Part shown: positions 1 through 64,000 of the stretch, one piece after another | Layout: the number at the start of each line of letters is the position of its first letter | Numbering within the stretch: the stretch's first letter is position 1 | From: Planctomycetaceae bacterium | GTDB taxonomy: Bacteria > Planctomycetota > Planctomycetia > Planctomycetales > Planctomycetaceae | Reading direction: 5' to 3' | Assembly: GCA_021732845.1 (NCBI GenBank) | Contig: JAKFUF010000047.1 | Coordinates: 1 to 64,000, forward strand | Length of the DNA stretch: 64,000 bases | Translations under genes and position numbers: made by a program | Notes under the pieces: generated by a model | Told to the model about the DNA's origin: nothing | Database searches by the model: none | What the model saw: the letters and a program-made list of their open reading frames with translations, nothing else

Positions 1-896
1 GCGGCGGGCGGGCTGACCGGCTGTGCGGTCGGCGCTCCACCGAGCGGCATTTGCGCCATGCGGTTGGCCATGGCAAACCCCAAACCCAGGCCGATTCCCT
101 CGCCGGCACCGCCGCTCGGGTTCTGGGCGGCGGCCATCAGGGCATTGCCGGTTTGGAACTGCTGATACTTGTTCATGTCGCCGATGACCCCCATGCTCGT
201 CCGGGTGTCGAGGGCTTTCTCCACTTCGGGGGGGAAGGAAATATTGACGATGTTGAGCTGCGTCGCTTCCAACCCGTACTCGTCGTCGATCCGTTCGCAG
301 ACCATTTTCCGCAGCGACTCGCCCATGTCGCGGTATTTCGCCGCCAGGTCGAGGGCCGCCATGTTCGAGGTGCCGAGAAGTTCGGCAATGCACGAGACGA
401 TGATCGACCGCAAGAGTTCGGTCACCATGTCGACATCGAAGTTCTGGTCGGTCCCCACCAGTTCCTTGAGCAGCGCCTTCCCGTCGATCGCCTTGAGGGC
501 GTAGGTTCCGAAGGCCCGCAGCCGGATCGGGCCGAAGTCGGGGTCGCGGAGCATGATGGGGTTGGTCGTGCCCCATTTCAGGTCGGTCACCTGTTTGGTG
601 CTGACGAAGTAGACTTCGGCCTTGAACGGGCTGTTGAAGCCGTATTTCCAGCCCGCCAGCGTGCTGAGAATCGGCAGGTTCTCGGTTTGCAGCGTGTAAT
701 GGCCGGGCTCAAACTGGTCGGCGATCTGCCCCTTGAGCACGAACACCGCGACCTGACCAGGTCGGACAATCAACTGCGCCCCATTCTTGATTTCATTCTG
801 GTACCGCGGAAACCGCCAGACCAGCGTGTGCCGGCTGTCATCGACCCACTCGATGATGTCAATCAGTTCGTTGCGAAGTTTGTCGAACAAACCCAT
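1..896 (-). CDS. SPFH-domain (YdjI/virion-core-like) protein, 3' end beyond window
   Basis: The frame opens at the ATG at 896 and stays open to the left edge, so the C-terminus is missing. The N-terminus begins MGLFDKLRNELIDIIEW. It continues with a beta-rich core (RYQNEIKNGAQLIVRPGQ) and a helical stretch holding NISFPPEVEKALD, which is the pattern of SPFH-domain proteins annotated as YdjI or virion-core-like. The visible tail is Gly/Ala/Met-rich (from about residue 250), as is usual before the C-terminal zinc ribbon of this family; that ribbon would lie outside the window. Family members are cytosolic and may associate with membranes, but their role is not established. The Shine-Dalgarno is weak (GAGG about 13 bases upstream). 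The family call is firm; the function is not. Confidence 0.85.
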   Translation of the reverse strand, partial: MGLFDKLRNELIDIIEWVDDSRHTLVWRFPRYQNEIKNGAQLIVRPGQVAVFVLKGQIADQFEPGHYTLQTENLPILSTLAGWKYGFNSPFKAEVYFVSTKQVTDLKWGTTNPIMLRDPDFGPIRLRAFGTYALKAIDGKALLKELVGTDQNFDVDMVTELLRSIIVSCIAELLGTSNMAALDLAAKYRDMGESLRKMVCERIDDEYGLEATQLNIVNISFPPEVEKALDTRTSMGVIGDMNKYQQFQTGNALMAAAQNPSGGAGEGIGLGLGFAMANRMAQMPLGGAPTAQPVSPPA

Positions 897-1040
897 GGAA
901 GGAGACCTCAGAGATCGGTGATGGAGCGTCCGCGGAATTGTAAACGAAGGGAACGCCGTTTTGGATTTCGGAAAATTGCTGATCGTCACGGATTTTGTTG
1001 ACGGATGTTTTTTGGAGGCCGCAACCGCATCAAGAAGTTT

Positions 1041-1134
1041 GGACAGGATTAAAGAAGATGAAAAAGGATGAGAGCGGATTTGTTCCACAGACTTCCAGCA
1101 TCAGCATCCTATTCTTTCCTCTCCCATCCTGTCC
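1041..1134. repeat. Imperfect palindromic repeat bounded by GGACAGGAT/ATCCTGTCC (copy 1)
   Basis: GGACAGGAT at 1041-1049 is the exact inverse of ATCCTGTCC at 1126-1134. The inside is A/G-rich on the left (GATGAAAAAGGATGA) and C/T-rich on the right (CATCCTATTCTTTCC), so it could fold back imperfectly. A second copy at 30724-30829 shares both ends and an internal CTTCCAGCA. It sits in the 274-base gap between the SPFH gene and the enolase-superfamily gene. No other gene-like signal is visible in that gap. Confidence 0.7.
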
Positions 1135-1170
1135 TCGCTGACGCGTCGGGCTGCAAGGCCTGTCATCCTG

Positions 1171-2421
1171 TCAGGACTTGCTGATGAAACTCATGACGGC
1201 CTCTTCGTTGACTTCCACTCCCAGTCCGGGAACCGTGGGAACCTGCACAAAGCCGTCCGCATCGACCTGGAAGGGCGTCTTGACGATCTCGCTGCGCCAG
1301 GGGTTTTCGGACTGGTCGAGTTCCAACAGCGGCGAGTCCGTGGGGAGGCCCCAATGCGGGTCGGCAATCAGAGCATTGAGATGCAGGGTCGCCGCGATCA
1401 GAATCGCCCCTCCCCAACAGTGCGGAATGCAGCGGACACCGTACTGGGCGGCCAGCTCAGCGATCCACAGCACTTCGCCGATGCCTCCGCAGAGGCTGAC
1501 ATCGGGCTGGATGATCTGGAACGCCTTGCGGTCAAGCAGTTCTTTGGCTGTCCCACGGGAATCGGTGGCTTCACCTCCGGCCAGCGGCAGTGTCAGCTTG
1601 GTCCGCAGTTCTTCATAACCGGCGTAGTGGGGAGATTGCGGCAGTGGCTCTTCGAAGAATTCAAACCCGAGGGCGTCGAGTTCCTTGCCCATGTGGAGCG
1701 CCGAAGTGAGCGTGTAGGCCGCATTGCCGTCGACCATGAGCTTGATGTCCGGGCCAACGGCCTTGCGGACCGCGGCGGCGACCGCGGCTTCGCGAGCCAC
1801 GGGGTAGCGACCCAGCCGCATTTTCAGGGCCTTGTAGCCCTGCTTGACGAGCGCTGCGGCCTCCTGCGGATAGTGGTCCTCGGGCTGCAGACCCTCCTGG
1901 TAGTTCATGGCGGAGGCATACGCGGGGACGCGGTCCCGCAGCCGCCCGCCGAAAAGTTCCGCCACCGGCATGCCGAGAGCCTTGCCGCGGACGTCGTTGA
2001 GTGCCATTTCGACGCCACCCAGAGCCAGCGCGTTGCCGAAATTCGCCCCCCACAATTCACGCCACAGTTTGCGGTACTCAAGCGGGTTGCGGCCGACCAG
2101 TGTTTTGCTCATCGCTTCGATGGTCGCCTGCACGCCTGCCACCGGGTACGTCTCACCCCAGCCAAAAATCCCTTCGTCCGTCTCGATCTTGATCAGCAGA
2201 GTTGTACGGGTTTTGTCGAGCGGCACGGAGACGGAGACGCCAAAGGCCCGCTTGAGGGTATGGGTCAGCAGAAATGTCTTGACCTTGGTGATCTTCAGCT
2301 TGCCAGCCACCCCCGCCGGTGACTCATCGGCGGCCAACAGTGGCTGGCTCAGTGCCAGACTGCCGGCTGCCAGAAGCGTGGTTTGCAACAACTCTCGACG
2401 ATTCGTGCGGGGTGTCGGCAT
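1171..2421 (-). CDS. Tat-exported enolase-superfamily (mandelate racemase/muconate lactonizing) enzyme
   Basis: A 416-residue protein from the ATG at 2421, preceded by AGGAG about 10 bases upstream. The N-terminus carries a twin-arginine signal (TNRRELLQ, then a hydrophobic stretch ending PLLAADES), so export is predicted. The enolase-superfamily barrel residues are visible: K200 in LKMRLG, D231 in VDGN, E258 in FFEEPL, E284 in GGEATD, D307 in QPDVSLCGG and H334 in PHCWGG. These place it in the mandelate racemase/muconate lactonizing group, which abstracts a proton alpha to a carboxylate. The substrate cannot be read from sequence; sugar-acid dehydratase or dipeptide epimerase are the usual alternatives. 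An export signal is uncommon for the family outside planctomycetes. The reading continues upstream without a better start. Confidence 0.88.
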   Translation of the reverse strand: MPTPRTNRRELLQTTLLAAGSLALSQPLLAADESPAGVAGKLKITKVKTFLLTHTLKRAFGVSVSVPLDKTRTTLLIKIETDEGIFGWGETYPVAGVQATIEAMSKTLVGRNPLEYRKLWRELWGANFGNALALGGVEMALNDVRGKALGMPVAELFGGRLRDRVPAYASAMNYQEGLQPEDHYPQEAAALVKQGYKALKMRLGRYPVAREAAVAAAVRKAVGPDIKLMVDGNAAYTLTSALHMGKELDALGFEFFEEPLPQSPHYAGYEELRTKLTLPLAGGEATDSRGTAKELLDRKAFQIIQPDVSLCGGIGEVLWIAELAAQYGVRCIPHCWGGAILIAATLHLNALIADPHWGLPTDSPLLELDQSENPWRSEIVKTPFQVDADGFVQVPTVPGLGVEVNEEAVMSFISKS

Positions 2422-2676
2422 TCGAAGGGTCTCCTGAGAGGCTGAAGGACAAGCAATAGGACATTGGGTGACTTCGGGACGCCTGTCGTGGAACCGCTGG
2501 CTGGGGCTCACTCCAGATCCGCTGACGCTGTCCCGAAATCACGCAAGGCCATTTAGCCTGGCACAACTGTGCGCGATTGGATTCATAGAATCCAGCATGA
2601 ACAGAAAGGGCCAAAAGAACAGACGGGCCTGAAGCCCGTCCGGGTGACTCGTTTGTCGATCGCCAACAGTCTGTGG

Positions 2677-3159
2677 TCAGACAAGTTCGAGGCGGCCATC
2701 GAGATGTTTCTTCATGCCTGGCCCGTTGCCGCTGGGAGGGGTGCCGAAAACGCGGATTCGAACGGGATTGCCGCGGAAGAGGGCGTCCGCCGAGAGGTAG
2801 GTGCATTCCGGCGACTTGTCGGAGGAGCCGCCGCGGGGGAAGGCGTTCCATTCGAGCCGGTTGACCTCGTCCAGCAGTTTGAACAGCCGCAAAACGTCGA
2901 ACTGAAAGTCGATTTCCTGCAGCGCTCCGTCGCGGGAGCCGCCCACGAGTTCGTTCGCCCCAAGATACAGGTTCACGTTCCAGCGTTCGCGCTGCGGGGT
3001 GCATTCGAAGCCGACGCGACCCAGTTCGGCGAAGGGCTCGAACAGATCGGCGACGGAGTCGATGAGATCCGTCAGCCAGACGGGGCGGGTCTTGGGTTTT
3101 GAAGCCGCGGCTTCAAGCTGCTTCAGAAAATGCTGGGCGGGCAGATGCGAATCAGGCAC
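2677..3159 (-). CDS. Hypothetical protein
   Basis: About 160 residues. I take the GTG at 3159 (PDSHLPAQHFLKQL follows) because GGAAA lies just upstream; a TTG at 3180 in the same frame is an alternative. The protein looks genuine: balanced composition and conserved-looking blocks such as RPVWLTDLIDSVADLF, ELGRVGFEC and WNVNLYLGANELVGG. No membrane segment, signal peptide or catalytic motif is seen. It follows the enolase-family gene's 5' end on the same strand, separated by about 255 bases, so it is probably transcribed separately. I do not recognise the family. The antisense strand also carries an open frame here, which I regard as a shadow. Confidence 0.65.
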   Translation of the reverse strand: MPDSHLPAQHFLKQLEAAASKPKTRPVWLTDLIDSVADLFEPFAELGRVGFECTPQRERWNVNLYLGANELVGGSRDGALQEIDFQFDVLRLFKLLDEVNRLEWNAFPRGGSSDKSPECTYLSADALFRGNPVRIRVFGTPPSGNGPGMKKHLDGRLELV

Positions 3160-3500
3160 GGTTGGTTTCCAGGCTGTCAACAGCGGCGGCGAATCACGGA
3201 GTCCCTCCCCCGAGTGGTCCTGCTGGCCGCGTGCATTTCATCACAACAGCGGCACGCAATAGTTATCGGGAGGGCCAACTGCGGGGTTGCACCCCATTTG
3301 GCCGCGAACCGCAAGCTGCCCGCTTGTGTCGCGCTCCACATGGGTCGTGCCGCCACTTCGGGGCGGATCAATTTCGCACTGTCGTCCGCCAATAGCGGGA
3401 TGCGAACGGAAATCAGCCGCCGACTGGCCCGGAAATCCCAAAATCAATTTGCCATGTCGCCAATCGTTGTGCTTACGGACCTGGCGGAGGGATTTCAGCG
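3160..3500. other. Non-coding gap between hypothetical gene and hydrolase
   Basis: About 340 bases upstream of the hypothetical gene and downstream of the alpha/beta hydrolase. Several short frames cross it on both strands, but none has a start with a ribosome-binding site or a recognisable product. I see no tRNA, terminator or repeat from the families found elsewhere in the window. Confidence 0.4.
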
Positions 3501-4364
3501 TCACGCCGGAGCGTAGGTGAGGAAACCGCGAACAGCCTGCAGATAGGCGGCATTTTCGTCGGCGGAGATCGAATGCGAGCTGTTGGCGAACAGCTTGAGG
3601 TGCGCGCGGGGAATCGCCTCGGCAATGATGCGCGAATGGCGTGGGGGACAGATCCAGTCGTGCGCCCCGGCGATGACCAGCGTGGGACACCGAATCTGGG
3701 AAAGCTGCTCCGTGTAATCGAAGGTCCGCAGGAAGTCGCCAAACCCGCGGTTCAGGGCAATGAACGACCGCCTTCCGCGGTTCCATCCAGCGTCAAAATC
3801 TTCAGGCTTGAAGGTTGTGGCATACAGCGGCGCAGTCACTTCGTAGTATTCGCGCAACTGGTCCATGGAGGTGAATGAGGCGTCCCACAGCCATTGGCAG
3901 ACCCGCTGCTGGTCGTGCGTGCCACGTTCGGCGATATACCGCTGGGCGTCGGCCAGAAAACGGAAGCTAGGCGCGGTGCAGACGAGGATCAGGTTGGAGA
4001 CCCGCTCCGGATACCTCAGCGCGTAACCCTGCGCCACCATTCCGCCGTACGAACTTCCCAGGACGCACAGCCGCTCCAAACCGAGATGGGCACGCAGCGC
4101 ATCCAGGTCATCGATGTTGTTGTCGAGCGTGTAGGTGGCCGGGTCGCCTTCGGCGCTGCGCCCGCATCCCCGATGATCAACATAGATCACCTGGGCCACA
4201 TCCCTCAACGCCGCGTGGCTCGATTTGAAGCTGGAATGGTCGCCACCCGGGCCGCCATGCAGCAGCACCAGCGGCGGCCGCTCCACCATCTTCCCGCCCT
4301 CGGGCACCAGCCCCATTCCATCAATGTCGAAGTACAAGACGGTGTCGCGGACGCGAGCCAGCAT
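3501..4364 (-). CDS. Alpha/beta hydrolase, proline iminopeptidase-like
   Basis: A 287-residue cytosolic alpha/beta hydrolase. HGGPGG at 36-41 forms the oxyanion region typical of proline iminopeptidases. The nucleophile elbow is GSSYGG with S105, the acid is D236 in AGAHDW, and the catalytic base is H264 in NSSHS. DHRGCGRS at 63-70 also fits the S33 peptidase-like group. These enzymes release N-terminal proline or hydrolyse related amides and esters; the true substrate is not determinable here. The start codon at 4364-4362 lies inside the left arm of the ATTTTCG repeat, so no normal ribosome-binding site is present; translation may be leaderless or use an unusual leader. Length is normal for the family. 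Confidence 0.88.
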   Translation of the reverse strand: MLARVRDTVLYFDIDGMGLVPEGGKMVERPPLVLLHGGPGGDHSSFKSSHAALRDVAQVIYVDHRGCGRSAEGDPATYTLDNNIDDLDALRAHLGLERLCVLGSSYGGMVAQGYALRYPERVSNLILVCTAPSFRFLADAQRYIAERGTHDQQRVCQWLWDASFTSMDQLREYYEVTAPLYATTFKPEDFDAGWNRGRRSFIALNRGFGDFLRTFDYTEQLSQIRCPTLVIAGAHDWICPPRHSRIIAEAIPRAHLKLFANSSHSISADENAAYLQAVRGFLTYAPA

Positions 4365-4513
4365 GATTTTCGATTTTCGATTGAGGATTTTCGATTGTAG
4401 TCAGTGGGAATCGCCAATCGAGTTCCCATCGATAGATGCGAAAAATGACTTCCGCTTCGCTGTTGGCGTTGCCGGACACCCAATCGAAAGTCAAAAATCG
4501 AAAATCAAAAATG
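4362..4513. repeat. ATTTTCG heptamer repeat, two inverted arms (copy 1)
   Basis: The left arm, 4362-4397, contains three ATTTTCG-type units. The right arm, 4481-4511, carries the inverse units CGAAAAT/CGAAAGT. About 83 bases of unique sequence separate them, so the transcript could form a long stem. The arms fill the gap between the hydrolase start and the end of the HlyD-type gene, and the left arm includes the hydrolase start codon. A similar two-arm copy is at 40553-40695 and a single-arm remnant at 54620-54637. Confidence 0.75.
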
Positions 4514-4516
4514 CCC

Positions 4517-5482
4517 TCACGGTCTTCTCGTCACCCGTGTGTCGGCCTGGATCTTCATCATCGCGGTGCGGTTGGCGAGGAGGCCGCCCTCGGGGTTGGC
4601 GACTTCGGCGCGAACGCGGACTTCCTGCGTGACGGCCTGCACCTTCTCATCGATAAAGACGATTTTTCCGGCGAAGACCACCGGCGACAGGGTTCCATCG
4701 TCCTCCTCAATCTGCACCAGCACCTTCATGAACCGCTTGATGAGCGGTTTGTCTTGGACATTGACGTAGCCCTCGACGCGGACGATGTCCGTGTTGGCCA
4801 TTTCAAGGATCGGGTCACCTTCGCGAACCGCTTCGCCCTTGGATTTCAGCAGGTTGGTGACGCGGCCATCGAACGGAGCGCGAATTTTGAAGGTGTCGAG
4901 CGTCCGGGCGGACTCTTCGGCCTTCAGCTTGAGAATCTTGGCCTGCAGTTCGGCCTGCTCCACCGCCAGCCCCCCTTTTTCAGCGGCGAGCTTGAATTTC
5001 TTGATTTCGATCTCGGCAATCGCACCAGGCACCCGCATGTTGGTCTGCAAGGCCGATTCATACTCTGCCTTCGCGACTTCCTGGGCCTTCTTCTGAAAGC
5101 GGATCTCGACATCGCTTGAGGCTTCGGCGAGCGCCACGTTGTAGGACGCCTCGGCCACGTCGTCGATGATCTGGGCGATCACGTCACCCTCCTTGACATC
5201 GTCGCCGGGCCGCAGCTCGACCACTTGTGTGACTGTTTCGCCATTTTGGTCCTTGACCGCTTCCTGCCGGCCGACGAACTCCAGCACCCCCATGCGGCCG
5301 CAGGCCACCGGTTGGTCCTTGATCAGCGTGATCCGGCTGTGCGGAACAACAATTGTGCCCGCTGTCCCGGGGTTTCGCCGCGCCGCTGCAGGCTTTTCCT
5401 CGGGCGCACCCGACACAAGCGTCAACGGCAGCATGCAGGCGAGGGGGAGAAGGCATATTCCACAAAACCAAGGACGTGGCAT
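4517..5482 (-). CDS. HlyD-family periplasmic adaptor-like secreted protein
   Basis: 321 residues from the ATG at 5482. The N-terminus is a Sec signal (ICLLPLACMLPLTLVSGAPEE). The body has the membrane-fusion-protein order: lipoyl-like half (VVELRPGDDVKEGDVIAQI), a helical hairpin of about 100 residues rich in Lys/Glu/Ala, second lipoyl half (APFDGRVTNLLKSKGEAVREGDPI), then a beta-barrel region. Such adaptors bridge an inner-membrane transporter to an outer-membrane channel. No transporter or TolC-like gene lies beside it, so its partner is elsewhere or it works alone. It is on the same strand as the phosphatase-family gene upstream, but about 180 bases separate them. An in-frame extension upstream of 5482 lacks signal-peptide character and was rejected. 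Confidence 0.85.
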   Translation of the reverse strand: MPRPWFCGICLLPLACMLPLTLVSGAPEEKPAAARRNPGTAGTIVVPHSRITLIKDQPVACGRMGVLEFVGRQEAVKDQNGETVTQVVELRPGDDVKEGDVIAQIIDDVAEASYNVALAEASSDVEIRFQKKAQEVAKAEYESALQTNMRVPGAIAEIEIKKFKLAAEKGGLAVEQAELQAKILKLKAEESARTLDTFKIRAPFDGRVTNLLKSKGEAVREGDPILEMANTDIVRVEGYVNVQDKPLIKRFMKVLVQIEEDDGTLSPVVFAGKIVFIDEKVQAVTQEVRVRAEVANPEGGLLANRTAMMKIQADTRVTRRP

Positions 5483-5659
5483 GTTTTTTCTCTTTCGTTT
5501 TCGATTCCACCTGTCGCAGCTCCACGAGTGGTACCCCAGCCTCGTGCAACGCGATGGAGATCGCCGCAGTGATGCGTGCCGTGAATTGACTCTTGAATTG
5601 CACACTGCGCCGCAGGATGAGTCAAGACTGACTGTGAGCAGAGACTCCATCCGCCCATG

Positions 5660-6793
5660 CTATTTTTGGTCTGGCAGCACGTCCTGGATGGGCGCGCCGG
5701 AGTGCTTCACCTCGGCGTGATAGTCCTCGCCAAGCAGGGCGGCGAGGGTCGCGGCGATCTGGCTTTGGGTCACGCGCTCGCAGTTCTTCCGCTCGCCCAG
5801 CGGTGGCGTGTCGGGTCCAAGGAACGCCATCCACATGTCTTCGGCCTTTTCAATCGCCTTTCCGTGATTCTTCCAATCCACGAGCCCTGAGCCACGACCG
5901 TGATCGGTGGTGATGATCAACGTCGTCGTGCCCCGGTACTGGTCCATCGACTGCATCAGTTCCCACAACCGCTGGATGTATTGATCCACGGTGTTGGCCG
6001 ATGTCAGCAGATGGTCGTACCGACCGGCATGTCCCCAGGCATCTGTCTCGAGGAAGCCCACGAAGAACACGCGCGGCTTGTGCCTCAACAGATGTTCCCG
6101 GGCCGCCTGGAACAAGAATGAGTCGATGACCTCGGCATCATTCGGCCGCGTCGTGTCGACAATCAATTCGTTCAGCAATTGCTGCCTGGGGTTCGGGTTC
6201 GGCTCGGGCAGCCGCTCCCATCCGCCCATCACTGGAAATCCACAGCGTTCGCGATTGATGACAAATGGGATCACGTCCCACGCACTGAAGGCCGCGACTT
6301 TGTTGTTGTAGGCGGGCTTGCGATGCAGCCATTCCAGCACAGTCAGGTTGTCGTTGGGCTTCTTGGCGTTGCTGTCGATCCGCGGGTCGGCGAATCCGGT
6401 CAGGATCTCGTTGTAGCCGGGGTATGAGAACTTCATGGTGTTCGTGATCTGCGAAGAACTGCCTGCGGTCAGGTTCCCGTAGATCTGCCCCTCGGTCGCG
6501 ATCTTGGTCCAGAAGAACGGCAGCAGCGCCTGGCGGCGTGCTTCCGGCGACTCGCGCCAATACCGCTTTTCGATCTCGGCCACATTTGCGACACCGCCAT
6601 GTTCCTTGTTGATCAGTGCCTTCTCGGCTCCGGTGAACACTTCCTGCCAGCGCAGTCCGTCCGTGGTGATCAGCACGACATTGCGGGTCTTTCCATCGCC
6701 GGCGCAAGCCGCTGTCGTTGTACATGCCAGAGAAAACAGCAGGCAAATCCGCGGAACCCAGCGGGTGAGGCGGCCGAATTCAGTTGTCTGCAT
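5660..6793 (-). CDS. Secreted alkaline-phosphatase-superfamily phosphoesterase/sulfatase-like protein
   Basis: 377 residues from the ATG at 6793, with AGGGA about 10 bases upstream and a Sec signal (ICLLFSLACTTTAACAG). Superfamily metal-site motifs are visible: TTDGLRWQEVF near the N-terminus of the mature protein, ETDAWGHAGRYD in the middle and TTDHGRGS further on. These supply the Asp/His ligands for two divalent metals. Proteins of this type hydrolyse phosphate or sulfate esters in the periplasm; the substrate is unknown. A TTG at 6865 would give a 4-base overlap with the upstream PQQ-propeller gene, but the signal peptide and ribosome-binding site favour 6793. The gene follows the PQQ gene closely and may be co-transcribed with it. 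Confidence 0.85.
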   Translation of the reverse strand: MQTTEFGRLTRWVPRICLLFSLACTTTAACAGDGKTRNVVLITTDGLRWQEVFTGAEKALINKEHGGVANVAEIEKRYWRESPEARRQALLPFFWTKIATEGQIYGNLTAGSSSQITNTMKFSYPGYNEILTGFADPRIDSNAKKPNDNLTVLEWLHRKPAYNNKVAAFSAWDVIPFVINRERCGFPVMGGWERLPEPNPNPRQQLLNELIVDTTRPNDAEVIDSFLFQAAREHLLRHKPRVFFVGFLETDAWGHAGRYDHLLTSANTVDQYIQRLWELMQSMDQYRGTTTLIITTDHGRGSGLVDWKNHGKAIEKAEDMWMAFLGPDTPPLGERKNCERVTQSQIAATLAALLGEDYHAEVKHSGAPIQDVLPDQK

Positions 6794-6861
6794 CAATGAA
6801 TCCCTGCAGGTTGCAGCGTTCCGGTGGCGACGGAGATCCGAATTTGGAGGAGTCTTCTGGT

Positions 6862-8154
6862 TCAATTCTTCACTGCAACGTCGTAAACCAGCAGCGTGCC
6901 CTGGTCACGCAAATACAGCTTGCCGTTCAACACCACGGGATGCGACCAGCATGGCGGATGATTGTCCGGAGTCGTGAACGAGCCGTTCAGCTCGTAGCCC
7001 TTGGGCGTGGCTCCGATGATCGCCACGACGCCATCTTCGTAGCGGAAATAGACCTGGTTGTCGGCATAAACCACTGCCGCCGAGCGCCGTCCCGGACCGC
7101 GGTCCTTCCGCCACACCACCTTGCCGGTCTTCATCTCGATGCAAATGGGAAATCCTTGGTTGTGCCCATGGCCGCCGTAGATGTGGTCGCCGACTCTCAC
7201 GAGGCCTCCGTGGTGGTTCTGCATGACCGGCCCCTCCAGAAAGTACACTTCCCGCGCCTTGACCCCGTCAGCATCCTTGCTCAACTCGAGCAGTGCGGAA
7301 CCCGTGCCATAGCCACTGGTGCAAAAGACGAGATTCTCATGCACGATCGGCGTCGGAATGTTCGCGACGCCGTTTGCCACGCGGTCGTAGCCCCAGAGAA
7401 ACTTGCCGTCATCGGCGCGTATGCCCACGCAGCCTCGCCCGGTCAGTTGCACATACTGTCGGACGCCGGCAGCCTCCGAAACGACAACCGATGAATAGCC
7501 GCCCTTGGAGTCGCCGCCGCGCGATCCGAACTTCGGCACGGCCGACTTCCAGACGACATTGCCAGTCAGTTTGTCCACGGCGATCAGCGTGGCTTCCGGG
7601 CCTCCAGGCGTGAGAATGACGCGGTCACCATCCACGAGAGGAGACTCCGTGAAGCCCCAACTGGGCAGTGCCCCGCCAAAATTCTGAATGTAATTGAGCC
7701 GCCACAGTTCGGTGCCATCCTTCTGGGCCAGGCAGACCACGTCTCCCTTCTGAGCCACGGCGTAGACCCGGTCCCCGTCGAGAGTCGGGGTGCAGCCGTT
7801 GCCACTGCTGTAGCTCTGGCCGACGGGCTTTTCCCACAGGATCTTGCCATCCTTGGCGCTGAGGGCGAGAACGTGTTCGGTGTTTTTCCGTTTGCCCATG
7901 GTGAAAATCTTGTCACCCGCGAACGACAGGCTTGAGTAGCCCTCACCCAGACCGTCGGCCCGCCACAGCAGTTTCGGTCCGCCCTCGGGCCATGTCTGCA
8001 GCAGCCCCTTCTCGGCCGAGACGCCATCCCGCAACGGACCGCGCCATTGTGTCCACCCGCCGGAGGTCGCAGGCTCGGCGGCGTGGCTCAGAACGAACAG
8101 AGTGCCAACAACCATGAAGGCTGCAAGGCAAAGGAGACGAAGAGATCGACGCAT
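6862..8154 (-). CDS. Secreted PQQ-binding-like beta-propeller protein
   Basis: 430 residues from the ATG at 8154. The N-terminus is a clear Sec signal (LLCLAAFMVVGTLFVLSHAAEP). The mature protein begins WTQWRGPLRDGVS, the usual opening of planctomycete 'outer membrane protein assembly factor BamB family/PQQ-like' proteins. Repeating propeller blades follow, for example ALSAKDGKILWEKPVGQ, AVDKLTGNVVWKSAV and CIEMKTGKVVWRKD, each with the tryptophan-docking pattern. Catalytic quinoprotein residues are not evident, so a binding or scaffolding role in the periplasm is more likely than dehydrogenase activity. It is divergent from the M81 gene, 169 bases away, and sits 5' of the phosphatase-family gene on the same strand. 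Confidence 0.87.
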   Translation of the reverse strand: MRRSLRLLCLAAFMVVGTLFVLSHAAEPATSGGWTQWRGPLRDGVSAEKGLLQTWPEGGPKLLWRADGLGEGYSSLSFAGDKIFTMGKRKNTEHVLALSAKDGKILWEKPVGQSYSSGNGCTPTLDGDRVYAVAQKGDVVCLAQKDGTELWRLNYIQNFGGALPSWGFTESPLVDGDRVILTPGGPEATLIAVDKLTGNVVWKSAVPKFGSRGGDSKGGYSSVVVSEAAGVRQYVQLTGRGCVGIRADDGKFLWGYDRVANGVANIPTPIVHENLVFCTSGYGTGSALLELSKDADGVKAREVYFLEGPVMQNHHGGLVRVGDHIYGGHGHNQGFPICIEMKTGKVVWRKDRGPGRRSAAVVYADNQVYFRYEDGVVAIIGATPKGYELNGSFTTPDNHPPCWSHPVVLNGKLYLRDQGTLLVYDVAVKN

Positions 8155-8323
8155 GGCAGGCTTCCGAACGACGTTGCAGGTGGCGGAGTCGTAAACTTTC
8201 AAAAGTATAGGCACTTGGTCCGTGCCTGACGATGGTGTACGCTCCCGCCAGCCAGTCGCTATTCTATCCGCGTCGAGCCCTCTCCCCGCCCAGATTTCCA
8301 ATTTTGAGACGGAGACCGCACAC

Positions 8324-9799
8324 GTGCGAATCGCAGTGGCAGAGATCGCGCAGGAAACGGATACCTTCAGTCCGATGACCGCGGACATCAATGACTTCAA
8401 GGCGTATGGATTGTTCTACGGCCCTGAAATCTTGGAGCGAATGCGCGGAGCGGGTGCGATCGGTGGATTGCTGGAGATTGTCGACGAGCAGACCGAGCCA
8501 GTCGAACTGGTGCCCATCCTCCGCGCCTGGGCGGGCGCGGGCGGAACGATTACCCAAGAGACGCTGGAGTACCTGACGGAAAAACTGGTCGCAGGTTTGA
8601 AGGCCGCCCTGCCCTTCGACGGGCTGTTCCTGGCTCTGCATGGTGCGGCCGCAGCCGCCAATGACGACGACCTGGAAGGTTACGTCCTGGAGAAGGTCCG
8701 CGCGGCGATCGGCGACAAGATCCCGGTCATTGGCAGCCTGGACCATCATGCGAACATCACCGCGCGGATGGTGCGGCACGCGACCGTGCTGATCGGCCAC
8801 GAGACGCAGCCCCACGACACCGTGGGCACGGGGCGAAAGTCGGCCCGGGCGTTGTTTCGCATCTTGAAAGGCGAAATCAAGCCGACCGTCGCCTGGCGGA
8901 AGATCCCCATGATCACGCCGCAGGACCAGTTCCTGACCTCGCAGGGTCCCATGAAGCAGTGGTTCGATCTGGCCCGCGAGATGGAACGCCGCCCAGGCGT
9001 CATCGACGTTTCCCCCTACCCGATGCAGCCGTGGCTCGATGTCGCCGAAGGTGGCTGGGCCGTCGTGGTTCACACCGACAACGACCCGGCGCTGGCGGAA
9101 AGCCTGGCCAAAGAAAGCGCGCAACTCGCCTGGAATCTGCGCGAGCAGTTCTGGGCTTCGGAACGGGTCTCGGTGGCCGAAGCCGTGCGTCAGGCAGTGG
9201 CTGCCGACAGCGGGCTCATCATCCTGTCTGACACGGGCGATTCCATTTATGGCGGCGCACCGGGGGACAGCACGGTCATTCTGCGCGAACTCGTGGCTCA
9301 AAACGTGCCCGCCCTCGCGTTCGTCCCGATCATTGATGTCGAGGCTGTCGACGCGGCCTTTGAAGCGGGCGTGGGAGCCACGGTCACGCTCGATCTGGGT
9401 GGCAAGATCGACAATGTTTTCAGCCAGCCAGTCCGGGTCACGGGTCGGGTTGGGGCGATTTCCCAGGGAGTGACACTCGATGTCGAGGGCCGGGGAATCT
9501 GCGACATCGGAAAGACGGCACTGCTGGAAGTCGGACAGATCCGCATCGTCTTGATGGCGGAACGCAGCTTTGCCGTGAATCATCCGGTGCTCTACGCGCA
9601 CCTCGGCCTGGAAGTGGCAGACGCGAAAATGGTCGTCGTCAAGACAGCCAGCAATTTCCAGTTCTTCAGCCGCTGGCGCAAGGGCATGATCCGTGTCGAT
9701 GCCGGCGGCATGACCCAATCCGACCTCACGGCCTTCGACTGGAAACGCGTCCCACGGCCGATGTACCCGCTGGATGATCTGCCGAACTGGAAGCCCTGA
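8324..9799 (+). CDS. M81 family metallopeptidase (MlrC/microcystinase C-like)
   Basis: 491 residues from a GTG at 8324, with GGAG about 11 bases upstream; the protein then starts RIAVAEIAQETDTFSP, the conserved MlrC opening. The N-terminal DUF1485 half includes FLALHGAAAA and SLDHHANITARMV, with histidines expected to bind zinc. The C-terminal MlrC half begins near ILSDTGDSIYGGAPGDST, the second metal-site motif. MlrC of microcystin degraders cleaves linearised toxin, but the family is widespread in organisms that never meet microcystin, and its general role is probably small-peptide or amide hydrolysis. No signal peptide, so cytosolic. It stands alone between a divergent PQQ gene and the outer-membrane protein gene, about 200 bases downstream. 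Confidence 0.88.
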   Translation: MRIAVAEIAQETDTFSPMTADINDFKAYGLFYGPEILERMRGAGAIGGLLEIVDEQTEPVELVPILRAWAGAGGTITQETLEYLTEKLVAGLKAALPFDGLFLALHGAAAAANDDDLEGYVLEKVRAAIGDKIPVIGSLDHHANITARMVRHATVLIGHETQPHDTVGTGRKSARALFRILKGEIKPTVAWRKIPMITPQDQFLTSQGPMKQWFDLAREMERRPGVIDVSPYPMQPWLDVAEGGWAVVVHTDNDPALAESLAKESAQLAWNLREQFWASERVSVAEAVRQAVAADSGLIILSDTGDSIYGGAPGDSTVILRELVAQNVPALAFVPIIDVEAVDAAFEAGVGATVTLDLGGKIDNVFSQPVRVTGRVGAISQGVTLDVEGRGICDIGKTALLEVGQIRIVLMAERSFAVNHPVLYAHLGLEVADAKMVVVKTASNFQFFSRWRKGMIRVDAGGMTQSDLTAFDWKRVPRPMYPLDDLPNWKP

Positions 9800-10006
9800 T
9801 CCGCCCGGCGTTCAAGACATACCAATCAAAACCCTGTATCGAGAATCGAAAATGACGCCAATCTGGCACATGCCGGTTCCGTAGACTTTACCGTTCATTC
9901 CTGAAATGTGCGTCTGATTCCACGGCCTGCGCCGATTGTAATGAGCAGCGCCGTCCGTGGCGGGGAACAGCCGTTCCTCCACCGGAGCCAATCAGGAGAT
10001 CCAAGG

Positions 10007-11176
10007 ATGGTTCGTTCGTCGCTTGCAGGGTTGTTGCTCGCTGCGATCTCGTCGAGTTTGGTCTTTGGTGCCGAGCCACGGATGGCTGGGCACTCTGCCG
10101 CCGGTTTTCCGCAACCGTTTCGACAGGTTGGCTTCGAATCCGGCAGGCCTGGCTGTGCCATGGATAGCTCTGGGTATTCTCCGTTGGCCACTCCGGCTCC
10201 CGGTGCGACCGAACCGGGTCCTACCGATCCAGCAGCCCCAGCCACTCCACCCGCCAGTCCGTTTGAACAGGCGGTGAACGATTCGAGCTTCGCGCCCCCC
10301 ACTCAAGGGTTCGCGGGCACACCCACCACTGTGGCCGCGGCCGGCGGCTACCTGGACCCGGCGGCACCATTGACGACGCTTCGGTTCCGTTACGATGCCG
10401 CGTTCGGCAGCAATTTTCCGGACCGTGGCGAATACATTTATGCCAAATCGGGCTTCTTCCGTACAGTGGCCGGCCCGCTAAACGACCCCAACGCCCAAGG
10501 TCTGGGCCAGCGGGAGCGAAACGTCGATTTCGAGGACTACAGATTCTACGGTGAATATGCCTTCACCCGGCGGTTCTCCATCTTCACGGAAACTGCCATT
10601 CGGGCCATCGATCCAGAAAACAACTCCAATGGAACCGGCTTTGGTGACATGAATGCCGGCTTCAAGTTCGCCCTGCTCGCGAGTGAAGAGCAGTTTCTCA
10701 CCGTGCAACTGCGGACGTACATTCCTACCGGCGAGGCCAACCGTGGCTTGGGAAATGGCCATGTCAGCATTGAACCGGCAATTCTCTATCTCCGCCAAAT
10801 GGGCCGCTGGCAGTTGCAGGGCCAGATCATGGAATGGGTGCCAATCAACGGGTCAAACTACCAGTCGAACGTCATCAGCTATGGTGCCGGCCTGGGATAT
10901 TTGCTCGTCGATCAATGCAATTACCGCATCACGCCCGTGACCGAACTTGTGGGTTGGACATTTCTGAATGGAGCGAAGTCCAGCATTGTCGGCCAGAGTT
11001 CGGCAACCAATGACGCGATCCTCAACATCAAGATCGGTGCCCGCATCGGCTTGGGCCGTGTGGATCCAAGCAACCGTACGGGACAGAGCACGCTGTACTT
11101 CGGCTATGGCCACGCCCTGACCGAAGACCGCCTCTACCGCGACCTGTTCCGTGCCGAATATCGTTGGCAATTCTAA
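10007..11176 (+). CDS. Outer-membrane beta-barrel (transporter/porin-like) protein
   Basis: 389 residues from the ATG at 10007, with AGGAG upstream. A Sec signal (SLAGLLLAAISSSLVFGAEP) is followed by a Pro/Ala/Thr-rich segment to about residue 110. The remainder consists of alternating amphipathic strands such as TLRFRYDAAFGSNFPDRG, QFLTVQLRTYIPTGEAN and STLYFGYGHALTED, ending RAEYRWQF. A terminal aromatic residue is the usual BAM recognition signal of outer-membrane barrels. This matches proteins annotated as 'transporter' or phenol-degradation MetA-like barrels in planctomycetes. The substrate is unknown. It is an isolated gene; a small hairpin at 11205-11219 (CCTGCC/GGCAGG) lies just downstream and may help end transcription. 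Confidence 0.8.
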   Translation: MVRSSLAGLLLAAISSSLVFGAEPRMAGHSAAGFPQPFRQVGFESGRPGCAMDSSGYSPLATPAPGATEPGPTDPAAPATPPASPFEQAVNDSSFAPPTQGFAGTPTTVAAAGGYLDPAAPLTTLRFRYDAAFGSNFPDRGEYIYAKSGFFRTVAGPLNDPNAQGLGQRERNVDFEDYRFYGEYAFTRRFSIFTETAIRAIDPENNSNGTGFGDMNAGFKFALLASEEQFLTVQLRTYIPTGEANRGLGNGHVSIEPAILYLRQMGRWQLQGQIMEWVPINGSNYQSNVISYGAGLGYLLVDQCNYRITPVTELVGWTFLNGAKSSIVGQSSATNDAILNIKIGARIGLGRVDPSNRTGQSTLYFGYGHALTEDRLYRDLFRAEYRWQF

Positions 11177-11631
11177 TGTTGTGGAATTCATGAAGGCCTG
11201 TTTTCCTGCCGTCGGCAGGCACGGTCGTCTTCCATGAGCCAGAGCGAGCTGGTCGATCGCTTGGCGGTTTCGTGACGCTACGCCTGGCAAAAGATCCGCA
11301 GGCAATGGGGCCGCAGACAGATTCGACCTGCCGGTCGAGTTGAATTCGCGCCGCTCACCACAATTGAGCAGACTGGCACCGGTTTTAGCACGCCAGCGAG
11401 CCGGCCGGGCCATCCGCGATGGGCCAACGACCTCACGCTGCATCAGTGAGGCAGCCTGCAATTCCGAGTCGCTGCCATTACCAGCCACGCCGATGTGGGT
11501 GCGCTGGGTGCGACCTTTGGCATTCAACGAATGTGGCGGACTTCAAGGTTCCGTGCGGCATCTGCTCCGCATTGGCAAACCTGACGGCAAGCGCATTCAA
11601 GCGGTGTTGAACGCCAATCACATTCCGAGCT
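11177..11631. other. 455-base gap between barrel gene and csrA
   Basis: Both flanking genes end here (convergent). A 6-bp hairpin with a 3-base loop at 11205-11219 follows the barrel gene but lacks a T run. Open frames cross the gap on both strands, with no ribosome-binding site, no recognisable product and overlap with csrA on the opposite strand, so I do not call them. No RNA gene is visible. Confidence 0.4.
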
Positions 11632-11865
11632 TCAGGCGGACGCGGTTTCGCACATCTCTTGTGGATTCGCCGCGACACAGGTTCCCGAGCCCGCTGAAGT
11701 GTTGTCATCCAGCGACAACAGTAATTCAGACCGCATGATCCGCACGCCATCCGGGGCCTCAATCCCGATCCGCACCAAGCGTCCTTTAATTTCCAAGATC
11801 GTAATTTTGGCGTTCAGAGAGGGAAGAACTAACGCCTCGGTGGGTTTCCGGGAGAGAACTAGCAT
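11632..11865 (-). CDS. csrA: Carbon storage regulator CsrA
   Basis: 77 residues from the ATG at 11865; AAGGA lies about 10 bases upstream. The start MLVLSRKPTEALVL, the core ITILEIKGRLVRIGIEAPDGV and the basic residue R45 (equivalent of the RNA-binding Arg near position 44) identify CsrA. It is a dimeric RNA-binding protein that binds GGA-containing leaders and changes translation or stability of target mRNAs. There is a one-residue insertion before R45 relative to the enteric protein, and a Ser/Thr/Ala-rich C-terminal tail of about 25 residues. It is monocistronic here, with no flagellar or fliW gene nearby. A sequence resembling a sigma-70 promoter (TTTACG, 18 bases, TACTAT) is readable on the minus strand about 90 bases upstream, but weakly. 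Confidence 0.92.
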   Translation of the reverse strand: MLVLSRKPTEALVLPSLNAKITILEIKGRLVRIGIEAPDGVRIMRSELLLSLDDNTSAGSGTCVAANPQEMCETASA

Positions 11866-12305
11866 GGCATCTGCATCCTTGTCGAGCCAATCAGGGGATC
11901 TGAAGTCGGGATTCCAGAATCGACGACTTTCGAAAGCGGTTTCGTCACCAAATAGTACGCAGTTCCAGATTTTTCCGTAAATAATTTGCGAAGACGTTTG
12001 CAACCTGAATGGCATTAATGATTTGCGTCACTCGTATTTCGCACTGGACAATTGCTGGCCGTTAAATTTTTCCTAGATTCCACAGTGTTCGGATGATCGG
12101 GTTTAGGGGTTGTGCCATCTCTGACAGAGGGATGTGGCGAACCGATTCTCCGGCTATTTCCTGTGGTGCCGATCGTTTCGTTGTCGATGATTAGGGTGAA
12201 ATCTGGCGCGAATGACGGACGGCCCCGCAAGCCGCCGGCCACTGGGGTTCACGGAGCGAACCGCAGGGCAGATCCAGGTTGCAAGCCGACCCAGGAGAAT
12301 CAGTT
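11866..12305. other. Divergent intergenic region between csrA and the Tyr-rich secreted protein gene
   Basis: About 440 bases containing the promoters of both flanking genes. Part of it is AT-rich compared with the surroundings (about 11950-12080). No gene with a ribosome-binding site, no tRNA and none of the window's heptamer repeats could be recognised. A weak candidate csrA promoter lies on the minus strand in 11930-11990. Confidence 0.4.
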
Positions 12306-12608
12306 ATGTTGAAGGGGAGCCTTCTGTCGGGACTGGTGTTTCTCACCATTCTCGTTGCCGCCTCGACGTCGAATCCATCGACCGCCATGGCGGCGGGACG
12401 GGGCCAGCCGTCGGACTGGCAACGGTTTTACTACTACCCGTATGTCTATTATCCCCAGAATTTCGGCCCGCTGCAGGAGTACGACAACCTGTACTACCGC
12501 TACCCGGCTGAACGTCAGATCCCGGTGTACAACTCCGACTGGTACAATTTCTACCCATCCGAAAAGCCGTACTACCGCGGTCACCACTTTTACCTGGACG
12601 TGTTCTAA
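12306..12608 (+). CDS. Small secreted Tyr-rich protein (annotated 'calmodulin-binding' in some planctomycetes)
   Basis: 100 residues from the ATG at 12306, preceded by AGGAGA at a normal distance. The first 29 residues are a Sec signal (LLSGLVFLTILVAASTS ... AMAA). The mature 70 residues are strikingly aromatic: RFYYYPYVYYPQNF, NLYYRYPAE, DWYNFYP and HHFYLDVF. I recall similar small planctomycete proteins carrying the name 'calmodulin-binding protein', but nothing in the sequence demonstrates that function. It could be a cell-envelope structural or adhesion component. It is a single-gene unit ending at the strong hairpin terminator at 12684. Gene reality is well supported by signal peptide, ribosome-binding site and terminator. 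Confidence 0.82.
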   Translation: MLKGSLLSGLVFLTILVAASTSNPSTAMAAGRGQPSDWQRFYYYPYVYYPQNFGPLQEYDNLYYRYPAERQIPVYNSDWYNFYPSEKPYYRGHHFYLDVF

Positions 12609-12683
12609 CCGACTCGGCAACAGCCGCAGTTGACAGTGTCCTCGATCCAGGGATGGATCCAGTGACCACCGCCGAGGCCAGCG

Positions 12684-12720
12684 AATGCCAGGCAACATTT
12701 GTGCCTGGCATTTGGCTTTT
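12684..12720 (+). terminator. Rho-independent-type terminator after the Tyr-rich protein gene
   Basis: An 11-bp perfect stem: AATGCCAGGCA at 12684-12694 pairs with TGCCTGGCATT at 12702-12712 across a 7-base loop. TTGGCTTTT follows. It lies 76 bases after the stop codon at 12608 and before the convergent gene ending at 12730. Confidence 0.8.
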
Positions 12721-12729
12721 GGCCCGCCC

Positions 12730-13497
12730 TCACTCGGGCTTCAAATAGCCCAGGTAGGCATATTCAAACCGCGTGCGGCGTTCGTTGTCGGCCGAGAGCC
12801 TTTCCGTCAGTCCGGGCATCCCTTCGAACACGGCATTTCGCGAGCCGACAGTGGCGTTGGCGTGGGTGAACAGGATGATCACCAGCGCTTTCGCCTGCGG
12901 CATCGACTTGTACACGCGAAACATTTCACTGCTGAAACGGGCCGCACTTTCTGCCCGAAAGCGCACGGTCTGGTCGCCCGCCTTGAGGGTAAACGCATTG
13001 TCATCGCTGAGATGCAGTTCCCACAAATCGCAGCGTTTCTGCAATTCCGAAAACGAGAGCACGTGCCGAACCAGCGTGGCTCCCTTCGCCGCCGCCAACC
13101 GCTTCAATTCTTCGCGCAGCCGCGTGCCTTCGGCCGCGGACTCCGGTCGGAAGACCTTTGACAGTGTCTTTTCTGGCACATTGAACAGCTCTGCCAGGAC
13201 CTTGCCGACCTGCTGCATGTCCTCCTGCGAGACCTCCAGTTCGGCTTTCAAATCCCGCGAATTTTTGCGGGCCGCGAGGAGTTCCGTCATCAAGCGTTCC
13301 TGCTCCTCGGTCAGGCGCTCCATGCGGGCCTGATTTTCGGCGTCTCCACGGACACTCTCTTCCGCCGTGGTTTTGGCTTCAGCCTGGCTTTTCAACGCCC
13401 GCTCCCGAGCGTCCACATACTGCGCAAAAACCACGATCATCAGCAGATCGAACAGTGACACAAGCTGAAATGTGAGCCGGCGGGTGGGTAGACGCAT
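12730..13497 (-). CDS. N-terminally anchored coiled-coil protein, ExbD/MotB-like topology
   Basis: 255 residues from the ATG at 13497. A single hydrophobic segment at about 8-27 (FQLVSLFDLLMIVVFAQYV) contains an acidic residue (Asp17), which recalls the proton-path Asp of ExbD/TolR/MotB. A Glu/Lys/Arg-rich coiled coil follows (about 28-105), then a globular C-terminal domain of about 140 residues with blocks such as RFRAESAARFSSEMFRVY and KALVIILFTHANATVG. The topology is that of a cell-wall-facing stator-like or TolR-like protein, but no clear family motif is visible and no ExbB/MotA partner is adjacent. It is divergent from the giant FHA/coiled-coil gene. Function unknown. Confidence 0.72.
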   Translation of the reverse strand: MRLPTRRLTFQLVSLFDLLMIVVFAQYVDARERALKSQAEAKTTAEESVRGDAENQARMERLTEEQERLMTELLAARKNSRDLKAELEVSQEDMQQVGKVLAELFNVPEKTLSKVFRPESAAEGTRLREELKRLAAAKGATLVRHVLSFSELQKRCDLWELHLSDDNAFTLKAGDQTVRFRAESAARFSSEMFRVYKSMPQAKALVIILFTHANATVGSRNAVFEGMPGLTERLSADNERRTRFEYAYLGYLKPE

Positions 13498-13850
13498 GGA
13501 GAACGGCCTGAGGATTCGATCAATCTCTGTGTGGTGTCATCAAGATTACACAAATGGTGTCATTCGTTCGACGTTGTCTGGCGGAGCCTTCCGGTTCCAA
13601 GACCGCCAAAAAGTGTTGGGATTGAAGGATTGGTGCCGACTGTGCCGTCTGGGCAGAAAAATTTCGCCGCACGGGTACGGTGAAATGCTGAAACATTTTT
13701 GACCAGGCGAATTGGTGGGGTATAGCTCCCTCAGGTGTTGGACTCTGTCACGAAAGGCACGCGCCTTTCCCTGCGCAGTGCAAAATACACCGTCGCTTTT
13801 TTGCTGCCGAACGCATGGCTTCCATGCGGTGGGCACGTTCGGGATCGGCC
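13498..13850. other. Divergent intergenic region with a short direct repeat
   Basis: 353 bases between the divergent anchored coiled-coil gene and the giant FHA gene. TGGTGTCAT occurs at 13532-13540 and again at 13555-13563 in the same orientation, 23 bases apart (about two helical turns), 35-66 bases 5' of the minus-strand gene. A 7-bp hairpin (GAAAGGC/GCCTTTC, 13752-13769) is also present. No gene was recognised; the short frames lack ribosome-binding sites. Confidence 0.45.
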
Positions 13851-16800
13851 ATGACAACGAAGTCTGCTCCATCATCAGCGCCAGCGGCAGCCACCGCGGA
13901 TGTTGCCAACCGGGACTCAATTGGGGGCCGAGCGGGTTCTTCCGCCGCGCAGCGCCCTGGATCGCGCACGCTGCTCGTTCTCGAGCCACTGTATGACACA
14001 CTCAATCTGGGGCCGATTCTGCTCGATCAACCCCGTTGTGTGCTGGGTTCCGATCCCGATTGCGACGTTCAGATGGCGATCCCCGGAATCAGGGGTCAGC
14101 ACTGCGTGATCGTGACCGGACCGCGGCGCGTGATCATCAAGGCGATCGATCTTCACACGTGGCTCAATGACGGTCCTGTCCGGGAAGGCGTCTTGCGGGC
14201 GGGTGACCGATTGGCGGTCGGTCCGCTGGAATTTCGGGTGCGGCTGGCAAACGCCGATGAGTTGCTGGCCACGGTTCCAGACGTGAATTCCGCCGCCGAT
14301 TCCAGAAATGTCAAGGAATCGCGCCGCCAGCAGGCTGGCTCTGAACAGTTGACCCGTCTGCGGGTCGACATGCAGGCCGACCTGGAACGGTTGGAAGCCG
14401 CCATCACTCAACAGCGGTGCGAGCTGGAAGCCCTGCACAAAACGCCTGCGCCGGCAGCCGGCAAGCCCGCGCCAATTGAAAGTCGGCCCGGAAGTAGTCC
14501 GTTGACGCGTGAGCGAGCACTGCTGCTGGAATTGCGGCAGGACCTGCAGCAAGCTACGGTGGAGTTGGTTGCCCGGGATCACGCGCAGGTCCTGCGTGAG
14601 GAGCAATGGAGGGGACTTGCCGCGGCGGCCGTGGCTGAAAACGCGGCGGCCGAACGGCAGGCAAGGCACCAGCATGCCCTGCTGCAGGAACTGGCCCTTG
14701 AGATTCAGAGCACACATCGCGAAGTCCTGAAGACTCAGCGAGAACTGGAAACGGGCCGCGAACAGATCCGCAATTCGCAACGGGAACATCAGGAGGAGTG
14801 CGCCGCGCTCGCGGAAAAAGCGGCGAAGCTGGCGACTGACACACAGCGGCTGCAGCAGGACCGGGAGGCTCTCACGCGGTCGGAAATCGAACTGGAGTCA
14901 CTGAAGCTGTTCCTGCAGGAGCGCAACGCGCAGCTCGCCTTGCAGACCCAGTTGCAGGCAGGCCGCGAAGCCGACCTGTCGGGAGCCAGAGACGAACTTG
15001 CCATCCAGACGCAGCAGTTGCATTCCGACCGCGAAGCCGTGGAGCAAGACCGTCGCCAACTGCTAACCACCGCCGCGGCGCGTCAAATCGAGGCGGCGCA
15101 GGCAGAGTGTCGGCACGTTGAGCGCGAGGGGCAGATCGCGCTCCGTGAAACCAAGCTCCAAGCCACCGCGGAGGCTTTGGCGCACCGCGAAGTGGAGCTG
15201 GAAACCGCACAAACGGAGGCTGGACGACGAGCCGCGCAGTTGCAGGAGCGTGAGGCCGACTGTCGGCAAAGAGAGCATGCCCTGCAACTGGAAACCACGG
15301 AGTTGGAAAGGGCGCGCGCCGAATCGACACGAATGCTCGCCGAGGTCACTCAGGCTCGGAGGGCGCTGGTCGCCGAACAGGAGCAGTTCGCGCAGACGTC
15401 CTCTGCTGTACGGCGGGACTTGGAGCAGGCGAAACTGCGCGCCGCCGAAGAATGCCAACAACTGGAGCACCGCGCGGCGGAAATCTCCGCGCAGACGGCA
15501 GAACTGGGAGTTCTGGAGCGGCGGCACGGCGAACGGGAGTCAGAACTCTCAAGATCCGAACGACGGATCCGGATTGAACAGGGGGATTTGACGGCTGCAC
15601 GAAACGAGTTGTCGGAACTTCGTGAACAACTGCAGCGAGATCGCAATGACTTCAACATTGAGCAGGAAGGTCTCCGGGCACTCGATGCGGTGAAGGCCGG
15701 TGAGAATCAGGCTGAGGCGGCGCGGTTGGCGAAAGTACACACCAGTCTCAATACGCAGCGCGAGCTGCTCGTGGCCGAGATTGCCTCGCTCAACCAGCGC
15801 ACCGAGGAACTGGAACGGCGTCACGCGGACTTGGAATGCCGTGCCCAGCAACTCGATTCCGGCAAGGCGGAATTTGTGTCCGCAGGTGTGGAAATCGCCT
15901 ATCTGCGTTCGCGGCTGACCGCCGATCAGGAGACACTCGATGCGGAGCGCCGCCAGCTTGTCGCCGATCGGTCGGCATTCGCCGCGGAAACAAGTGAAAT
16001 TGAACTCCGCCAATCCGGGCAGTCACGGATGTTGGCCAGCGCGCAACACGAACTGGAGCTGGCGCGGACGGAGTTGGCGATCGAACGTGAGCAGTTGGAG
16101 GCAGAACGGGATCGAGTCGCCCGAGTCGGAGCGAAGCAAACAGAGGAAGCCGCCGAGATTGACCGTCGGACGTCCGAGCTCACTGAGCAACACGACCGCT
16201 TGAGTGTTCGTGAGTCCGAAATCGCCGCATCGCAAGATGAGATCAAAGCTTCGCGGGCGCAACTGACGATTGACCGCGAACAGCTTGAGGCCGAGCATGC
16301 GGAGCTTGCGCTCGCCGCTGCGAACCATGAGAGGCAGTCAACGGCAGCGGAGCAGCGCATCACGACGCTGGAGGAGCAATGCCGCAGTTTGGAGGCCAGA
16401 GAAGCAGAGCTTGCGGCCACTCGCCAGGCACTGGACGAAGCGCGGACGCAACTGACGACTGACCGCGAACAGCTTGAGGCCGAGTGTGTCGAGTTCGCCT
16501 TGGCCACGGCGAGCCACGAGGAACTGATGACGGAGGCAGAGGAGCGCCGCGCCGAACTGAGCGATCAGCTCCGAAATGCGGATGCCCGCGACTCTGAGAT
16601 TACGGCCATGCGCCGGGAACTCGAAGAAGCGCGAACCCAATTGATTGTCGACCGCGAACAATTGCAGGCCGAGCGCGTCGAGTTTGCGCTCGCCGCCAAC
16701 AACCACGAGCAACAGACCGCGGCGGCAGAGCATCGCGGCAAGATGGTTGAGGAGCAGCGCCAAAACTTGGAGGCCCGCGAATTTGAGATTGCGGCCACTC

Positions 16801-19703
16801 GCCGGGAACTCGAAGAAGCGCGAACCCAATTGCTTGTCGACCGCGAACAATTGCAGGCCGAGCGCGTCGAGTTTGCGCTCGCCGCCAACAACCACGAGCA
16901 ACAGACCGCGGCGGCAGAGCATCGCGGCAAGATGGTTGAGGAGCAGCGCCAAAGCTTGGAGGCCCGCGAATCTGCGATTGCCACCACTCGCCGGGAACTC
17001 GAAGAAGCGCGAACCCAATTGCTTGTCGACCGCGAACAATTGCAGGCCGAGCGCGTCGAGTTCGCGCTCGCCGCCGCGAGCCATAAGCAACAGACAACGG
17101 TGGCAGAGCAGCGCGGAGCGGCGCTCGAGGATCTCAGCCGGAGCCTGAATGCCCGCGAATTTGAGATTGCGGCCGCTCGCCGCGAACTCGACGAAGCGCG
17201 GGTCCAACTGACGATCGACCGCGAACAACTGCAGGCCGAGCGGACTCAGTTTGCGCTGGATTTGGACAATCAGCAGAACGAGCTGGACGGTGACAGGGGT
17301 TTTGCCGATCAGGACGCCGTGCGACAGCAGTTTGATGAACTGCGGACCAAGGCCGAAAGCGACCGTGCTCTGCTGGAAACCGAGCGCGACAAGCTGGCCC
17401 TCGCTCATTCTGATCTGGAGGCCGAGCGGGCGGCAATTGGCAGGCAGTTCGACGAACTGACCGCTCAACAGCAGGAACTGAGAGCGGCGAAGGCCCGGTT
17501 CGCATCGACTCAAGAGTCTCAACAGGACGAAGTCGAACAGGCGGCCTGCCGTCTGGCCGACCGTGAGAATGCACTGGCGGCACGAGAGCAGGAATTACGG
17601 CAGCGCGATGCGGAAAGCACCGCGCTGGCCACAGTACAGTCACAACGACATGCCGAAACCAGCATGCTGCTGGAGATTCGCACCGCAGAACTTGAGCGTA
17701 CGCTGGCGGAAGTCAATGCCCGGCAGGAGTCGCTCGAAATTCAACTTCGGTCCAGCGAGCGTGAATTGGCGGAGCGGGAACGGGTGCTGGCCGAACGGCT
17801 GATGGCTGCCGAGTTCTGTGCCGATTCGGAAGGTCAGTCGCAGTTTGCCTCTGCCTTTGAAGAGCGAGAAATCGAGATTTCGGCCACCGAAGCAGAGCTT
17901 CGTCGTCAGTCCGACGCCATCGCCGAGCAGGAGTCCAGGCTGCGTGACCGAGAGGCCGCGCTGCATGAGGAACGACAACACTTGGAGCAGCAGGAGGCCG
18001 GCCTGCGGCAGCGCGAGGAGTCGCTGCAGACGCAGACTGCCGCCCTGAAATTTGAGATGAGTGCCCTAACCACCCTTAAGGAGCAGCCGTTGCAGGCTTC
18101 CCCAGGGTCGTCCTTCGCGGCACACAACGAGTTTCTCGGCAGCGTCGACCTGCCCTTTGATCCGAATGCAATCGCTCCAGAGCATTCATCACAAGGCGGC
18201 ATGGCCTTCGCCAACAATGCCCTCGACGCCGACATTGAAGAGATGGAATTCTCGCAGCTCTCGCCCGATGAAGCGAGCCTCGATTCGTTCGAGAACTCGC
18301 CGTTCAATCATTTCCGGCCGCAGGCTGACGAAGGGCGGAACCAGCCATTCGATGCAGGTTTCGGCTGGAATCCGACGGCCGTGGCTCAAAAAGAGCCCGT
18401 TGAAGCAGATTTTCCCGTGGCCGAACGCCCAGTCGAACTTGGGAACGCTTTTCCAGAGGAAAGCCGACCACAGGCCGACGGGCTGGGTGTCACCCCGCAT
18501 TTTGTGGAAGGATTGGACGCACCTGAAGTAGCGGGTGAGAGCGACGAACCGATTGTGGTTGAGGAAGCATGGTCGACGGCTTCCGCCCTGCCGGAACGGG
18601 TTGGCCAACAATCGCCGGACTCCCTGGCAGAAGCCGAGTTTTCTCCCCGTCCCAGCTTTTCCAGAGCCGAGCAGTGGAAACACGGGGCCAACGAGCCGTC
18701 TGTCGAGGCAGCGTCACAGCCGGCTCCGAGCGTGATTGAACGCGGCACCGCGAAATCGGCGACCGATGAGGGCTCGGTCTCCATTGATGACGAAAAAGCA
18801 CTGCGATTGCGGGCCGAACTGGCACGGATGTTCGACCTGCCCGACCTGGGATCGCGGCTGCGGCCGCAGATTCCCGAAGAGGTCGATCCGCAGGAGGAGC
18901 CAGCGGATGAAGAGCATGCGGGTGACGATCCCGTCAACACAGCGGACGAGGCGGTGCAGGACGAAGCCGTGGAAGTGCCGTTCGAGGACCGGCTCCGTGT
19001 GGAATTGGACAACGTCACTCCAGAGACGCGTCCGGAAGTCGCGCCGCCACCCGCCCTGGTGGAAGCGGAGGACCAGAATTCGATTTCCGCCTATATGGAA
19101 CGGCTGCTGGCCCGCACCCGTCGCAGCGATTCGTCACGTGCAGCCGCTCCGGTCGCGGAGAAGGTGGCGGTCGAAGCCGCAAAGCCGCTGGCCGAACCCT
19201 CGCGGGCGGTCGAAGAGCAACCTGAGCCACCACCAACGCCGCGCGTGCGGCACAATACGGAGGAGATTCGTGCACAGCAGTCCTCACTGCGAAAGGTCGC
19301 CAACCTGTCGGCGCGGACTGCCGTGGCCAGTTACAAGTGGAAACGGCTCAAGTTCACTCTGGTTCTGCGTCTGGTTCTGACCGTCGCCGCCATGGCCTTG
19401 TGCATTGGGCTCTTGAGCCCGGCTGGTGACACGATTAAGAACCGGTACCTGTTCAGCGCGATGGCGGGGCTCACGGGAACATTCATGGGAGTCTGGCTGC
19501 TGCGCTCCGCCAACGACTTACGCGGCCAGCGGCAAAAGAAAAAAGCATCCACCAAGGCGCTGCAGGACGAAGCCGAGGGTGGCTCATACTCCGAAGCCGG
19601 CTCGCGATCTGATGGTGGTTCCAGAACCGACGCTTCCCACGCCAGCAAAGAGCAAAGTGGAAACGCTCTCTCCAGTGATTCCGCGGCCTCGATCGTTCCA
19701 TGA
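13851..19703 (+). CDS. Giant FHA-domain, coiled-coil, membrane-anchored protein with tandem 63-residue repeats
   Basis: About 1950 residues from the ATG at 13851 (an in-frame ATG at 13815 is an alternative). Order: an Ala/Ser-rich start; an FHA domain at roughly 39-133 (CVLGSDPDCDVQM, GIRGQHCVI, WLNDGPV, LRAGDRLAVGP), which in other proteins binds phosphothreonine; an enormous Glu/Gln/Arg/Ala coiled coil to about 1410; an acidic low-complexity region to about 1820; two membrane segments at about 1835-1856 and 1866-1884; and a short Ser-rich tail. Within the coil, residues about 734-1174 are near-perfect tandem repeats of 63 residues. It probably forms a long rod at the membrane with a phospho-peptide reader at one end. 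Ser/Thr kinases are plausible partners. It is monocistronic and convergent with the WD40 gene. Confidence 0.85.
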   Translation: MTTKSAPSSAPAAATADVANRDSIGGRAGSSAAQRPGSRTLLVLEPLYDTLNLGPILLDQPRCVLGSDPDCDVQMAIPGIRGQHCVIVTGPRRVIIKAIDLHTWLNDGPVREGVLRAGDRLAVGPLEFRVRLANADELLATVPDVNSAADSRNVKESRRQQAGSEQLTRLRVDMQADLERLEAAITQQRCELEALHKTPAPAAGKPAPIESRPGSSPLTRERALLLELRQDLQQATVELVARDHAQVLREEQWRGLAAAAVAENAAAERQARHQHALLQELALEIQSTHREVLKTQRELETGREQIRNSQREHQEECAALAEKAAKLATDTQRLQQDREALTRSEIELESLKLFLQERNAQLALQTQLQAGREADLSGARDELAIQTQQLHSDREAVEQDRRQLLTTAAARQIEAAQAECRHVEREGQIALRETKLQATAEALAHREVELETAQTEAGRRAAQLQEREADCRQREHALQLETTELERARAESTRMLAEVTQARRALVAEQEQFAQTSSAVRRDLEQAKLRAAEECQQLEHRAAEISAQTAELGVLERRHGERESELSRSERRIRIEQGDLTAARNELSELREQLQRDRNDFNIEQEGLRALDAVKAGENQAEAARLAKVHTSLNTQRELLVAEIASLNQRTEELERRHADLECRAQQLDSGKAEFVSAGVEIAYLRSRLTADQETLDAERRQLVADRSAFAAETSEIELRQSGQSRMLASAQHELELARTELAIEREQLEAERDRVARVGAKQTEEAAEIDRRTSELTEQHDRLSVRESEIAASQDEIKASRAQLTIDREQLEAEHAELALAAANHERQSTAAEQRITTLEEQCRSLEAREAELAATRQALDEARTQLTTDREQLEAECVEFALATASHEELMTEAEERRAELSDQLRNADARDSEITAMRRELEEARTQLIVDREQLQAERVEFALAANNHEQQTAAAEHRGKMVEEQRQNLEAREFEIAATRRELEEARTQLLVDREQLQAERVEFALAANNHEQQTAAAEHRGKMVEEQRQSLEARESAIATTRRELEEARTQLLVDREQLQAERVEFALAAASHKQQTTVAEQRGAALEDLSRSLNAREFEIAAARRELDEARVQLTIDREQLQAERTQFALDLDNQQNELDGDRGFADQDAVRQQFDELRTKAESDRALLETERDKLALAHSDLEAERAAIGRQFDELTAQQQELRAAKARFASTQESQQDEVEQAACRLADRENALAAREQELRQRDAESTALATVQSQRHAETSMLLEIRTAELERTLAEVNARQESLEIQLRSSERELAERERVLAERLMAAEFCADSEGQSQFASAFEEREIEISATEAELRRQSDAIAEQESRLRDREAALHEERQHLEQQEAGLRQREESLQTQTAALKFEMSALTTLKEQPLQASPGSSFAAHNEFLGSVDLPFDPNAIAPEHSSQGGMAFANNALDADIEEMEFSQLSPDEASLDSFENSPFNHFRPQADEGRNQPFDAGFGWNPTAVAQKEPVEADFPVAERPVELGNAFPEESRPQADGLGVTPHFVEGLDAPEVAGESDEPIVVEEAWSTASALPERVGQQSPDSLAEAEFSPRPSFSRAEQWKHGANEPSVEAASQPAPSVIERGTAKSATDEGSVSIDDEKALRLRAELARMFDLPDLGSRLRPQIPEEVDPQEEPADEEHAGDDPVNTADEAVQDEAVEVPFEDRLRVELDNVTPETRPEVAPPPALVEAEDQNSISAYMERLLARTRRSDSSRAAAPVAEKVAVEAAKPLAEPSRAVEEQPEPPPTPRVRHNTEEIRAQQSSLRKVANLSARTAVASYKWKRLKFTLVLRLVLTVAAMALCIGLLSPAGDTIKNRYLFSAMAGLTGTFMGVWLLRSANDLRGQRQKKKASTKALQDEAEGGSYSEAGSRSDGGSRTDASHASKEQSGNALSSDSAASIVP
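16050..17372 (+). repeat. Seven tandem 189-base repeats inside the giant coiled-coil gene
   Basis: Units begin at 16050, 16239, 16428, 16617, 16806, 16995 and 17184, an exact 189-base (63-codon) period. The anchor is the codon block for DREQL, which recurs every 189 bases with its Arg codon at 16086, 16275, 16464, 16653, 16842, 17031 and 17220. The units at 16617 and 16806 differ at only a handful of bases, showing recent duplication. The outer units are diverged, and the last is recognisable only in its first half. Confidence 0.92.
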
Positions 19704-19750
19704 TTCCTCCTTGGCATCTCATCACCAATGGAAGTGAATCCGAGCCGAAC

Positions 19751-21244
19751 TCAAAACGCTTCTCTGTGTTCCAACTTGGTCCGTGCCATCGGGTCAGCGG
19801 CCCTCCAATCCCACTCGAAGACTCTGGGCAGAATGTCAGCCGTCGGCTGAGGCGGGAACTTGCCAGACCGGCTGAATTCGGCCGGGCTGGCATAGGTCAC
19901 CAAGGTCATCCACCGGTTGTCTTTTGGTGAGTTCGGTCCCCACCGCAGGTGAACGAAGGCTGGTGTGGTCTCGTGGTAGTGTTCCTTCAGGATGGCACCG
20001 GTTTTCGTGTCCATGACCTTCAGACGGCTGCCCGAGGCGATGGCCAAGAGTTCGCCATCGGGTGAAAACTGCATGACCTTGGGCTGAAAAAAAATGTCCC
20101 GCTCGCCGTCGGCACGCAGGAAAGCGTGATGCAGCACGAGCTTCCCGGTGGCCAGTTCCCAGATGCTGATCTCTCCGTGGTAATGGCCCGCGGCGATGAA
20201 GCGTCCGTCCGCGGAGGTCTCGATCCCCACGCAGCCGTGGAGCGAAAGCGCGGGAAGATATTCGTTCAGCAGTTTTCCCGATCCGGTTTCGCGGCGGGTG
20301 ATCACATGGTCGCGGCTCGCATAGGCGAATGACTGGCCATCCGCGGCAAAACAAGCGGTGCCGCCCTCCGCGGGAAACTCCCCGAGGATTTTGCCTTCGG
20401 CCAGGTCGATGGAGCGCACCGCATACCAATGTTTGCTGCCAAACAGAGGTGGATCCACCTGAACCTGTTTGACCTCGGTTCGTTCATGAATCGTGGCGGC
20501 GACAAACTTTCCGGAGGACGAGGAACGCATGCCGACGAAACGCATCTCGTCCTTGAGTTCAAATCCCGCGTGCTTCGTCACCTTCCCCGTGGCGAGGCGC
20601 AGGGTGTCGCCTGCGTCGTACAAGAGTTGCGTTCCATCGGGCAGGACGAGCCACGGCCGGCCTGTGGGAACTGGGTTCAGTGTCACGTGGCTCAGATCTG
20701 ACTTTGACCAATCCCACAGATGAAACCGCACCGAGCCCGCCGCCAGCTCCTTGCCCATCTCTTCGTGTGACACCGTGTCTCCCAGCTTCACGGGTTTGGC
20801 CGGGCCGGTGCTGACAATGATGGGGGCGACATCGGCCACAAACGGATGGCTCATCGGCATGGGAATGCGGAATGTCGTGGGAGGTGCAGCGGGAAGGCTC
20901 CCAGAGAATGGAACTGCGCCGGATGGCGCTGACTGTTGATTGTCCGAGCCCGGATTGTTCGGCAGTGGATGATTTGGGAATGGGGCCAGAACACAGGCGG
21001 CAATGACGGCCACACACACCGTGGCTGTCCATCCCACACGCCAGCCGATCACTCTGGAAGACCGAGGTGAGGATGACGGAACTCGGCGCTGTGGCGGCGA
21101 CGCAAGATGTTCCCAACTGTGAGCGGTTTCAATGGTGCGGTGCATGGCGTCCTCCGGAAATGGCAGGGACTTGGTCGCATCGATCGCGCGATCCAGAAAG
21201 TCATCGCTGGAATGCGGTGTCGTGGGGGAGGCAGGGTCTGTCAT
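19751..21244 (-). CDS. Membrane WD40-type beta-propeller protein, probable anti-sigma partner
   Basis: 497 residues from the ATG at 21244, 11 bases after the stop of the ECF sigma gene, so the two form an operon. Residues 1-75 are hydrophilic and helical (SDDFLDRAIDATKSLPFPED), a single membrane segment follows (WTATVCVAVIAACVLAPF, near 90-107), then a Pro/Ser linker. The C-terminal 330 residues form WD40-like blades (GIETSADGRFIAAGHYHGEISIWELATGKLV; QFSPDGELLAIASGSRLKVMDTKTG). The layout, a cytosolic head plus membrane helix plus periplasmic propeller beside an ECF sigma factor, is that of an anti-sigma regulator sensing an envelope signal. No zinc-binding anti-sigma motif (HxxxCxxC) is visible, so direct sigma binding is inferred from context only. 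Confidence 0.78.
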   Translation of the reverse strand: MTDPASPTTPHSSDDFLDRAIDATKSLPFPEDAMHRTIETAHSWEHLASPPQRRVPSSSPRSSRVIGWRVGWTATVCVAVIAACVLAPFPNHPLPNNPGSDNQQSAPSGAVPFSGSLPAAPPTTFRIPMPMSHPFVADVAPIIVSTGPAKPVKLGDTVSHEEMGKELAAGSVRFHLWDWSKSDLSHVTLNPVPTGRPWLVLPDGTQLLYDAGDTLRLATGKVTKHAGFELKDEMRFVGMRSSSSGKFVAATIHERTEVKQVQVDPPLFGSKHWYAVRSIDLAEGKILGEFPAEGGTACFAADGQSFAYASRDHVITRRETGSGKLLNEYLPALSLHGCVGIETSADGRFIAAGHYHGEISIWELATGKLVLHHAFLRADGERDIFFQPKVMQFSPDGELLAIASGSRLKVMDTKTGAILKEHYHETTPAFVHLRWGPNSPKDNRWMTLVTYASPAEFSRSGKFPPQPTADILPRVFEWDWRAADPMARTKLEHREAF

Positions 21245-21254
21245 AGACGGATGG

Positions 21255-21893
21255 TCACTGGCGGATGGCGGTGCCGCTGCGAGCTTGATGCATGGCGGAA
21301 AGTGTTTCGCGGGCCTTATGCAGCGCCACGGCGGCGGCCTCGGTGGTGATGTTGAGGGCTGCGGCAATTTCTGCGTTTGACATTTCGGCAAAATAGCGCA
21401 AGGAAAAGACTTCGGCTTGGCGTGCAGGGAGCTGAGCCACGGCGTGTTGGAGCCACGCCGCGAGTTCCCGTGCTTCGGCCTGGGGCTGTGGTTCATCACC
21501 CACAGGGGAGGCGAGTTCCTCGGGCACGATCGCCGTCGCACGCCGCCTTCGCAGGCGGTCCAGAGCCCGGCGGGTGACGGCGGTTCTCAAAAAACCGCCC
21601 CAGTTCTTTACATGGATTCGGTCGCGTTCGCGGTAGGCCGCGAGCAGGGCATCTTGGACCGCGTCTTCCGTATCCTGGCTGTGCCCGAGCAGCCGCCAGG
21701 CTGTCTGGAACAACATCGGCGTCTGTTCGCGGACAAGCGTGGCCCAGTCGGTCAAATGCCTGCGGTCCTGTGGGTGATTGTTTCGAATCTCAGCGTCTGG
21801 AAGGGATGTCGCACGACTTGGTGCGGAATTACCAAAAAAATTCGCGGCTCGCGATCGGGTCCGGGTGAATCTTGAGGACCTCAAATTTGACAT
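21255..21893 (-). CDS. ECF-family RNA polymerase sigma factor
   Basis: 212 residues from the ATG at 21893. Sigma region 2 is clear (MLFQTAWRLLGHSQDTEDAVQDALLAAYRER, then WGGFLRTAVTRRALDRLRRRR). Region 4 follows (LPARQAEVFSLRYFAEMSNAEIAAALNITTEAAAVALHKARETL). It directs RNA polymerase to a specific promoter set and is presumably held inactive by the membrane WD40 protein encoded next. The first 50 or so residues are basic and unlike other ECF factors; a TTG start at about 21753, just before region 2, would give a more typical length, so the start is uncertain. ECF factors paired with WD40 proteins have been reported in planctomycetes. Target genes are not identifiable. Confidence 0.88.
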   Translation of the reverse strand: MSNLRSSRFTRTRSRAANFFGNSAPSRATSLPDAEIRNNHPQDRRHLTDWATLVREQTPMLFQTAWRLLGHSQDTEDAVQDALLAAYRERDRIHVKNWGGFLRTAVTRRALDRLRRRRATAIVPEELASPVGDEPQPQAEARELAAWLQHAVAQLPARQAEVFSLRYFAEMSNAEIAAALNITTEAAAVALHKARETLSAMHQARSGTAIRQ

Positions 21894-22172
21894 TCCATGG
21901 AACTCAAAGCCGCCCAACAGCCTCCTCGACGGCACTGATTTTGCGCACGACCACGAAAATCGTCGCCATGCGAGCTGAGTTGGTGCTCCACAGCGTAAAG
22001 TTTCCAAATCCCCTTGTTCAACAATTCACGAATCGTTAATGTTTCCAGTGCTGGGGATGGCTTACAATAACCCCAAAACTCAGATCTTGCCGTTTGTCCC
22101 GAGATCCCAGGATAAATTGCAAACCAATCTGGTTTTGCTGCACGTGCTCGCCGTGCAGGGGGAAAGTCAAGA

Positions 22173-22592
22173 GTGCTTAGCATTTATGAAGAAGGTTGGC
22201 GCGAGGCCGAGCGCCACAAATGGATCGAGAGCCAGAAATATGGCTGCGATGTCGGCGTGGCGGCGTTGGATGACTGGTATCGCAAGTACTGGAACATCTT
22301 CTGCCGTTGCAAGTGTCTGGAACACCTCGAAGGGATGCGAATCTGGCGGGAATTCGAACCGACAGATTTTGGGCTCATCTCCGACCTGATTGAGCAGGAA
22401 GACCTCCTGCTGGAGCTGATTCTCGACCGGGCGTATGACGGGTACGAGAACCTCAACCTGATTGACTGGGCCTTTGAATGGGGTCTGCCGATCGGGCGCG
22501 TGATTGGAATCCTCGAGCAACTGAACCTCAACCGCGCACAGCAACTCCCGCACGACGCACCACCGCAGTACGCTGCAATCCGCCCAATTTGA
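22173..22592 (+). CDS. Hypothetical protein
   Basis: 139 residues from a GTG at 22173 with GGGGGAAAG about 10 bases upstream. It begins LSIYEEGWREAERHKWIESQKYGCDVG and contains DDWYRKYWNIFCRCKCLEHL. The composition is rich in Trp, Glu, Leu and Ile and looks like a helical globular cytosolic protein; no signal, membrane segment or known motif is visible. It resembles small proteins of about 130 residues that I believe are conserved in planctomycetes without assigned function. It ends 16 bases before murJ on the same strand, so the two are probably co-transcribed. Confidence 0.72.
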   Translation: MLSIYEEGWREAERHKWIESQKYGCDVGVAALDDWYRKYWNIFCRCKCLEHLEGMRIWREFEPTDFGLISDLIEQEDLLLELILDRAYDGYENLNLIDWAFEWGLPIGRVIGILEQLNLNRAQQLPHDAPPQYAAIRPI

Positions 22593-22608
22593 TTGAGCCA
22601 CGCCCCGG

Positions 22609-24309
22609 ATGGCGACGGGAAGAATGGATTCGACTGTCAAGGCCACGGCGACAGACTCTACGGCCGGTACAGGTGAATCCGGAGTCTCTGCCGCCAGCCC
22701 AAGCCAGCCCACATGGTTTGCCGGACTGCGGATTGTTGCTGCCGCAACCCTCTTAAGCCGCGTACTCGGCTTGTTGCGTGACACCGCGCTGGCCCGCGTG
22801 TTCGGGCTCACTCCCATTGGCGACGCCTTCCTCTTCGCCTTCCGCATTCCCAATCTCGCCCGCCGACTCTTCGGCGAGGGTGCCCTCTCCGCAGCGTTTC
22901 TGCCGGTCTTTGCCAGGGTGCTTCCGAGTGAGAAGACCGAACATGCCGACCGGCGCCAGGCGTGGGTGGTGGCGAGCGGAGTTTTTGCGGCACTGGCCGC
23001 AGTGCTGGCGTTGCTGACGCTGGTTGGCGAAGGGATCTTATGGGGGCTGACGTTTGTCGAATCCACACATCCCGAATGGCGGCTGCTGTTGGGGCTGACG
23101 GCCGTCATGCTGCCCTACGCCGTGCTGATTTGTCTGGCGGCACAGGTCACGGCGGTGCTGCAGGGGCTCGATCATTTCACGGTCCCGGCCCTCGTGCCCG
23201 TGGCTCTCAATGTCTGCCTCATTCTGGCAGCGTGGGGCGTTGTCCCGTCGCTCACCGATTCGGTCGACCGCGCTTATGCCCTGGCGTGGTGCGTGGTGGT
23301 CTCGGGAGTGGTGCAGTTGGCCCTGCAGGTTCCGGTCATGCAGCGGTTTGGCTATCGCTTCGACTGGGACTGGCAGGCCGCGAAGGGGCATGTCCAAGAA
23401 GTTGCGTGGGCCATGGCACCGGTCACACTGGGCTTGTCGATCACCCAGATCAACACGTTTCTCGACAGTGCGATCGCCATTTCGTTGTCGGCATCAAAAG
23501 CCGGCGCGGTGCTGTGGCCCGGCGGACCGGCGTATCCCCTGCAGGCGGGTGCTGTCTCGGCGCTGTACTATGGCGAACGGATGTACCAGTTTCCTCTGGG
23601 CGTATTTGGCGTGGCACTCAGCACGGTGCTGTTCCCCCGCATGTCGCAGCATGTCGCCCGGGGAGACATGCGGGAACTTCAGCACGACCTCACGCTCGGC
23701 ATGCGGCTCGTCCTCACGATTGGACTGCCCGCCAGTGCGGGTTTGATGCTGCTGGCAACGCCGATCACCGCGTTGCTGTTTCAAAGCGGCGAATTCACGG
23801 CCGACGATGCCGCACGAACGGCGGCAATGATCGCCACCTACAGCGCGGGGATTTGGGCGTACTGCGGAATTCCAATTCTCTATCGCGGATTCTATGCCCT
23901 GGCCGACCGCCAGACCCCCGTGCGGGTCGGCCTGCTGGCCGTGGCCTGTGATTCATTCTTGAACCTGACGCTCATCTGGCCGCTGGCGGAGCGGGGGCTG
24001 GCATTGAGTACGGTCTTGACCGCTGTCGTTCAATTGCTGGTTCTCACGTGGGCGCTGCAAAGTCGAATCGGCAACTGGAATTGGGCGGCGATCCGCGGCA
24101 CGGCCATACGTGCGAGCCTGTGTACGTTGTTCATGACCACCGTATGCGCAGCCGTGTTGCAGTGGCCGCTTATCAGTGGCGACACGCGCACTGGTCGGCT
24201 CTTCGCCGTTGTGGCTCCCGTGCTGTTGGGAATTGCCAGCTATTTCGCCGCCGCGAAAATCGTTGGTCTGCGCGAGATCTGGTGGCTCATCCGGCGCGAG
24301 AAGCCGTAG
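22609..24309 (+). CDS. murJ: Lipid II flippase MurJ
   Basis: 566 residues with about 13-14 hydrophobic segments. The N-terminal block AAATLLSRVLGLLRDTALARVFG is the MurJ/MviN signature, followed by DAFLFAFRIPNLARRLFGEGALSAAFLPVFA with the essential arginines. Central and C-terminal repeats of the MOP exporter fold are visible (GVFGVALSTVLFPRMSQH; LLATPITALLFQSGEFTADD). MurJ moves lipid II across the inner membrane for peptidoglycan synthesis, which is of interest because planctomycete walls were long disputed. The first 35 residues are Thr/Ser-rich and unlike the family; a second ATG at 22624 is possible. It follows the small unknown gene directly. Confidence 0.93.
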   Translation: MATGRMDSTVKATATDSTAGTGESGVSAASPSQPTWFAGLRIVAAATLLSRVLGLLRDTALARVFGLTPIGDAFLFAFRIPNLARRLFGEGALSAAFLPVFARVLPSEKTEHADRRQAWVVASGVFAALAAVLALLTLVGEGILWGLTFVESTHPEWRLLLGLTAVMLPYAVLICLAAQVTAVLQGLDHFTVPALVPVALNVCLILAAWGVVPSLTDSVDRAYALAWCVVVSGVVQLALQVPVMQRFGYRFDWDWQAAKGHVQEVAWAMAPVTLGLSITQINTFLDSAIAISLSASKAGAVLWPGGPAYPLQAGAVSALYYGERMYQFPLGVFGVALSTVLFPRMSQHVARGDMRELQHDLTLGMRLVLTIGLPASAGLMLLATPITALLFQSGEFTADDAARTAAMIATYSAGIWAYCGIPILYRGFYALADRQTPVRVGLLAVACDSFLNLTLIWPLAERGLALSTVLTAVVQLLVLTWALQSRIGNWNWAAIRGTAIRASLCTLFMTTVCAAVLQWPLISGDTRTGRLFAVVAPVLLGIASYFAAAKIVGLREIWWLIRREKP

Positions 24310-24454
24310 AGTCGAAGCCACGGTCCAGGACGGCCAGCATTGCGCACCATGGGCCAACCCGTCATGCTACAATTCAAAGCTGACCTGATACGTTTCAGGC
24401 ATACCAACAACCCTCGCCGTGGCAGAGGAAAACGCAGCAGTCAGCGTGTGACGA

Positions 24455-26065
24455 ATGAGCCAATACTCGCCAACCGCATGGTTTAGCAGCGGCGGCTTGA
24501 TCCTGACCCTCGTGGCGTTGGAAGTCATCGGGCGCGGCTTTACCTCCGAATTCATGGATGGTGCCGCGCTGTTGCTCATCACGGGGTGGCTCACGCGCCC
24601 CGGTTGCCGGATGCTCCTGGGACCCTTGCGGCCCTTGGCAGCCACCGGGTGGAGAACTGTTCGAAGTTGGGGAGTCGAACTGGGGATCGACTTTTCTGGC
24701 AAAACGCCGATTGAACGGGGTTTCCCGCGGCCCTGGCTGGCTGTATTGGGGCTGACCGGCGCGATGGCCATCACCCTGGCGACCCTTTCGACACTTGTCC
24801 CAATCAACCTCCGCGCGACGCTCGTTCCCATCAGCTATCTCGCGTATCTGGCATTGATCGGGCTGCTGTGGGCCGCCCTGGCCACTGGAGTCTTGATCCA
24901 CGCATTGCTGGGTTGGGCCCGGCTCCACGACTGGATGGTCGTTCGCAACCAGCGGCGGCTTGGGCCATCCATGCGACACGAGTGGAAGTTGACCTGGGTG
25001 CTGTTCGGGCTGACGCTGCAGGTGGCAGTGCTGCTTCCCGTGAAGTTGGCGCTGCTTGTGCAGTTGGCCATGCTGGCCACCGCCAGCCTGACATCGTTTG
25101 CCTGCAGCTCCGGCCTGGAAGTGATCTGGGCGTTCCGCACCGGCAGTCCGCCGCGTTCGATGGATGGCCGCTGGGTGGTCCTGATCCAATGTGCCCTCGC
25201 GATCCTGCTTTCAATGGCTTTGATCCTTGTCGCTCATGGCGGTGCCGTGGCCGCGCCCATGGATTGGCTGGCCGACACGGATCCCCGCCGAACCCCGATT
25301 GGGATCACATACATCCTTGGCTACCTCTTTGCCTGGTTCTCGGTTCTTGGAAACCTGGTGTTCCTGAACATGACGCTGCGTTTCGCGGCACAGGGACTCC
25401 GGTTCAACCCGCAACGGATTCAGCGCCGGCTGCAAGCCGCGCATCAAGATTGGACAGCCGGCCAGCGGCGCGATTTCGAGATTCAATGTCGCCGAGAGCT
25501 GGTCCGCCGTCTGAAGACTCTGTTTCAGCATGTGGCCCGCCAGAAGGCCCGCCGCGGCGGCACGGGCGTGGTCCTGGCGTTGCAGCACTGGTACGTGTGG
25601 GGGCTCTTCTGGGACAGCGATGAACACAGGATCGACGACGACAACACGATCTTTGAGGAGATCGCCGGTCCGCCATTCCACCTGGCATTCAGCCGTGAGT
25701 CGCGGTTCCACTATTGGCAAATGACTCAGGCCCTGAAAATTGACCTGATTTATGTGGAACACGGCGTCAACTATCGACGGCTGGTCGGCGTCTTTCGAAC
25801 CATGTTCGAGGTCTACGACATGTTCGGGGGGCGTCAGCGGGCCGAAGAGCGCCACTTCACCGGCCTGCCCAAGGTGCGCGTCATCCTGCATGACCACGAC
25901 ATCAGCTTCGCGCCGCAGCACGGCCGGGAGGCCTACCCCGAGCCCAAGTATCACGAGATCAGCCGCGCGCGGATTCTCCACGTCTTCAAGGACCGGGGTG
26001 ACGAAAGCGTCCTGGATGTTGTGCCGGAGACGGGAGATTGGGTGCCCGTGGCTTCGTCATGGTGA
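24455..26065 (+). CDS. Orphan polytopic membrane protein with soluble C-terminal domain
   Basis: 536 residues from the ATG at 24455. The first half has about eight hydrophobic segments (e.g. WFSSGGLILTLVALEVIG, AMAITLATLSTLVPINL, YLAYLALIGLLWAALATGVLI, GYLFAWFSVLGNLVFLNM). The last 210 residues are soluble and mixed alpha/beta: a basic helix (RIQRRLQAAHQDWTAGQRRD), then VLALQHWYVWGLFWDSDEHRIDDDNTIFEE and KVRVILHDHDISFAPQHG. Acidic and His residues in the last part could bind metal, but no family pattern is recognised. It is separated from murJ by about 145 bases and convergent with the methyltransferase gene. Function unknown; the reading frame is convincing because hydrophobicity and codon choice are consistent throughout. 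Confidence 0.78.
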   Translation: MSQYSPTAWFSSGGLILTLVALEVIGRGFTSEFMDGAALLLITGWLTRPGCRMLLGPLRPLAATGWRTVRSWGVELGIDFSGKTPIERGFPRPWLAVLGLTGAMAITLATLSTLVPINLRATLVPISYLAYLALIGLLWAALATGVLIHALLGWARLHDWMVVRNQRRLGPSMRHEWKLTWVLFGLTLQVAVLLPVKLALLVQLAMLATASLTSFACSSGLEVIWAFRTGSPPRSMDGRWVVLIQCALAILLSMALILVAHGGAVAAPMDWLADTDPRRTPIGITYILGYLFAWFSVLGNLVFLNMTLRFAAQGLRFNPQRIQRRLQAAHQDWTAGQRRDFEIQCRRELVRRLKTLFQHVARQKARRGGTGVVLALQHWYVWGLFWDSDEHRIDDDNTIFEEIAGPPFHLAFSRESRFHYWQMTQALKIDLIYVEHGVNYRRLVGVFRTMFEVYDMFGGRQRAEERHFTGLPKVRVILHDHDISFAPQHGREAYPEPKYHEISRARILHVFKDRGDESVLDVVPETGDWVPVASSW

Positions 26066-26133
26066 CGCGGATGACAGTGTGATTCGGCACCGGGATGATC
26101 GAAGGCGCAACAATCGGGCGCGTGCGGGTCGGC

Positions 26134-26958
26134 CTACTCTTTGCGGGCGACAAAGCAGGCCATCGGAATCGTCAACGCGAGTTCACCTCGTTCACTGGCA
26201 ACATGATTAAGTTTTCGCTCCAACGCCTCAAACATCCCCGTCGGCAAGCTGCCCGCCACTGACTTCCAGCCTGGCAAGAACCCCAGCCTGATGAAATAGT
26301 GCCGCAACAGGGAAGACCCGTCGGCAAATCTCAGACGGAACGAATCCGTTGCAACCTCGACGACTCCAAAGCCTGCTCCTTTGAGGAGCTTCGTGACAGA
26401 CGCGATTGTGGCTCGATGATTGACATGAGCCTCCAGTGTGTCCACGCGATCGAGATGACCCTCTTCGATCAACACGCTCCGAAACGACTCATAGAACTCG
26501 ACCATGTGCCCGACAAGATTCGTCGTGAGAAGCAGGTGCGCGCCGGGCTTGGCCACCCGGCGGCAGGTCTGCAGAACGAGCACAGGGTCTTCGAAGTTGT
26601 TGATGCCGAGATTGGAAACGATCACGTCGACTGAAGCCTCGGGGATATCGATGTCCTCTGCCTTCTGTTCCAGAACGACGATATTCTGCAGTTGTCTTTG
26701 CCGGACTTTTCGGCGCAGTCGCTCCACCGCAGGCTTCCAAGGGTCGACCGCAATCACCCTGGAAAACGCCCCGCAGCGCTCCGCGAGTTCAATCGAGAGA
26801 AAGCCTGTCCCCGCCCCGACATCCAGGAAAGTCAATCCCGGCTTCATCGGCACGCGGTCGAGCAGCAGCAGGCCAAATGGCGCGGACCAGAGCGGAAGTT
26901 CATCATAGAATTCGCAAAATCCCGGAGCAGCAACGTCAATTTCCTGCAAATAGTCCAT
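26134..26958 (-). CDS. Class I SAM-dependent methyltransferase
   Basis: 274 residues from the ATG at 26958, preceded by AGGAG at normal spacing. SAM-binding motif I is FLDVGAGTGFLS at 44-55. The acidic end of strand 2 is AVDPWKPAVE, and motif IV is IVSNLGINNFEDP. The order fits methyltransferase type 11/UbiE-like enzymes acting on small molecules or lipids. The acceptor cannot be deduced. It starts 56 bases after the stop of the DUF2332 gene on the same strand, suggesting a two-gene operon in which both members have Rossmann-like methyltransferase features. Longer in-frame upstream starts overlap the DUF2332 gene and lack a better ribosome-binding site. Confidence 0.88.
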   Translation of the reverse strand: MDYLQEIDVAAPGFCEFYDELPLWSAPFGLLLLDRVPMKPGLTFLDVGAGTGFLSIELAERCGAFSRVIAVDPWKPAVERLRRKVRQRQLQNIVVLEQKAEDIDIPEASVDVIVSNLGINNFEDPVLVLQTCRRVAKPGAHLLLTTNLVGHMVEFYESFRSVLIEEGHLDRVDTLEAHVNHRATIASVTKLLKGAGFGVVEVATDSFRLRFADGSSLLRHYFIRLGFLPGWKSVAGSLPTGMFEALERKLNHVASERGELALTIPMACFVARKE

Positions 26959-27014
26959 GGGTGCACTCCTGGTGTCATCTGAAACCGGGAAAATCGTCGC
27001 GGCAAACTGCATCC

Positions 27015-28004
27015 TCACGCCAGCCACTCAATCGCAACCCCGTGCGGGTGTGCCACGGCGAGCAGTTCATTCTGACGGCGGTCATCCGTGAACGAGGTCC
27101 GGCCAACGAGAAATTGTGGCGGCTTGACCGACATGGCCAGCGCGGTGATTTCGGGAATGACTGTCGGGGCTTCATTGGAGATCCAAATGATATGGCGGTG
27201 GCGCGAGGCCTCAGCCAGCACATTGGCGAATGCCATCCGCCTCTCGGCACTCAAATAGGACAAGACGGCCGAATGGAAAACAACGAGCTGTGCGTCGCGC
27301 GGGACTGCATCCATCAAGGCCGGAAGGTCAAGAACCAGATCCCCGCGGTGAACTGCAACTTGCCGGGTCTTTGCCAGTTCAATCGCCGCCTCCAGCCGCT
27401 GGCGGCGTTCGGCATGATCTGCCCAGACGCAGGACAACAGCCACCGCACATCAGCGGCCGCATTGAGATCGACTGGAGCAAGATCCAGTCCGGCCCGCCA
27501 GACGATCTCCGGCGTTCTGCCGAGGGAGGGAAACCGGCCCGCGACGGCACAACGCAAACGGACTGTCGAAGACGGGTCACCCACCGTTTGGGTTCCGTAA
27601 TCGTAGAAGAGTTCATCAGGCAGCAAACACAGCCCCGCGCTTGCGCCAACTTCAAGCAGTGCCAGCGGCCCGTCAGGCAAGGCAGGGAGGATCGTGGCGC
27701 AGCGACCGACCTCGTTGGTTTGGGTGCGGCGCGTTCGCATCAAAGCTGCAAGCTCGTGGCCTCGGTGCTGAATCAGCTTTCCCAATTCGAGGCGGCAGGA
27801 CGGCATTTGATCGGGTCCAGTCAGGAACTGAACTGCAGCGAAAAATAGATTCGGCTGCGTGACTGGCATCTGTGCAATGTAGCCAACAAGCTCCTCGTCG
27901 CGCGCCACTGCATGCGCCAAATTGAAATAGAGATCTGAATAATCGCGACATTCGTCATCCGCAAAACGCTCGAATCGCGTTCTGATTTGACCGGGCGTGT
28001 TCAT
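27015..28004 (-). CDS. DUF2332 domain-containing protein
   Basis: 329 residues from the ATG at 28004, with AAGGA about 11 bases upstream. The sequence follows the DUF2332 pattern: an N-terminal helical part (FERFADDECRDYSDLYFNLAHAVARD), NLFFAAVQFL, then TNEVGRCATILPAL and the Rossmann-like LALLEVGASAGLCLLPD. Later blocks are VVFHSAVLSYLSAERR and IIWISNEAP. The family is unannotated biochemically. The glycine-containing LLEVGASAGL resembles a SAM- or nucleotide-binding loop, so it may be a divergent methyltransferase. The gene immediately downstream encodes a canonical methyltransferase, supporting a shared pathway. The divergent cytochrome/DUF1549 gene lies across a promoter region containing a palindrome. 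Confidence 0.86.
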   Translation of the reverse strand: MNTPGQIRTRFERFADDECRDYSDLYFNLAHAVARDEELVGYIAQMPVTQPNLFFAAVQFLTGPDQMPSCRLELGKLIQHRGHELAALMRTRRTQTNEVGRCATILPALPDGPLALLEVGASAGLCLLPDELFYDYGTQTVGDPSSTVRLRCAVAGRFPSLGRTPEIVWRAGLDLAPVDLNAAADVRWLLSCVWADHAERRQRLEAAIELAKTRQVAVHRGDLVLDLPALMDAVPRDAQLVVFHSAVLSYLSAERRMAFANVLAEASRHRHIIWISNEAPTVIPEITALAMSVKPPQFLVGRTSFTDDRRQNELLAVAHPHGVAIEWLA

Positions 28005-28028
28005 TGAATTCTGTCCTTGTGCCTGCGG

Positions 28029-28090
28029 AGCGAATCGCACACATCATACTCACTACATATGCGTGCCTGCACATGTGTATGATGATCGCT
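28029..28090. other. Imperfect inverted repeat in a divergent promoter region
   Basis: AGCGA (28029) with ATCATAC (28044-28050) on the left mirrors GTATGAT (28077-28083) and ATCGCT (ending 28090) on the right. The middle also has ACATATGC/GCACATGT character. It starts 25 bases upstream of the DUF2332 gene's start, so it could be an operator or a leader hairpin for that gene. Confidence 0.45.
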
Positions 28091-28113
28091 GCGAATGAGC
28101 GTTGACCATGGCA

Positions 28114-28193
28114 CCAACGACCAATGGAATTTCGATCAGGACGCTGTGATGGCAAACATTGGACATTGTTTCACTGGTCATTGATTCATTCCC
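28114..28193. repeat. CCAATGA-family repeat (decayed copy) 5' of the cytochrome/DUF1549 gene
   Basis: The left arm is short (CAACGACCAATGG, 28114-28126). The right arm at 28157-28193 carries the inverse units (CATTGGACATTG ... GGTCATTGATTCATT). It lies 46 bases before the start of the cytochrome/DUF1549 gene. Better-preserved copies are at 34016-34183 and 55633-55727. Confidence 0.6.
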
Positions 28194-28238
28194 TCACCGA
28201 GTCATGCCCTAGCAGAGTCCCACGGAGCATTGCGGACC

Positions 28239-30602
28239 ATGCCGCCAAAGCCAGGCCTTTGGATCGCTATCACGTTCATTTGTCTTGTCAGCCGAGCCGG
28301 GGCTCAGGAGCCACAACTGGCGGGCGATGAGCTTTTCGAAAAGCAAGTCCGACCCATCCTCACCACGCACTGTCTGGAGTGCCACGGCGACAAGGACCCG
28401 AAAAGCGGGCTGCGGCTCACTTCGCGCGATCTGGCTCTCAAAGGCGGCGATTCGGGTTCGGCGGTCCTGCCAGAAAAGCCCGAAGAAAGTCTGCTGATTC
28501 GCGCTGTGGAATACCTCGACGAGCCGAAGATGCCGCCGCAGCAGAAGTTGGCGGACACAGAGATCGCGGTCCTGAAACGCTGGGTCAAGATTGGTGCGCC
28601 GTGGCCGGCTGCGCCAACAAGCGGTGCTGCCGCCGATCCAGCGACGCACAAGAGCGTGACCGCCAAACAGCGCAAGTGGTGGGCCTTTCAGCCAATTTGC
28701 GACCCGAGCGTTCCCGAGGAGAAGAACTCTTGGTCGCGCCAACCCCTCGACAATTTCATCGCCGCGGAACTTGTGGCGCATGGGATGACACCCGCTTCCG
28801 AGGCGGACCGGCGTACGTGGCTCCGCCGGGTCACCTTCGATCTGACCGGCCTGCCACCCACCCCCGAAGAGTTGGAAGCCTTTCTGTCTGACAGTTCCCC
28901 GGAAACTTTTGAACACGTCGTCGACCGGCTGCTGGGTTCGCCGGCGTTCGGCCCGCGTTGGGCCAGGCACTGGCTCGACATCGTCCGGTATGCCGATTAC
29001 CACGATGGAAATCCGAGTGCCCGCACCGCCTCATGTGATCCTCTCAACGCCTGGCGTTATCGCGACTGGGTGGTTGAAGCCTTCAACCGTGATCTGCCGT
29101 TTGACCAGTTCGTTGTCCACCAGATCGCCGGCGACCTGCTGCCCTCCCCCGAAGGCAAAGATTTCTATGCGGACGGGCTCGTGGCGACAACGTTTCTGAC
29201 CAATGGCTCGTGGGATCGCGGCGATGCCGACAAGGAAAAGATGGTCAGCGACATGGTCGATGACAATATCGACACCGTTGGCAAGGCGTTCATGGGGCTC
29301 ACACTGGGCTGTGCCCGCTGCCACGACCACAAGTTCGATCCGGTGTCGCAGCACGACTACTACGCCCTTGCCGGAATCTTCTACAGCTCGCACGTTCTAA
29401 AGGAGCTGGGTGCCAAAGGCGGCGAATACACGCTCAACCGTGTGCCCCTGGCTGACAAGGCCTTTGTGGCAAAACGCGAGCAGCAGCTAAAGTCATTGGT
29501 GGATCTCGATGGCAAGCTGGCGGAACTCGACAAGCGCACGCCCAAGCCACCGGCCGATGATCCGGAACGCGCGAAGCTGACGGCGGAGAAGACTCGGCAG
29601 CAGGCAGAACTATTGCCTGAGCCACCGGTGGCCGAAGCGGCGGGCGAAGGCGGCATGGCGGGCGGGCTGTTTCCGGGCATTCAGGATGTGCCGGTCCAAA
29701 TCCGCGGCAGCTATACCCGGCTCGGCGAGGTGATTCCACGACGAATGCCGAATTTTCTTGCGGGTGACAAGCAGCCACCAATCGCGGGCGGCAGTGGCCG
29801 GCGGGAATTGGCGGCATGGGTCATCTCGCGGGAAAATCCGCTGACGGCGCGGGTCATCGTGAACCGCATTTGGCAATGGCACTTTGGCGAAGGGCTGGTG
29901 CGAACGCCAAACAACTTCGGCCTACGCTCCGAACCACCGTCGCATCCGGTGCTGCTCGACTGGCTGGCCACGCGGTTTGTGGCGGAGGGCTGGTCGCTTA
30001 AAAAGCTTCACCGGCAGATTGTGCTTTCGGCCACGTACCGGCAGTCGAGCATCGTCCCCCCGGAACGAATCGTCCAGGATCCCGAGAACCGGTGGCTCGG
30101 ACGGTACGCCGCAGGCCGGTTGGAGGCCGAAGCCATCCGGGATGCGATGCTGTCCGTCTCGGGCGGGCTCGACACAACGGCTGGCGGACCCGCGAGCGAC
30201 AACCTCGCCATCGCGCGGCGGTCGCTGTATGTGCAGACGGCGCGTTGGGACCGCGGCAGTTTTGCCATGCTGTTCGACGCCGCCAACCCCGATGCCTCCG
30301 ATGAGAAACGCAACATCAGCACTGTGGCCCCGCAGGCGTTGTTCCTGCTCAACAGCGACTTTGTGAAGAAGCTGGCAATGCAACTTTCTGAACGCCTGGC
30401 ACGTGAGGTGCCGCCCACCAAAGCGGAGCACGAAACCGCCCGCATTCAACGTGCCTACCGCCTGTTGTATGGCCGTGCTGCAACCGACGAGGAAGCCGGT
30501 ATCGCCCGCGAGATTGTGAGCAGCGGCCAGTCCGCGGACGCCGGATGGACCGACCTCGCCCACCTGCTGCTGTGCAGCAATGAGTTTGTCTACGTGGATT
30601 AG
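28239..30602 (+). CDS. Planctomycete cytochrome c / DUF1549 / DUF1553 protein
   Basis: 787 residues from the ATG at 28239, GGAG about 11 bases upstream. A Sec signal (LWIAITFICLVSRAGAQEP) is followed by a planctomycete cytochrome-c-like domain with one heme motif, CLECH at 45-49, and the typical RPILTTHCLECHG and EPKMPPQQKLAD blocks. DUF1549 follows (WSRQPLDNFIAAEL, RRVTFDLTGLPPTPEELEAFL, FGPRWARHWLDIVRYAD), with a second Cys-x-x-Cys-His motif (GCARCHDHKFDP). DUF1553 is last (GRRELAAWVISRENPLTARVIVNRIWQWHFG and the HRQIVLSATYRQSS block). It is predicted to be periplasmic and heme-bearing. These proteins are hugely expanded in planctomycetes and probably take part in carbohydrate or sulfated-polymer use, but no member has a settled function. 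The DUF1501 gene follows on the same strand, the standard pairing. Confidence 0.93.
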   Translation: MPPKPGLWIAITFICLVSRAGAQEPQLAGDELFEKQVRPILTTHCLECHGDKDPKSGLRLTSRDLALKGGDSGSAVLPEKPEESLLIRAVEYLDEPKMPPQQKLADTEIAVLKRWVKIGAPWPAAPTSGAAADPATHKSVTAKQRKWWAFQPICDPSVPEEKNSWSRQPLDNFIAAELVAHGMTPASEADRRTWLRRVTFDLTGLPPTPEELEAFLSDSSPETFEHVVDRLLGSPAFGPRWARHWLDIVRYADYHDGNPSARTASCDPLNAWRYRDWVVEAFNRDLPFDQFVVHQIAGDLLPSPEGKDFYADGLVATTFLTNGSWDRGDADKEKMVSDMVDDNIDTVGKAFMGLTLGCARCHDHKFDPVSQHDYYALAGIFYSSHVLKELGAKGGEYTLNRVPLADKAFVAKREQQLKSLVDLDGKLAELDKRTPKPPADDPERAKLTAEKTRQQAELLPEPPVAEAAGEGGMAGGLFPGIQDVPVQIRGSYTRLGEVIPRRMPNFLAGDKQPPIAGGSGRRELAAWVISRENPLTARVIVNRIWQWHFGEGLVRTPNNFGLRSEPPSHPVLLDWLATRFVAEGWSLKKLHRQIVLSATYRQSSIVPPERIVQDPENRWLGRYAAGRLEAEAIRDAMLSVSGGLDTTAGGPASDNLAIARRSLYVQTARWDRGSFAMLFDAANPDASDEKRNISTVAPQALFLLNSDFVKKLAMQLSERLAREVPPTKAEHETARIQRAYRLLYGRAATDEEAGIAREIVSSGQSADAGWTDLAHLLLCSNEFVYVD

Positions 30603-30723
30603 AGTTTGCCTCAACATCTGCGCTGGTGTGGGAGTCTGTGAAGGACATCGAAACTGTTGAGTTCGACGAAGATGATCTTGGAAACGGAACCGTCAGGCTG
30701 ATGGGAGTTAGGTCAGGTTGAAT

Positions 30724-30829
30724 GGACAGGATGAAAAAGGATCGAAGAGGATCGGTTTGGAGAGCCTTCCAGCAAAAACATCCTTTCTTATTTCTTATTT
30801 ATTCTCTTTCATCCCTTTTAATCCTGTCC
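30724..30829. repeat. Imperfect palindromic repeat bounded by GGACAGGAT/ATCCTGTCC (copy 2)
   Basis: GGACAGGAT at 30724-30732 and ATCCTGTCC at 30821-30829 match the ends of the element at 1041-1134 exactly. The interior again has GATGAAAAAGGAT on the left, CTTCCAGCA in the middle and a CATCCTTTCTT-type tract on the right. It lies between the cytochrome/DUF1549 gene and the DUF1501 gene. The rest of this 364-base gap holds only the AAATTTG-type repeat. Confidence 0.7.
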
Positions 30830-30881
30830 ACACTCCGTCCGGCTCGCCTGCCAGGCAATTCGGTTCCGTGCGACAAACTGT

Positions 30882-30912
30882 TGAAATTTAAATCTGAAAT
30901 TTGAAATTATTT
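30882..30912. repeat. AAATTTG-family repeat (single arm) 5' of the DUF1501 gene
   Basis: GAAATTTAAATCTGAAATTT-type units lie 55 bases before the DUF1501 start. A weak second piece (GAAGTTTGAGATTTGAG, about 30934-30950) follows in the same orientation. Compare the two-arm copies at 42308-42458 and 47295-47587. Confidence 0.6.
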
Positions 30913-30966
30913 ACTCCATTTCTCTGCCGACATGAAGTTTGAGATTTGAGTCCCCAGGTCCCCGCC

Positions 30967-32355
30967 ATGAATCTCCCGCTCTCGCGACGCGAACTGCTGG
31001 CCCGCACGGGCTGTGGCTTCGGCCTGCTGGCCCTGGCCGACATGCTCGCCGCGGGTGAACCGGATCGCGCTTCACAGCCTTTCGCCCTGCGCCCAGCCCA
31101 TCATTTTGGGCGCGCCAAGCGGGTCATCTTCTTGTACATGCCCGGCGGTCCATCGCATGTCGACCTGTTCGATCCGAAGCCCCGGCTGGCGGCTGAGAAC
31201 GGCCAGCCGCTGCCGTTCGAAAAGCCGAAACTTTTACGAGTTCAGACTGGCAACCTGCTGGCGTCGCCGTGGAAGTTCAACCGGCACGGATCGGCAGGGA
31301 TCGAGGTCAGCGAACTCCTGCCACAGGTGGCCTCCTGCATGGATGACATCTGCGTCATCCGGTCGATGCATGCCGACAACATCAATCACACCGGCGCCGC
31401 GCTGCAGATGTGTACCGGCGAGCAGGCGTTTTCCCGTCCCAGCATCGGCTCGTGGCTCAACTATGGCCTGGGCACCGAGAACCAAAACCTACCCGGCTTT
31501 GTTGTCGTCAGCCCGGCCGCCGTGTTTCAGGGGGCTCAATTGTGGGCCTCCAGCTTCCTGCCCAGCGCGTATCAGGGAACTCTTGTTCGCGACCTCAAAA
31601 ACCCCATTGCCAATCTTGGCGAACCCACTGGCGGCCTCGACCGACAACGGACCAAGCTGGACGCACTTCGACGTTTGAATGAACTGCATCGCCGCGACCG
31701 GGTGATCGACAGCCCGCTGGACGCGAGAATCGCCTCATTCGAACTGGCATTCCGCATCCAGCGCGAGGCTCCGGAAGCGTTCGACATTTCCCGTGAGAGC
31801 GAAGCCACGCAGAAACTGTACGGGACCGACAAGCCAGAAACGGAACTGTTCGGGCGGCAATGCCTGCTGGGCCGCCGACTTGTTGAGCGCGGGGTGCGGT
31901 TCGTGCAGCTCTTCGACGCACCGGCCAACAATGCCTGGGACCATCACAGCGGTCTGAAGGAGAACCTGACGAAGCGCTGCCTGGCCGTGGACCAGCCGAT
32001 TGCGGCATTGCTGACCGACCTGAAGGCCCGGGGGTTGCTCGACGATACCCTTGTTCTGTGGGGCGGCGAATTCGGCCGCACGCCGACCGCCGAAGGGAAC
32101 AACGGCCGCGAACACCATCCGTTTGGCTTTACCATGTGGCTGGCCGGCGGCGGCATCCGCGGCGGCATGACGCACGGCGCGACCGACGACTATGGCTGGC
32201 ACGCCGTGCAGAACAAGGTCCACGTGCACGATCTGCATGCCACCATCCTGCACCTGATGGGGCTCGACCATGAGCGCCTGACCTACCGCTACGGCGGACG
32301 GGATTACCGCCTGACGGACGTGCATGGGAATGTGGTGCGCGAGATATTGAGCTGA
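30967..32355 (+). CDS. Tat-exported DUF1501 protein
   Basis: 462 residues from the ATG at 30967. The N-terminus is a twin-arginine signal (LSRRELLARTGCGFGLLALADML). DUF1501 blocks follow: RVIFLYMPGGPSHVDLFDPKP, SMHADNINHTGAALQMCTGE, PSIGSWLNYGLGTENQNLPGFVV, NAWDHHSGLKENL and LVLWGGEFGRTPTAEG. The Asp/His pattern (for instance FGRTP, HHPFGFTMWLAGGG and HDLHATILHLMGLDHE) is that of the alkaline-phosphatase/sulfatase-like fold, so a periplasmic phospho- or sulfo-hydrolase is a reasonable inference. It follows the cytochrome/DUF1549 gene, the characteristic planctomycete pair. No strong ribosome-binding site precedes the ATG, and two repeat elements occupy the gap, so independent regulation is possible. 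Confidence 0.92.
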   Translation: MNLPLSRRELLARTGCGFGLLALADMLAAGEPDRASQPFALRPAHHFGRAKRVIFLYMPGGPSHVDLFDPKPRLAAENGQPLPFEKPKLLRVQTGNLLASPWKFNRHGSAGIEVSELLPQVASCMDDICVIRSMHADNINHTGAALQMCTGEQAFSRPSIGSWLNYGLGTENQNLPGFVVVSPAAVFQGAQLWASSFLPSAYQGTLVRDLKNPIANLGEPTGGLDRQRTKLDALRRLNELHRRDRVIDSPLDARIASFELAFRIQREAPEAFDISRESEATQKLYGTDKPETELFGRQCLLGRRLVERGVRFVQLFDAPANNAWDHHSGLKENLTKRCLAVDQPIAALLTDLKARGLLDDTLVLWGGEFGRTPTAEGNNGREHHPFGFTMWLAGGGIRGGMTHGATDDYGWHAVQNKVHVHDLHATILHLMGLDHERLTYRYGGRDYRLTDVHGNVVREILS

Positions 32356-32404
32356 CGCGCCGCAATCCTCTTCGACCTTGTTCGGATGCGAACTGGGTTT
32401 TGCC

Positions 32405-33979
32405 TTACCAAGCCCCACTGCAGGCCGCATATCCCCAGGCTGTGAACAGCCCGGCCGTGACCGCGAGCACCGCGATCAGCAGATTGCGGCGGGTGTCCGA
32501 AAGGCGTCTTAGAGATTGCGCGGGCTCGGTGACCGGCACTGCCTGGGGACGAGCAGGGACGCGCTGGGGAACTTTGGCGGGAACCGGGAGCGGCTCCAAT
32601 TTCTTGCGTGGCTGCGCTTCAACGGCCACACGCTTGACCGGCGTCTCCATGACGGCTGTCACCCCGCTGGTCTGTGCGACGGCAGATTTGGCGAGAGTGG
32701 TTTTGGAAGTCGGCGAGCCGGAGATCACGGTCTCGGCCACGCTTTGCACGCTGCGAAGAGCGGGGACGGCGGGCAGGGGCTTGGAGCGGCGGCGAACGAT
32801 GGGGGTCCCTTCCACGTCGCTTGACACTTGGTCCGCCGAGGGCTGCGGGGCCGATTTCGCCGGGGAGGCCGGCACCGCGGACATTCCGCCCAGCGTCGCC
32901 ACCAGTCCAAGATTCTTTTGCTTCCAATTGTCCGGTGCGTTGGCCACAAGCCACTGGCCCAGAGCGGCCGCCGCTTCCGCAGCGGTCTGATAGCGGCTGG
33001 CGGCGGACTTGGCCATCATTTTCTCCAAGACGGCCACAAGCGAATCTGGCAGCTCCGGGCGGCGGCGTTTGACCGACGGCGGGGTCTTGGTCTGGTGCGC
33101 CAACAGCCGCTGAACCAGCGTCCCCTCCGTGAAGGGCGGATGTCCGCAAAGCGCGAAATACAGGGTGCAGCCGAGGCTGTAGATGTCGGCGCGGGCGTCC
33201 ACCTTGTGGCTGTCGATGGCCTGCTCCGGGGCGAGGTAATCGGCGGTGCCCAACACCTTCTCGTCGTGCTTGATCGTCAGCGACTCGACTTCCGTGGAAC
33301 GGAAAAAGCGCGCCAAGCCCAGGTCAAGCAGCTTGACCGTTCCCTGAGCATCGATCAGCAGGTTCTCGGGTTTGACATCGCGATGGACCAAGCCCGCCAG
33401 ATGGGCGTGATGCAGCCCTTCCGCCGCCTGCCGGACAATGTCCACCGCCGCCACAACGTCCAAAGTCCCCTGTTCACGCTGCAGTTTTTCCAGGTTCTTG
33501 CCTTCGACGTATTCCATCACGAGGTAATGAACGTCGGTCCCGCCTTCGGACTGCATGTCAACATCGTAGGCGCGGACGATGTTGGCATGGTTGAGCGAAG
33601 CCACGGCGCGGGCCTCGCGGTGGAAGCGACCAAGATACGAAGTGTCCTTGACCTTGGCGGCGGGCAGCACCTTGATGGCGCAGCGGCGTTCCATCATCGT
33701 GTGTTCGGCGAGATACACCGAACTCATCTCGCCCGCGCCCAGCAGCGAGAGCAGCTTATAACGGCCCAGCAAGAATCCCTTGTGCCGCCCCTGCAGCAGT
33801 TTCTCCGCCTGCCACTCGGTCAGCACCTGGCGGCGCACCAACGCCTCCGCCAGGACGGCCGCCGAATGCGTTTCGCTCCCTGGAATCTCCAGCAGCACCG
33901 CATCGAGCCGGCCGGCTTCAACCAGTCCGCTCTGACGAGCACCAGCGAGAAAGGAATTGACGGTGAGCTTGAGGGACAT
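32405..33979 (-). CDS. Membrane-anchored Ser/Thr protein kinase
   Basis: 524 residues from the ATG at 33979, GGAG about 8 bases upstream. Residues 1-70 form the helical planctomycete-type N-terminal region (RRQVLTEWQAEKLLQGRHKGFLLG). The kinase domain follows: glycine loop GAGEMSSVY at 81-89, catalytic K103 in CAIK, MEYVEG hinge, HRDVKPEN at 199-206 with D201, and DLG at 219-221 in place of DFG. APEQAID marks the activation-segment end. A Pro/Ala/Ser-rich linker leads to a single C-terminal membrane helix (LLIAVLAVTAGLFTAWGYAA) with almost no extracellular part. It should phosphorylate Ser/Thr in cytosolic proteins; FHA proteins at 13851 and 57153 are conceivable readers. It lies downstream of the TPR/FKBP block on the same strand, separated by a CCAATGA repeat. 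Confidence 0.92.
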   Translation of the reverse strand: MSLKLTVNSFLAGARQSGLVEAGRLDAVLLEIPGSETHSAAVLAEALVRRQVLTEWQAEKLLQGRHKGFLLGRYKLLSLLGAGEMSSVYLAEHTMMERRCAIKVLPAAKVKDTSYLGRFHREARAVASLNHANIVRAYDVDMQSEGGTDVHYLVMEYVEGKNLEKLQREQGTLDVVAAVDIVRQAAEGLHHAHLAGLVHRDVKPENLLIDAQGTVKLLDLGLARFFRSTEVESLTIKHDEKVLGTADYLAPEQAIDSHKVDARADIYSLGCTLYFALCGHPPFTEGTLVQRLLAHQTKTPPSVKRRRPELPDSLVAVLEKMMAKSAASRYQTAAEAAAALGQWLVANAPDNWKQKNLGLVATLGGMSAVPASPAKSAPQPSADQVSSDVEGTPIVRRRSKPLPAVPALRSVQSVAETVISGSPTSKTTLAKSAVAQTSGVTAVMETPVKRVAVEAQPRKKLEPLPVPAKVPQRVPARPQAVPVTEPAQSLRRLSDTRRNLLIAVLAVTAGLFTAWGYAACSGAW

Positions 33980-34015
33980 GGGGACGCTCCGAGAATGCGA
34001 GAGGTGATCGGGGGA

Positions 34016-34183
34016 ATGACCCAATGACCAATGAAATAATGACCAATGAAATAATGACCAATGTTTTTATGAACGCGCGAAAACGAGGTATACGACGTTG
34101 TTCTGTCTGTTTCACCCACATTTATGGCTTTGGCTTCGTCATTCCACGTGCCTAAAGGAATTCGACATTGGGTCATTGGTCAT
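34016..34183. repeat. CCAATGA heptamer repeat, two inverted arms, 5' of the kinase gene
   Basis: The left arm at 34016-34063 contains four CCAATGA-type units, two of them separated by AATAATGA spacers. The right arm at 34163-34183 carries the inverse (CATTGGGTCATTGGTCAT). About 100 bases separate the arms. The left arm begins 37 bases 5' of the kinase start, so it lies in the kinase leader. It fills most of the gap between the kinase and the FKBP gene. Confidence 0.75.
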
Positions 34184-34277
34184 CTACCGTGGAATTGCGA
34201 GACACCGACAGTGGATCAAAATGGCTTGCGCCAGCGAGCTGATCCACGATAGGTGTGTCGCAATTCCGCAAACTGAC

Positions 34278-34697
34278 TCAGTCATTGCGCAGCACCACGA
34301 TCTCAAACTCCAGCGTCTCCCCCGCCAGCGGGTGATTCGCATCCAGGACGGCGTGGTCCTTCTCCAGCACGCGGACCCAGACATCCAGTTCCTTGTCGTC
34401 GACCACGGCCACGAGTTGTTCTCCTTCTTCGATGCGCTCCGGCAGTTCGCGGCGGGAGACCACCTGTTGCAGTCGGGCATTGCGGATCCCGAATGCCTGT
34501 TCCGGCCCCACTGTCACGCAGCGCCGCTCCCCCGCCCGCATCCCCAACACAGCGTGGCTCACACCGGCGATCACGCCGTCGCCGCCAGCCACGAACTGCA
34601 CCGGCTCGCGATGCATGGACGTTTCGACGACCACCCCGCTGCTGGAGCGTGCCGTGTAATGCACACTGACTGCCTGTCCCGCGCGAACTTCACTCAT
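34278..34697 (-). CDS. slyD: FKBP-type peptidyl-prolyl isomerase, SlyD-like
   Basis: 139 residues from the ATG at 34697. The FKBP half (VSVHYTARSSSGVVVETSMHREPVQFVAGGDGVIAGVSHAVLGM) and the inserted chaperone (IF) domain are present, followed by the hallmark DANHPLAGETLEFEIVVL. The His-rich metal-binding tail of E. coli SlyD is absent. The enzyme catalyses prolyl cis/trans isomerisation and chaperones folding in the cytosol. Its start codon overlaps the stop of the TPR gene (ATGA), so translation is coupled and the two are one operon. Having a folding helper translationally coupled to a TPR protein suggests it serves the proteins of this locus, but that is inference. Confidence 0.9.
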   Translation of the reverse strand: MSEVRAGQAVSVHYTARSSSGVVVETSMHREPVQFVAGGDGVIAGVSHAVLGMRAGERRCVTVGPEQAFGIRNARLQQVVSRRELPERIEEGEQLVAVVDDKELDVWVRVLEKDHAVLDANHPLAGETLEFEIVVLRND

Positions 34698-36400
34698 GAT
34701 GCCACCTTGGAAGAAGGCTTCTTTCGCTGTTTCTTTTGACGGCGCTTCGACTTGCTGGCAACCGGCTGAAACAGCGAGTTCTCCAGTGACACGGCCGCCT
34801 CCGCCAGGAGCGTGACTTCCGCAGCCACCACATCCGGCGCGGCCATCCGTGGGTCGGCATCCGGGAGCGCATGCCACCCATACAGTTCGTCGATCGCCAG
34901 TGTTTCGGTCGTGTTCACGGGCGTTGGCGGCTGCGTGCCGCCGAACGCCCGTTGCAGCCGCTGTCGAATCTCCACGACATCGGCATGCTCGGAGCCCAGG
35001 CGTGATTCCCGGATCTGCAGGGCTCGCTTCAACGCCACCTCGGCCGCGGCCGCTTCATGGCGGGACAATTCCACCTCGGCCAGTCCCAGCAGCGTTCGCG
35101 CCACCTCAAGATGCTGCATGCCGAGCGATTGCTCCTGGATGGCCAGCGCCTGCAGATGCCAATGGTGGGCCCGTTCGAAATCGCCCTGCGCCGCGGCCAG
35201 TCCTGCCAGGAGATTCAAAGTCGTGGCGATCTGCGGATCGGCGGCAACTCGTTTCGACTGCTGCAGCTTCAGGGTCCGGGTCCACATCTGACGGGCATGC
35301 TCGAACTGCCCCGCCGCCTGATACATCTGTCCGAGCAGTCGCAGCGTCACGGCGATCTGCGGATGCCCCGGACCCAAGAGTTTGACATCGAGCGCCAGTG
35401 CCTCCCGCAGGGCTGTGTCCGCTTCCCGCAGGTTGCGGTTGGCCAGATGCAGTTCGGCAATGCCACGCAGGGTGCGTGCGAGGTGCGGATGGCCGTGGGG
35501 GTGAATCTGCCGGTGGATGGCGAGGGCCTGCCGATAGTGTTTCTCGGCTGAGGGGAGACGTCGGGCTTCGATCTTCAGCAGTGCCAGGTTGCACAGGGCC
35601 TGTGCGACCAGCGGGTGGCACAAACCGAACGCCCGGGTGCAGAGGTTCAACGCCTCGCGGGTGTACTTCTCGGATTCCGTAAATCGCCCCTGCATCCGCA
35701 AGACTTCCGCCAGGTTGCTGAGCGGACGGACCAAAGCGGGATCTTTTTTTCCGACAGACGGTGTGCTGAGCCGCAGGTTCTGGCGGAACAGCCGTTCTGC
35801 CATGTGATACTCGCCGCGTGCGGCATGCAGCGCGCCCAGATTGTTCAGCGTTCGCAAGACCAGCGGGTGCGTGAAGGGCAGCTCGGCATCTTCCCGGAGC
35901 AGAGCCAGCGCGCGTTCGCCATGGGCTGTCGCCTCGCGATACTTGGCTTGCTCGAAACAGACTTCCGCGAGGTGATTCCAGAGTGTGCCCAGGACCTCAC
36001 CGGGAGGCGGTTCGACATGGGACTGGGTGACGCAGGCGGCGGTGAGCCACGCTTCGGCCCGCGCCCAGTTGCCGGACGCAATCGCGAGGGCCGCCAACTG
36101 CTTCAACGTCGTGAACAGCCGCGGATCCTCTGCACCGTAGGCCAGCGTTCGGAGCCGCAGCAATTCCTCATACAGGGGCTCGGCGTCGGCAATCCGCCGC
36201 TGCCCCGCATACCAGTCCGCGAGGCGTTGCATTGGTTCCAGGAGACGGCGGTCGTCAGCCGGGAATTGCTGCCGCGCTTCATCCAAGTTGCCGATCAGAA
36301 ACAGTTCCATCGACTCGCAGGACGGCGTCAACTCGATTGCCACATCGTTTGGCACTGCATCTGCCGGCTGGCCCGCGCCTGCCGAATCCGGGCTGGGCAT
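34694..36400 (-). CDS. Tetratricopeptide-repeat protein
   Basis: 568 residues from the ATG at 36400, three bases after the stop of the 902-residue protein. From about residue 55 it consists of TPR or kinesin-light-chain-like repeats of about 42 residues: LVRPLSNLAEVLRMQGRFTESEKYTREALNLC, LVAQALCNLALLKIEARRLPSAEKHYRQAL, HLARTLRGIAELHLANRNLREADTALREAL and more, at least nine in all. The C-terminus is Lys/Arg-rich (SKSKRRQKKQRKKPSSK). There is no signal peptide; it is a cytosolic protein-interaction scaffold. Tight packing on both sides (3-base gap upstream, 4-base overlap downstream) means it is expressed with the 902-residue protein and SlyD. Partners are unknown but probably encoded in the same operon. 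Confidence 0.9.
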   Translation of the reverse strand: MPSPDSAGAGQPADAVPNDVAIELTPSCESMELFLIGNLDEARQQFPADDRRLLEPMQRLADWYAGQRRIADAEPLYEELLRLRTLAYGAEDPRLFTTLKQLAALAIASGNWARAEAWLTAACVTQSHVEPPPGEVLGTLWNHLAEVCFEQAKYREATAHGERALALLREDAELPFTHPLVLRTLNNLGALHAARGEYHMAERLFRQNLRLSTPSVGKKDPALVRPLSNLAEVLRMQGRFTESEKYTREALNLCTRAFGLCHPLVAQALCNLALLKIEARRLPSAEKHYRQALAIHRQIHPHGHPHLARTLRGIAELHLANRNLREADTALREALALDVKLLGPGHPQIAVTLRLLGQMYQAAGQFEHARQMWTRTLKLQQSKRVAADPQIATTLNLLAGLAAAQGDFERAHHWHLQALAIQEQSLGMQHLEVARTLLGLAEVELSRHEAAAAEVALKRALQIRESRLGSEHADVVEIRQRLQRAFGGTQPPTPVNTTETLAIDELYGWHALPDADPRMAAPDVVAAEVTLLAEAAVSLENSLFQPVASKSKRRQKKQRKKPSSKVAS

Positions 36401-36403
36401 GAG

Positions 36404-39112
36404 CTAGTTCTCCGAGAAAATGTCGAAACTATGATTGGATGGCAGTTCTGATTCATTCGCATCTGGACGCTTTGACATCACCCCTTCGTGGCTCGATTCG
36501 TGCGAATTGCGTTCGAGTGACGCCCTCAACTGGTTCAGTTCGGCGCGGCTCTCGCAGAAGTCGAGCCTGTGGAGCGTGACCTGCTCGAGCCGTTGGAGCC
36601 GGCGGGCCAGATCCGCTCGCACAGGTGCCGGGACCGCCTGGTCTTCGCAGGCCCGCTGGACTTCGGCTTGAATCTCCCGCAGCTCGTTGTGCTGAGCCAC
36701 GCGGCACTCTTCGAGGCTGGCGTCCCGCTTCGCCCGGAGGGACTCAATGTCCAGCGGTCCGGACCACACATCCAACTCCAGGAGCCGCCCAGTGGCGACG
36801 TGATCGCCCAGGCTGCATTGAAGGTCGAACGCCTGCAACCAGCTCAACGCATCGGACTGGAGGTACCGGAGCACACTCCGTTCCAGGACCGGCAGTTCGA
36901 CCGTCGGCATCCAGTGGTCGTCCATCCGCAGGTCGGCCATCTTCAACAGTTCGGCATGCACCACGCGGCGCGGGTCGGGCTCCCGCAGCGGCAGCGGAGC
37001 CCGGGTGGCGAACTGGTCTCGCAGCCGGCAGATCGCCTTGCGGCACTCAACCACGCCGGTCTTGACCAACAGCGGAGTTTGGTCATGCACAAACAGGTCG
37101 AGTTCCAGCAGCACCTCGTCGGCGCGTTGCAGCACTTCGTTTCGGAGCTCCTCGCCATCGGGCGACAGCAGCAGCGAACCCGTTGCCGCACGGGCGTTCG
37201 AGACCCGCAGCCACCGCGCGGCGAGGTCGCTGGCGTCGCGGATGGCGGCCGCCATTTCGGGGGGCAGCAGGATGCCCCGTGATGCCCCCGCAGGCTGCGA
37301 CTGGCCAGCCGTGGGTTCAACACGCACTTCCGCCGCCAGCCGCTGAATTTCCTGGCGGACCCAGCCCCGCTCCTGATCCCGCTGCTCCCGCACTGGCAAC
37401 AACAGGCGATCAATGATCTGGAACGCTTCCTGCCATTTGCTCCAGTTCAGCGCGGCTTCGCCGTGTCGCACCGCGGTGCTGGGATTGAGCGTCCAGTGGG
37501 CGTGTGTGAACAGGGGCGAAGACCGCTTGTACTGCACTGCATTCCTTGACAGTGCGGTGTACCAGTCTTCCGTCTCCTGTCGAAGTTCCGCGAGTTCGGC
37601 TTCACAGGATGGGTCGGCACATTGGGGCATGAACGCCTCGGCGGCGTTGCCCTGCATCCGGTCGCCATAGACGGCCACCCGGCTGCAGAAGTTGTAGAGC
37701 TGCGCCAATCCGGGGTGGATGCGGAACGAACGCAGAATGTTCGACGCCGCGGTGGACGACGCGACCAGTGCCGGGCCGAGCGTCGCGGCACGCAGCAGGA
37801 AGCTGATCCCCTGTTGCCAGTCGGCGGAACCTTCCGTCAGCATTCCCGTCCGAAATTTCGAGAAGTCCTCCTCGAGAGCCCGCGACATCTCACCCTTCGG
37901 ATAGCACACCTTGGGGCTCAGGGCCAGGGCGTGAATGAGCCACGACGGCGGCACGGCATGTCCAGCACCGCCACGCTCTTCCAGGCAGCGGGTCAGATGG
38001 AATGCAAGCCCCGTCCGATTCTCGGCCAGCAGATGCTGGACCAGTTCCGCCTGCAACCGGTTGCGTTCGCTCCCTGAAGCATTCTCGACAGCATGCGCCA
38101 TCCCGGCCAGCCGCAATGACACCGACGACGGCGAGTTTCGTGGCGGATCGCGCGGGGCTTCGGCAAAGGCGCTGGCGTTGCCCTTGATGACAATCCGCTC
38201 GCTGGTCGCCGGCAGCGGCTTTTTCACCGGTGTTTCATCCCATACCGACTGCGAGGCTGAGTCCTCCGGGTCATCAAACACGGATACGTGTGGGACGAGC
38301 TGGGACGAGGGCGGCTGTACCGGAAGTTGGGTGGCGGGAGCCGGAACTGGTCGCGCCACGGGGATGGCAGCCAATGCCACGGGAGCCTTCAACATCGCCG
38401 GAACGGTCACCACCTTCGCGATGGGAACCGCGGGTTTGATGGCTGCGGCAACGACCGCGATTGGTGTGGGTTGAACAGGAACATGGGCCACGCGGACAAC
38501 CCGGCCACGGGCGATCGCCGTCGCCAGCGGACGGCCGAAGCATTCGGTCACCTGATCGTTGAGCTGCGTCCAACGGTCGTCGGACAAGTCGTTCGCCTGG
38601 TCGACCAGCTCCAGCACGGCACACAGCGGATGTTTGCCGGAACGCAGGTGTTCAACGTCCTGGGGCAGTTCGGCTGCGGGAGCAGATTGCAGCAGGTTGA
38701 GCAGGCGGGCGGCCCGGTCCTGACAGGTCAAGAGGACCGGTGCGTTCTCCGCCGCACCGCTGACATGTTGGAGTTGCAGCACGTCCTGAAGCAGGGACCG
38801 CAACTGCTGCCGAGAGCGCAGATCGAACTGAGCCACGAGTTCGTCGAGCGTCACTGGATGTGTGGCTTCGCCCATGAGCTGCGAAGCGAGGAACACCGAC
38901 CGATTGCGAAACTCGGCCATTTCACCGAGCAGTTCCGCGGCGACTGGCGTTCCGCTGGCGGCGAGTTGTTCAGCGCTGGACGCGAACTTGTCAGCCAGCC
39001 TGCTCCGCCACGCCTGGAGCAGATCGAGTTCGACCTGCCAGCGTTCAAGCGCCGCGGCCGTGGCGACGTTTGAGGTCGATCGTTCCGGAGAGACAGGGTG
39101 TGGCGGCAGCAT
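36404..39112 (-). CDS. Large unknown helical protein with Pro/Val/Ala linker, paralogue of the 39702-40286 product
   Basis: 902 residues from the ATG at 39112. Residues about 20-205 are helical (ERWQVELDLLQAWRSRLADK; TLDELVAQFDLRSRQQLRSLLQD), ending with HPLCAVLELVDQANDLSDDRWTQLNDQVTECFGRPLATAIARG. A linker of about 110 residues, rich in Pro, Val and Ala, separates this from a long, mostly helical second part (about 340-880). That part contains WLIHALALSPKVCYPKGEMSRAL, FLLRAATLGPALVASSTAASN and HWTLNPSTAVRHGEAALNWSKWQEAFQII. No ATPase, nuclease, kinase or membrane motif is seen. The N-terminal domain resembles the 194-residue protein upstream, most clearly in its last 45 residues. I do not recognise the family. 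It begins the tight part of the operon, with the TPR and SlyD genes immediately after. Confidence 0.82.
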   Translation of the reverse strand: MLPPHPVSPERSTSNVATAAALERWQVELDLLQAWRSRLADKFASSAEQLAASGTPVAAELLGEMAEFRNRSVFLASQLMGEATHPVTLDELVAQFDLRSRQQLRSLLQDVLQLQHVSGAAENAPVLLTCQDRAARLLNLLQSAPAAELPQDVEHLRSGKHPLCAVLELVDQANDLSDDRWTQLNDQVTECFGRPLATAIARGRVVRVAHVPVQPTPIAVVAAAIKPAVPIAKVVTVPAMLKAPVALAAIPVARPVPAPATQLPVQPPSSQLVPHVSVFDDPEDSASQSVWDETPVKKPLPATSERIVIKGNASAFAEAPRDPPRNSPSSVSLRLAGMAHAVENASGSERNRLQAELVQHLLAENRTGLAFHLTRCLEERGGAGHAVPPSWLIHALALSPKVCYPKGEMSRALEEDFSKFRTGMLTEGSADWQQGISFLLRAATLGPALVASSTAASNILRSFRIHPGLAQLYNFCSRVAVYGDRMQGNAAEAFMPQCADPSCEAELAELRQETEDWYTALSRNAVQYKRSSPLFTHAHWTLNPSTAVRHGEAALNWSKWQEAFQIIDRLLLPVREQRDQERGWVRQEIQRLAAEVRVEPTAGQSQPAGASRGILLPPEMAAAIRDASDLAARWLRVSNARAATGSLLLSPDGEELRNEVLQRADEVLLELDLFVHDQTPLLVKTGVVECRKAICRLRDQFATRAPLPLREPDPRRVVHAELLKMADLRMDDHWMPTVELPVLERSVLRYLQSDALSWLQAFDLQCSLGDHVATGRLLELDVWSGPLDIESLRAKRDASLEECRVAQHNELREIQAEVQRACEDQAVPAPVRADLARRLQRLEQVTLHRLDFCESRAELNQLRASLERNSHESSHEGVMSKRPDANESELPSNHSFDIFSEN

Positions 39113-39250
39113 CGAGACAGCCTCGAGAAGTGGGTGATTTCTTGTCCTGTCGCACGGCCTTCCCAGGCCGTGGATGCATTCAATCGACGTGCCGCGCCAG
39201 GTTCACCAGCGGGCAGAGCTTGCCAGTGGGCCAGGATGCCCATCCAACGG

Positions 39251-39541
39251 TCAATTCCGGCTCAGCACGGCGTGGATGCTTTCACCCTCGACGAGGTCAT
39301 GCGCCAGTTCCTGTTCAAACGTCAGGGCGGACGAACGGTTGGGGGCAGGAGCTGAAACCTGTGTGGAAGACTGCGACGCGGACATGGGAGCCGGTACTCC
39401 GTCAGCGTCCATCTTGCCGTTGAGGGCGGCGATCAGTGCCTCGTAGACCGCCTGTTGGACGACAGGGGAGTTGAACGAGTTGACCACCGAAGCCATGTTC
39501 GGCAGGTTGGTGAGCAGGGTGCGATAACGAAGTGCGCTCAT
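39251..39541 (-). CDS. Small unknown protein
   Basis: 96 residues from the ATG at 39541. It starts SALRYRTLLTNLPNMASVVNSFNSPVVQQAVYEALIAALNGK, probably two helices, then a Pro/Ser/Ala linker (APMSASQSSTQVSAPAPNRSS), and ends with an acidic helix (ALTFEQELAHDLVEGESIHAVLS). No membrane segment or signal. It lies on the same strand between the 194- and 902-residue paralogues, 138 bases before the latter and 160 after the former, so it is likely part of the same transcription unit. Nothing identifies its role; a small adaptor with two interaction ends is one possibility. Composition and frame use look genuine. Confidence 0.68.
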   Translation of the reverse strand: MSALRYRTLLTNLPNMASVVNSFNSPVVQQAVYEALIAALNGKMDADGVPAPMSASQSSTQVSAPAPNRSSALTFEQELAHDLVEGESIHAVLSRN

Positions 39542-39701
39542 TTCGAGTAGCCCTGGTTTGAATCGTTTTGAAAGGTGTGCTGAACGAGACGCAGAAAAAA
39601 CAACGGTGAGATTGATGTCCATCCAGCAGCGAGCGCCTTCAGGGACAACGCATGAAGTTGTTGGTCAAGCCGGCCGGTCCGGCAAAGTGGTGCGGGCATG
39701 G

Positions 39702-40286
39702 TCATTCTTTGTCCGGTCCCTGGCACTTCAGTTTTCGGCGGGCGATGGCGGTCGCCAGTTCCCTGCCAAACGCCTGTGTGACGATCTCGTGCAGCGCGTC
39801 CCAGGTCTGGTCATCCAGGCGGGCGTCGTCTGTCACCAAAGTCAGCACCGCCCGCAGCGGATGATGCTCCTGAAGAACCTCCGCCGTGCATTGCCGCACA
39901 CACGTACGGTCGTCCTCCTCAAGTTCGCGCCGCAGTTCCCAGGCGAGCTTTCGGGCGGCCTGCAAGGCGGCGACTTCACGGCCTTCGACATGCCGGATGG
40001 CTTCGACACGGTCCAGTACGCCAAGCGCCCGCCGCGTCTGCTGACGCGATTGAAAGCACCGTTCCATCTCGAGAACCGAGACGGGCACGGGGCCGTCTGG
40101 CTGCAACTGCGCGGCCGCTTCGGCAAACCGCTGTGAAAAGTCGCGGAGTTCCGTGAGCAGGTCGGCCGCTGGAACTTCACTCTGCTCTCGCAGCCGTTTG
40201 GCGGTGGCCGACAGGGCTGCGGCGAGCCGCACGCTCCGATCGCGGAGTTCAAGCAGGGGAGGCGGCATCAGATCCAGATCAGACAT
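39702..40286 (-). CDS. Unknown helical protein, short paralogue of the 902-residue protein's N-terminus
   Basis: 194 residues from the ATG at 40286 (SDLDLMPPPLLELRDRSVRL follows). It is helical throughout. The segment HHPLRAVLTLVTDDARLDDQTWDALHEIVTQAFGRELATAIARRKL aligns position by position with the 902-residue protein's HPLCAVLELVDQANDLSDDRW ... FGRPLATAIARG. The preceding parts also match in layout (helical bundle with VPAADLLTELRDFSQRF versus TPVAAELLGEMAEFRNR). The long in-frame extension upstream of 40286 runs through the ATTTTCG repeat and has no protein character, so it was rejected. It is the first gene of the minus-strand block and is divergent from the trans-sulfuration enzyme gene. 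Function unknown. Confidence 0.78.
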   Translation of the reverse strand: MSDLDLMPPPLLELRDRSVRLAAALSATAKRLREQSEVPAADLLTELRDFSQRFAEAAAQLQPDGPVPVSVLEMERCFQSRQQTRRALGVLDRVEAIRHVEGREVAALQAARKLAWELRRELEEDDRTCVRQCTAEVLQEHHPLRAVLTLVTDDARLDDQTWDALHEIVTQAFGRELATAIARRKLKCQGPDKE

Positions 40287-40552
40287 CGTGGCATCCCAGA
40301 AACAGGCTGGCCGTATGTGAAGTGAAGCCTGATGCAAATCCCGTTCACGCTGTTCAGAATTTTTGTCGTTCGCGGCCATGCCGCTCTGAACCGTAATGCC
40401 GTTGCCGACTTTGACGGGAAACGCGGCCGACAATTCCGCGCATGCCGATCCTGCCGCGCCAGAAATCGTGAACAGTGTCAACCGGCGCGCGAACGTCCCA
40501 CGGGATCGCGTCGCCATGGCACAACGAACGTGGCAGAAAGGCAACGGGAAGC

Positions 40553-40695
40553 ATTTTCGATTTTCGATTTTCGATTTTCGATTGGTGGTACCGCCAAAAT
40601 CGAAAAGTTGCCGAAGGCGATCTCTCTCAGAACAGTTTCGCTTGCGCGATCGGCCCACGTGTCACGGCTGCAATCGAAAATCAAAAATCGAAAAT
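40553..40695. repeat. ATTTTCG heptamer repeat, two inverted arms (copy 2)
   Basis: Four consecutive ATTTTCG units occupy 40553-40580. The inverse units (CAATCGAAAATC ... CGAAAATGG) occupy 40671-40695. The 90-base interior contains its own palindrome, GGTGGTACCGCC. It sits in the 615-base divergent gap between the 194-residue protein gene (start 40286) and the trans-sulfuration gene (start 40902). The rest of that gap holds no recognisable gene. Confidence 0.8.
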
Positions 40696-40901
40696 GGCCC
40701 TGCCTTGCGAGCGCAGACCAATTCAACATACTCAAGATCGCTTGTTGTCCTGTTTGGCCATTGCCGTATGAGTCCAACCCGGGTGCTGGCGACAAAATTC
40801 TTTGAGCTCCAGGCCAATTCGCCGGTCCATCTGGCGGCGAGTCGTTTTTGACCGAACCAATTTCACATCCACGCATAAAGAGAAACTGCAAGGCTCCGGC
40901 A

Positions 40902-42071
40902 ATGAATTCCGACCAGGACTCGCTGCACTTTGAAACCCGCTGCATTCATGTGGGGGTCGACAAGGACAGCGCCTTCAACAGTTGCACCACGCCCATCTAC
41001 CCCACCTCCACGTTTCGCTGGGAGGGGCTGGGGCAGACCAAGGGCTACGACTACACCCGGAGCGGCAACCCAACACGGCGGGCTCTCGAAGAAAACCTCG
41101 CCGCCCTGGAAGGCGGGATCGACTGCCGGGCCACTTCGACGGGCATGTCCGCCATCAATGCCGTGCTGCACTTCTTCAAACCCGGCGACCACATCATCGC
41201 CGGACATGACATCTACGGCGGCACCTACCGGCTGTTCGACAGCGTGTTTACCGGCATGGGCCTGAAGTTCTCCTTCGTCAACATGGAGAAGCCCGAGAAC
41301 GTGAAGGCGGCCCTGACTCCCGCCACGAAGTGCATCTGGATTGAAACCCCCAGCAATCCGCTGCTGAACCTGGTCGACATCCAGGCGGTCTGCGCTGTCG
41401 CCAAAGCCGCCGGCGTGATGACGATCGCCGACAACACGTTCATGTCCCCGTACTGCCAGCGCCCGTTCGAGTTCGGCGTGGATGTGGTGGTCCATTCCAC
41501 GACGAAATACCTGAACGGCCATTCCGACGTGGTGGGCGGCGCGGTGATCTCCAAAACCAAGGAGCATGCCGAGCGTGTCGGCTACATCGTCAACGCCCTG
41601 GGTCTGGCCTGCTCCCCCTTCGACGCGTGGCTCGTCCTCCGCGGCGTCAAGACGCTGGGGCCGCGGATGGAAGCCCACCAACGGGGAGCGATGGCGGTCG
41701 CCCAATTCCTCGCCAGGCATCCGCAGGTGTTGAAGGTGTATTACCCCGGCCTGCCCGACCATCCGCACCACGAACTGGCCAAGCGGCAGATGACCGGCTT
41801 CGGAGGAATGCTCAGCTTCGACGTCAAGGGTGGCCGGGAAGTGGCGGGCAAGGTGATGACGACCAGCAAACTGTTCGCCATGGCCGAGTCCCTGGGCGGC
41901 GTGGAGTCGCTGATTGAGCACCCCGACACGATGAGCCACCTGTCGATGACGCCCGAGGCCCGGAAGGCAGCGGGAATCACCGAAAACACGCTGCGTGTCT
42001 CGGTGGGGATCGAGCATCCCGATGACCTGATTGCCGACCTGGGCAAGGCACTGAAAGCGGCCGCGTCCTAA
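40902..42071 (+). CDS. Trans-sulfuration PLP enzyme (cystathionine gamma-synthase / O-acylhomoserine sulfhydrylase type)
   Basis: 389 residues from the ATG at 40902, AAGG about 11 bases upstream. Cys/Met-metabolism PLP family: YTRSGNPTRRALEENLAALEGG at 51-72, D177 in IADNTF, and the cofactor lysine K202 in HSTTKYLNGHSD. The C-terminal SLGGVESLIEHPDTMSH ... RVSVGIEHPDDLIADL is also typical. It makes cystathionine or homocysteine from an O-acyl homoserine, or runs the reverse lyase step; the exact reaction (MetB, MetZ or MetC-like) cannot be settled by eye. It acts in the cytosol in methionine/cysteine biosynthesis. Monocistronic, with a hairpin terminator at 42133-42156 and an ATTTTCG repeat upstream. 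Confidence 0.9.
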   Translation: MNSDQDSLHFETRCIHVGVDKDSAFNSCTTPIYPTSTFRWEGLGQTKGYDYTRSGNPTRRALEENLAALEGGIDCRATSTGMSAINAVLHFFKPGDHIIAGHDIYGGTYRLFDSVFTGMGLKFSFVNMEKPENVKAALTPATKCIWIETPSNPLLNLVDIQAVCAVAKAAGVMTIADNTFMSPYCQRPFEFGVDVVVHSTTKYLNGHSDVVGGAVISKTKEHAERVGYIVNALGLACSPFDAWLVLRGVKTLGPRMEAHQRGAMAVAQFLARHPQVLKVYYPGLPDHPHHELAKRQMTGFGGMLSFDVKGGREVAGKVMTTSKLFAMAESLGGVESLIEHPDTMSHLSMTPEARKAAGITENTLRVSVGIEHPDDLIADLGKALKAAAS

Positions 42072-42132
42072 TCGACGAGCCGTTTGGACCGCGCGTCATT
42101 CAGTTTTTGAAGGCGTGCGGCGTTCTAAAACC

Positions 42133-42156
42133 CCACCGAGTTTATCTCGGTGGTTT
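42133..42156 (+). terminator. Hairpin terminator after the trans-sulfuration gene
   Basis: CCACCGAG (42133-42140) pairs perfectly with CTCGGTGG (42146-42153) across TTTAT. AAAACC precedes and TTTCGG follows, so it could work in either direction, though the T run is short. It lies 62 bases after the stop codon. Confidence 0.65.
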
Positions 42157-42307
42157 CGGGCCTTCGTACTACGAGCGTGTGGATTGCCCCGTCCTGCAAA
42201 AGTCCGACATGGCATGAACCGCGGCGCTCTCGACTTACGCAAATTGAGCCCTGTGGCATAAGATAAACCTGACGTGTCCAACATAAGTCCATTCGAAGGT
42301 TTAAACG

Positions 42308-42458
42308 CAATTTCAGATTTCAAATTTCACAGTAAAATACCTTTTCGCCACATCACGCCTTCCGGGCGAGAGTGATGTACTTCGTTGCGGAGACGTGGCC
42401 GATGGTTCGATGTGGTCGCACAGACGGTGAAATTTGAAATTTGAGATTTGAAATCAAC
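42308..42458. repeat. AAATTTG heptamer repeat, two inverted arms (copy 1)
   Basis: The left arm at 42308-42340 reads in CAAATTT-type units followed by CACAGTAAAAT. The right arm at 42427-42458 reads AAATTTG AAATTTG AGATTTG AAAT. About 85 bases separate them. It ends about 40 bases before the start of the FmdB-type gene. The CAC[A/G]GTAAAAT extension is shared with the copy at 47295-47587. The rest of the 42072-42499 gap contains only the terminator. Confidence 0.78.
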
Positions 42459-42499
42459 CTCCCCCATCGTCCGGTTTGCTGAGAATTCGGAGTCTTTCG

Positions 42500-42724
42500 A
42501 TGCCGCTGTTTGAATTTCGCTGCCCAGGCTGCCACAACGATTTTGAGCTGCTCGTCCGTGCCCAGGACGTTCCCGCCTGCCCCTCATGCGGGACCGATCG
42601 CGTCGAGAAGTTGCTGAGTGCCGCGGCGGTGCCAAACATGAATTCGCTGGGCTCGCTGCCGATTGCGTCGGATTGTGCCACGCAGTCGGGTCCGCCATGC
42701 CGACCGAACTGCTGCCGGCTGTGA
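42500..42724 (+). CDS. FmdB-family zinc-ribbon protein
   Basis: 74 residues from the ATG at 42500, GGAG about 8 bases upstream. The start MPLFEFRCPGCHNDFELL with the Cys-x-x-Cys of RCPGC, and the second pair in PACPSCGTDRVEKLLS, define the FmdB/putative regulatory zinc-ribbon family. Four Cys should bind one zinc. Members are small cytosolic proteins with uncertain roles (originally linked to formamidase/amidase expression). The C-terminus is short and Cys/Pro-rich (GPPCRPNCCRL). The last 28 bases overlap the start of the GNAT gene in another frame, so translation of the two is probably coupled. Confidence 0.85.
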   Translation: MPLFEFRCPGCHNDFELLVRAQDVPACPSCGTDRVEKLLSAAAVPNMNSLGSLPIASDCATQSGPPCRPNCCRL

Positions 42725-43710
42725 CGAATCCGGCGGCCATCACCATTGAGAAGTGTCCCACCGCATTGGTGGTGCCGGCGCTGGAGCTACTGTATCAAGA
42801 CTTCGATTTCGACCAGCGGCAGGCGCGCGTGCAGGAACTGCTGAGCCGCGCCTTGGCAGGCCGGCTCAGTTTTGAAAACCTGATGATCGCACAATGGGGC
42901 GACCGCCAGAATCCGCAGCTTTGCGGCGTCGTGTTCGCCGCCATCCAGCCCGGACAAATCGCCCTGCTGGAACAGCCGGCGGCCGATTCTCAACACGGTC
43001 CCACAGGTCCGCAGCGCGAAGCGTTGCTGGACCAGTTGCTGCAGGCTCTCGCCTTGCGGCTCGACCGGCAGGGGATCTTGTTCGCCCAGGCGCTGCGGCA
43101 TCCAGTGGAGGTTGCCGTCGGCCAGCGGCTGGACCGCAACGGCTTTCACAGCCAGGGCGACATGCTCTGGTTGAGCCGGACCCTGCACGACCTGCCACGG
43201 GATCTACCCGCCCAGACCTCATCGGCGGCAAACGCAGCACAACCGTTGCAGTTGGTTCGATACTTGCCGATTCTTCATGATCGGTTTGCCGCGCTGGTCG
43301 AAGAGACCTATCAAGGATCGCTGGATTGTCCGCAGTTGGCGGCGGTGCGGACGGGCCATCAGGCACTTCAGGCCCATCAGGCGGTCGGCACCGGCGAACC
43401 CCATCTGTGGCGGTTGTACGCCCTCGGCGGACGGGACGTTGCCGTGCTTCTCCTGGCAGCCCAACCGGACCCATTGATTTGGGAAATCGTGTACGTCGGG
43501 GTCACGCCGACGGCGCGTGGCCAGGGCGTCGCCCGGCGGGCGATTTTCGCGGCTTTGCTGGAAGCCAGAGCGGCGGGCCGTGAACAGGTCGACCTGGCCA
43601 CGCTCGATGCAAATGTCTACGCAAACGAGATTTATCGCTCGCTGGGCTTTAAGGAGACAAATCGACTGACGGTGCATTTGCGGCTCCGACCGTCTATGAA
43701 GATTCCGTGA
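42697..43710 (+). CDS. GNAT-family N-acetyltransferase
   Basis: 337 residues from the ATG at 42697, overlapping the FmdB-type gene by 28 bases. The last 100 residues hold the acetyl-CoA-binding core: VYVGVTPTARGQGVARRAIFAALLEARAAG (motif A, RGQGVA) followed by YANEIYRSLGFKETNRLTVHL. The first 200 residues look like a degenerate second GNAT-like half (LCGVVFAAIQPGQIALLEQPA ... LHDLPRDLPAQ), so a two-domain arrangement is likely. The acceptor is unknown; such proteins acetylate amino groups on metabolites or proteins in the cytosol. The last gene before the dnaA leader. Confidence 0.85.
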   Translation: MPTELLPAVTNPAAITIEKCPTALVVPALELLYQDFDFDQRQARVQELLSRALAGRLSFENLMIAQWGDRQNPQLCGVVFAAIQPGQIALLEQPAADSQHGPTGPQREALLDQLLQALALRLDRQGILFAQALRHPVEVAVGQRLDRNGFHSQGDMLWLSRTLHDLPRDLPAQTSSAANAAQPLQLVRYLPILHDRFAALVEETYQGSLDCPQLAAVRTGHQALQAHQAVGTGEPHLWRLYALGGRDVAVLLLAAQPDPLIWEIVYVGVTPTARGQGVARRAIFAALLEARAAGREQVDLATLDANVYANEIYRSLGFKETNRLTVHLRLRPSMKIP

Positions 43711-43808
43711 ATCGACAGGTTTTGCACAGGGAGTTTTTGGGTCGTTTCGCCTTTCCTCGGGGATTCCAGCAGATCGGTTTGGAGCCTTCAACAAATTCAC
43801 ATTTCGGT

Positions 43809-43836
43809 TTGACACTGGCGCGCCGCCGGATAGGAT
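43809..43836 (+). promoter_or_regulatory. Candidate sigma-70 promoter upstream of dnaA
   Basis: A consensus -35 TTGACA (43809-43814), a 16-base spacer and TAGGAT (43831-43836). It points at dnaA, whose chosen start is 340 bases further on. If it is used, dnaA has a long 5' leader. No other gene is recognised in 43711-44176; frames there lack ribosome-binding sites. No TTATCCACA-type DnaA boxes were seen in this gap. Confidence 0.4.
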
Positions 43837-44176
43837 CTGTCTCACTGAAGCATGATTCCGAGCAGTATTCAGTTCCCTTCGTGAACGCGGTTGGTGCCCG
43901 CTCATGAAGGCTTCCCAGTCGACAAGTTGCACACGTTCCCGTCTTGGGCTGTTCCCCGGAAGGGCCTGCGGAGCATTCGTGCGCTGTCATCCCATTCAGT
44001 TGCGCCGGTCTACCCGTGCGCCGAGTCCTCCGCGCGTCCTGTGCCGATCGTCTATTGGCCTGGGTGCAGCGGCGGGGTTGGCACGCGATGGAGCGGCGCG
44101 TCGATGGACGGCAGCAGGGCTATAAGACCAGCCCGCGATGCAGACGAGCGGAGGCGTGTGCGCGGAGGGTGGCAAG

Positions 44177-45844
44177 ATGCAACCCGAAGGCACGTTCATG
44201 GTGTCAGCGAAGGAACTGTCCCCCACGGACGCTGTGCGGGGGCAACTGGTGCAGAGTCTTGGCAGCCAGGTTTATCAACAATGGTTTCACGACCGCACAC
44301 ATTGGGAGTTGCACGATGCCGAGTTGACCGTCTGGGTACAGAATGCCTTCCTGCAGCGCTGGTTGAAGAAGCAGTTCCGCGCCCCGTTGGCCGCCGCTGC
44401 CGAAGTGGTGCTCGGCAATCCGGTCACCGTTCGTTTTGAAGTCGCGGCCGCTGGCGAGGCGGCCCCAGTGTCCGGCATTGCGCCGAGCCACGAGGTCAGC
44501 CAAGTGGCGGGGATCCCTTTCTCAGGGTCATCCCCCGCTCCTGCCCTGCGTTGCCCTCTCGTGCCCTCACTGGCCCGTATCCAGGCACCGCCCTCGAACG
44601 GGGCTGGCATCAACTCGGCGGTGGTGCGCCCCGTGGTCGACCCGGTCTTGGCCGCGACCGTCGCCTTTCCCGCAGAAGGTGCGGCGATGCTGGAAGTGGC
44701 AGCCGCAGTTGTCACTCCGGTTGCACCCGTGGCTTCAGCAACCCCAGCGGGCACACGGACCGAACCGGTGCGTCTGGAAGCTCCCGACTACACCCCCTCG
44801 GGCCGCCGAAGGTTTGCCGACCTCTCCGAATTCGTGGTCGGCTCATGCAATGAAATGGCGATGTCCGCGGCCCAGCGTGTCTGTCAGCGGTTGGGTGCCC
44901 AGGACGGCGCGCTGTTCATCTGCGGTCCGGTGGGGACCGGCAAGACGCACCTGTTGGAAGGCCTCTATCGGCAAATCCGTCGGCAGCAGCCGGCCATTCA
45001 GGTGCTGTATCTGACCGCCGAGAACTTCACGAACTACTTCACCGAAGCCCTGCGGAACCACACGCTGCCAGCCTTCCGCCAGAAGTTTCGCAACGTCGGC
45101 GTCCTGATCGTGGACGATGTCGATTTTCTGGAAGGCAAGCGAGTCGTTCAAGAAGAATTCTTGCACACCTACAAGCAGCTCACGTCACTGGGACGACAGG
45201 TGATCGTCGCCAGCGATCGCCACCCGCGGCTCATCTCCAAACTCTCAGAGGAACTGATCACGCGCTTTCTCTCCGGCGTCGTTTGCCGATTGGAAGCACC
45301 TGATGCGGTGACACGGGAGGCGATCGCCCTGCGAAAAGCTGGCAAGATGAACCTGGAGTGTACTCCCGAAGCTCTCAAATACGTGGCTCAGCGGTTCACC
45401 CGCAATGTCCGGGAACTGGAGGGGGCGCTCAACTGTCTGCAGACCTGGCAGTCCATGACCAGCAAGCGTGTGGGAATTACCGCAGCGCGGCAGGTGTTGG
45501 GTGACTTGGAACGCGACTGCACGAAAGTGATCCGCCTGCCCGATGTGGAGCGGGTCGTCTGTTCGACCTTTGGAATTGAACCGGCAGACCTGCGGTCGTC
45601 GCGGCGGACAAAGTCGCTGACCCAGCCACGGATGCTGGCGATGTACCTCGCCAGAAAACTGACCGCGGCCGCCTACGCGGAGATTGGTGAGTTTTTTGGC
45701 GGCCGCAACCACAGCACCGTGATCTCCGCCGAACGCAAGATCGACGAGTGGCTGCAGGGCGCAGAGCCGATCCGCGTTTCGGCACAACAGCTCTCCATGG
45801 GCGAGCTGCTGGCCTCGCTCGAACAGCAGCTTCAGGCAGGATGA
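44177..45844 (+). CDS. dnaA: Chromosomal replication initiator DnaA with extended linker
   Basis: 555 residues from the ATG at 44177 (GGAGG about 9 bases upstream; an ATG at 44198 is possible). Domain I is at about 20-85 (QVYQQWFHDRTHWELHDAELTVWVQNAFLQRWL). Domain II is an unusually long Ala/Pro/Val-rich linker to about 205. The AAA+ domain has Walker A GPVGTGKTH with K256, Walker B VLIVDDVDF near 309-317, and the arginine-finger region ITRFLSG. Domain IV carries the DNA-binding signature SRRTKSLTQPRMLAMYLARKLT ... GGRNHSTVISAERKI. It binds DnaA boxes and opens the origin. The gene is not next to dnaN, recF or gyrB; purA follows after 125 bases. Confidence 0.93.
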   Translation: MQPEGTFMVSAKELSPTDAVRGQLVQSLGSQVYQQWFHDRTHWELHDAELTVWVQNAFLQRWLKKQFRAPLAAAAEVVLGNPVTVRFEVAAAGEAAPVSGIAPSHEVSQVAGIPFSGSSPAPALRCPLVPSLARIQAPPSNGAGINSAVVRPVVDPVLAATVAFPAEGAAMLEVAAAVVTPVAPVASATPAGTRTEPVRLEAPDYTPSGRRRFADLSEFVVGSCNEMAMSAAQRVCQRLGAQDGALFICGPVGTGKTHLLEGLYRQIRRQQPAIQVLYLTAENFTNYFTEALRNHTLPAFRQKFRNVGVLIVDDVDFLEGKRVVQEEFLHTYKQLTSLGRQVIVASDRHPRLISKLSEELITRFLSGVVCRLEAPDAVTREAIALRKAGKMNLECTPEALKYVAQRFTRNVRELEGALNCLQTWQSMTSKRVGITAARQVLGDLERDCTKVIRLPDVERVVCSTFGIEPADLRSSRRTKSLTQPRMLAMYLARKLTAAAYAEIGEFFGGRNHSTVISAERKIDEWLQGAEPIRVSAQQLSMGELLASLEQQLQAG

Positions 45845-45868
45845 CACGCCCGTTTCGGCCGCAACCAT

Positions 45869-45896
45869 TTGTTCTTCCCGAAATCGCCGCTACACT
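45869..45896 (+). promoter_or_regulatory. Candidate sigma-70 promoter for purA
   Basis: TTGTTC (45869-45874), a 16-base spacer and TACACT (45891-45896), 74 bases before the purA start in the dnaA-purA gap. Each element matches the consensus at four of six positions. Confidence 0.35.
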
Positions 45897-45969
45897 GAGA
45901 CGGTTGATTTTCGGCCGGTCTTCCGTGGCTTGCCGGTGCCACTTGAACTGATCCCAGAAAGTGTGAATT

Positions 45970-47250
45970 GTGTCGTCAACAGCGGTGATCGGCCTGCAAT
46001 GGGGAGACGAGGCCAAAGGGAAAATCGTTGACATCTTGACCGAGCAGCACGACATCGTCGTCCGCTACCAGGGTGGCAACAATGCCGGCCATACCGTCGT
46101 CTGCCAGGGTCAGACCTACAAGCTCTCGCTGCTGCCTGTTGGCGTCCTCAACCCCCGCGTCACTTCGGTCATCGGCCCGGGTGTGGTGGTGAACCCCAAG
46201 GCGCTCGAATCTGAAATTTCGATGCTAGCCGGTCGCGGCGTCAATGTCGGCCAGAACCTGCTGATCAGCGACCGCGCGCACGTGATTTTTCCGTATCACA
46301 TCGCTGAAGAAGCGGCGTTCGAACGATCCCGCGGCAACGAGGCGATCGGCACAACGGGCCGCGGCATTGGCACCTGCTATCGCGACAAAATCGGCCGCAT
46401 CCATGCCATGCGCGTGGGCGATCTGCTCCGCCCGGTCTCCTTCAAGTCGCGCCTGAAGGATGTGGTCGATTACAAGAACACCATCCTCAAGGCGCTGACA
46501 CCGGGATTCGAAGCGCTTGATGCGGAGGCGATCGCCACTGAATATCTGGCGCATGCCGAACGCTTCAAACCCCACGTGACCGACACCACCAGCTTCCTGC
46601 ACAAGGCCCTGGCCAACGGCAAGCGGCTGATTTTTGAAGGTGCGCAGGGTAGCCTGCTGGACATCGATCACGGCTCGTTCCCCTATGTCACCTCCTCCAA
46701 CAGTTCCGGCAGCGGTCTGCACAATGGCAGCGGCGTGCCAGAGCGGCATCTCACCAAAATCATCGGTGTGGTCAAGGCTTACACCACCCGCGTTGGCGGC
46801 GGCCCGTTCCCCACGGAGCTGGACAACCCCACCGGCGAACACATCCGCAAGATTGGTCGCGAGTACGGAACGGTGACCGGCCGCCCGCGGCGCTGTGGCT
46901 GGTTTGACGGCGTGGCTTCCAGCTACGGCGGACGGGTCAGCGGTGTGACCTGTGTGGCGATCATGCTGCTCGACGTGTTGAGCGAGCTGGACGAAATCGG
47001 CATCTGCACGCACTACGAAATCAACGGCGAGCGAACCGCTGATTTCCCGAGCCACGTCGAGGATCTGGCCGCGGCAAAACCGGTGTACCGCATGCTGCCC
47101 GGCTGGAAGCAGGACATCTCCGGCGTCAAGAAGCTGGCCGATTTCCCCGCCCGCGCCCGCGCCTACATCGACACCATCGCCGACCTGATGGGCGTCCCCG
47201 TCACCCTCTTGTCGGTGGGTCCCGATCGGGAACAGACGGTGATGCTGTAG
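45970..47250 (+). CDS. purA: Adenylosuccinate synthetase PurA
   Basis: 426 residues from a GTG at 45970; the following [20 protein letters not shown] matches the family start, although the usual GDEGKGK glycine is alanine here. GTP/IMP-binding blocks are present: [51 protein letters not shown] and [12 protein letters not shown]. It joins IMP and aspartate using GTP to form adenylosuccinate, the first committed step to AMP, in the cytosol. Length is normal. The ribosome-binding site is weak (GAAAG about 9 bases upstream), consistent with a GTG start. It follows dnaA after 125 bases that include a promoter-like sequence, so co-transcription is possible but not required. Confidence 0.95.
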
Positions 47251-47294
47251 GGATGACGCCCCTCGCGGGTGACAACGCCCATGGCAGGCCCTAG

Positions 47295-47587
47295 GAATCT
47301 CAAATTTCAGATTTCAAATTTCACGGTAAAATGTCGTTCCTGTGAGATGTCCTCCCGTGGTGCTTGAGGTCTTCCCTAATGCCACGAAAGAATTTGACAG
47401 AAAAATTCTTGACAAAAACATGCTGCTGCTCCAGCTCGCGCTGAGATACGGATCTTTTTGTCAGTAAATTTTTGTGTCAAATCTGGCGCGTTAGAGCAAT
47501 CCTGATCTGCGCAAGAATCGCAGGCGCAGATCAGAAGATCCCGAGCCTACATACTGTGAAATTTGAAATCTGAAATTTGAAATTGTT
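47295..47587. repeat. AAATTTG heptamer repeat, two inverted arms (copy 2)
   Basis: The left arm at 47295-47332 has CAAATTT-type units followed by CACGGTAAAAT. The right arm at 47556-47587 has AAATTTG-type units in the opposite sense. The 220-base spacer includes an AT-rich stretch with repeated AAATTTTTG-like runs (47395-47480). It lies in the gap where purA and leuB converge, so this copy is not 5' of a gene. Confidence 0.75.
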
Positions 47588-47598
47588 TCAGCCATAAT

Positions 47599-47624
47599 CC
47601 GGAGGCCGCTGATTTGGCCTCCGG
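47599..47624 (-). terminator. Hairpin after leuB
   Basis: CCGGAGGCC (47599-47607) and GGCCTCCGG (47616-47624) form a perfect 9-bp GC-rich stem with an 8-base loop, 17 bases beyond the leuB stop. There is no T run on the minus strand, so it would be a non-canonical terminator or an mRNA 3'-end stabiliser. Confidence 0.5.
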
Positions 47625-47640
47625 TTCAATGTCCCAACGC

Positions 47641-48708
47641 CTAGAGCTGCCGTAGCACCAAGTCGCCCATCGCCCGCGTGGCGATGCTTGGTTTTCCCGC
47701 GGCGATGTCGGCGGTGCGGGCACCTTGTTGCAGCACCGTTTCCACGGCGGTTTCGATCGTCGTGGCTTCCTGTTCCAGCTTGAGCGAGTGCCGCAGCAAC
47801 ATGGCCGCCGCCAGAATCGTGGCGAGCGGATTGGCGATCCCCTTGCCGGCGATGTCCGGTGCCGAGCCGTGAATCGGCTCGTACAGGCCTGGACCCGGTT
47901 CACCGAGCGAGGCCGAAGGCAACAGGCCCATCGAACCTGTCAGCATCGAGCCTTCGTCGGTCAGGATGTCGCCGAACAGGTTCTCGGTGACGACCACATC
48001 GAAATCGCGTGGCCGCGACAACAGATGCATCGCCATCGCGTCGACCAGCACCGTGTCGTACTTGATGTCGGGGAATTCTTCCTTCATGACGCGGGCGGTC
48101 ACGCTCCGCCACAACCGTGAGACTTCGAGCACGTTGGCCTTGTCGACCATCGTCAGTTTGCCGCGGCGTCCACGGGCGGCGGTGGCCGCCAGCCGAACAA
48201 TGCGCTCAATTTCGCCAGTGCTGTAGATCATCACACTCCACGCCTCTTCCCCGCTGGGATGGGGCTTGCGGCCGGACTCACCAAAGTAGACGCCGCCGGT
48301 CAACTCGCGGAAGAAGAGAATGTCCGTGCCTTCCAGAATCTCCCTCTTCAGCGGGGATGCGTCCAGCAGGTGCGCTGACGGCTTGATCGGCCGGAGGTTG
48401 GCAAACAGGCCCAGTTCCTTGCGGATCTTGAGCAACCCGACTTCCGGCCGCGTCTTGGCCGCTGGGTCATCCCATTTCGGTCCGCCCACCGCTCCCAGCA
48501 GCACCGCGTCCGCCTTGCGGCAGGCCGCGAGAGTTTCATCCGGCAGCGGGTTGCCGTGGGTGTCGATGGCGTTGCCGCCCATCGGGCAGGAGGTGAAGGC
48601 AAACTTGTGACCGAATTTCGCAGCCACGGCTTCGAGCACCCGCACGGCTTCCGCCACGACTTCCGGACCGATCCCATCGCCCGGCAGCAACACAATCTTC
48701 GCATCCAT
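47641..48708 (-). CDS. leuB: 3-isopropylmalate dehydrogenase LeuB
   Basis: 355 residues from the ATG at 48708, AAGGG about 11 bases upstream. Family blocks: [24 protein letters not shown] at the N-terminus, [31 protein letters not shown], the metal/substrate segment [13 protein letters not shown], and [28 protein letters not shown]. It ends with the NAD-binding [18 protein letters not shown]. It oxidatively decarboxylates 3-isopropylmalate in leucine synthesis, using NAD and a divalent metal. Other leu genes are not nearby. It is divergent from cinA across about 200 bases. Discriminating residues (NAD-type [15 protein letters not shown] rather than the NADP-isocitrate type) support LeuB over isocitrate or tartrate dehydrogenase. 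Confidence 0.95.
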
Positions 48709-48913
48709 CGGAACGCATCCCTTAAATAGCCTGGCAGGAATAGAGAGCCCTGCCTGTTGTCACATGATCTGCAGCCTCGAATTTGCCGCCCATCATCATG
48801 GATCGGCGTGGTCCTCGCAACCACCAAAGTCCGTTTCAAGATGTCAAAACAGTTCGTATTCTTCCCTCATCGCCGTTCACAGCCTTCCGCGCGTCATTCT
48901 GGTCCGAGCCACC

Positions 48914-50197
48914 ATGCCCATTGCTGAAATCATCTCCATTGGCACCGAGCTGACCACGGGGGCCAAGCTCGACACCAACAGCCAGTGGCTCAGCCTCGAA
49001 CTGTCGGCGATCGGCATTCCCGTGCAGTATCACGTCACGGTGGCCGACGATCTGGAGGCCAACCTGGCGGTGGTCAAACTGGCGGTCGAACGATCGGACC
49101 TCGTATTGATCACTGGCGGACTTGGCCCAACCCTGGATGATCTCACGCGCGACGTCCTGGCTGCCGTCGCGGGAAAGCCGCTGGAGCTCGATGCCGCTTC
49201 GCTGGAGATCATCAAGGGGATGTTCGCCCGCCGCAACCGCCCCATGCCCGAACGCAACGCCGTGCAGGCGATGTTTCCCGAGGGCAGCACGATTCTCGCG
49301 AACCCGCGTGGCACAGCCCCAGGCATCTTCATGGAGATTGCCCGTGCGGGTGGCATCTCTCGCGTGGCGGCCATGCCGGGCGTTCCGAGTGAAATGAAGC
49401 CGATGTTTCACGACGAAGTCCTGCCGCGGATTGCCGGCCTGGCCGGCGGCCGCACAATTCGCCACCGGCGGATCCACACGTTCGGGCTGGGCGAATCGGC
49501 GATGGAGGAGTTGCTGGGCGATGTCACCGCCCGCAACCGGGATCCCGAAGTGGGGATCACCGCCCATGAGGCCACGATCACCCTGCGAATCGTGGCCGCC
49601 GGGCAGAACATCGCCGAATGCGAACAAAAGATCGAGGACACCACGGCGCTGATCACGCAGCGGGCGACGGCCTACATTTTCGGCACAGAGGAAGAGGACC
49701 TGCAGGATGTGGTCGTGGCCCGCATGCTGGCCGCGGGGCTGCGGTTGTCGGTCGTCGAATCTGCGACCGGCGGACTATTGGCGCAGCGCCTCCTGGCTGT
49801 GCCGGGCGGTGCCGACTGTGTTGGGGGCGTGCTGGTTTTGCCGAGTGAGGCGGCGCAGTGCCTCGTGTTGGATATTCCCCCGTCGTCGATGCCTGGCACC
49901 GCCTCTGCCGATGCCGCCCGCCAGTTGGCGATCGCCTGCCGCGAACGGTTCGACAGCGACTTTGCCCTCGCTGTCACCGACCTCGGGTTTCCCCACGCGG
50001 GCGATGCCGACCTCGGTCCTCCGATCGCTTTCGTCGGCGTGGCCGACCGCAACGACCGGGTCTGGAAGGTCGAGGTCAACCTCTCCGGCGACCCTGCCAT
50101 CCAGCGGAGCCGCCTGGCCAAGACCGCCTTGAACACAGTGCGATTGGCGCTGGCGGAGGTGGCGACAGGCGTCTCGCCGGATTTGACAAAAGCGTGA
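48914..50197 (+). CDS. cinA: CinA-family protein with degenerate deamidase domain
   Basis: 427 residues from the ATG at 48914; the following PIAEIISIGTELTTGAKLDTNSQWLS is the CinA/MoaB-like start. The N-terminal domain keeps DLVLITGGLGPTLDDLTRDVLA and the NPRGTAPG and MPGVPSEM blocks of COG1058 nucleotide pyrophosphatases. The C-terminal domain aligns with PncC, which converts nicotinamide mononucleotide to NaMN, but its motifs are altered: AESCTGG reads VESATGG, the YSNEAK segment reads LPSEAAQ, and TGIAGPGG reads TDLGFPHA. The nucleophile-position Ser is kept; the usual Tyr and Lys are not. Pyrophosphatase activity is likely and deamidase activity doubtful. It converges with the small AtuA-partner gene, only two bases apart. 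Confidence 0.88.
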   Translation: MPIAEIISIGTELTTGAKLDTNSQWLSLELSAIGIPVQYHVTVADDLEANLAVVKLAVERSDLVLITGGLGPTLDDLTRDVLAAVAGKPLELDAASLEIIKGMFARRNRPMPERNAVQAMFPEGSTILANPRGTAPGIFMEIARAGGISRVAAMPGVPSEMKPMFHDEVLPRIAGLAGGRTIRHRRIHTFGLGESAMEELLGDVTARNRDPEVGITAHEATITLRIVAAGQNIAECEQKIEDTTALITQRATAYIFGTEEEDLQDVVVARMLAAGLRLSVVESATGGLLAQRLLAVPGGADCVGGVLVLPSEAAQCLVLDIPPSSMPGTASADAARQLAIACRERFDSDFALAVTDLGFPHAGDADLGPPIAFVGVADRNDRVWKVEVNLSGDPAIQRSRLAKTALNTVRLALAEVATGVSPDLTKA

Positions 50198-50199
50198 AT

Positions 50200-50544
50200 T
50201 CACTTGCGCATGATCGCCAACTCTGGCGGTTCCGGCAGCCACAGGCTCAGCAGGGAGGGTGCGAGCACTTTTCCCTGGGTGTCGGTCCGCAGCGAGCGGC
50301 TGGCTCCGCCGGCCAGGATGTCATACAGCACGAAATTCATCGCCTGAATTCCGGGAAGCAGAAAACGGTCGACGCCCCGCGGCCTCCAGGCGGCGAAATG
50401 TTGAGCCACCATCTCGGCGGTCAGGGCTGACTGCAGATACTCGTACCCGGCCGCGGTGAAGGCGATGACACCGATGTTGGCATGATTTCCCTTGTCACCC
50501 GAGCGGGCATGGGCCACTTCGCCGAGACGGATCCAGCCGTTCAT
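50200..50544 (-). CDS. AtuA-associated small subunit
   Basis: 114 residues from the ATG at 50544, which overlaps the stop of the AtuA-like gene (ATGA), indicating translational coupling. It begins NGWIRLGEVAHARSGDKGNHANIGVIAFTAAGYEYL, with the ARSGDKGN motif typical of the small C-terminal module found fused to, or encoded after, AtuA/DUF1446 proteins. Later LLPGIQAMNFVLYDILAGGASRSLRTDTQGK completes the pattern. In many bacteria this module is the last domain of one long AtuA polypeptide; here it is separate. It presumably binds the larger protein in the cytosol. The pathway (acyclic-terpene or other acyl-CoA catabolism) is not confirmed by the neighbours. Confidence 0.85.
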   Translation of the reverse strand: MNGWIRLGEVAHARSGDKGNHANIGVIAFTAAGYEYLQSALTAEMVAQHFAAWRPRGVDRFLLPGIQAMNFVLYDILAGGASRSLRTDTQGKVLAPSLLSLWLPEPPELAIMRK

Positions 50545-52004
50545 GCGTGGACACTCCCATCTGCCGAACTTTTGAGCCACTCGCTGGCCGTGTGGACTTC
50601 GACCGTGGGCTGCACATGTTGTCGGGAAATCGTCGTCGGCCAATAAGCAAAGACGGGATAAGGGCTGGGACGCGGACCTGTATAGCCAGTGACACCCGGA
50701 GTGCCAGCCCCAGCCAGTGGCGCGAACTCGCGCAGAAATCTCTCGAGCTTCGCCTTTGAGGGGTCGTGTGCCGACACGCGCAGCACAACCTCGGTCACCG
50801 TCGAAGCGGAGCCACCGAGTTGGGCGGGTTGTCCCGGAGGCACATGCCAGGCGTCGGGGACGACCATGCCGCTCCCCAGGCATTCAATTTTTGTTCGCGC
50901 GAGTTCGATCCCAGCTTGTCTCAACCGCGACAGGATCAAATCTCCGCAGGTCCTGGCCCGAACCGTTGCGTCCGGACCGTACACCACCAGCGTCCCGGCG
51001 GCCATGTAGCCATCACGGTAGGCCATCGAAACTTTGAGCTGCGGCGGTGCCGGGTTGCCCCTCGCATGCTGCACCAGCACGCGGTCGGGACCGGTTTCCG
51101 TCAGCGAGACTTGAGAAAAATCCGCGTCGACATCCGGCGTCAAGTAATGGGCCGGGTCACGAATCTCGTAGACCAACTGTTCCGACACCGTGTCAAAAGT
51201 GACCGCTCCGCCCGTACCGGTTGGCTTCGTCAGCGTGAACCGGCCATCCGCGCTCATCTCCACCAGTGGATACCCCAGGTTGTCCAGTGACAATGCACTC
51301 GACCACCCCGAATACATCCCCCCCGTGGCTTGCGCTCCACATTCGATCAGGTGGCCGGCGACCGAAGCCGCCGCCAGCCGCTGCCAGTCGTTCCAAGTCC
51401 AGCCAAACTCGTGCACGGCAGGCCCCACCGTCAGTGACGCATCCGCCACCCGCCCGGTAACGACAACTCTTGCACCCCGCTGCAGTGCCTCCACAATCCC
51501 CGTGGCTCCCAGATACGCATTCGCACTGGCCAACCGCCCCAGAATCTCCGCTGTCATTGGCTCGCCGGTGTCGAAATTCTCCAGTGTCTCTCCCGCCGCC
51601 TGCAGATCCCGCAACCGCGGCAACAGGTCATCTCCCGCAACAGCGGCAATGGGGACCGCTCCCAACCCCGCCGCCTCCAGCACCTTGGCCACGGCCCGGA
51701 CGCAGGCAGTTGGGTTCATGCCCCCGCCATTGGTGACAATCTTCAATTCAGCCTGGGACTTCAGCGCCGGGATCAGGCTTTCCACAACGGTTGGAACATC
51801 ACCGACAAACCCCGCCTCTAGATCGCGCGAGCGCAAGTGGGCGAGAATTGACAGTGTCAGCTCCGCCAGATACTCCAGCGTGAGGTAGTCAAGCCGCCCC
51901 ACCTCCGCCAGCCGCCGCGGCGCATCCAGATTGTCCCCCCAGTACCCGGCACCATTGCCGATCCGCAGAATTTCAGGCGATCGCTTCACGGAAATGGTGC
52001 TCAT
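50541..52004 (-). CDS. DUF1446 / AtuA-like protein
   Basis: 487 residues from the ATG at 52004. Family blocks: ILRIGNGAGYWGDNLDAPRRLAEVGRLDYLTLEYLAELTLSIL, FVGDVPTVVESLIPALKSQAELKIVTNGGGMNP, GRVADASLTVGPAVHEFGW, AGHLIECGAQATGGMYSGW and TGTGGAVTFDTVSEQLVYEI. AtuA was named for acyclic-terpene use in Pseudomonas, but most relatives occur outside that pathway and the reaction is unproven. Carboxylase or CoA-transferase genes of the atu cluster are absent here, so this pair probably serves another route. The ATGA overlap with the small partner means a fixed expression ratio. The ribosome-binding site is weak. Confidence 0.88.
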   Translation of the reverse strand: MSTISVKRSPEILRIGNGAGYWGDNLDAPRRLAEVGRLDYLTLEYLAELTLSILAHLRSRDLEAGFVGDVPTVVESLIPALKSQAELKIVTNGGGMNPTACVRAVAKVLEAAGLGAVPIAAVAGDDLLPRLRDLQAAGETLENFDTGEPMTAEILGRLASANAYLGATGIVEALQRGARVVVTGRVADASLTVGPAVHEFGWTWNDWQRLAAASVAGHLIECGAQATGGMYSGWSSALSLDNLGYPLVEMSADGRFTLTKPTGTGGAVTFDTVSEQLVYEIRDPAHYLTPDVDADFSQVSLTETGPDRVLVQHARGNPAPPQLKVSMAYRDGYMAAGTLVVYGPDATVRARTCGDLILSRLRQAGIELARTKIECLGSGMVVPDAWHVPPGQPAQLGGSASTVTEVVLRVSAHDPSKAKLERFLREFAPLAGAGTPGVTGYTGPRPSPYPVFAYWPTTISRQHVQPTVEVHTASEWLKSSADGSVHA

Positions 52005-52399
52005 CGGAATGAACGGATCACGACCGTATCGATGACGGTTGGCTCACGATTCATTGTAGCGATTCATTGGTCGTCGTGACGGATGACAACCGGGATTGCA
52101 CCAATCGATTTCAGACAGACATCCATCCACTTTCATCACACCATGCGACGTGTCTCAGTCTCTCTTATCGGCAGGACGCTGCTGCTTGTCGAAGCCTGTG
52201 GGCAGCAGATTGTGTGGACGGAGCTATCCCATGAAGGAATAGCCACGAAAGGCATGGCGCGGGCTTCGCCCTAAACCCAACACCCCTGAGTGGTGAATCG
52301 TCAGCCCCAAGGGCCTTTCAGGGCTGGGGTTTCATTCGGAACCGCAACCCAGGGCAGAGCACAGCGGCCAATGCCGCGGAGGCACCTAGCCGCTCGGAT
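52005..52399. other. Intergenic region with repeat remnants
   Basis: 395 bases between the AtuA-like gene's start and the end of the radical-SAM gene. GATTCATTGTAGCGATTCATTGG (split as two GATTCATTG units, 52053-52076) looks like a decayed CCAATGA-family arm, again just 5' of a gene. Around 52306-52336, CAGCCCCAAGGGCC and AGGGCTGGGGT could fold back on each other. A 63-codon open frame at 52083-52274 has no ribosome-binding site and I do not call it. Confidence 0.4.
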
Positions 52400-53965
52400 T
52401 TACGGTGCGACCCGGCGGCTTTGGCGCGCGGGCAGGCCGGCCCCGCCTTGCAGCGACGAGCGCTCGACGCGTTCGTGGATGTAGGGCCGCAGGAAAGGGG
52501 GCAGGTCACTGCGGTTGCCGCGGCGATAGTCGGCCCAGACGGCTTGAGCCACGGCTTCGACGGCGAGCTGCTTTTTCTGTGTCAAATACTCAAACAGCAG
52601 CTCGGCCAGTCGTTTGAGGGCGATGGCGTGCGTCTGGTTGGAGACGGCATGCAGCCAGTCGCTGAAGGCGAGAAACTCGTGAAACGGCGACTGCCTGGGG
52701 CTGCTGTCAGGGCTTTTGCCGCCCCACAGCAACGGCGTCGATTCAAGAAAGTTTCCGCTGTTGGCGACGAGATCCCAGTAGCGGGCAAAGCGCCGCAGGC
52801 GGTGCAGCGTGTGGAAGTCGAGCTGCTTGGTCTGCAGGATCTCATACGGTGGCGCGGGGCTGTAGACCATGCCCCATTCGGCATCGTGACGGACGATGGG
52901 AGTGCCCCGCAGCCGCTTGAGAATGCCGACTTGAATCTCCTGGGGGTTGAGCCGGACAAGCCGGTCGAAGCCTTCGCCAAACGAATCCAGGTCTTCGCCC
53001 GGCAGCCCCACAATCAGGTCGGCATGCACATGGACGCCGGTCTCGGCATGCAGCCAGTTGAGGTTTTGTTCGACGAGAGCCGCGTCTTGTCGGCGGCTGA
53101 TTCGCGCGGCGATCTCCTCGTTGAAAGTTTGAATGCCCACTTCGAATTGCAGCGCCCCGGCGGGAAACTTGCGGATCAGGTCGCGCAGGGAATCTGGCAG
53201 CCGGTCGGGGATCATCTCGAAGTGCAGGAAGAGCCCCGGCTCGTAGCGGTCGAGAAAGAACTGCAGGATCGCGCGGCTCACGCGCATGTTGAGATTGAAC
53301 GTGCGGTCCACAAATTTGAACTGCCGCACCCCGCGCTGGAACAGTCCGTCCATCGCCTCCAAAAACGTCTCCAGGGCGGCCTGCCGGACGGGAATGTCGA
53401 GGGCAGACAGACAGAACTCGCACTCATAGGGGCAGCCCCGCGAAGCTTCGACATAGATCACGCGGTGGGCGATGTCGTTGGAATCATAGAGATGATACGG
53501 CAGCTTCAACTCGGCGAATTGCGGGAGCCGGGCCGGAATGATTTTCTCGGTTGGCGGTTCGCCACGCAGGATGGCAGAACAGACTTCGGGCAGGGTCAGG
53601 TCCGCCTCGCCGCAGATGACATAGTCGGCATCCCGAACCACGGAGACCTGTTCGGTTTCGTAGCTCACTTCCGGACCGCCGAGAATCACGACGATGTCCG
53701 GCCGCACCCGCTTCAAATCCGCCACCAGCCGCGTCACCTGGTCGATGTTCCAGATGTAGACCCCGACGCCGATGATTTTCGGATTGCAGGCGAGCAAGAT
53801 CTCCAGCATGTCCACGGGACGCTGGCTGATCTCAAACTCCACGATCTCGGCCTGCGCCAGCAACTCCCCGAAGTTGGCCAGCAGATACCGCAGGCCGAAT
53901 GAGGCGTGGGCATAGCGGGCGTTGAGGGTCGTCAGAACGATGCTGGCCATTGTGTTTTCAGACAT
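52400..53965 (-). CDS. B12-binding-domain radical SAM protein
   Basis: 521 residues from the ATG at 53965 (a second ATG at 53950). The N-terminal cobalamin-binding-like domain runs to about 140 ([40 protein letters not shown]). The radical SAM core carries the 4Fe-4S motif C178-x3-C182-x2-C185 in [10 protein letters not shown]. It continues with [12 protein letters not shown] and [15 protein letters not shown], and a C-terminal helical region similar to DUF4080 ([14 protein letters not shown]). It belongs to a family of unassigned methyl- or sulfur-transfer or ring-forming enzymes; substrate unknown. It overlaps the upstream membrane-protein gene by 8 bases, so translation is coupled. The C-terminus is Arg/Gly-rich. 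Confidence 0.9.
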
Positions 53966-54506
53966 CCAGGCCGCGTTCCAGGCGCATCCGCTTCACTTCG
54001 GCCAGAACCTGGTTGACGAGCGTGGCATTCTCGGACAGCGCCGCATACTCACCCAGATTCACCAGCAAATTCGCGCTCAGCATGGTGAGAGCCACGAGCT
54101 GATGGACGCCGGCCGCCGTGAGGCCGCCCCATCCCTGGAAGCGAATTGTCGATCCGGGATCGGCCGCGCCGCCAAACCCGCCTGTGACGATCAGCAGCAG
54201 AATCGCCAGCACGAGCCACGGCAGCAATCTCCACTTGAGTGACTTGTTCTTGTCGTACCAGGCGGGACCGAGGCGGTAGGCCGCACAGGTCTCTTCCAAC
54301 CACCGGCCGGTGCCCATGAAGTACGTTAAAACGACGGAATGCACCATGATCCCGAAGATCAGCCCCCCCAGCCCGGAGAAGATATGCACCGTGACATTGC
54401 CGACCTCCTTCGCGGTCGAAGGATCACCGATTTGAAAACCGAGCCACAGTGTGACTCCGAGAAAGAGGTTGCTGAGAGTCGACAGGGTCAAAAAGATGCG
54501 TGTCAC
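53958..54506 (-). CDS. Four-helix membrane protein
   Basis: 182 residues from a GTG at 54506. Four hydrophobic segments: [67 protein letters not shown] and [21 protein letters not shown]. Two histidines lie within helices (HIFSG, VHSVV) and one more at GVHQL, so heme or copper binding is conceivable but unproven. The C-terminus is a charged helix ([14 protein letters not shown]). It ends inside the first codons of the radical-SAM gene, an 8-base overlap, which ties the two products together. I do not recognise the family. The ribosome-binding site is poor. Confidence 0.75.
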
Positions 54507-54813
54507 TGCAGCCGCCGGGGATGGTGGAAAATTGGCCGTCGATGTGTGGCTTATCGCTCACACCGCAGCCCAAAAGGCTTTCCCATTTTTGCAAGTCGAA
54601 TTTCGACTGGGAAGCAACGGTGATTTTCGATTTTCGAAGACAATGTTGTCCGGTCATAGATCGAACAACTTCAATTGTTTCTGGGATGTGACCACGCAAC
54701 TTGTGTGTTCTCATCGGAAAGCAGCGTTGGCGAAAACGCACGCATCAAACTCAAACGCCCATACCTGCAAATCAAGACTTGGCGACGCACCCGGCTGAGT
54801 GCGACTGGGGACA
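54507..54813. other. Intergenic region with a single ATTTTCG arm
   Basis: 307 bases 5' of the membrane-protein gene. GATTTTCGATTTTCGA at 54622-54637 is an isolated ATTTTCG-family arm with no clear inverse partner. The frames on either strand have no ribosome-binding site or recognisable product. Confidence 0.45.
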
Positions 54814-55626
54814 TTATCGCCCCGTGGCGATCTGCAGGATTTCCTCGCGCAGGGCAGCGTTGACGGAAATTCCATTGCCCGTGTAAATGCTCGCCTGCCC
54901 CTGCCAATCCATGAACGAGCCACCTGCCTCCTGGATGATGGCAACCAGCGCGGCGGCGTCCCACGGATTCATCAGCGGATCAACCATGGCTTCCGCCCTG
55001 CCGACCGCGACGAGGTAGTGGCCGTAGCAGTCGCCCCAGCCACGGGTCAGGCCGGCGCGGCGAGTCAGTTCGGCAAAAGCGTCAGCCCGGCCGATCCGCT
55101 GAAAGCCAGACACCGTGGTGAAGCAGATCAGCGCTTTGCCGATGTCACCTTCCGTCGAAACCCTTGCCCGCTGTGGCTCGGCGGTTCCCTTGCGCCACCA
55201 GGCACCGAGTCCTTCCGCTCCCCACGCCGTCTCGCTCAGACCGGGGAAATGACACACCCCGGCGACAGGCCGTGGCGGGCCGGCCGGGTCAATGTACTCA
55301 ACGCCGATTAGCGTCCCAAACAGCGGGACGCCGTGGATGAAGGATTTGGTGCCATCCACCGGGTCAAGAATCCAGCGGAAGCCCGAGGTGCCACTGGTTT
55401 CGCCATACTCTTCACCGAGTACGCCGTCCGCGGGGAAATCCCGGGCGATCAGTTCGCGAATTTTGAGTTCCGCTTCACGGTCGGCCACGGTCACCGGGGA
55501 ACTGTCGGCCTTGCGTTCCACCGCCAGCGCGCTGGACTGGTAGTAGTGCAGAATGATCTTTTCGGCCGCTCCCGCTGCCTCCAGAGCCAGATCGAGTCTT
55601 GGACGCAGTTCAGATGCCAGCGACAT
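54814..55626 (-). CDS. Inositol-monophosphatase-family phosphatase (possible histidinol-phosphatase)
   Basis: 270 residues from the ATG at 55626. The metal-site motifs of the Li-sensitive phosphatase family are intact: GEEYG at 71-75, DPVDGTKSF at 88-96 and NPWDAAALVAIIQEAGG in the C-terminal part. ERKADSSPVTVADREAE near the N-terminus is also typical. The enzyme removes phosphate from inositol phosphate, histidinol phosphate or a similar small substrate, using two or three Mg ions, in the cytosol. HisN-type histidinol-phosphatase is a likely alternative name in this phylum, but no his gene is adjacent. The start codon lies 7 bases from a CCAATGA repeat arm, which leaves no normal ribosome-binding site. 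Confidence 0.9.
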   Translation of the reverse strand: MSLASELRPRLDLALEAAGAAEKIILHYYQSSALAVERKADSSPVTVADREAELKIRELIARDFPADGVLGEEYGETSGTSGFRWILDPVDGTKSFIHGVPLFGTLIGVEYIDPAGPPRPVAGVCHFPGLSETAWGAEGLGAWWRKGTAEPQRARVSTEGDIGKALICFTTVSGFQRIGRADAFAELTRRAGLTRGWGDCYGHYLVAVGRAEAMVDPLMNPWDAAALVAIIQEAGGSFMDWQGQASIYTGNGISVNAALREEILQIATGR

Positions 55627-55632
55627 GTGGGA

Positions 55633-55727
55633 AGTGACCCAATGACCAATGAAGAAATGACCAATGATCGTGGAAAGCACGGACGCTGTGTTCAACGTCA
55701 CCCACTGGTCATTGTGACATTGGTTGG
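55633..55727. repeat. CCAATGA heptamer repeat, two inverted arms, 5' of the phosphatase gene
   Basis: The left arm at 55633-55667 contains three CCAATGA units. The right arm at 55702-55725 carries the inverse (CACTGGTCATTGTGACATTGG). The spacer is about 35 bases. It abuts the phosphatase start codon (ATG at 55626) and fills the gap to the end of the small Cys-protein gene. Confidence 0.78.
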
Positions 55728-55742
55728 GGCCTGCGCGGCCGC

Positions 55743-56063
55743 TCAGTTCTTGCTGAAGTTCAATCGGCGGAGAGCATCGCGGCCCAGGGGATCCTTGGCA
55801 TAGCGTGCGAAGCAGCCCGGACACAAGTCGTAGCGAAACGCCTTGGCGCTGCAGTCATCAGGATCCTGCAGGCTGCCCGGAATGGCAGAGTTGCCCGACT
55901 CTTCCGCATGCTGCAAGGCTTCAGCCACCTGCTGCAAATTGTCTTCCGCGAGATCGTCTTCCGAGATCTGCTCGGGGTTGAACGTGGGAACAATTTCGAG
56001 TCGCACTTCAAACCGGCGGTCGTCCAACGGCTGTCCGCAGAGATCGCACGAAAAATGGATCAT
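55743..56063 (-). CDS. Small Cys-containing (zinc-ribbon-like) protein
   Basis: 106 residues from the ATG at 56063, with AAGGA about 9 bases upstream. FSCDLCGQPLDD near the start and DLCPGCFARYAKDPLGRD near the end supply two Cys-x-x-Cys pairs, which could bind one zinc. Between them is a long acidic segment (ISEDDLAEDNLQQVAEALQHAEESGN). No membrane segment or signal. The family is not one I can name, though such proteins appear in planctomycete genomes. It lies 5' of the phosphatase gene on the same strand but is separated from it by the CCAATGA repeat. Function unknown; the zinc site is inferred from cysteine spacing. Confidence 0.8.
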   Translation of the reverse strand: MIHFSCDLCGQPLDDRRFEVRLEIVPTFNPEQISEDDLAEDNLQQVAEALQHAEESGNSAIPGSLQDPDDCSAKAFRYDLCPGCFARYAKDPLGRDALRRLNFSKN

Positions 56064-56555
56064 TGTGGCTTATCCTTGCAGTTCTGAGGTCCATCCTGGA
56101 CGGGAATCATCGTTGGATTCGATTGTAAACAGAAAATGAAACGTGAGGAAAGCCCGCCGGTCCGACAATGGCCGTGCCAGACGGCACCTCCTCCATCCGT
56201 GCAAATTCGAAGAACTCCGTGCCGACCATCGAGCGATGGTGTTTCATAAGAATGGCTCGTGTTGAAACCGCCAACTGCGATCCAGTGACGCAGTTGGCGG
56301 CAAATGCTCTCTGGGCGGAATTCTTTGGTCATTGATTCAACCTCTCGTTTTGGTTATTCGTAAACCAAAGCCGGTTCTTGAATTGAGCAGCACCCAGGCA
56401 GCATCAAGGCAGGAACCGCAGCATTTTGCTCCACATTTGAATTTGGTGAAACCATGCCGTTCCATTTGACACTTAAAATGGCGTGGCTGCTGTCGCAAAT
56501 ATTATCTTGAGTCTTCGGCAACCGGTCCACACCGATCCCCTGTGGAGTCCCAGGT
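56064..56555. other. Divergent intergenic region with four hairpins; possible structured RNA
   Basis: 492 bases between two divergent genes. Four hairpins are readable: GTGCC/GGCAC (56174-56187); ACCATCG/CGATGGT (56225-56240, 2-base loop); a 12-bp perfect stem CCGCCAACTGCG (56268-56279) with CGCAGTTGGCGG (56289-56300), loop 9; and TTTGGTT/AACCAAA (about 56349-56369). A short CCAATGA-type arm (TTTGGTCATTGATTC, 56325-56339) lies among them. TATTAT at about 56500 may be a -10 box for the response-regulator gene, but no good -35 is placed correctly. No protein gene is recognised. Confidence 0.5.
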
Positions 56556-57110
56556 ATGCGAGATCTCCCGTTCGATTCGCGGCTGGAAGCCGTCGTTCAT
56601 TCCATCCTGCTGGTGGAAGACGACCCTCAGACCGCCGCTGAAGTCAAGCTGTATCTCGAGCGACAGGGCTTCAATGTCGTCGTCGCCAAAGACGGTGGGC
56701 AGGCTCAGTCCAGTTTCGTCATGCGGAAGCCGGATTTCGTCATTCTCGACGTCATCCTGCCCGGGGAGAGTGGCTTCGAAGTCTGCGAGCGGCTGAAAGT
56801 CACCGACCCCCGCGTTCCGGTCATGCTGCTGACAGCGATCGACATGGATGACGCCCGGGCTCTGGCACGCCGCGTCGGGGCCGATGTCTATCTCACCAAG
56901 CCGTTCAATCCTGGAACACTGGTGGACACCATCCTGGAAGCCGCGGAAACCGTTTGGCGGAAGTACCGTGAAGAAGCCACGACGAAGGAGCTGCCGGTTC
57001 GGTTCGCCTGTCCCTGCGGAAAACGGTTCAAGGTGAATCCGACCCACCGCGGCAAGGCCCTCACCTGCCCGAGTTGCGGCGAATCGGTCCTCGTTCCCCG
57101 CCATGCCTGA
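56556..57110 (+). CDS. Response regulator receiver fused to a zinc ribbon
   Basis: 184 residues from the ATG at 56556. A CheY-like receiver at about 15-132 has the acidic pair E21/D22 (LLVEDDP), the phospho-acceptor D65 in FVILDVILPG, T93 in LLTAID and K115 in YLTKPF. In place of a DNA-binding domain, residues 148-180 are a zinc ribbon: CPCGKRF (C152, C154) and CPSCGE (C171, C174). The output is therefore probably protein-protein or nucleic-acid binding through the ribbon. The cognate histidine kinase is not in the window. An FHA-domain gene follows 42 bases later on the same strand, pointing to a joint phospho-signalling unit. Confidence 0.9.
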   Translation: MRDLPFDSRLEAVVHSILLVEDDPQTAAEVKLYLERQGFNVVVAKDGGQAQSSFVMRKPDFVILDVILPGESGFEVCERLKVTDPRVPVMLLTAIDMDDARALARRVGADVYLTKPFNPGTLVDTILEAAETVWRKYREEATTKELPVRFACPCGKRFKVNPTHRGKALTCPSCGESVLVPRHA

Positions 57111-57152
57111 CGGATCGTTCTAACGCCTGCCCCTTCAAAGCGAGCCGATCCC

Positions 57153-57692
57153 ATGTCCGCGCTGATCGTTCTGTCCGGCAAGCACAAAGGCAAGAAAATC
57201 AGCCTGCCTGCTTCGGAGGTGATTATTGGCCGAGGCGAAGACTGCTTCATCCGCCTCGCCTCGGAGGAAGTCAGCCGCCACCACTGCTCGCTGATCCTCA
57301 CCTCGCGCGGCCTGCGGGCTCGCGACTTGAAAAGCCAGAACGGCACGCTGGTCAACACCGTGAAAATGGTCGGCGACACGCTCCTACAACCAGGCGACAC
57401 GCTGCAGATCGGCCCGATTCAATTTCAGATTGCCGGTCCCCGGCCTAAACTGCAGCCGGACTTGGACGAAGACATTGCGGGCTGGCTCACCGATGGCGAT
57501 ACCGACGCTGAGATTCCGATCGCTGTCCACGACACCACGATCGTGAAAGCCTCGCAGGTCCATGCTGCGCCGCCGGCCAAAGCAGAGCATCCTGCGCCTG
57601 GACACAGCACCGAGCCGAAAAAATTCGCCACGATTGCCGAAGAGGCGCAGGACATCATCCGCCGGCATCTGGAAAAGCATCCGCCGAAGTGA
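57153..57692 (+). CDS. FHA-domain protein
   Basis: 179 residues from the ATG at 57153. An FHA domain covers about residues 4-95: EVIIGRGEDCFIRL, EEVSRHHCSL, LKSQNGTLVN and LQPGDTLQIGPIQF; the canonical Arg, Ser-Arg-His and Asn-Gly residues for phosphothreonine binding are all present. The rest is acidic and Pro/Ala-rich, ending in a helix (EAQDIIRRHLEKH). It is cytosolic. It should recognise a phosphothreonine made by a Ser/Thr kinase, such as the type at 32405-33979. The response-regulator gene is just upstream, and the LRR membrane-protein gene begins 60 bases downstream. Confidence 0.92.
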   Translation: MSALIVLSGKHKGKKISLPASEVIIGRGEDCFIRLASEEVSRHHCSLILTSRGLRARDLKSQNGTLVNTVKMVGDTLLQPGDTLQIGPIQFQIAGPRPKLQPDLDEDIAGWLTDGDTDAEIPIAVHDTTIVKASQVHAAPPAKAEHPAPGHSTEPKKFATIAEEAQDIIRRHLEKHPPK

Positions 57693-57752
57693 TTTTTCCG
57701 CAGTGTCGCGGCACTCATCCGGTCATGAGCGTTCGTCTCTCGGGAGTGAATC

Positions 57753-58988
57753 GTGCGGCGAACTCGCCTGCCATCCATGAAATGGCTGCTCGGCGGTCTC
57801 GGCTTGACCATGCTGGCATGGTTCGGTGTTGTGGTTTGGGTACCGTACCTGCAGACGCAGCAGTTTGTTGAGGATGTCGCACGCCAGTACGGTACGGTGA
57901 AAGTCGAATCGTCGCTCCCGAAATGGCTGCACACTTACACAACGCCCTGGGGCAGGGCCAAAGACTTGCGGCTGTTCAAAACACGCGTCACCGAGGTGTC
58001 GCTGTCGGACTGCATCATTGACGACACGTGGCTCGCGCGGTTGAGACAGTTCAGTTCGCTGGGAAGGCTGCATTTGAGCCACACCAATATTGGCAACGAT
58101 GGGCTGAGGCACCTTGCGGGACTTCGGCAACTGGAGTGGCTCGACCTCCGGCAGACACATGTGACCGATGCCGGGCTCATACACCTCAGTCAATCGGCCG
58201 AACTCACGACGCTGCGATTGGACGACACTGCAGTGACCGGAACGGGACTGCGGTGGCTGAACCCGTCGCTTAAGTATCTGAGCGCCAACGGAACGCGTTT
58301 CAACGACACCGGAATGGCAGAGTTTTGCCGGTTTCCCTCCTTGTTGATTTTGCTTTTGAACGGAACCGCCGTCACCGACGCAGGCGTCGCCCAACTTCGA
58401 GGTTGCCCGGATCTGCGTTTCTTGACACTGGAAAGAACTTCGATCACGGAGGGCTGCATCGCCGACATTCAACGATTGATCGACTTGGAGTCTCTGTCGC
58501 TGGCAGACACCCCGGTGACGGATGCCGGGATCGCCGATCTGGCGGGGCTGTCCCGTTTGAGAAGACTGCGTCTTGCAGGCACGCGGGTAACCGGTTGGGG
58601 ACTCGAGAGCTTCACGAGACTGACATCCCTCGATCTGTCACGGGCGCCTGTTAATGACGCCAGCCTGCGCAAATTTCCTTCTCGGTTGGCAGACATTGGA
58701 TTGGACCAGACGCTCATCACCGACGATGGAGTTTGGTATCTGGTGGCAAGGCACAGCCGCCATTGCACCCGTCTGTCACTGCAGTCGACAAAGGTCACCG
58801 ACCGTGGATTGAAATATCTGAGCGTCTCCTCGCATGTCTACGGGTGCCAAATCTTTTTGCACGGAACTTCCTGCACCACACCCGGAATTGCAGCATTTGA
58901 GCAACTGCGACTGGATTTGGACCTCGGCGACTGCAAAATTCGTGCAATAAAGATGCGCGAATTGCTGGAGGACCTGACGCGATGGTAG
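57753..58988 (+). CDS. Membrane-anchored leucine-rich-repeat protein
   Basis: 411 residues from a GTG at 57753, GGGAG about 6-7 bases upstream. An N-terminal membrane helix (WLLGGLGLTMLAWFGVVVWVPYL) is followed by a short stalk. About ten leucine-rich repeats of 23-24 residues then run from roughly residue 80: LEWLDLRQTHVTDAGLIHLSQ, LTTLRLDDTAVTGTGLRWL, LLILLLNGTAVTDAGVAQLRG, LESLSLADTPVTDAGIADLAG and so on. The repeats should face the periplasm and bind a ligand or protein. 'VTDAGL' repeats of this type are abundant in planctomycetes; no function is assigned. It follows the FHA gene on the same strand at 60 bases and may share its promoter. Confidence 0.87.
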   Translation: MRRTRLPSMKWLLGGLGLTMLAWFGVVVWVPYLQTQQFVEDVARQYGTVKVESSLPKWLHTYTTPWGRAKDLRLFKTRVTEVSLSDCIIDDTWLARLRQFSSLGRLHLSHTNIGNDGLRHLAGLRQLEWLDLRQTHVTDAGLIHLSQSAELTTLRLDDTAVTGTGLRWLNPSLKYLSANGTRFNDTGMAEFCRFPSLLILLLNGTAVTDAGVAQLRGCPDLRFLTLERTSITEGCIADIQRLIDLESLSLADTPVTDAGIADLAGLSRLRRLRLAGTRVTGWGLESFTRLTSLDLSRAPVNDASLRKFPSRLADIGLDQTLITDDGVWYLVARHSRHCTRLSLQSTKVTDRGLKYLSVSSHVYGCQIFLHGTSCTTPGIAAFEQLRLDLDLGDCKIRAIKMRELLEDLTRW

Positions 58989-59196
58989 CGCGGCCTTCAC
59001 CGCCAAAGGGAAGTGATCCAGCCGTCGATGTGTGGCAGGCGGGTGGCATCGGAGATTGCTGCTGACAAGCTCAACGCGCTGAGGCCTGCATGATCATCCC
59101 GATCCGTGCGCACTCCTCCCGGCGGGTGGACGAATCCTCCTGGGCGGCGTATCGTGGCAGTTGAATTTTCCGCCATCGGTTTCTTTCCAGAGTTAC

Positions 59197-60285
59197 ATGC
59201 CCAAACGGTCCCCCACGGATTCTGTCCGCCGCGTCCCGCCTGCCGAGCAATTGCTGATCAGCCTTTGGCCGGAGATCGAAGCCACGGTGGAGCCAGCTCC
59301 GGGGCAGGCTCCACGCGTCTTGTGTACCACGCTCGGACGCGGGCAGTTTGCCGCGGCCGTGAAGGAAGCACGGCCGGAATCGCCGGTGATCTGCCAGTGT
59401 TTCGACATTTTCCTCGCCGATGAAACACGCGCAATTCTCGGCGGCGGGCCGAAGGCGGCACAGGTGGTGTGCGCCGCGGACCTCCCGGCCGGCCCCTTCG
59501 ACGCCGTCGTGGTGCCTGTTGATCCCCGAGGCGAGGCCGAGCTGACGCGCGAGATTCTGCAGGCGGGACACGAGGCATTGCGGCTTGGCGGCAGGTTGAT
59601 CTCGGCCACGCCGCGGAGCGAAGACACCTGGCTCCATGCCGAAATGCGCAAGCTGTTTCCCAAGGTAACCCGCAAACTCGTGGGTAACGGTGTGGTTTAC
59701 CTGTCGACGAAGGACGCGCCCCTCAAGAAAGCGAAGGATTTTGTCTGCGAGTTCGCCTTCCGCGACCAGGAACACCTGATCAAGGCGGTCAGCCGGCCGG
59801 GGGTCTTCAGCCACCGCGGGCTGGATGGCGGAGCACGGGCGCTGCTCAATTCGATGCAGATTCAGGCCGGGGACAAGGTGCTCGATCTTGGCTGCGGCAG
59901 TGGTGTTGTCAGCCTGGCCTCTGCGCTACGGGCCCCCGATGTGCAGGTCACCGCGGTCGATTCCCACGCCCGGGCGATTTCCTGCACGATCGAAGGGGCC
60001 AAACTGAATGGCCTCTCGAACATTTCGACACATCTCAACGCCCAGGGCCATACCGATGCGCCCGGAACCTTCCAGGTCGTGTTGGGCAACCCGCCCTACT
60101 ACTCCGATTTTCGTATTGCTGAGATCTTCCTCCACGCCGCCAAGGCGGCGCTGGCCCGCCGCGGCCGGGTGTACATGGTGACCAAAAACGTCTCCTGGTT
60201 TTCGGATCATATGGAGGACCTGTTCACACGCGTCACCGTGCATGAGCACAAGGCGTATGCCGTGGTGGAGGCGGTCAAGAAGTGA
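59197..60285 (+). CDS. RsmC/RlmG-like methyltransferase
   Basis: 362 residues from the ATG at 59197 (an in-frame TTG at 59161 is less likely). It has the two-domain layout of RsmC/RlmG: an N-terminal degenerate half (LISLWPEIEATVEPAPGQAPRVL) and a C-terminal SAM-binding half with motif I LDLGCGSGVVSL at about 229-240 and the catalytic NPPYY at 298-302. NPPY motifs mark transfer of methyl to an exocyclic amino group; rRNA guanine N2 is the usual target in this group. The exact site on rRNA cannot be told by eye. It has its own 208-base upstream gap, in which no further gene is seen. Confidence 0.88.
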   Translation: MPKRSPTDSVRRVPPAEQLLISLWPEIEATVEPAPGQAPRVLCTTLGRGQFAAAVKEARPESPVICQCFDIFLADETRAILGGGPKAAQVVCAADLPAGPFDAVVVPVDPRGEAELTREILQAGHEALRLGGRLISATPRSEDTWLHAEMRKLFPKVTRKLVGNGVVYLSTKDAPLKKAKDFVCEFAFRDQEHLIKAVSRPGVFSHRGLDGGARALLNSMQIQAGDKVLDLGCGSGVVSLASALRAPDVQVTAVDSHARAISCTIEGAKLNGLSNISTHLNAQGHTDAPGTFQVVLGNPPYYSDFRIAEIFLHAAKAALARRGRVYMVTKNVSWFSDHMEDLFTRVTVHEHKAYAVVEAVKK

Positions 60286-60423
60286 CCGGCCGCAATGGTC
60301 GAGTTGAAGAGTTGTCACCGCCATCATTTCACGGTACGTTTTTGACACGCAGCCTGGACCAGGGACGGTCGGTAAAGCCGCATCGCGACTTCGTTTATTC
60401 CTCCACGTCCACTGAGATTGCCC

Positions 60424-60990
60424 ATGGCCGTCACGCAGTACACGATTCGCCGCAAAGTCCTCACCCTGTTCGGCGCCAGCTTCCATATTTACGACGCCGA
60501 TCAGAAACTGATCGGGTTCTCCCGGCAGAAGGCGTTCAAACTCAAGGAAGACATTCGCGTTTACACCGACGACTCGATGCAGCAGGAACGACTGGCGATC
60601 AAGGCCCGTTCCATCATCGATTTCGGGGCCGCCTACGACATCGTCGACAGCCGCACCAACGAGAAGCTGGGTGCCCTGAAGCGCAAGGGCTGGAGTTCGA
60701 TGATCCGCGACTCGTGGCTCGCACTGGATGAGCATGACCAGGAGATCGGAGCCATCCAAGAAGACAGCATGATGCTGGCCCTGGTTCGGCGGTTTCTCGG
60801 CGGCGCGCTGATCCCCCAATCGTTTCATCTGAAGGGCAGTGGGGAAGAAAACCTGGCCACGTTTCGCACCCATTTCAATCCGTTTGTCCACAGGATGACA
60901 GTCACGGTTGAAGAGGGCTGCCATCTGAATCCGCTGTTTATTCTGGCGGCAGGTTTGCTGCTGGTCGCCATCGAAGGACGACAGAACTGA
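60424..60990 (+). CDS. LURP-one/Tubby-like fold protein
   Basis: 188 residues from the ATG at 60424. The sequence YTIRRKVLTLFGASFHIYDADQKLIGFSRQKAFKLKEDIRVYTDD follows the LURP-one-related/Tubby-C-terminal pattern: short beta hairpins with a repeated 'D...G' turn. IDFGAAYDIVDSRTNEKLGALKRKGW and WLALDEHDQEIGAIQEDS continue the barrel, and a C-terminal hydrophobic helix is present (NPLFILAAGLLLVAIEG). Members may bind phosphoinositides or scramble lipids in eukaryotes; bacterial roles are unknown. The C-terminal helix suggests membrane attachment. It ends 10 bases before the next gene, so the two are likely one unit. Confidence 0.75.
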   Translation: MAVTQYTIRRKVLTLFGASFHIYDADQKLIGFSRQKAFKLKEDIRVYTDDSMQQERLAIKARSIIDFGAAYDIVDSRTNEKLGALKRKGWSSMIRDSWLALDEHDQEIGAIQEDSMMLALVRRFLGGALIPQSFHLKGSGEENLATFRTHFNPFVHRMTVTVEEGCHLNPLFILAAGLLLVAIEGRQN

Positions 60991-61000
60991 TGGGGAATTC

Positions 61001-61780
61001 TTGAGCCAAAAAATTCTCGTCCTGGGAGCCACGCGGGGGCACGACTTTGCGCCCCTGCGGTCGGTGCTTGCGGGCGGCGCGGAGGAGATCATTGAGACGG
61101 ATGTCGAGACCTGCCTCGCTGACAAGGCACCGGCCGGCAACTGGTTCCCAGATCTCTGTCTCGTGGCTCAGCAATGGTCGGATGAGTTTTCCGCTGAGAC
61201 CGTGATCGGCCTGCTGAATCGTTTTCCCCTGGCCCGGATGCTGTGCGTCCATGGCCCCTGGTGCGAAGCGGACGGTCGCACCCGTGACATCTGGCCGGCT
61301 GGTACCCGTGTGAGCGTGGCTCATTGTGCCTCACGGATCCAACAGGAACTCGAGTCAATCCGCGGTGTTTCCCGATCGCCAGTTCTTCCGTTGACCGCCA
61401 GCCGTGGCGAACTCTTCGCCGCACAGCTCAACTTGCCCGGACCCAATTTGCACGGGACTCGGGTTTGCATTGTTTCCCCAGATCGAGCCTGGGCTGAGCT
61501 GCTGGGGGCGGCAGTTCATGATTGCGGCGGCTCCGTGGTGAACGATCCCGAGTACGCCATGTCGGTCGTGTTTGATCTCGATCCGCCCGGCAGCACGCGG
61601 TTGCAGCAGCTCCGTGCTTTGCAGGCCCGCTTCCCGCAGTGCCGCATCCTGCGCGTCACTTCGTGGCCCTGCGACGCCAGCCACCACGCCTTGGAAGATT
61701 CACCCCTCATCAGCCGTCTCGCTCCACTCAGTATGCTGCTCGCGGCACTTTGTGATTCCGAAGCAATCCAACCGAAATGA
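61001..61780 (+). CDS. Hypothetical protein with two Rossmann-like halves
   Basis: 259 residues from a TTG at 61001, with GGGGA about 5 bases upstream; I see no ATG or GTG start near. The first half begins KILVLGATRGHDFAPLRSVL and the second GTRVCIVSPDRAWAELLGAAVHDCGGSVV, each a beta-alpha unit like a nucleotide-binding or receiver-like fold. LVVFDLDPPGS-like strands occur later (MSVVFDLDPPGSTRLQQLRAL). Conserved phospho-acceptor residues are not clear, so calling it a receiver would be speculative. No membrane segment. It lies between the LURP-one-like gene (10 bases) and the amidohydrolase (9 bases), so the three are probably co-transcribed. Function unknown. Confidence 0.72.
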   Translation: MSQKILVLGATRGHDFAPLRSVLAGGAEEIIETDVETCLADKAPAGNWFPDLCLVAQQWSDEFSAETVIGLLNRFPLARMLCVHGPWCEADGRTRDIWPAGTRVSVAHCASRIQQELESIRGVSRSPVLPLTASRGELFAAQLNLPGPNLHGTRVCIVSPDRAWAELLGAAVHDCGGSVVNDPEYAMSVVFDLDPPGSTRLQQLRALQARFPQCRILRVTSWPCDASHHALEDSPLISRLAPLSMLLAALCDSEAIQPK

Positions 61781-61789
61781 GAATCCGTA

Positions 61790-63505
61790 ATGTTCCGACT
61801 GCTCCTCCTCACCTTTGCCGTCGCGTTGACTACTCCGCTCACCGCCGCGGAGCCCGATTGGATTGGACATCATGGGCATGTCGTCACCATTGATGCGCAG
61901 TTCCGAATCGCGGAGGCGTTCGCCGTCCGCGGTGACAAGATCGTCGCCGTGGGCAGCAACGAGGAGGTCCAAAAACTGGCGGGGGCGGGAACAGAACAGG
62001 TCGACTTGAAGGGGCGAACGGTCATTCCCGGATTGTGCGATTCGCATGTTCATCCCACAGGTGCGTCGCTCTACGAATTCGACCATCCCATCCCGGACAT
62101 GCAGTCCATCGCCGATGTGCTGGCGTATGTCGCCGAACGGACGAAGGTCGTTCCCGAGGGGGAATGGATCGTGATGAGCCAGGTGTTTGTGACCCGCCTG
62201 CGCGACCAGCGCTATCCCACGCGCAGCGAACTGGACCAGGTCGCGCCGAAGCATCCCGTGCTGTTCTCCACCGGCCCCGACTCGTCCGTCAATTCGCTGG
62301 CTTTGGCGCTTAACAAGATCGACAAGGATTTCAAAATCACCGACGGCCAGCCGGGGTTTCTCGAGCGTGATGCCCAGGGTGAACTGACCGGCATCCTGCG
62401 AAGCTGCACCCGGCTGATCAAAACCAAATCGACGGCCAAGTCTGCCACGCCTGAAGAGCGCGAGGCGCGATTCAAGGAACTGCTCGCCTCCTATAACTCG
62501 GTGGGTCTCACAAGCCTGTGTGACCGGTCCGCGAGCGAGGGGGCGATCGCCCTGTATGCCAAAATCCGCGACCAGGGCGAACTGAACTGCCGGGTGTTTG
62601 CCAGTGCTTCGGTCAATGCCCAGGACCCACTGGACAACATTCAGGCCGCCATCGAAAAGATTGCCGCCAGCCCGCTCCATCAACGGAACGACCGCCTGTG
62701 GGTCCGGGGGATCAAGGTGTTTCTGGATGGCGGCATGCTGACCGGCAGCGCCTACATGCAGAAGCCCTGGGGTGTCAGCACGATCTACTCAATCACCGAC
62801 CCCGAGTACCGCGGCCTGCTTTACATTCAACCTGACAAGCTGCGGGACATCGCCCGCATGGCCCTCAAGCACGAGCTGCAGATGACCGCGCACTCCGTCG
62901 GCGACGGAGCGGTGCAGACCCTGGTGGACTGCTACGAGGCGCTCGACAAGGAGTTTCCCGTCCGCGACATGCGCCCCTGCGTCACCCACTGCAACTTCAT
63001 GAGTGCCGAGATCATCCAGAAAATGCAGCGGCTGGGCGTGGTCGCCGACCTCCAGCCCGCCTGGCTCTACCTCGACGGCCGCACCCTGCTGCGGCAGTTC
63101 GGCGACGAGCGGCTGGCCTACTTCCAACCCTACAAGTCATTGTCAGACAGTGGTGTGATCGTCGGCGGTGGCTCGGACCACATGCAGAAAATCGGCAGCC
63201 TCCGCGCCGTCAACCCGTACAACCCGTGGCTCGGAATGTGGACCACCCTCACCCGCCAGCCCCGCGGCATGACCGAGCCACTGCATCCAGAACAAATGCT
63301 TACCCGTCAACAGGCCCTGGCCCTCTACACCATCAACAATGCCTACCTCACGTTTCAAGAAAAGGAGAAAGGCAGCCTGGAACCCGGAAAACTCGCCGAC
63401 TTCGTGATCCTCACCAAAGATCCGCTGACCTGCTCGCTCGACGAACTGCGTGACATGACCGTGGAGGAAACGTGGCTGGGAGGTAAACGGGTGTGGAAGA
63501 GGTGA
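61790..63505 (+). CDS. Secreted amidohydrolase (YtcJ-like)
   Basis: 571 residues from the ATG at 61790. A Sec signal (FRLLLLTFAVALTTPLTAAEP) precedes the amidohydrolase fold: FAVRGDKIVAVGSNEEV, GRTVIPGLCDSHVHPTG with the metal-binding H86-x-H88, VRGIKVFLDGGMLTGSAYMQ (metal-bridging Lys region), MTAHSVGDGAVQ, VTHCNFMSAE and GGGSDHMQKIGSL with the catalytic Asp. The closing GSLEPGKLADFVILTKDPL is typical. YtcJ-type enzymes cleave N-substituted formamides or other amides using zinc. Export to the periplasm is unusual for the family but common in planctomycetes. It is the last gene of the 60424-63505 group, starting 9 bases after the unknown gene. Confidence 0.9.
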   Translation: MFRLLLLTFAVALTTPLTAAEPDWIGHHGHVVTIDAQFRIAEAFAVRGDKIVAVGSNEEVQKLAGAGTEQVDLKGRTVIPGLCDSHVHPTGASLYEFDHPIPDMQSIADVLAYVAERTKVVPEGEWIVMSQVFVTRLRDQRYPTRSELDQVAPKHPVLFSTGPDSSVNSLALALNKIDKDFKITDGQPGFLERDAQGELTGILRSCTRLIKTKSTAKSATPEEREARFKELLASYNSVGLTSLCDRSASEGAIALYAKIRDQGELNCRVFASASVNAQDPLDNIQAAIEKIAASPLHQRNDRLWVRGIKVFLDGGMLTGSAYMQKPWGVSTIYSITDPEYRGLLYIQPDKLRDIARMALKHELQMTAHSVGDGAVQTLVDCYEALDKEFPVRDMRPCVTHCNFMSAEIIQKMQRLGVVADLQPAWLYLDGRTLLRQFGDERLAYFQPYKSLSDSGVIVGGGSDHMQKIGSLRAVNPYNPWLGMWTTLTRQPRGMTEPLHPEQMLTRQQALALYTINNAYLTFQEKEKGSLEPGKLADFVILTKDPLTCSLDELRDMTVEETWLGGKRVWKR

Positions 63506-63714
63506 AAGGGGCTGAGCCATTTTTTCAGCGGTGTCTGAACGACTTTGAGACTCACCGGAGGGCCGTTTGGGGGCACTTTCGCCGCGACTTTATTCCACCA
63601 GTTCCTCGACCCAGCTTTTCATGAGTTTCCCCTTTTCTGGAAATGCGTGCCGAACCGGTCATGCGGACTCTGCACGGCCGACATGATGCCCGGCGCTTTC
63701 AATCGGGGAGCTTT

Positions 63715-64000
63715 TTACAGACTCAGGTTGTCGAGGCTGTCCATCAGATCATCGAGCTTGTCGTGCGTCCGGGGTTTCTCAGTCTGTCTGCGAGGCAGGC
63801 CCACAGTCGCGCCCACCGCGTCGCGTCCATCGGCAACCAGTTCCGTGTCACGTTCCAAAACAGCCATCTCCAGTGCGGTTGGGGCTCCGAAAAGCTTCGA
63901 AAGGTCGATCTTGAGGCCGGACACACTCCCGCCTTCGGCACCCGCGATGGCTGCTGTTTTGTGCTCGGGGAAGATGATGGCGTTTTCCGGACAGACACGG
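63715..64000 (-). CDS. Unknown protein, C-terminal part (5' end beyond window)
   Basis: The minus-strand frame is open from the right edge to a TAA at 63717-63715. The visible 94 residues read from [26 protein letters not shown] through [26 protein letters not shown] to a Lys/Arg/Asp-rich end with [18 protein letters not shown] at 63924 could act as a start, but the frame upstream keeps protein-like sequence ([11 protein letters not shown]), so the gene most likely begins outside the window. No family is recognised. The 209-base gap to the amidohydrolase stop holds nothing recognisable; the two genes converge. Confidence 0.6.

Follow-up and report, generated by a model that had tools for sequence, protein, structure and literature searches.

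A conserved six-gene cluster of the Planctomycetaceae suggests a new kinase-controlled scaffold that organizes the cell envelope. We put at about an even chance the reading that the six genes encode a scaffold system found in this one family, built from two modules, switched by a kinase and organizing the envelope, for which we infer contacts among the products, phosphorylation and an envelope role. The copy from which we started lies in a window of 64,000 nucleotides from a Planctomycetaceae bacterium (contig JAKFUF010000047.1; source assembly 95.7% complete, in 262 contigs), and its features are as follows.

39702..40286, minus strand: A, 194 aa, open reading frame
39251..39541, minus strand: B, 96 aa, open reading frame
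36404..39112, minus strand: C, 902 aa, open reading frame
34694..36400, minus strand: D, TPR protein, 568 aa, open reading frame (Pfam TPR_12, E 7e-58)
34278..34697, minus strand: E, FKBP-type prolyl isomerase, SlyD/SlpA-like, 139 aa (Pfam FKBP_C, E 9.6e-15)
34015-34063, no strand: tandem repeat AATGACCAATGAAAT between E and F (34023-34063, 15 bp x 2.7)
32405..33979, minus strand: F, Ser/Thr kinase starting at the ATG at 33979, 524 aa (Pfam Pkinase, E 5e-50)

All six reading frames are open and on the minus strand, as an initial annotation of this DNA had stated, and the 3-base gap between C and D, the ATGA overlap of D with E and the tandem repeat between E and F that it described are all real. 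The kinase gene falls outside the span 34278-40286 given in that annotation, and the repeat sets it apart from the A-E run. C, D and E are tightly packed; the other intergenic gaps are 160 bases (A-B), 138 bases (B-C) and 298 bases (E-F). In the window, dnaA is found about 4 kb away from this cluster.

The order A-B-C was kept in all 18 family genomes, from 10 genera, that carry the three genes on one contig, and this conservation is far beyond chance. D was present at 16 of these 18 loci and E and F at 17 each, one contig ending inside D. Thus, of the proposed order 194/96/902/TPR, the first three members held throughout and the TPR gene was missing twice. B was found, as one match per genome, in 30 of 170 Planctomycetaceae genomes and in 14 of the 58 genera of the family; since it reaches 14 genera and the A-B-C order 10, the concern that the neighborhood might not be conserved beyond close relatives is refuted. 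The C profile matched 24 of the 170 genomes, or 22 after two were set aside: in G161, 48 positions matched within a 542-aa protein that is otherwise built differently and is perhaps a distant relative, and in G482 the A-like domain belonged to a protein of 1495 aa. Among 392 genomes drawn from the phylum, the neighborhood was not found outside Planctomycetaceae; B had 5 matches there, all within the family, and C had 7, six of them within it (our own genome included). The seventh, in G417, covers 36 positions, lies in a reading frame that runs antisense to a longer ORF, and was taken as chance. No B was found in the viral contigs searched. In all 24 gene comparisons (four pairs of relatives, the window excluded), dN/dS was 0.05-0.33, values that are rough because dS exceeded 1 in 23 of them.

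The gaps between A and B, B and C, and E and F in the window, and the fact that E lies on the opposite strand in 5 of 17 loci, are what ordinary neighbors with no joint function might display. However, the A-B-C order persists across the 10 genera despite identities of only 24-36% between the C proteins of relatives and that of the window, and A, C and E are jointly missing from the reduced loci described below. This reading is already disfavored, and we find it barely credible.

A gene for bactofilin, a cytoskeletal protein that forms filaments, sits immediately upstream of A at 13 of the 18 A-B-C loci, preceded in 9 of the 18 by a gene for a small protein of family M, and bactofilin genes are also found beside the homologous cluster in the reduced loci that we read. 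The bactofilins beside the cluster exceed the PF04519 cutoff. A bactofilin profile built for the family matched 22 of 170 genomes, every one of them among the 30 with B and none among the 140 without it (Fisher 2e-21 by genome and 2e-8 by genus, ancestry uncorrected); because the loci share ancestry, such co-occurrence counts are not independent events. Two B-negative genomes (G432 and G511) had weak PF04519 matches just above the cutoff, and eight more fell under it. In 18 of 21 rows, the relatives' bactofilins begin MF(G/A) with lysines, a start like the membrane-targeting peptide of Caulobacter bactofilin (accessible text of PMC12448750).

The window genome (G000) contained no bactofilin by either PF04519 or the family profile; with an assembly 95.7% complete in 262 contigs, a missed gene is possible elsewhere in the genome, not beside A. 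Four relatives were similar: G025, G471 and G542 had no PF04519 match, G338 had only one below the cutoff (22.3 bits, in a 684-aa frame), and the family profile found nothing elsewhere in any of the five genomes. All five loci keep A-B-C-D-E-F, and bactofilin is therefore not required. We conclude that bactofilin was probably lost from the window genome and that A-F persist without it. The annotation's view of one conserved, uncharacterized system with paired helical proteins stands, with the corrections that it did not see the usual bactofilin neighbor and that the TPR protein is not essential.

The reduced loci read bactofilin-B-D-F or bactofilin-B-F and lack A, C and E, and B and F therefore look like a bactofilin-linked core and A-C-E like a second module. 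One further genome (G467) keeps A-C-E, with B on a different contig and the cluster kinase not found. E was present at all 17 A-B-C loci uncut by a contig end and absent from all five reduced loci that reach the kinase (counted at the locus only; one more reduced locus is truncated before the kinase), which fits the earlier suggestion of a folding helper tied to A and C. Judged by gene content, the TPR protein D is nonessential to the cluster, since it is missing from 2 of the 18 A-B-C loci and from the bactofilin-B-kinase form.

In F, the catalytic residues K104, H200-R201-D202 and D220 are invariant in an alignment of 12 rows (numbering of P0006, which carries one extra leading residue relative to the ATG at 33979). 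Hydrophobicity averaged over 19 residues is highest in the stretch of F that starts at residue 501 (P0006; mean, 1.87, where the linker of C reaches 1.82 on the same scale), and this C-terminal segment is likely a membrane anchor. Planctomycete Ser/Thr kinase paralogues share the N-terminal region and kinase domain of F at about 48-64% identity but differ in being mostly frames of about 900-1300 aa, against 400-636 aa for F in the cluster, and in falling outside its clade; two short noncluster kinases (L143 and L144) also fall outside it. In the kinase tree, 25 rows from the cluster group as a single clade (support, 100/100), with 17 paralogues outside, kinases of reduced loci nested within and bactofilin-less loci scattered. 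The clade leaves out a 26th row labeled cluster, L080_CL_591, the second and distant kinase of its locus; because of that row, the cluster label with 26 rows needs 2 changes on the tree, and a single change suffices in only 7% of bootstrap trees. Kinase control of the system is plausible, since the tree separates the kinases of the cluster, as a single clade, from the related ones that were sampled. The cluster kinase was not found in G016, which has A, B, C and D.

The annotation had also called the first and third proteins related and free of recognized domains, and both statements survived. A is homologous to the first ~200 residues of C (BLASTP E 3e-16, 34% identity over 171 aa); a Pfam search returned no family for B or C and only subthreshold matches for A, of which 16 sequences were aligned. 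C consists of an A-like domain (14-207), a low-confidence linker (210-328), a second helical domain (328-878) and a short C-terminal tail, which as a candidate docking motif is only loosely conserved. AlphaFold2 predicted C to be all-helical (pLDDT 75.7 and pTM 0.58 for the whole protein; 84.3 and 0.80 for domain 2 alone). With Foldseek, the C model had no match with E <0.001 among solved structures, and the best VIA-align hit had a Z of 8.6 over only 69 residues. The start of domain 2 reached Z 6-8 over about 105-140 residues with chains that include TPR-type repeats, as is commonplace for helical models. A PDB sequence search with C gave one nonsignificant row, and a scan of the genome contigs with C as a single protein gave no match.

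A protein so large, conserved and predicted to be all-helical could itself be the structural element: A and C may form the actual scaffold or coat of a bactofilin-independent machine, regulated by F and B, with bactofilin an optional anchor. The five full loci, the window included, that keep A-F with no bactofilin there, and none found elsewhere in their genomes by the family profile, speak for such a machine. The reduced loci speak against it, since they lack A and C, so that B and F exist there without the supposed scaffold, and so does the scatter of bactofilin-less loci on the kinase tree, as secondary loss predicts. We regard it as possible but unlikely. We are equally doubtful that A and C are a new family of scaffold or filament-accessory proteins that coat or replace bactofilin, with their own folding factor and a kinase-adaptor pair that switches their assembly by phosphorylation, and that work without any bactofilin in the window genome.

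E passes the Pfam FKBP_C cutoff (55.1 bits against 21.1) and carries the stretch NHPLAGETL, which we take to be a feature of the SlyD family. Its best matches among SlyD/SlpA (FkpB) models, PRK15095 (63.3 of 125 bits) and PRK10737 (56.8 of 174 bits), place it far under the NCBIfam equivalog cutoffs, and it differs further in that its gene is linked to A and C. D shares a TPR array with STAND NTPase-TPR proteins, and in several relatives it has a longer N-terminal region with weak AAA_22 or DUF7779 similarity. However, the window protein scores 112.9 bits against the FxSxx_TPR model NF040586 (cutoff, 300), and a pattern search of the first 400 residues found no Walker A motif in any of the 18 D rows, which include a fragment. 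The C-terminal tail of D is a candidate docking motif: of 17 complete rows, 16 end around HVL, the window copy being the sole exception, and two reduced loci read HAL.

The STAND-like segments of D would suit an antiphage defense system in which D is the sensor, F the effector or signal and the helical proteins accessories, and kinase models of PADLOC do match F, PD-T4-6 most strongly (E 2e-103). Those models are broad in our judgment, D lacks Walker A in the rows searched, and PADLOC gave no match for A, B, C or E; for D, a generic TPR model and one weak match to Cas7 were all that it returned. Furthermore, B occurs singly in each of its 30 genomes, which include every genome with a bactofilin-profile match. 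We hold defense to be highly improbable.

B, which has no relatives in a PDB sequence search, resembles an adaptor. Its N-terminal part is conserved around LLTNLPxMAxVVNxFxS, its linker is variable and its C-terminal tail is conserved as L..G(D/E)(S/N)IH; invariant columns in an alignment of 19 sequences include L13, P14, N21, F23, L83, G86, I89 and H90. The (S/N)IH tail, a candidate docking motif, is retained in distant and reduced loci. It is kept in G016, where the cluster kinase was not found, and B reads without it in G502, where neither bactofilin nor the cluster kinase was found.

In the two-module scaffold that we favor, the first module, usually bactofilin-B-F, would join B, as a small adaptor, and the membrane-anchored kinase F to a polymer of bactofilin attached to the membrane. 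The second, A-C-E, would comprise A and C, the related helical pair, with the FKBP E as their folding helper, and the TPR protein D would link the modules in most genomes. Most likely, B would tether F to the scaffold, where F would phosphorylate a partner held on it, and A and C would form a large helical assembly folded with the help of E. The outcome would be envelope growth, or another surface process, localized to one place and switched by phosphorylation. Many planctomycetes divide by budding.

The same parts might instead make a signaling complex away from the envelope, in which F, the TPR protein and helical scaffolds control, for example, the cell cycle and bactofilin is a positional landmark. 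Bactofilins also act in chromosome organization (PMC12448750, accessible text), and dnaA is close to the cluster in the window, but it was not among the ten flanking proteins at six relatives' loci, a small sample. We consider this quite improbable.

The scaffold reading has partial precedents. In the stalked budding bacterium Hyphomonas neptunium, the bactofilin gene bacA adjoins lmdC, which encodes an M23 peptidase (PMC10945521, in the text available), and our relatives' bactofilin gene likewise adjoins conserved partner genes. Here, however, the place of the peptidase is taken by an adaptor, a Ser/Thr kinase, a TPR protein, an FKBP and a pair of helical proteins; no M23 peptidase was among the 10 flanking proteins scanned at 6 loci, and the window locus itself is without bactofilin. 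In Caulobacter, BacA and BacB form a membrane scaffold that recruits the partner PbpC at the stalk pole (PMC12448750, available portions), whereas our six genes include a kinase and, by Pfam, no cell wall synthase. The bactofilin partners named in the accessible parts of these two papers (PMC12448750 and PMC10945521) are cell wall enzymes, and the portions of the literature available, including PMC4460556, describe no bactofilin-kinase cluster in planctomycetes. A bactofilin tied to a Ser/Thr kinase, an adaptor and families without recognized domains would give a testable route to kinase control of the cytoskeleton, and natural losses, of bactofilin in the window genome and of A-C-E elsewhere, already divide the system into modules.

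The initial annotation had described six minus-strand genes, and all six are present as claimed: A (194 aa), B (96 aa), C (902 aa), D (TPR protein), E (FKBP) and F (Ser/Thr kinase). The range it gave for them, 34278-40286, did not hold, however, as the kinase gene falls outside it. The coordinates of this gene and of other features in the window are as follows.

32405-33979, minus strand, kinase gene F
13815-19703, plus strand, open frame of 1962 aa, FHA domain near its start
22609-24309, MurJ
40553-40583, 4.4 tandem copies of ATTTTCG, upstream of A
40672-40695, second 7-base repeat
44138-45844, plus strand, dnaA, ~4 kb from the cluster

FHA domains bind phosphothreonine; besides this domain, the 1962-aa frame matched only an overlapping Yop-YscD_cpl model at E < 1e-4. 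Pfam, NCBIfam and PADLOC identified TPR repeats in D, an FKBP in E and a protein kinase in F and yielded nothing usable for A, B or C, in agreement with the earlier view that these three lack a recognized domain. The claimed kinship of the first and third unknowns was also borne out, with A matching the N-terminal domain of C at 34% over 171 residues (E = 3e-16); a search of the source genome with C returned C itself and A and none further.

Searching with C alone, we found a match in 8 of 59 genomes, the source genome counted, and the order was kept in the loci retrieved. In the family Planctomycetaceae, a profile built from C hit 24 of 170 genomes (15 of 58 genera), and exclusion of genomes G161 and G482 left 22 genomes in 13 genera. 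The A-B-C order was invariant in all 18 genomes carrying the three genes on one contig (full loci). D came next in 16 of these, with only its start visible in G464, and was lacking in G030 and G477; E and F were present in 17, the G464 contig stopping before them, and 5 of the 17 loci encode E on the other strand. The order 194/96/902/TPR, the conservation of which across planctomycetes had been raised as a question, is thus kept in 16 of the 18 family genomes with A, B and C on one contig. A draw of 392 phylum genomes added no convincing C match outside the family: six of seven matches were Planctomycetaceae (the source genome and G161 among them), and the seventh was short and was taken as chance. 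The remaining 4 of the 22 C-profile genomes are fragmentary, with A-B and C-D on separate contigs and neither E nor F adjoining (G016), a partial C followed by D-E-F at a contig edge (G017), A-C-E together and B on a different contig (G467), or B and a partial C (G475). Purifying selection was indicated by every gene comparison made between relatives (four pairs), with dS mostly saturated. G482 carries an A domain outside the cluster: an A-like domain opens a 1495-aa protein (locus L073, 6038-10525), and a second A-like gene adjoins it (10522-11169), without B, D or E.

The catalytic residues of F were intact in all 12 aligned rows, 11 of which have a C-terminal hydrophobic stretch, as judged by eye. 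In alignment, B is conserved in its N-terminal part and in its tail, with a variable linker between the two. No Walker A motif was found in D in any of 18 rows; AAA_22- or DUF7779-like segments occur in D of some relatives. C is predicted to be all-helical with a low-confidence linker, and its model had no confident match among solved structures, the first part of its domain 2 weakly resembling helical repeat proteins in structure comparison.

A bactofilin gene lies directly upstream of A in 13 of the 18 full loci and is preceded in 9 of the 18 by a gene for a small protein, M, which had no Pfam match in the three copies scanned. By eye, M has one hydrophobic N-terminal segment (loci L019, L020, L021, L060-L063, L068 and L069). 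A profile of the family's bactofilins hit 22 of 170 genomes, all of them among the 30 that are B positive and none among the 140 that are B negative (Fisher 2e-21), and by genus 10 of 10 fell within the 14 of 58 B-positive genera (Fisher 2e-8), both tests counting genomes or genera as independent with kinship uncorrected. The 22 comprise the 13 genomes with bactofilin in a full locus, seven genomes of genus g318, G473 and G467; in G467 the bactofilin matches are at the ends of other contigs. The Pfam bactofilin model placed 24 of the 170 above its cut-off, namely, the same 22 and weak matches in B-negative G432 (within a 5304-aa frame) and G511, with eight further genomes, including G338 and G475, under it. 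Eight B-positive genomes did not match the bactofilin profile: G000 (the source of the window), G016, G025, G338, G471, G475, G502 and G542. The bactofilins start with MF(G/A) and have lysines nearby in 18 of 21 rows; of the exceptions, L121 is a frame that runs off the edge of its contig, L120 has an uncertain start, and no MF(G/A)-type start was seen in L122, which is cut at the other end. The membrane-targeting peptide of Caulobacter bactofilin is MFSKQAKS, with F2, K4 and K7 important (PMC12448750).

Reduced loci, lacking A and C, were examined in five of these seven g318 genomes and in G473 (six in total). Those of g318 read bactofilin-B-D-F, with the G495 contig stopping in D and the G492 B, which has an internal stop, found by profile search only; that of G473 reads bactofilin-B-F. 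A and C were missing at their expected places in all six, and E was missing from all five that extend to F. G496 and G498 (g318) each have bactofilin, B and kinase on one contig, as profile or search matches only. The lone B of G502, also of g318 (L148, 3616-3969), reads without the conserved tail, and searches of the G502 genome found neither a bactofilin nor a cluster kinase.

With one mislabelled row set aside, the kinases of the full and reduced clusters grouped in a single clade of 25 rows (support 100/100) that excludes 17 related kinases sampled from the family, and the reduced-locus kinases are nested within it. On this reading of a kinase tree, not a species tree, A, C and E were most likely lost from the reduced loci, and bactofilin was most likely lost several times, for example, in G025 beside its congeners G434 and G435 and in G471 beside G469 and G470. 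A longer F paralogue is found in many family genomes, mostly as frames of ~900-1300 aa that are 48-64% identical among the matches listed at E < 1e-100; kinase matches at this threshold, cluster kinases counted in, occur in 127 of 170 genomes. Because E accompanies A and C, and G467 retains A-C-E without adjoining B or F, the evidence points to A-C-E as one module and bactofilin, B and F as the other.

We consider this to be a bactofilin-linked cluster whose partners are new, and nothing resembling it was found in the accessible parts of the literature. A bolder and less likely reading is that the genes define a new family of scaffolds that does not depend on bactofilin. The mechanism that we propose can be compared with that of Hyphomonas, where a bactofilin-M23 system gives stalk and bud their shape (PMC10945521); no M23 peptidase was present among ten flanking proteins scanned, a small sample. 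Bactofilin polymers at the membrane would carry B, which would hold kinase F, while A and C, folded with E, would build a larger helical scaffold that D would tie in. Since the window's genome has no detectable bactofilin, in that copy either another anchor substitutes or A and C suffice. The proposed assembly would provide an envelope site at which phosphorylation may control growth or another surface process.
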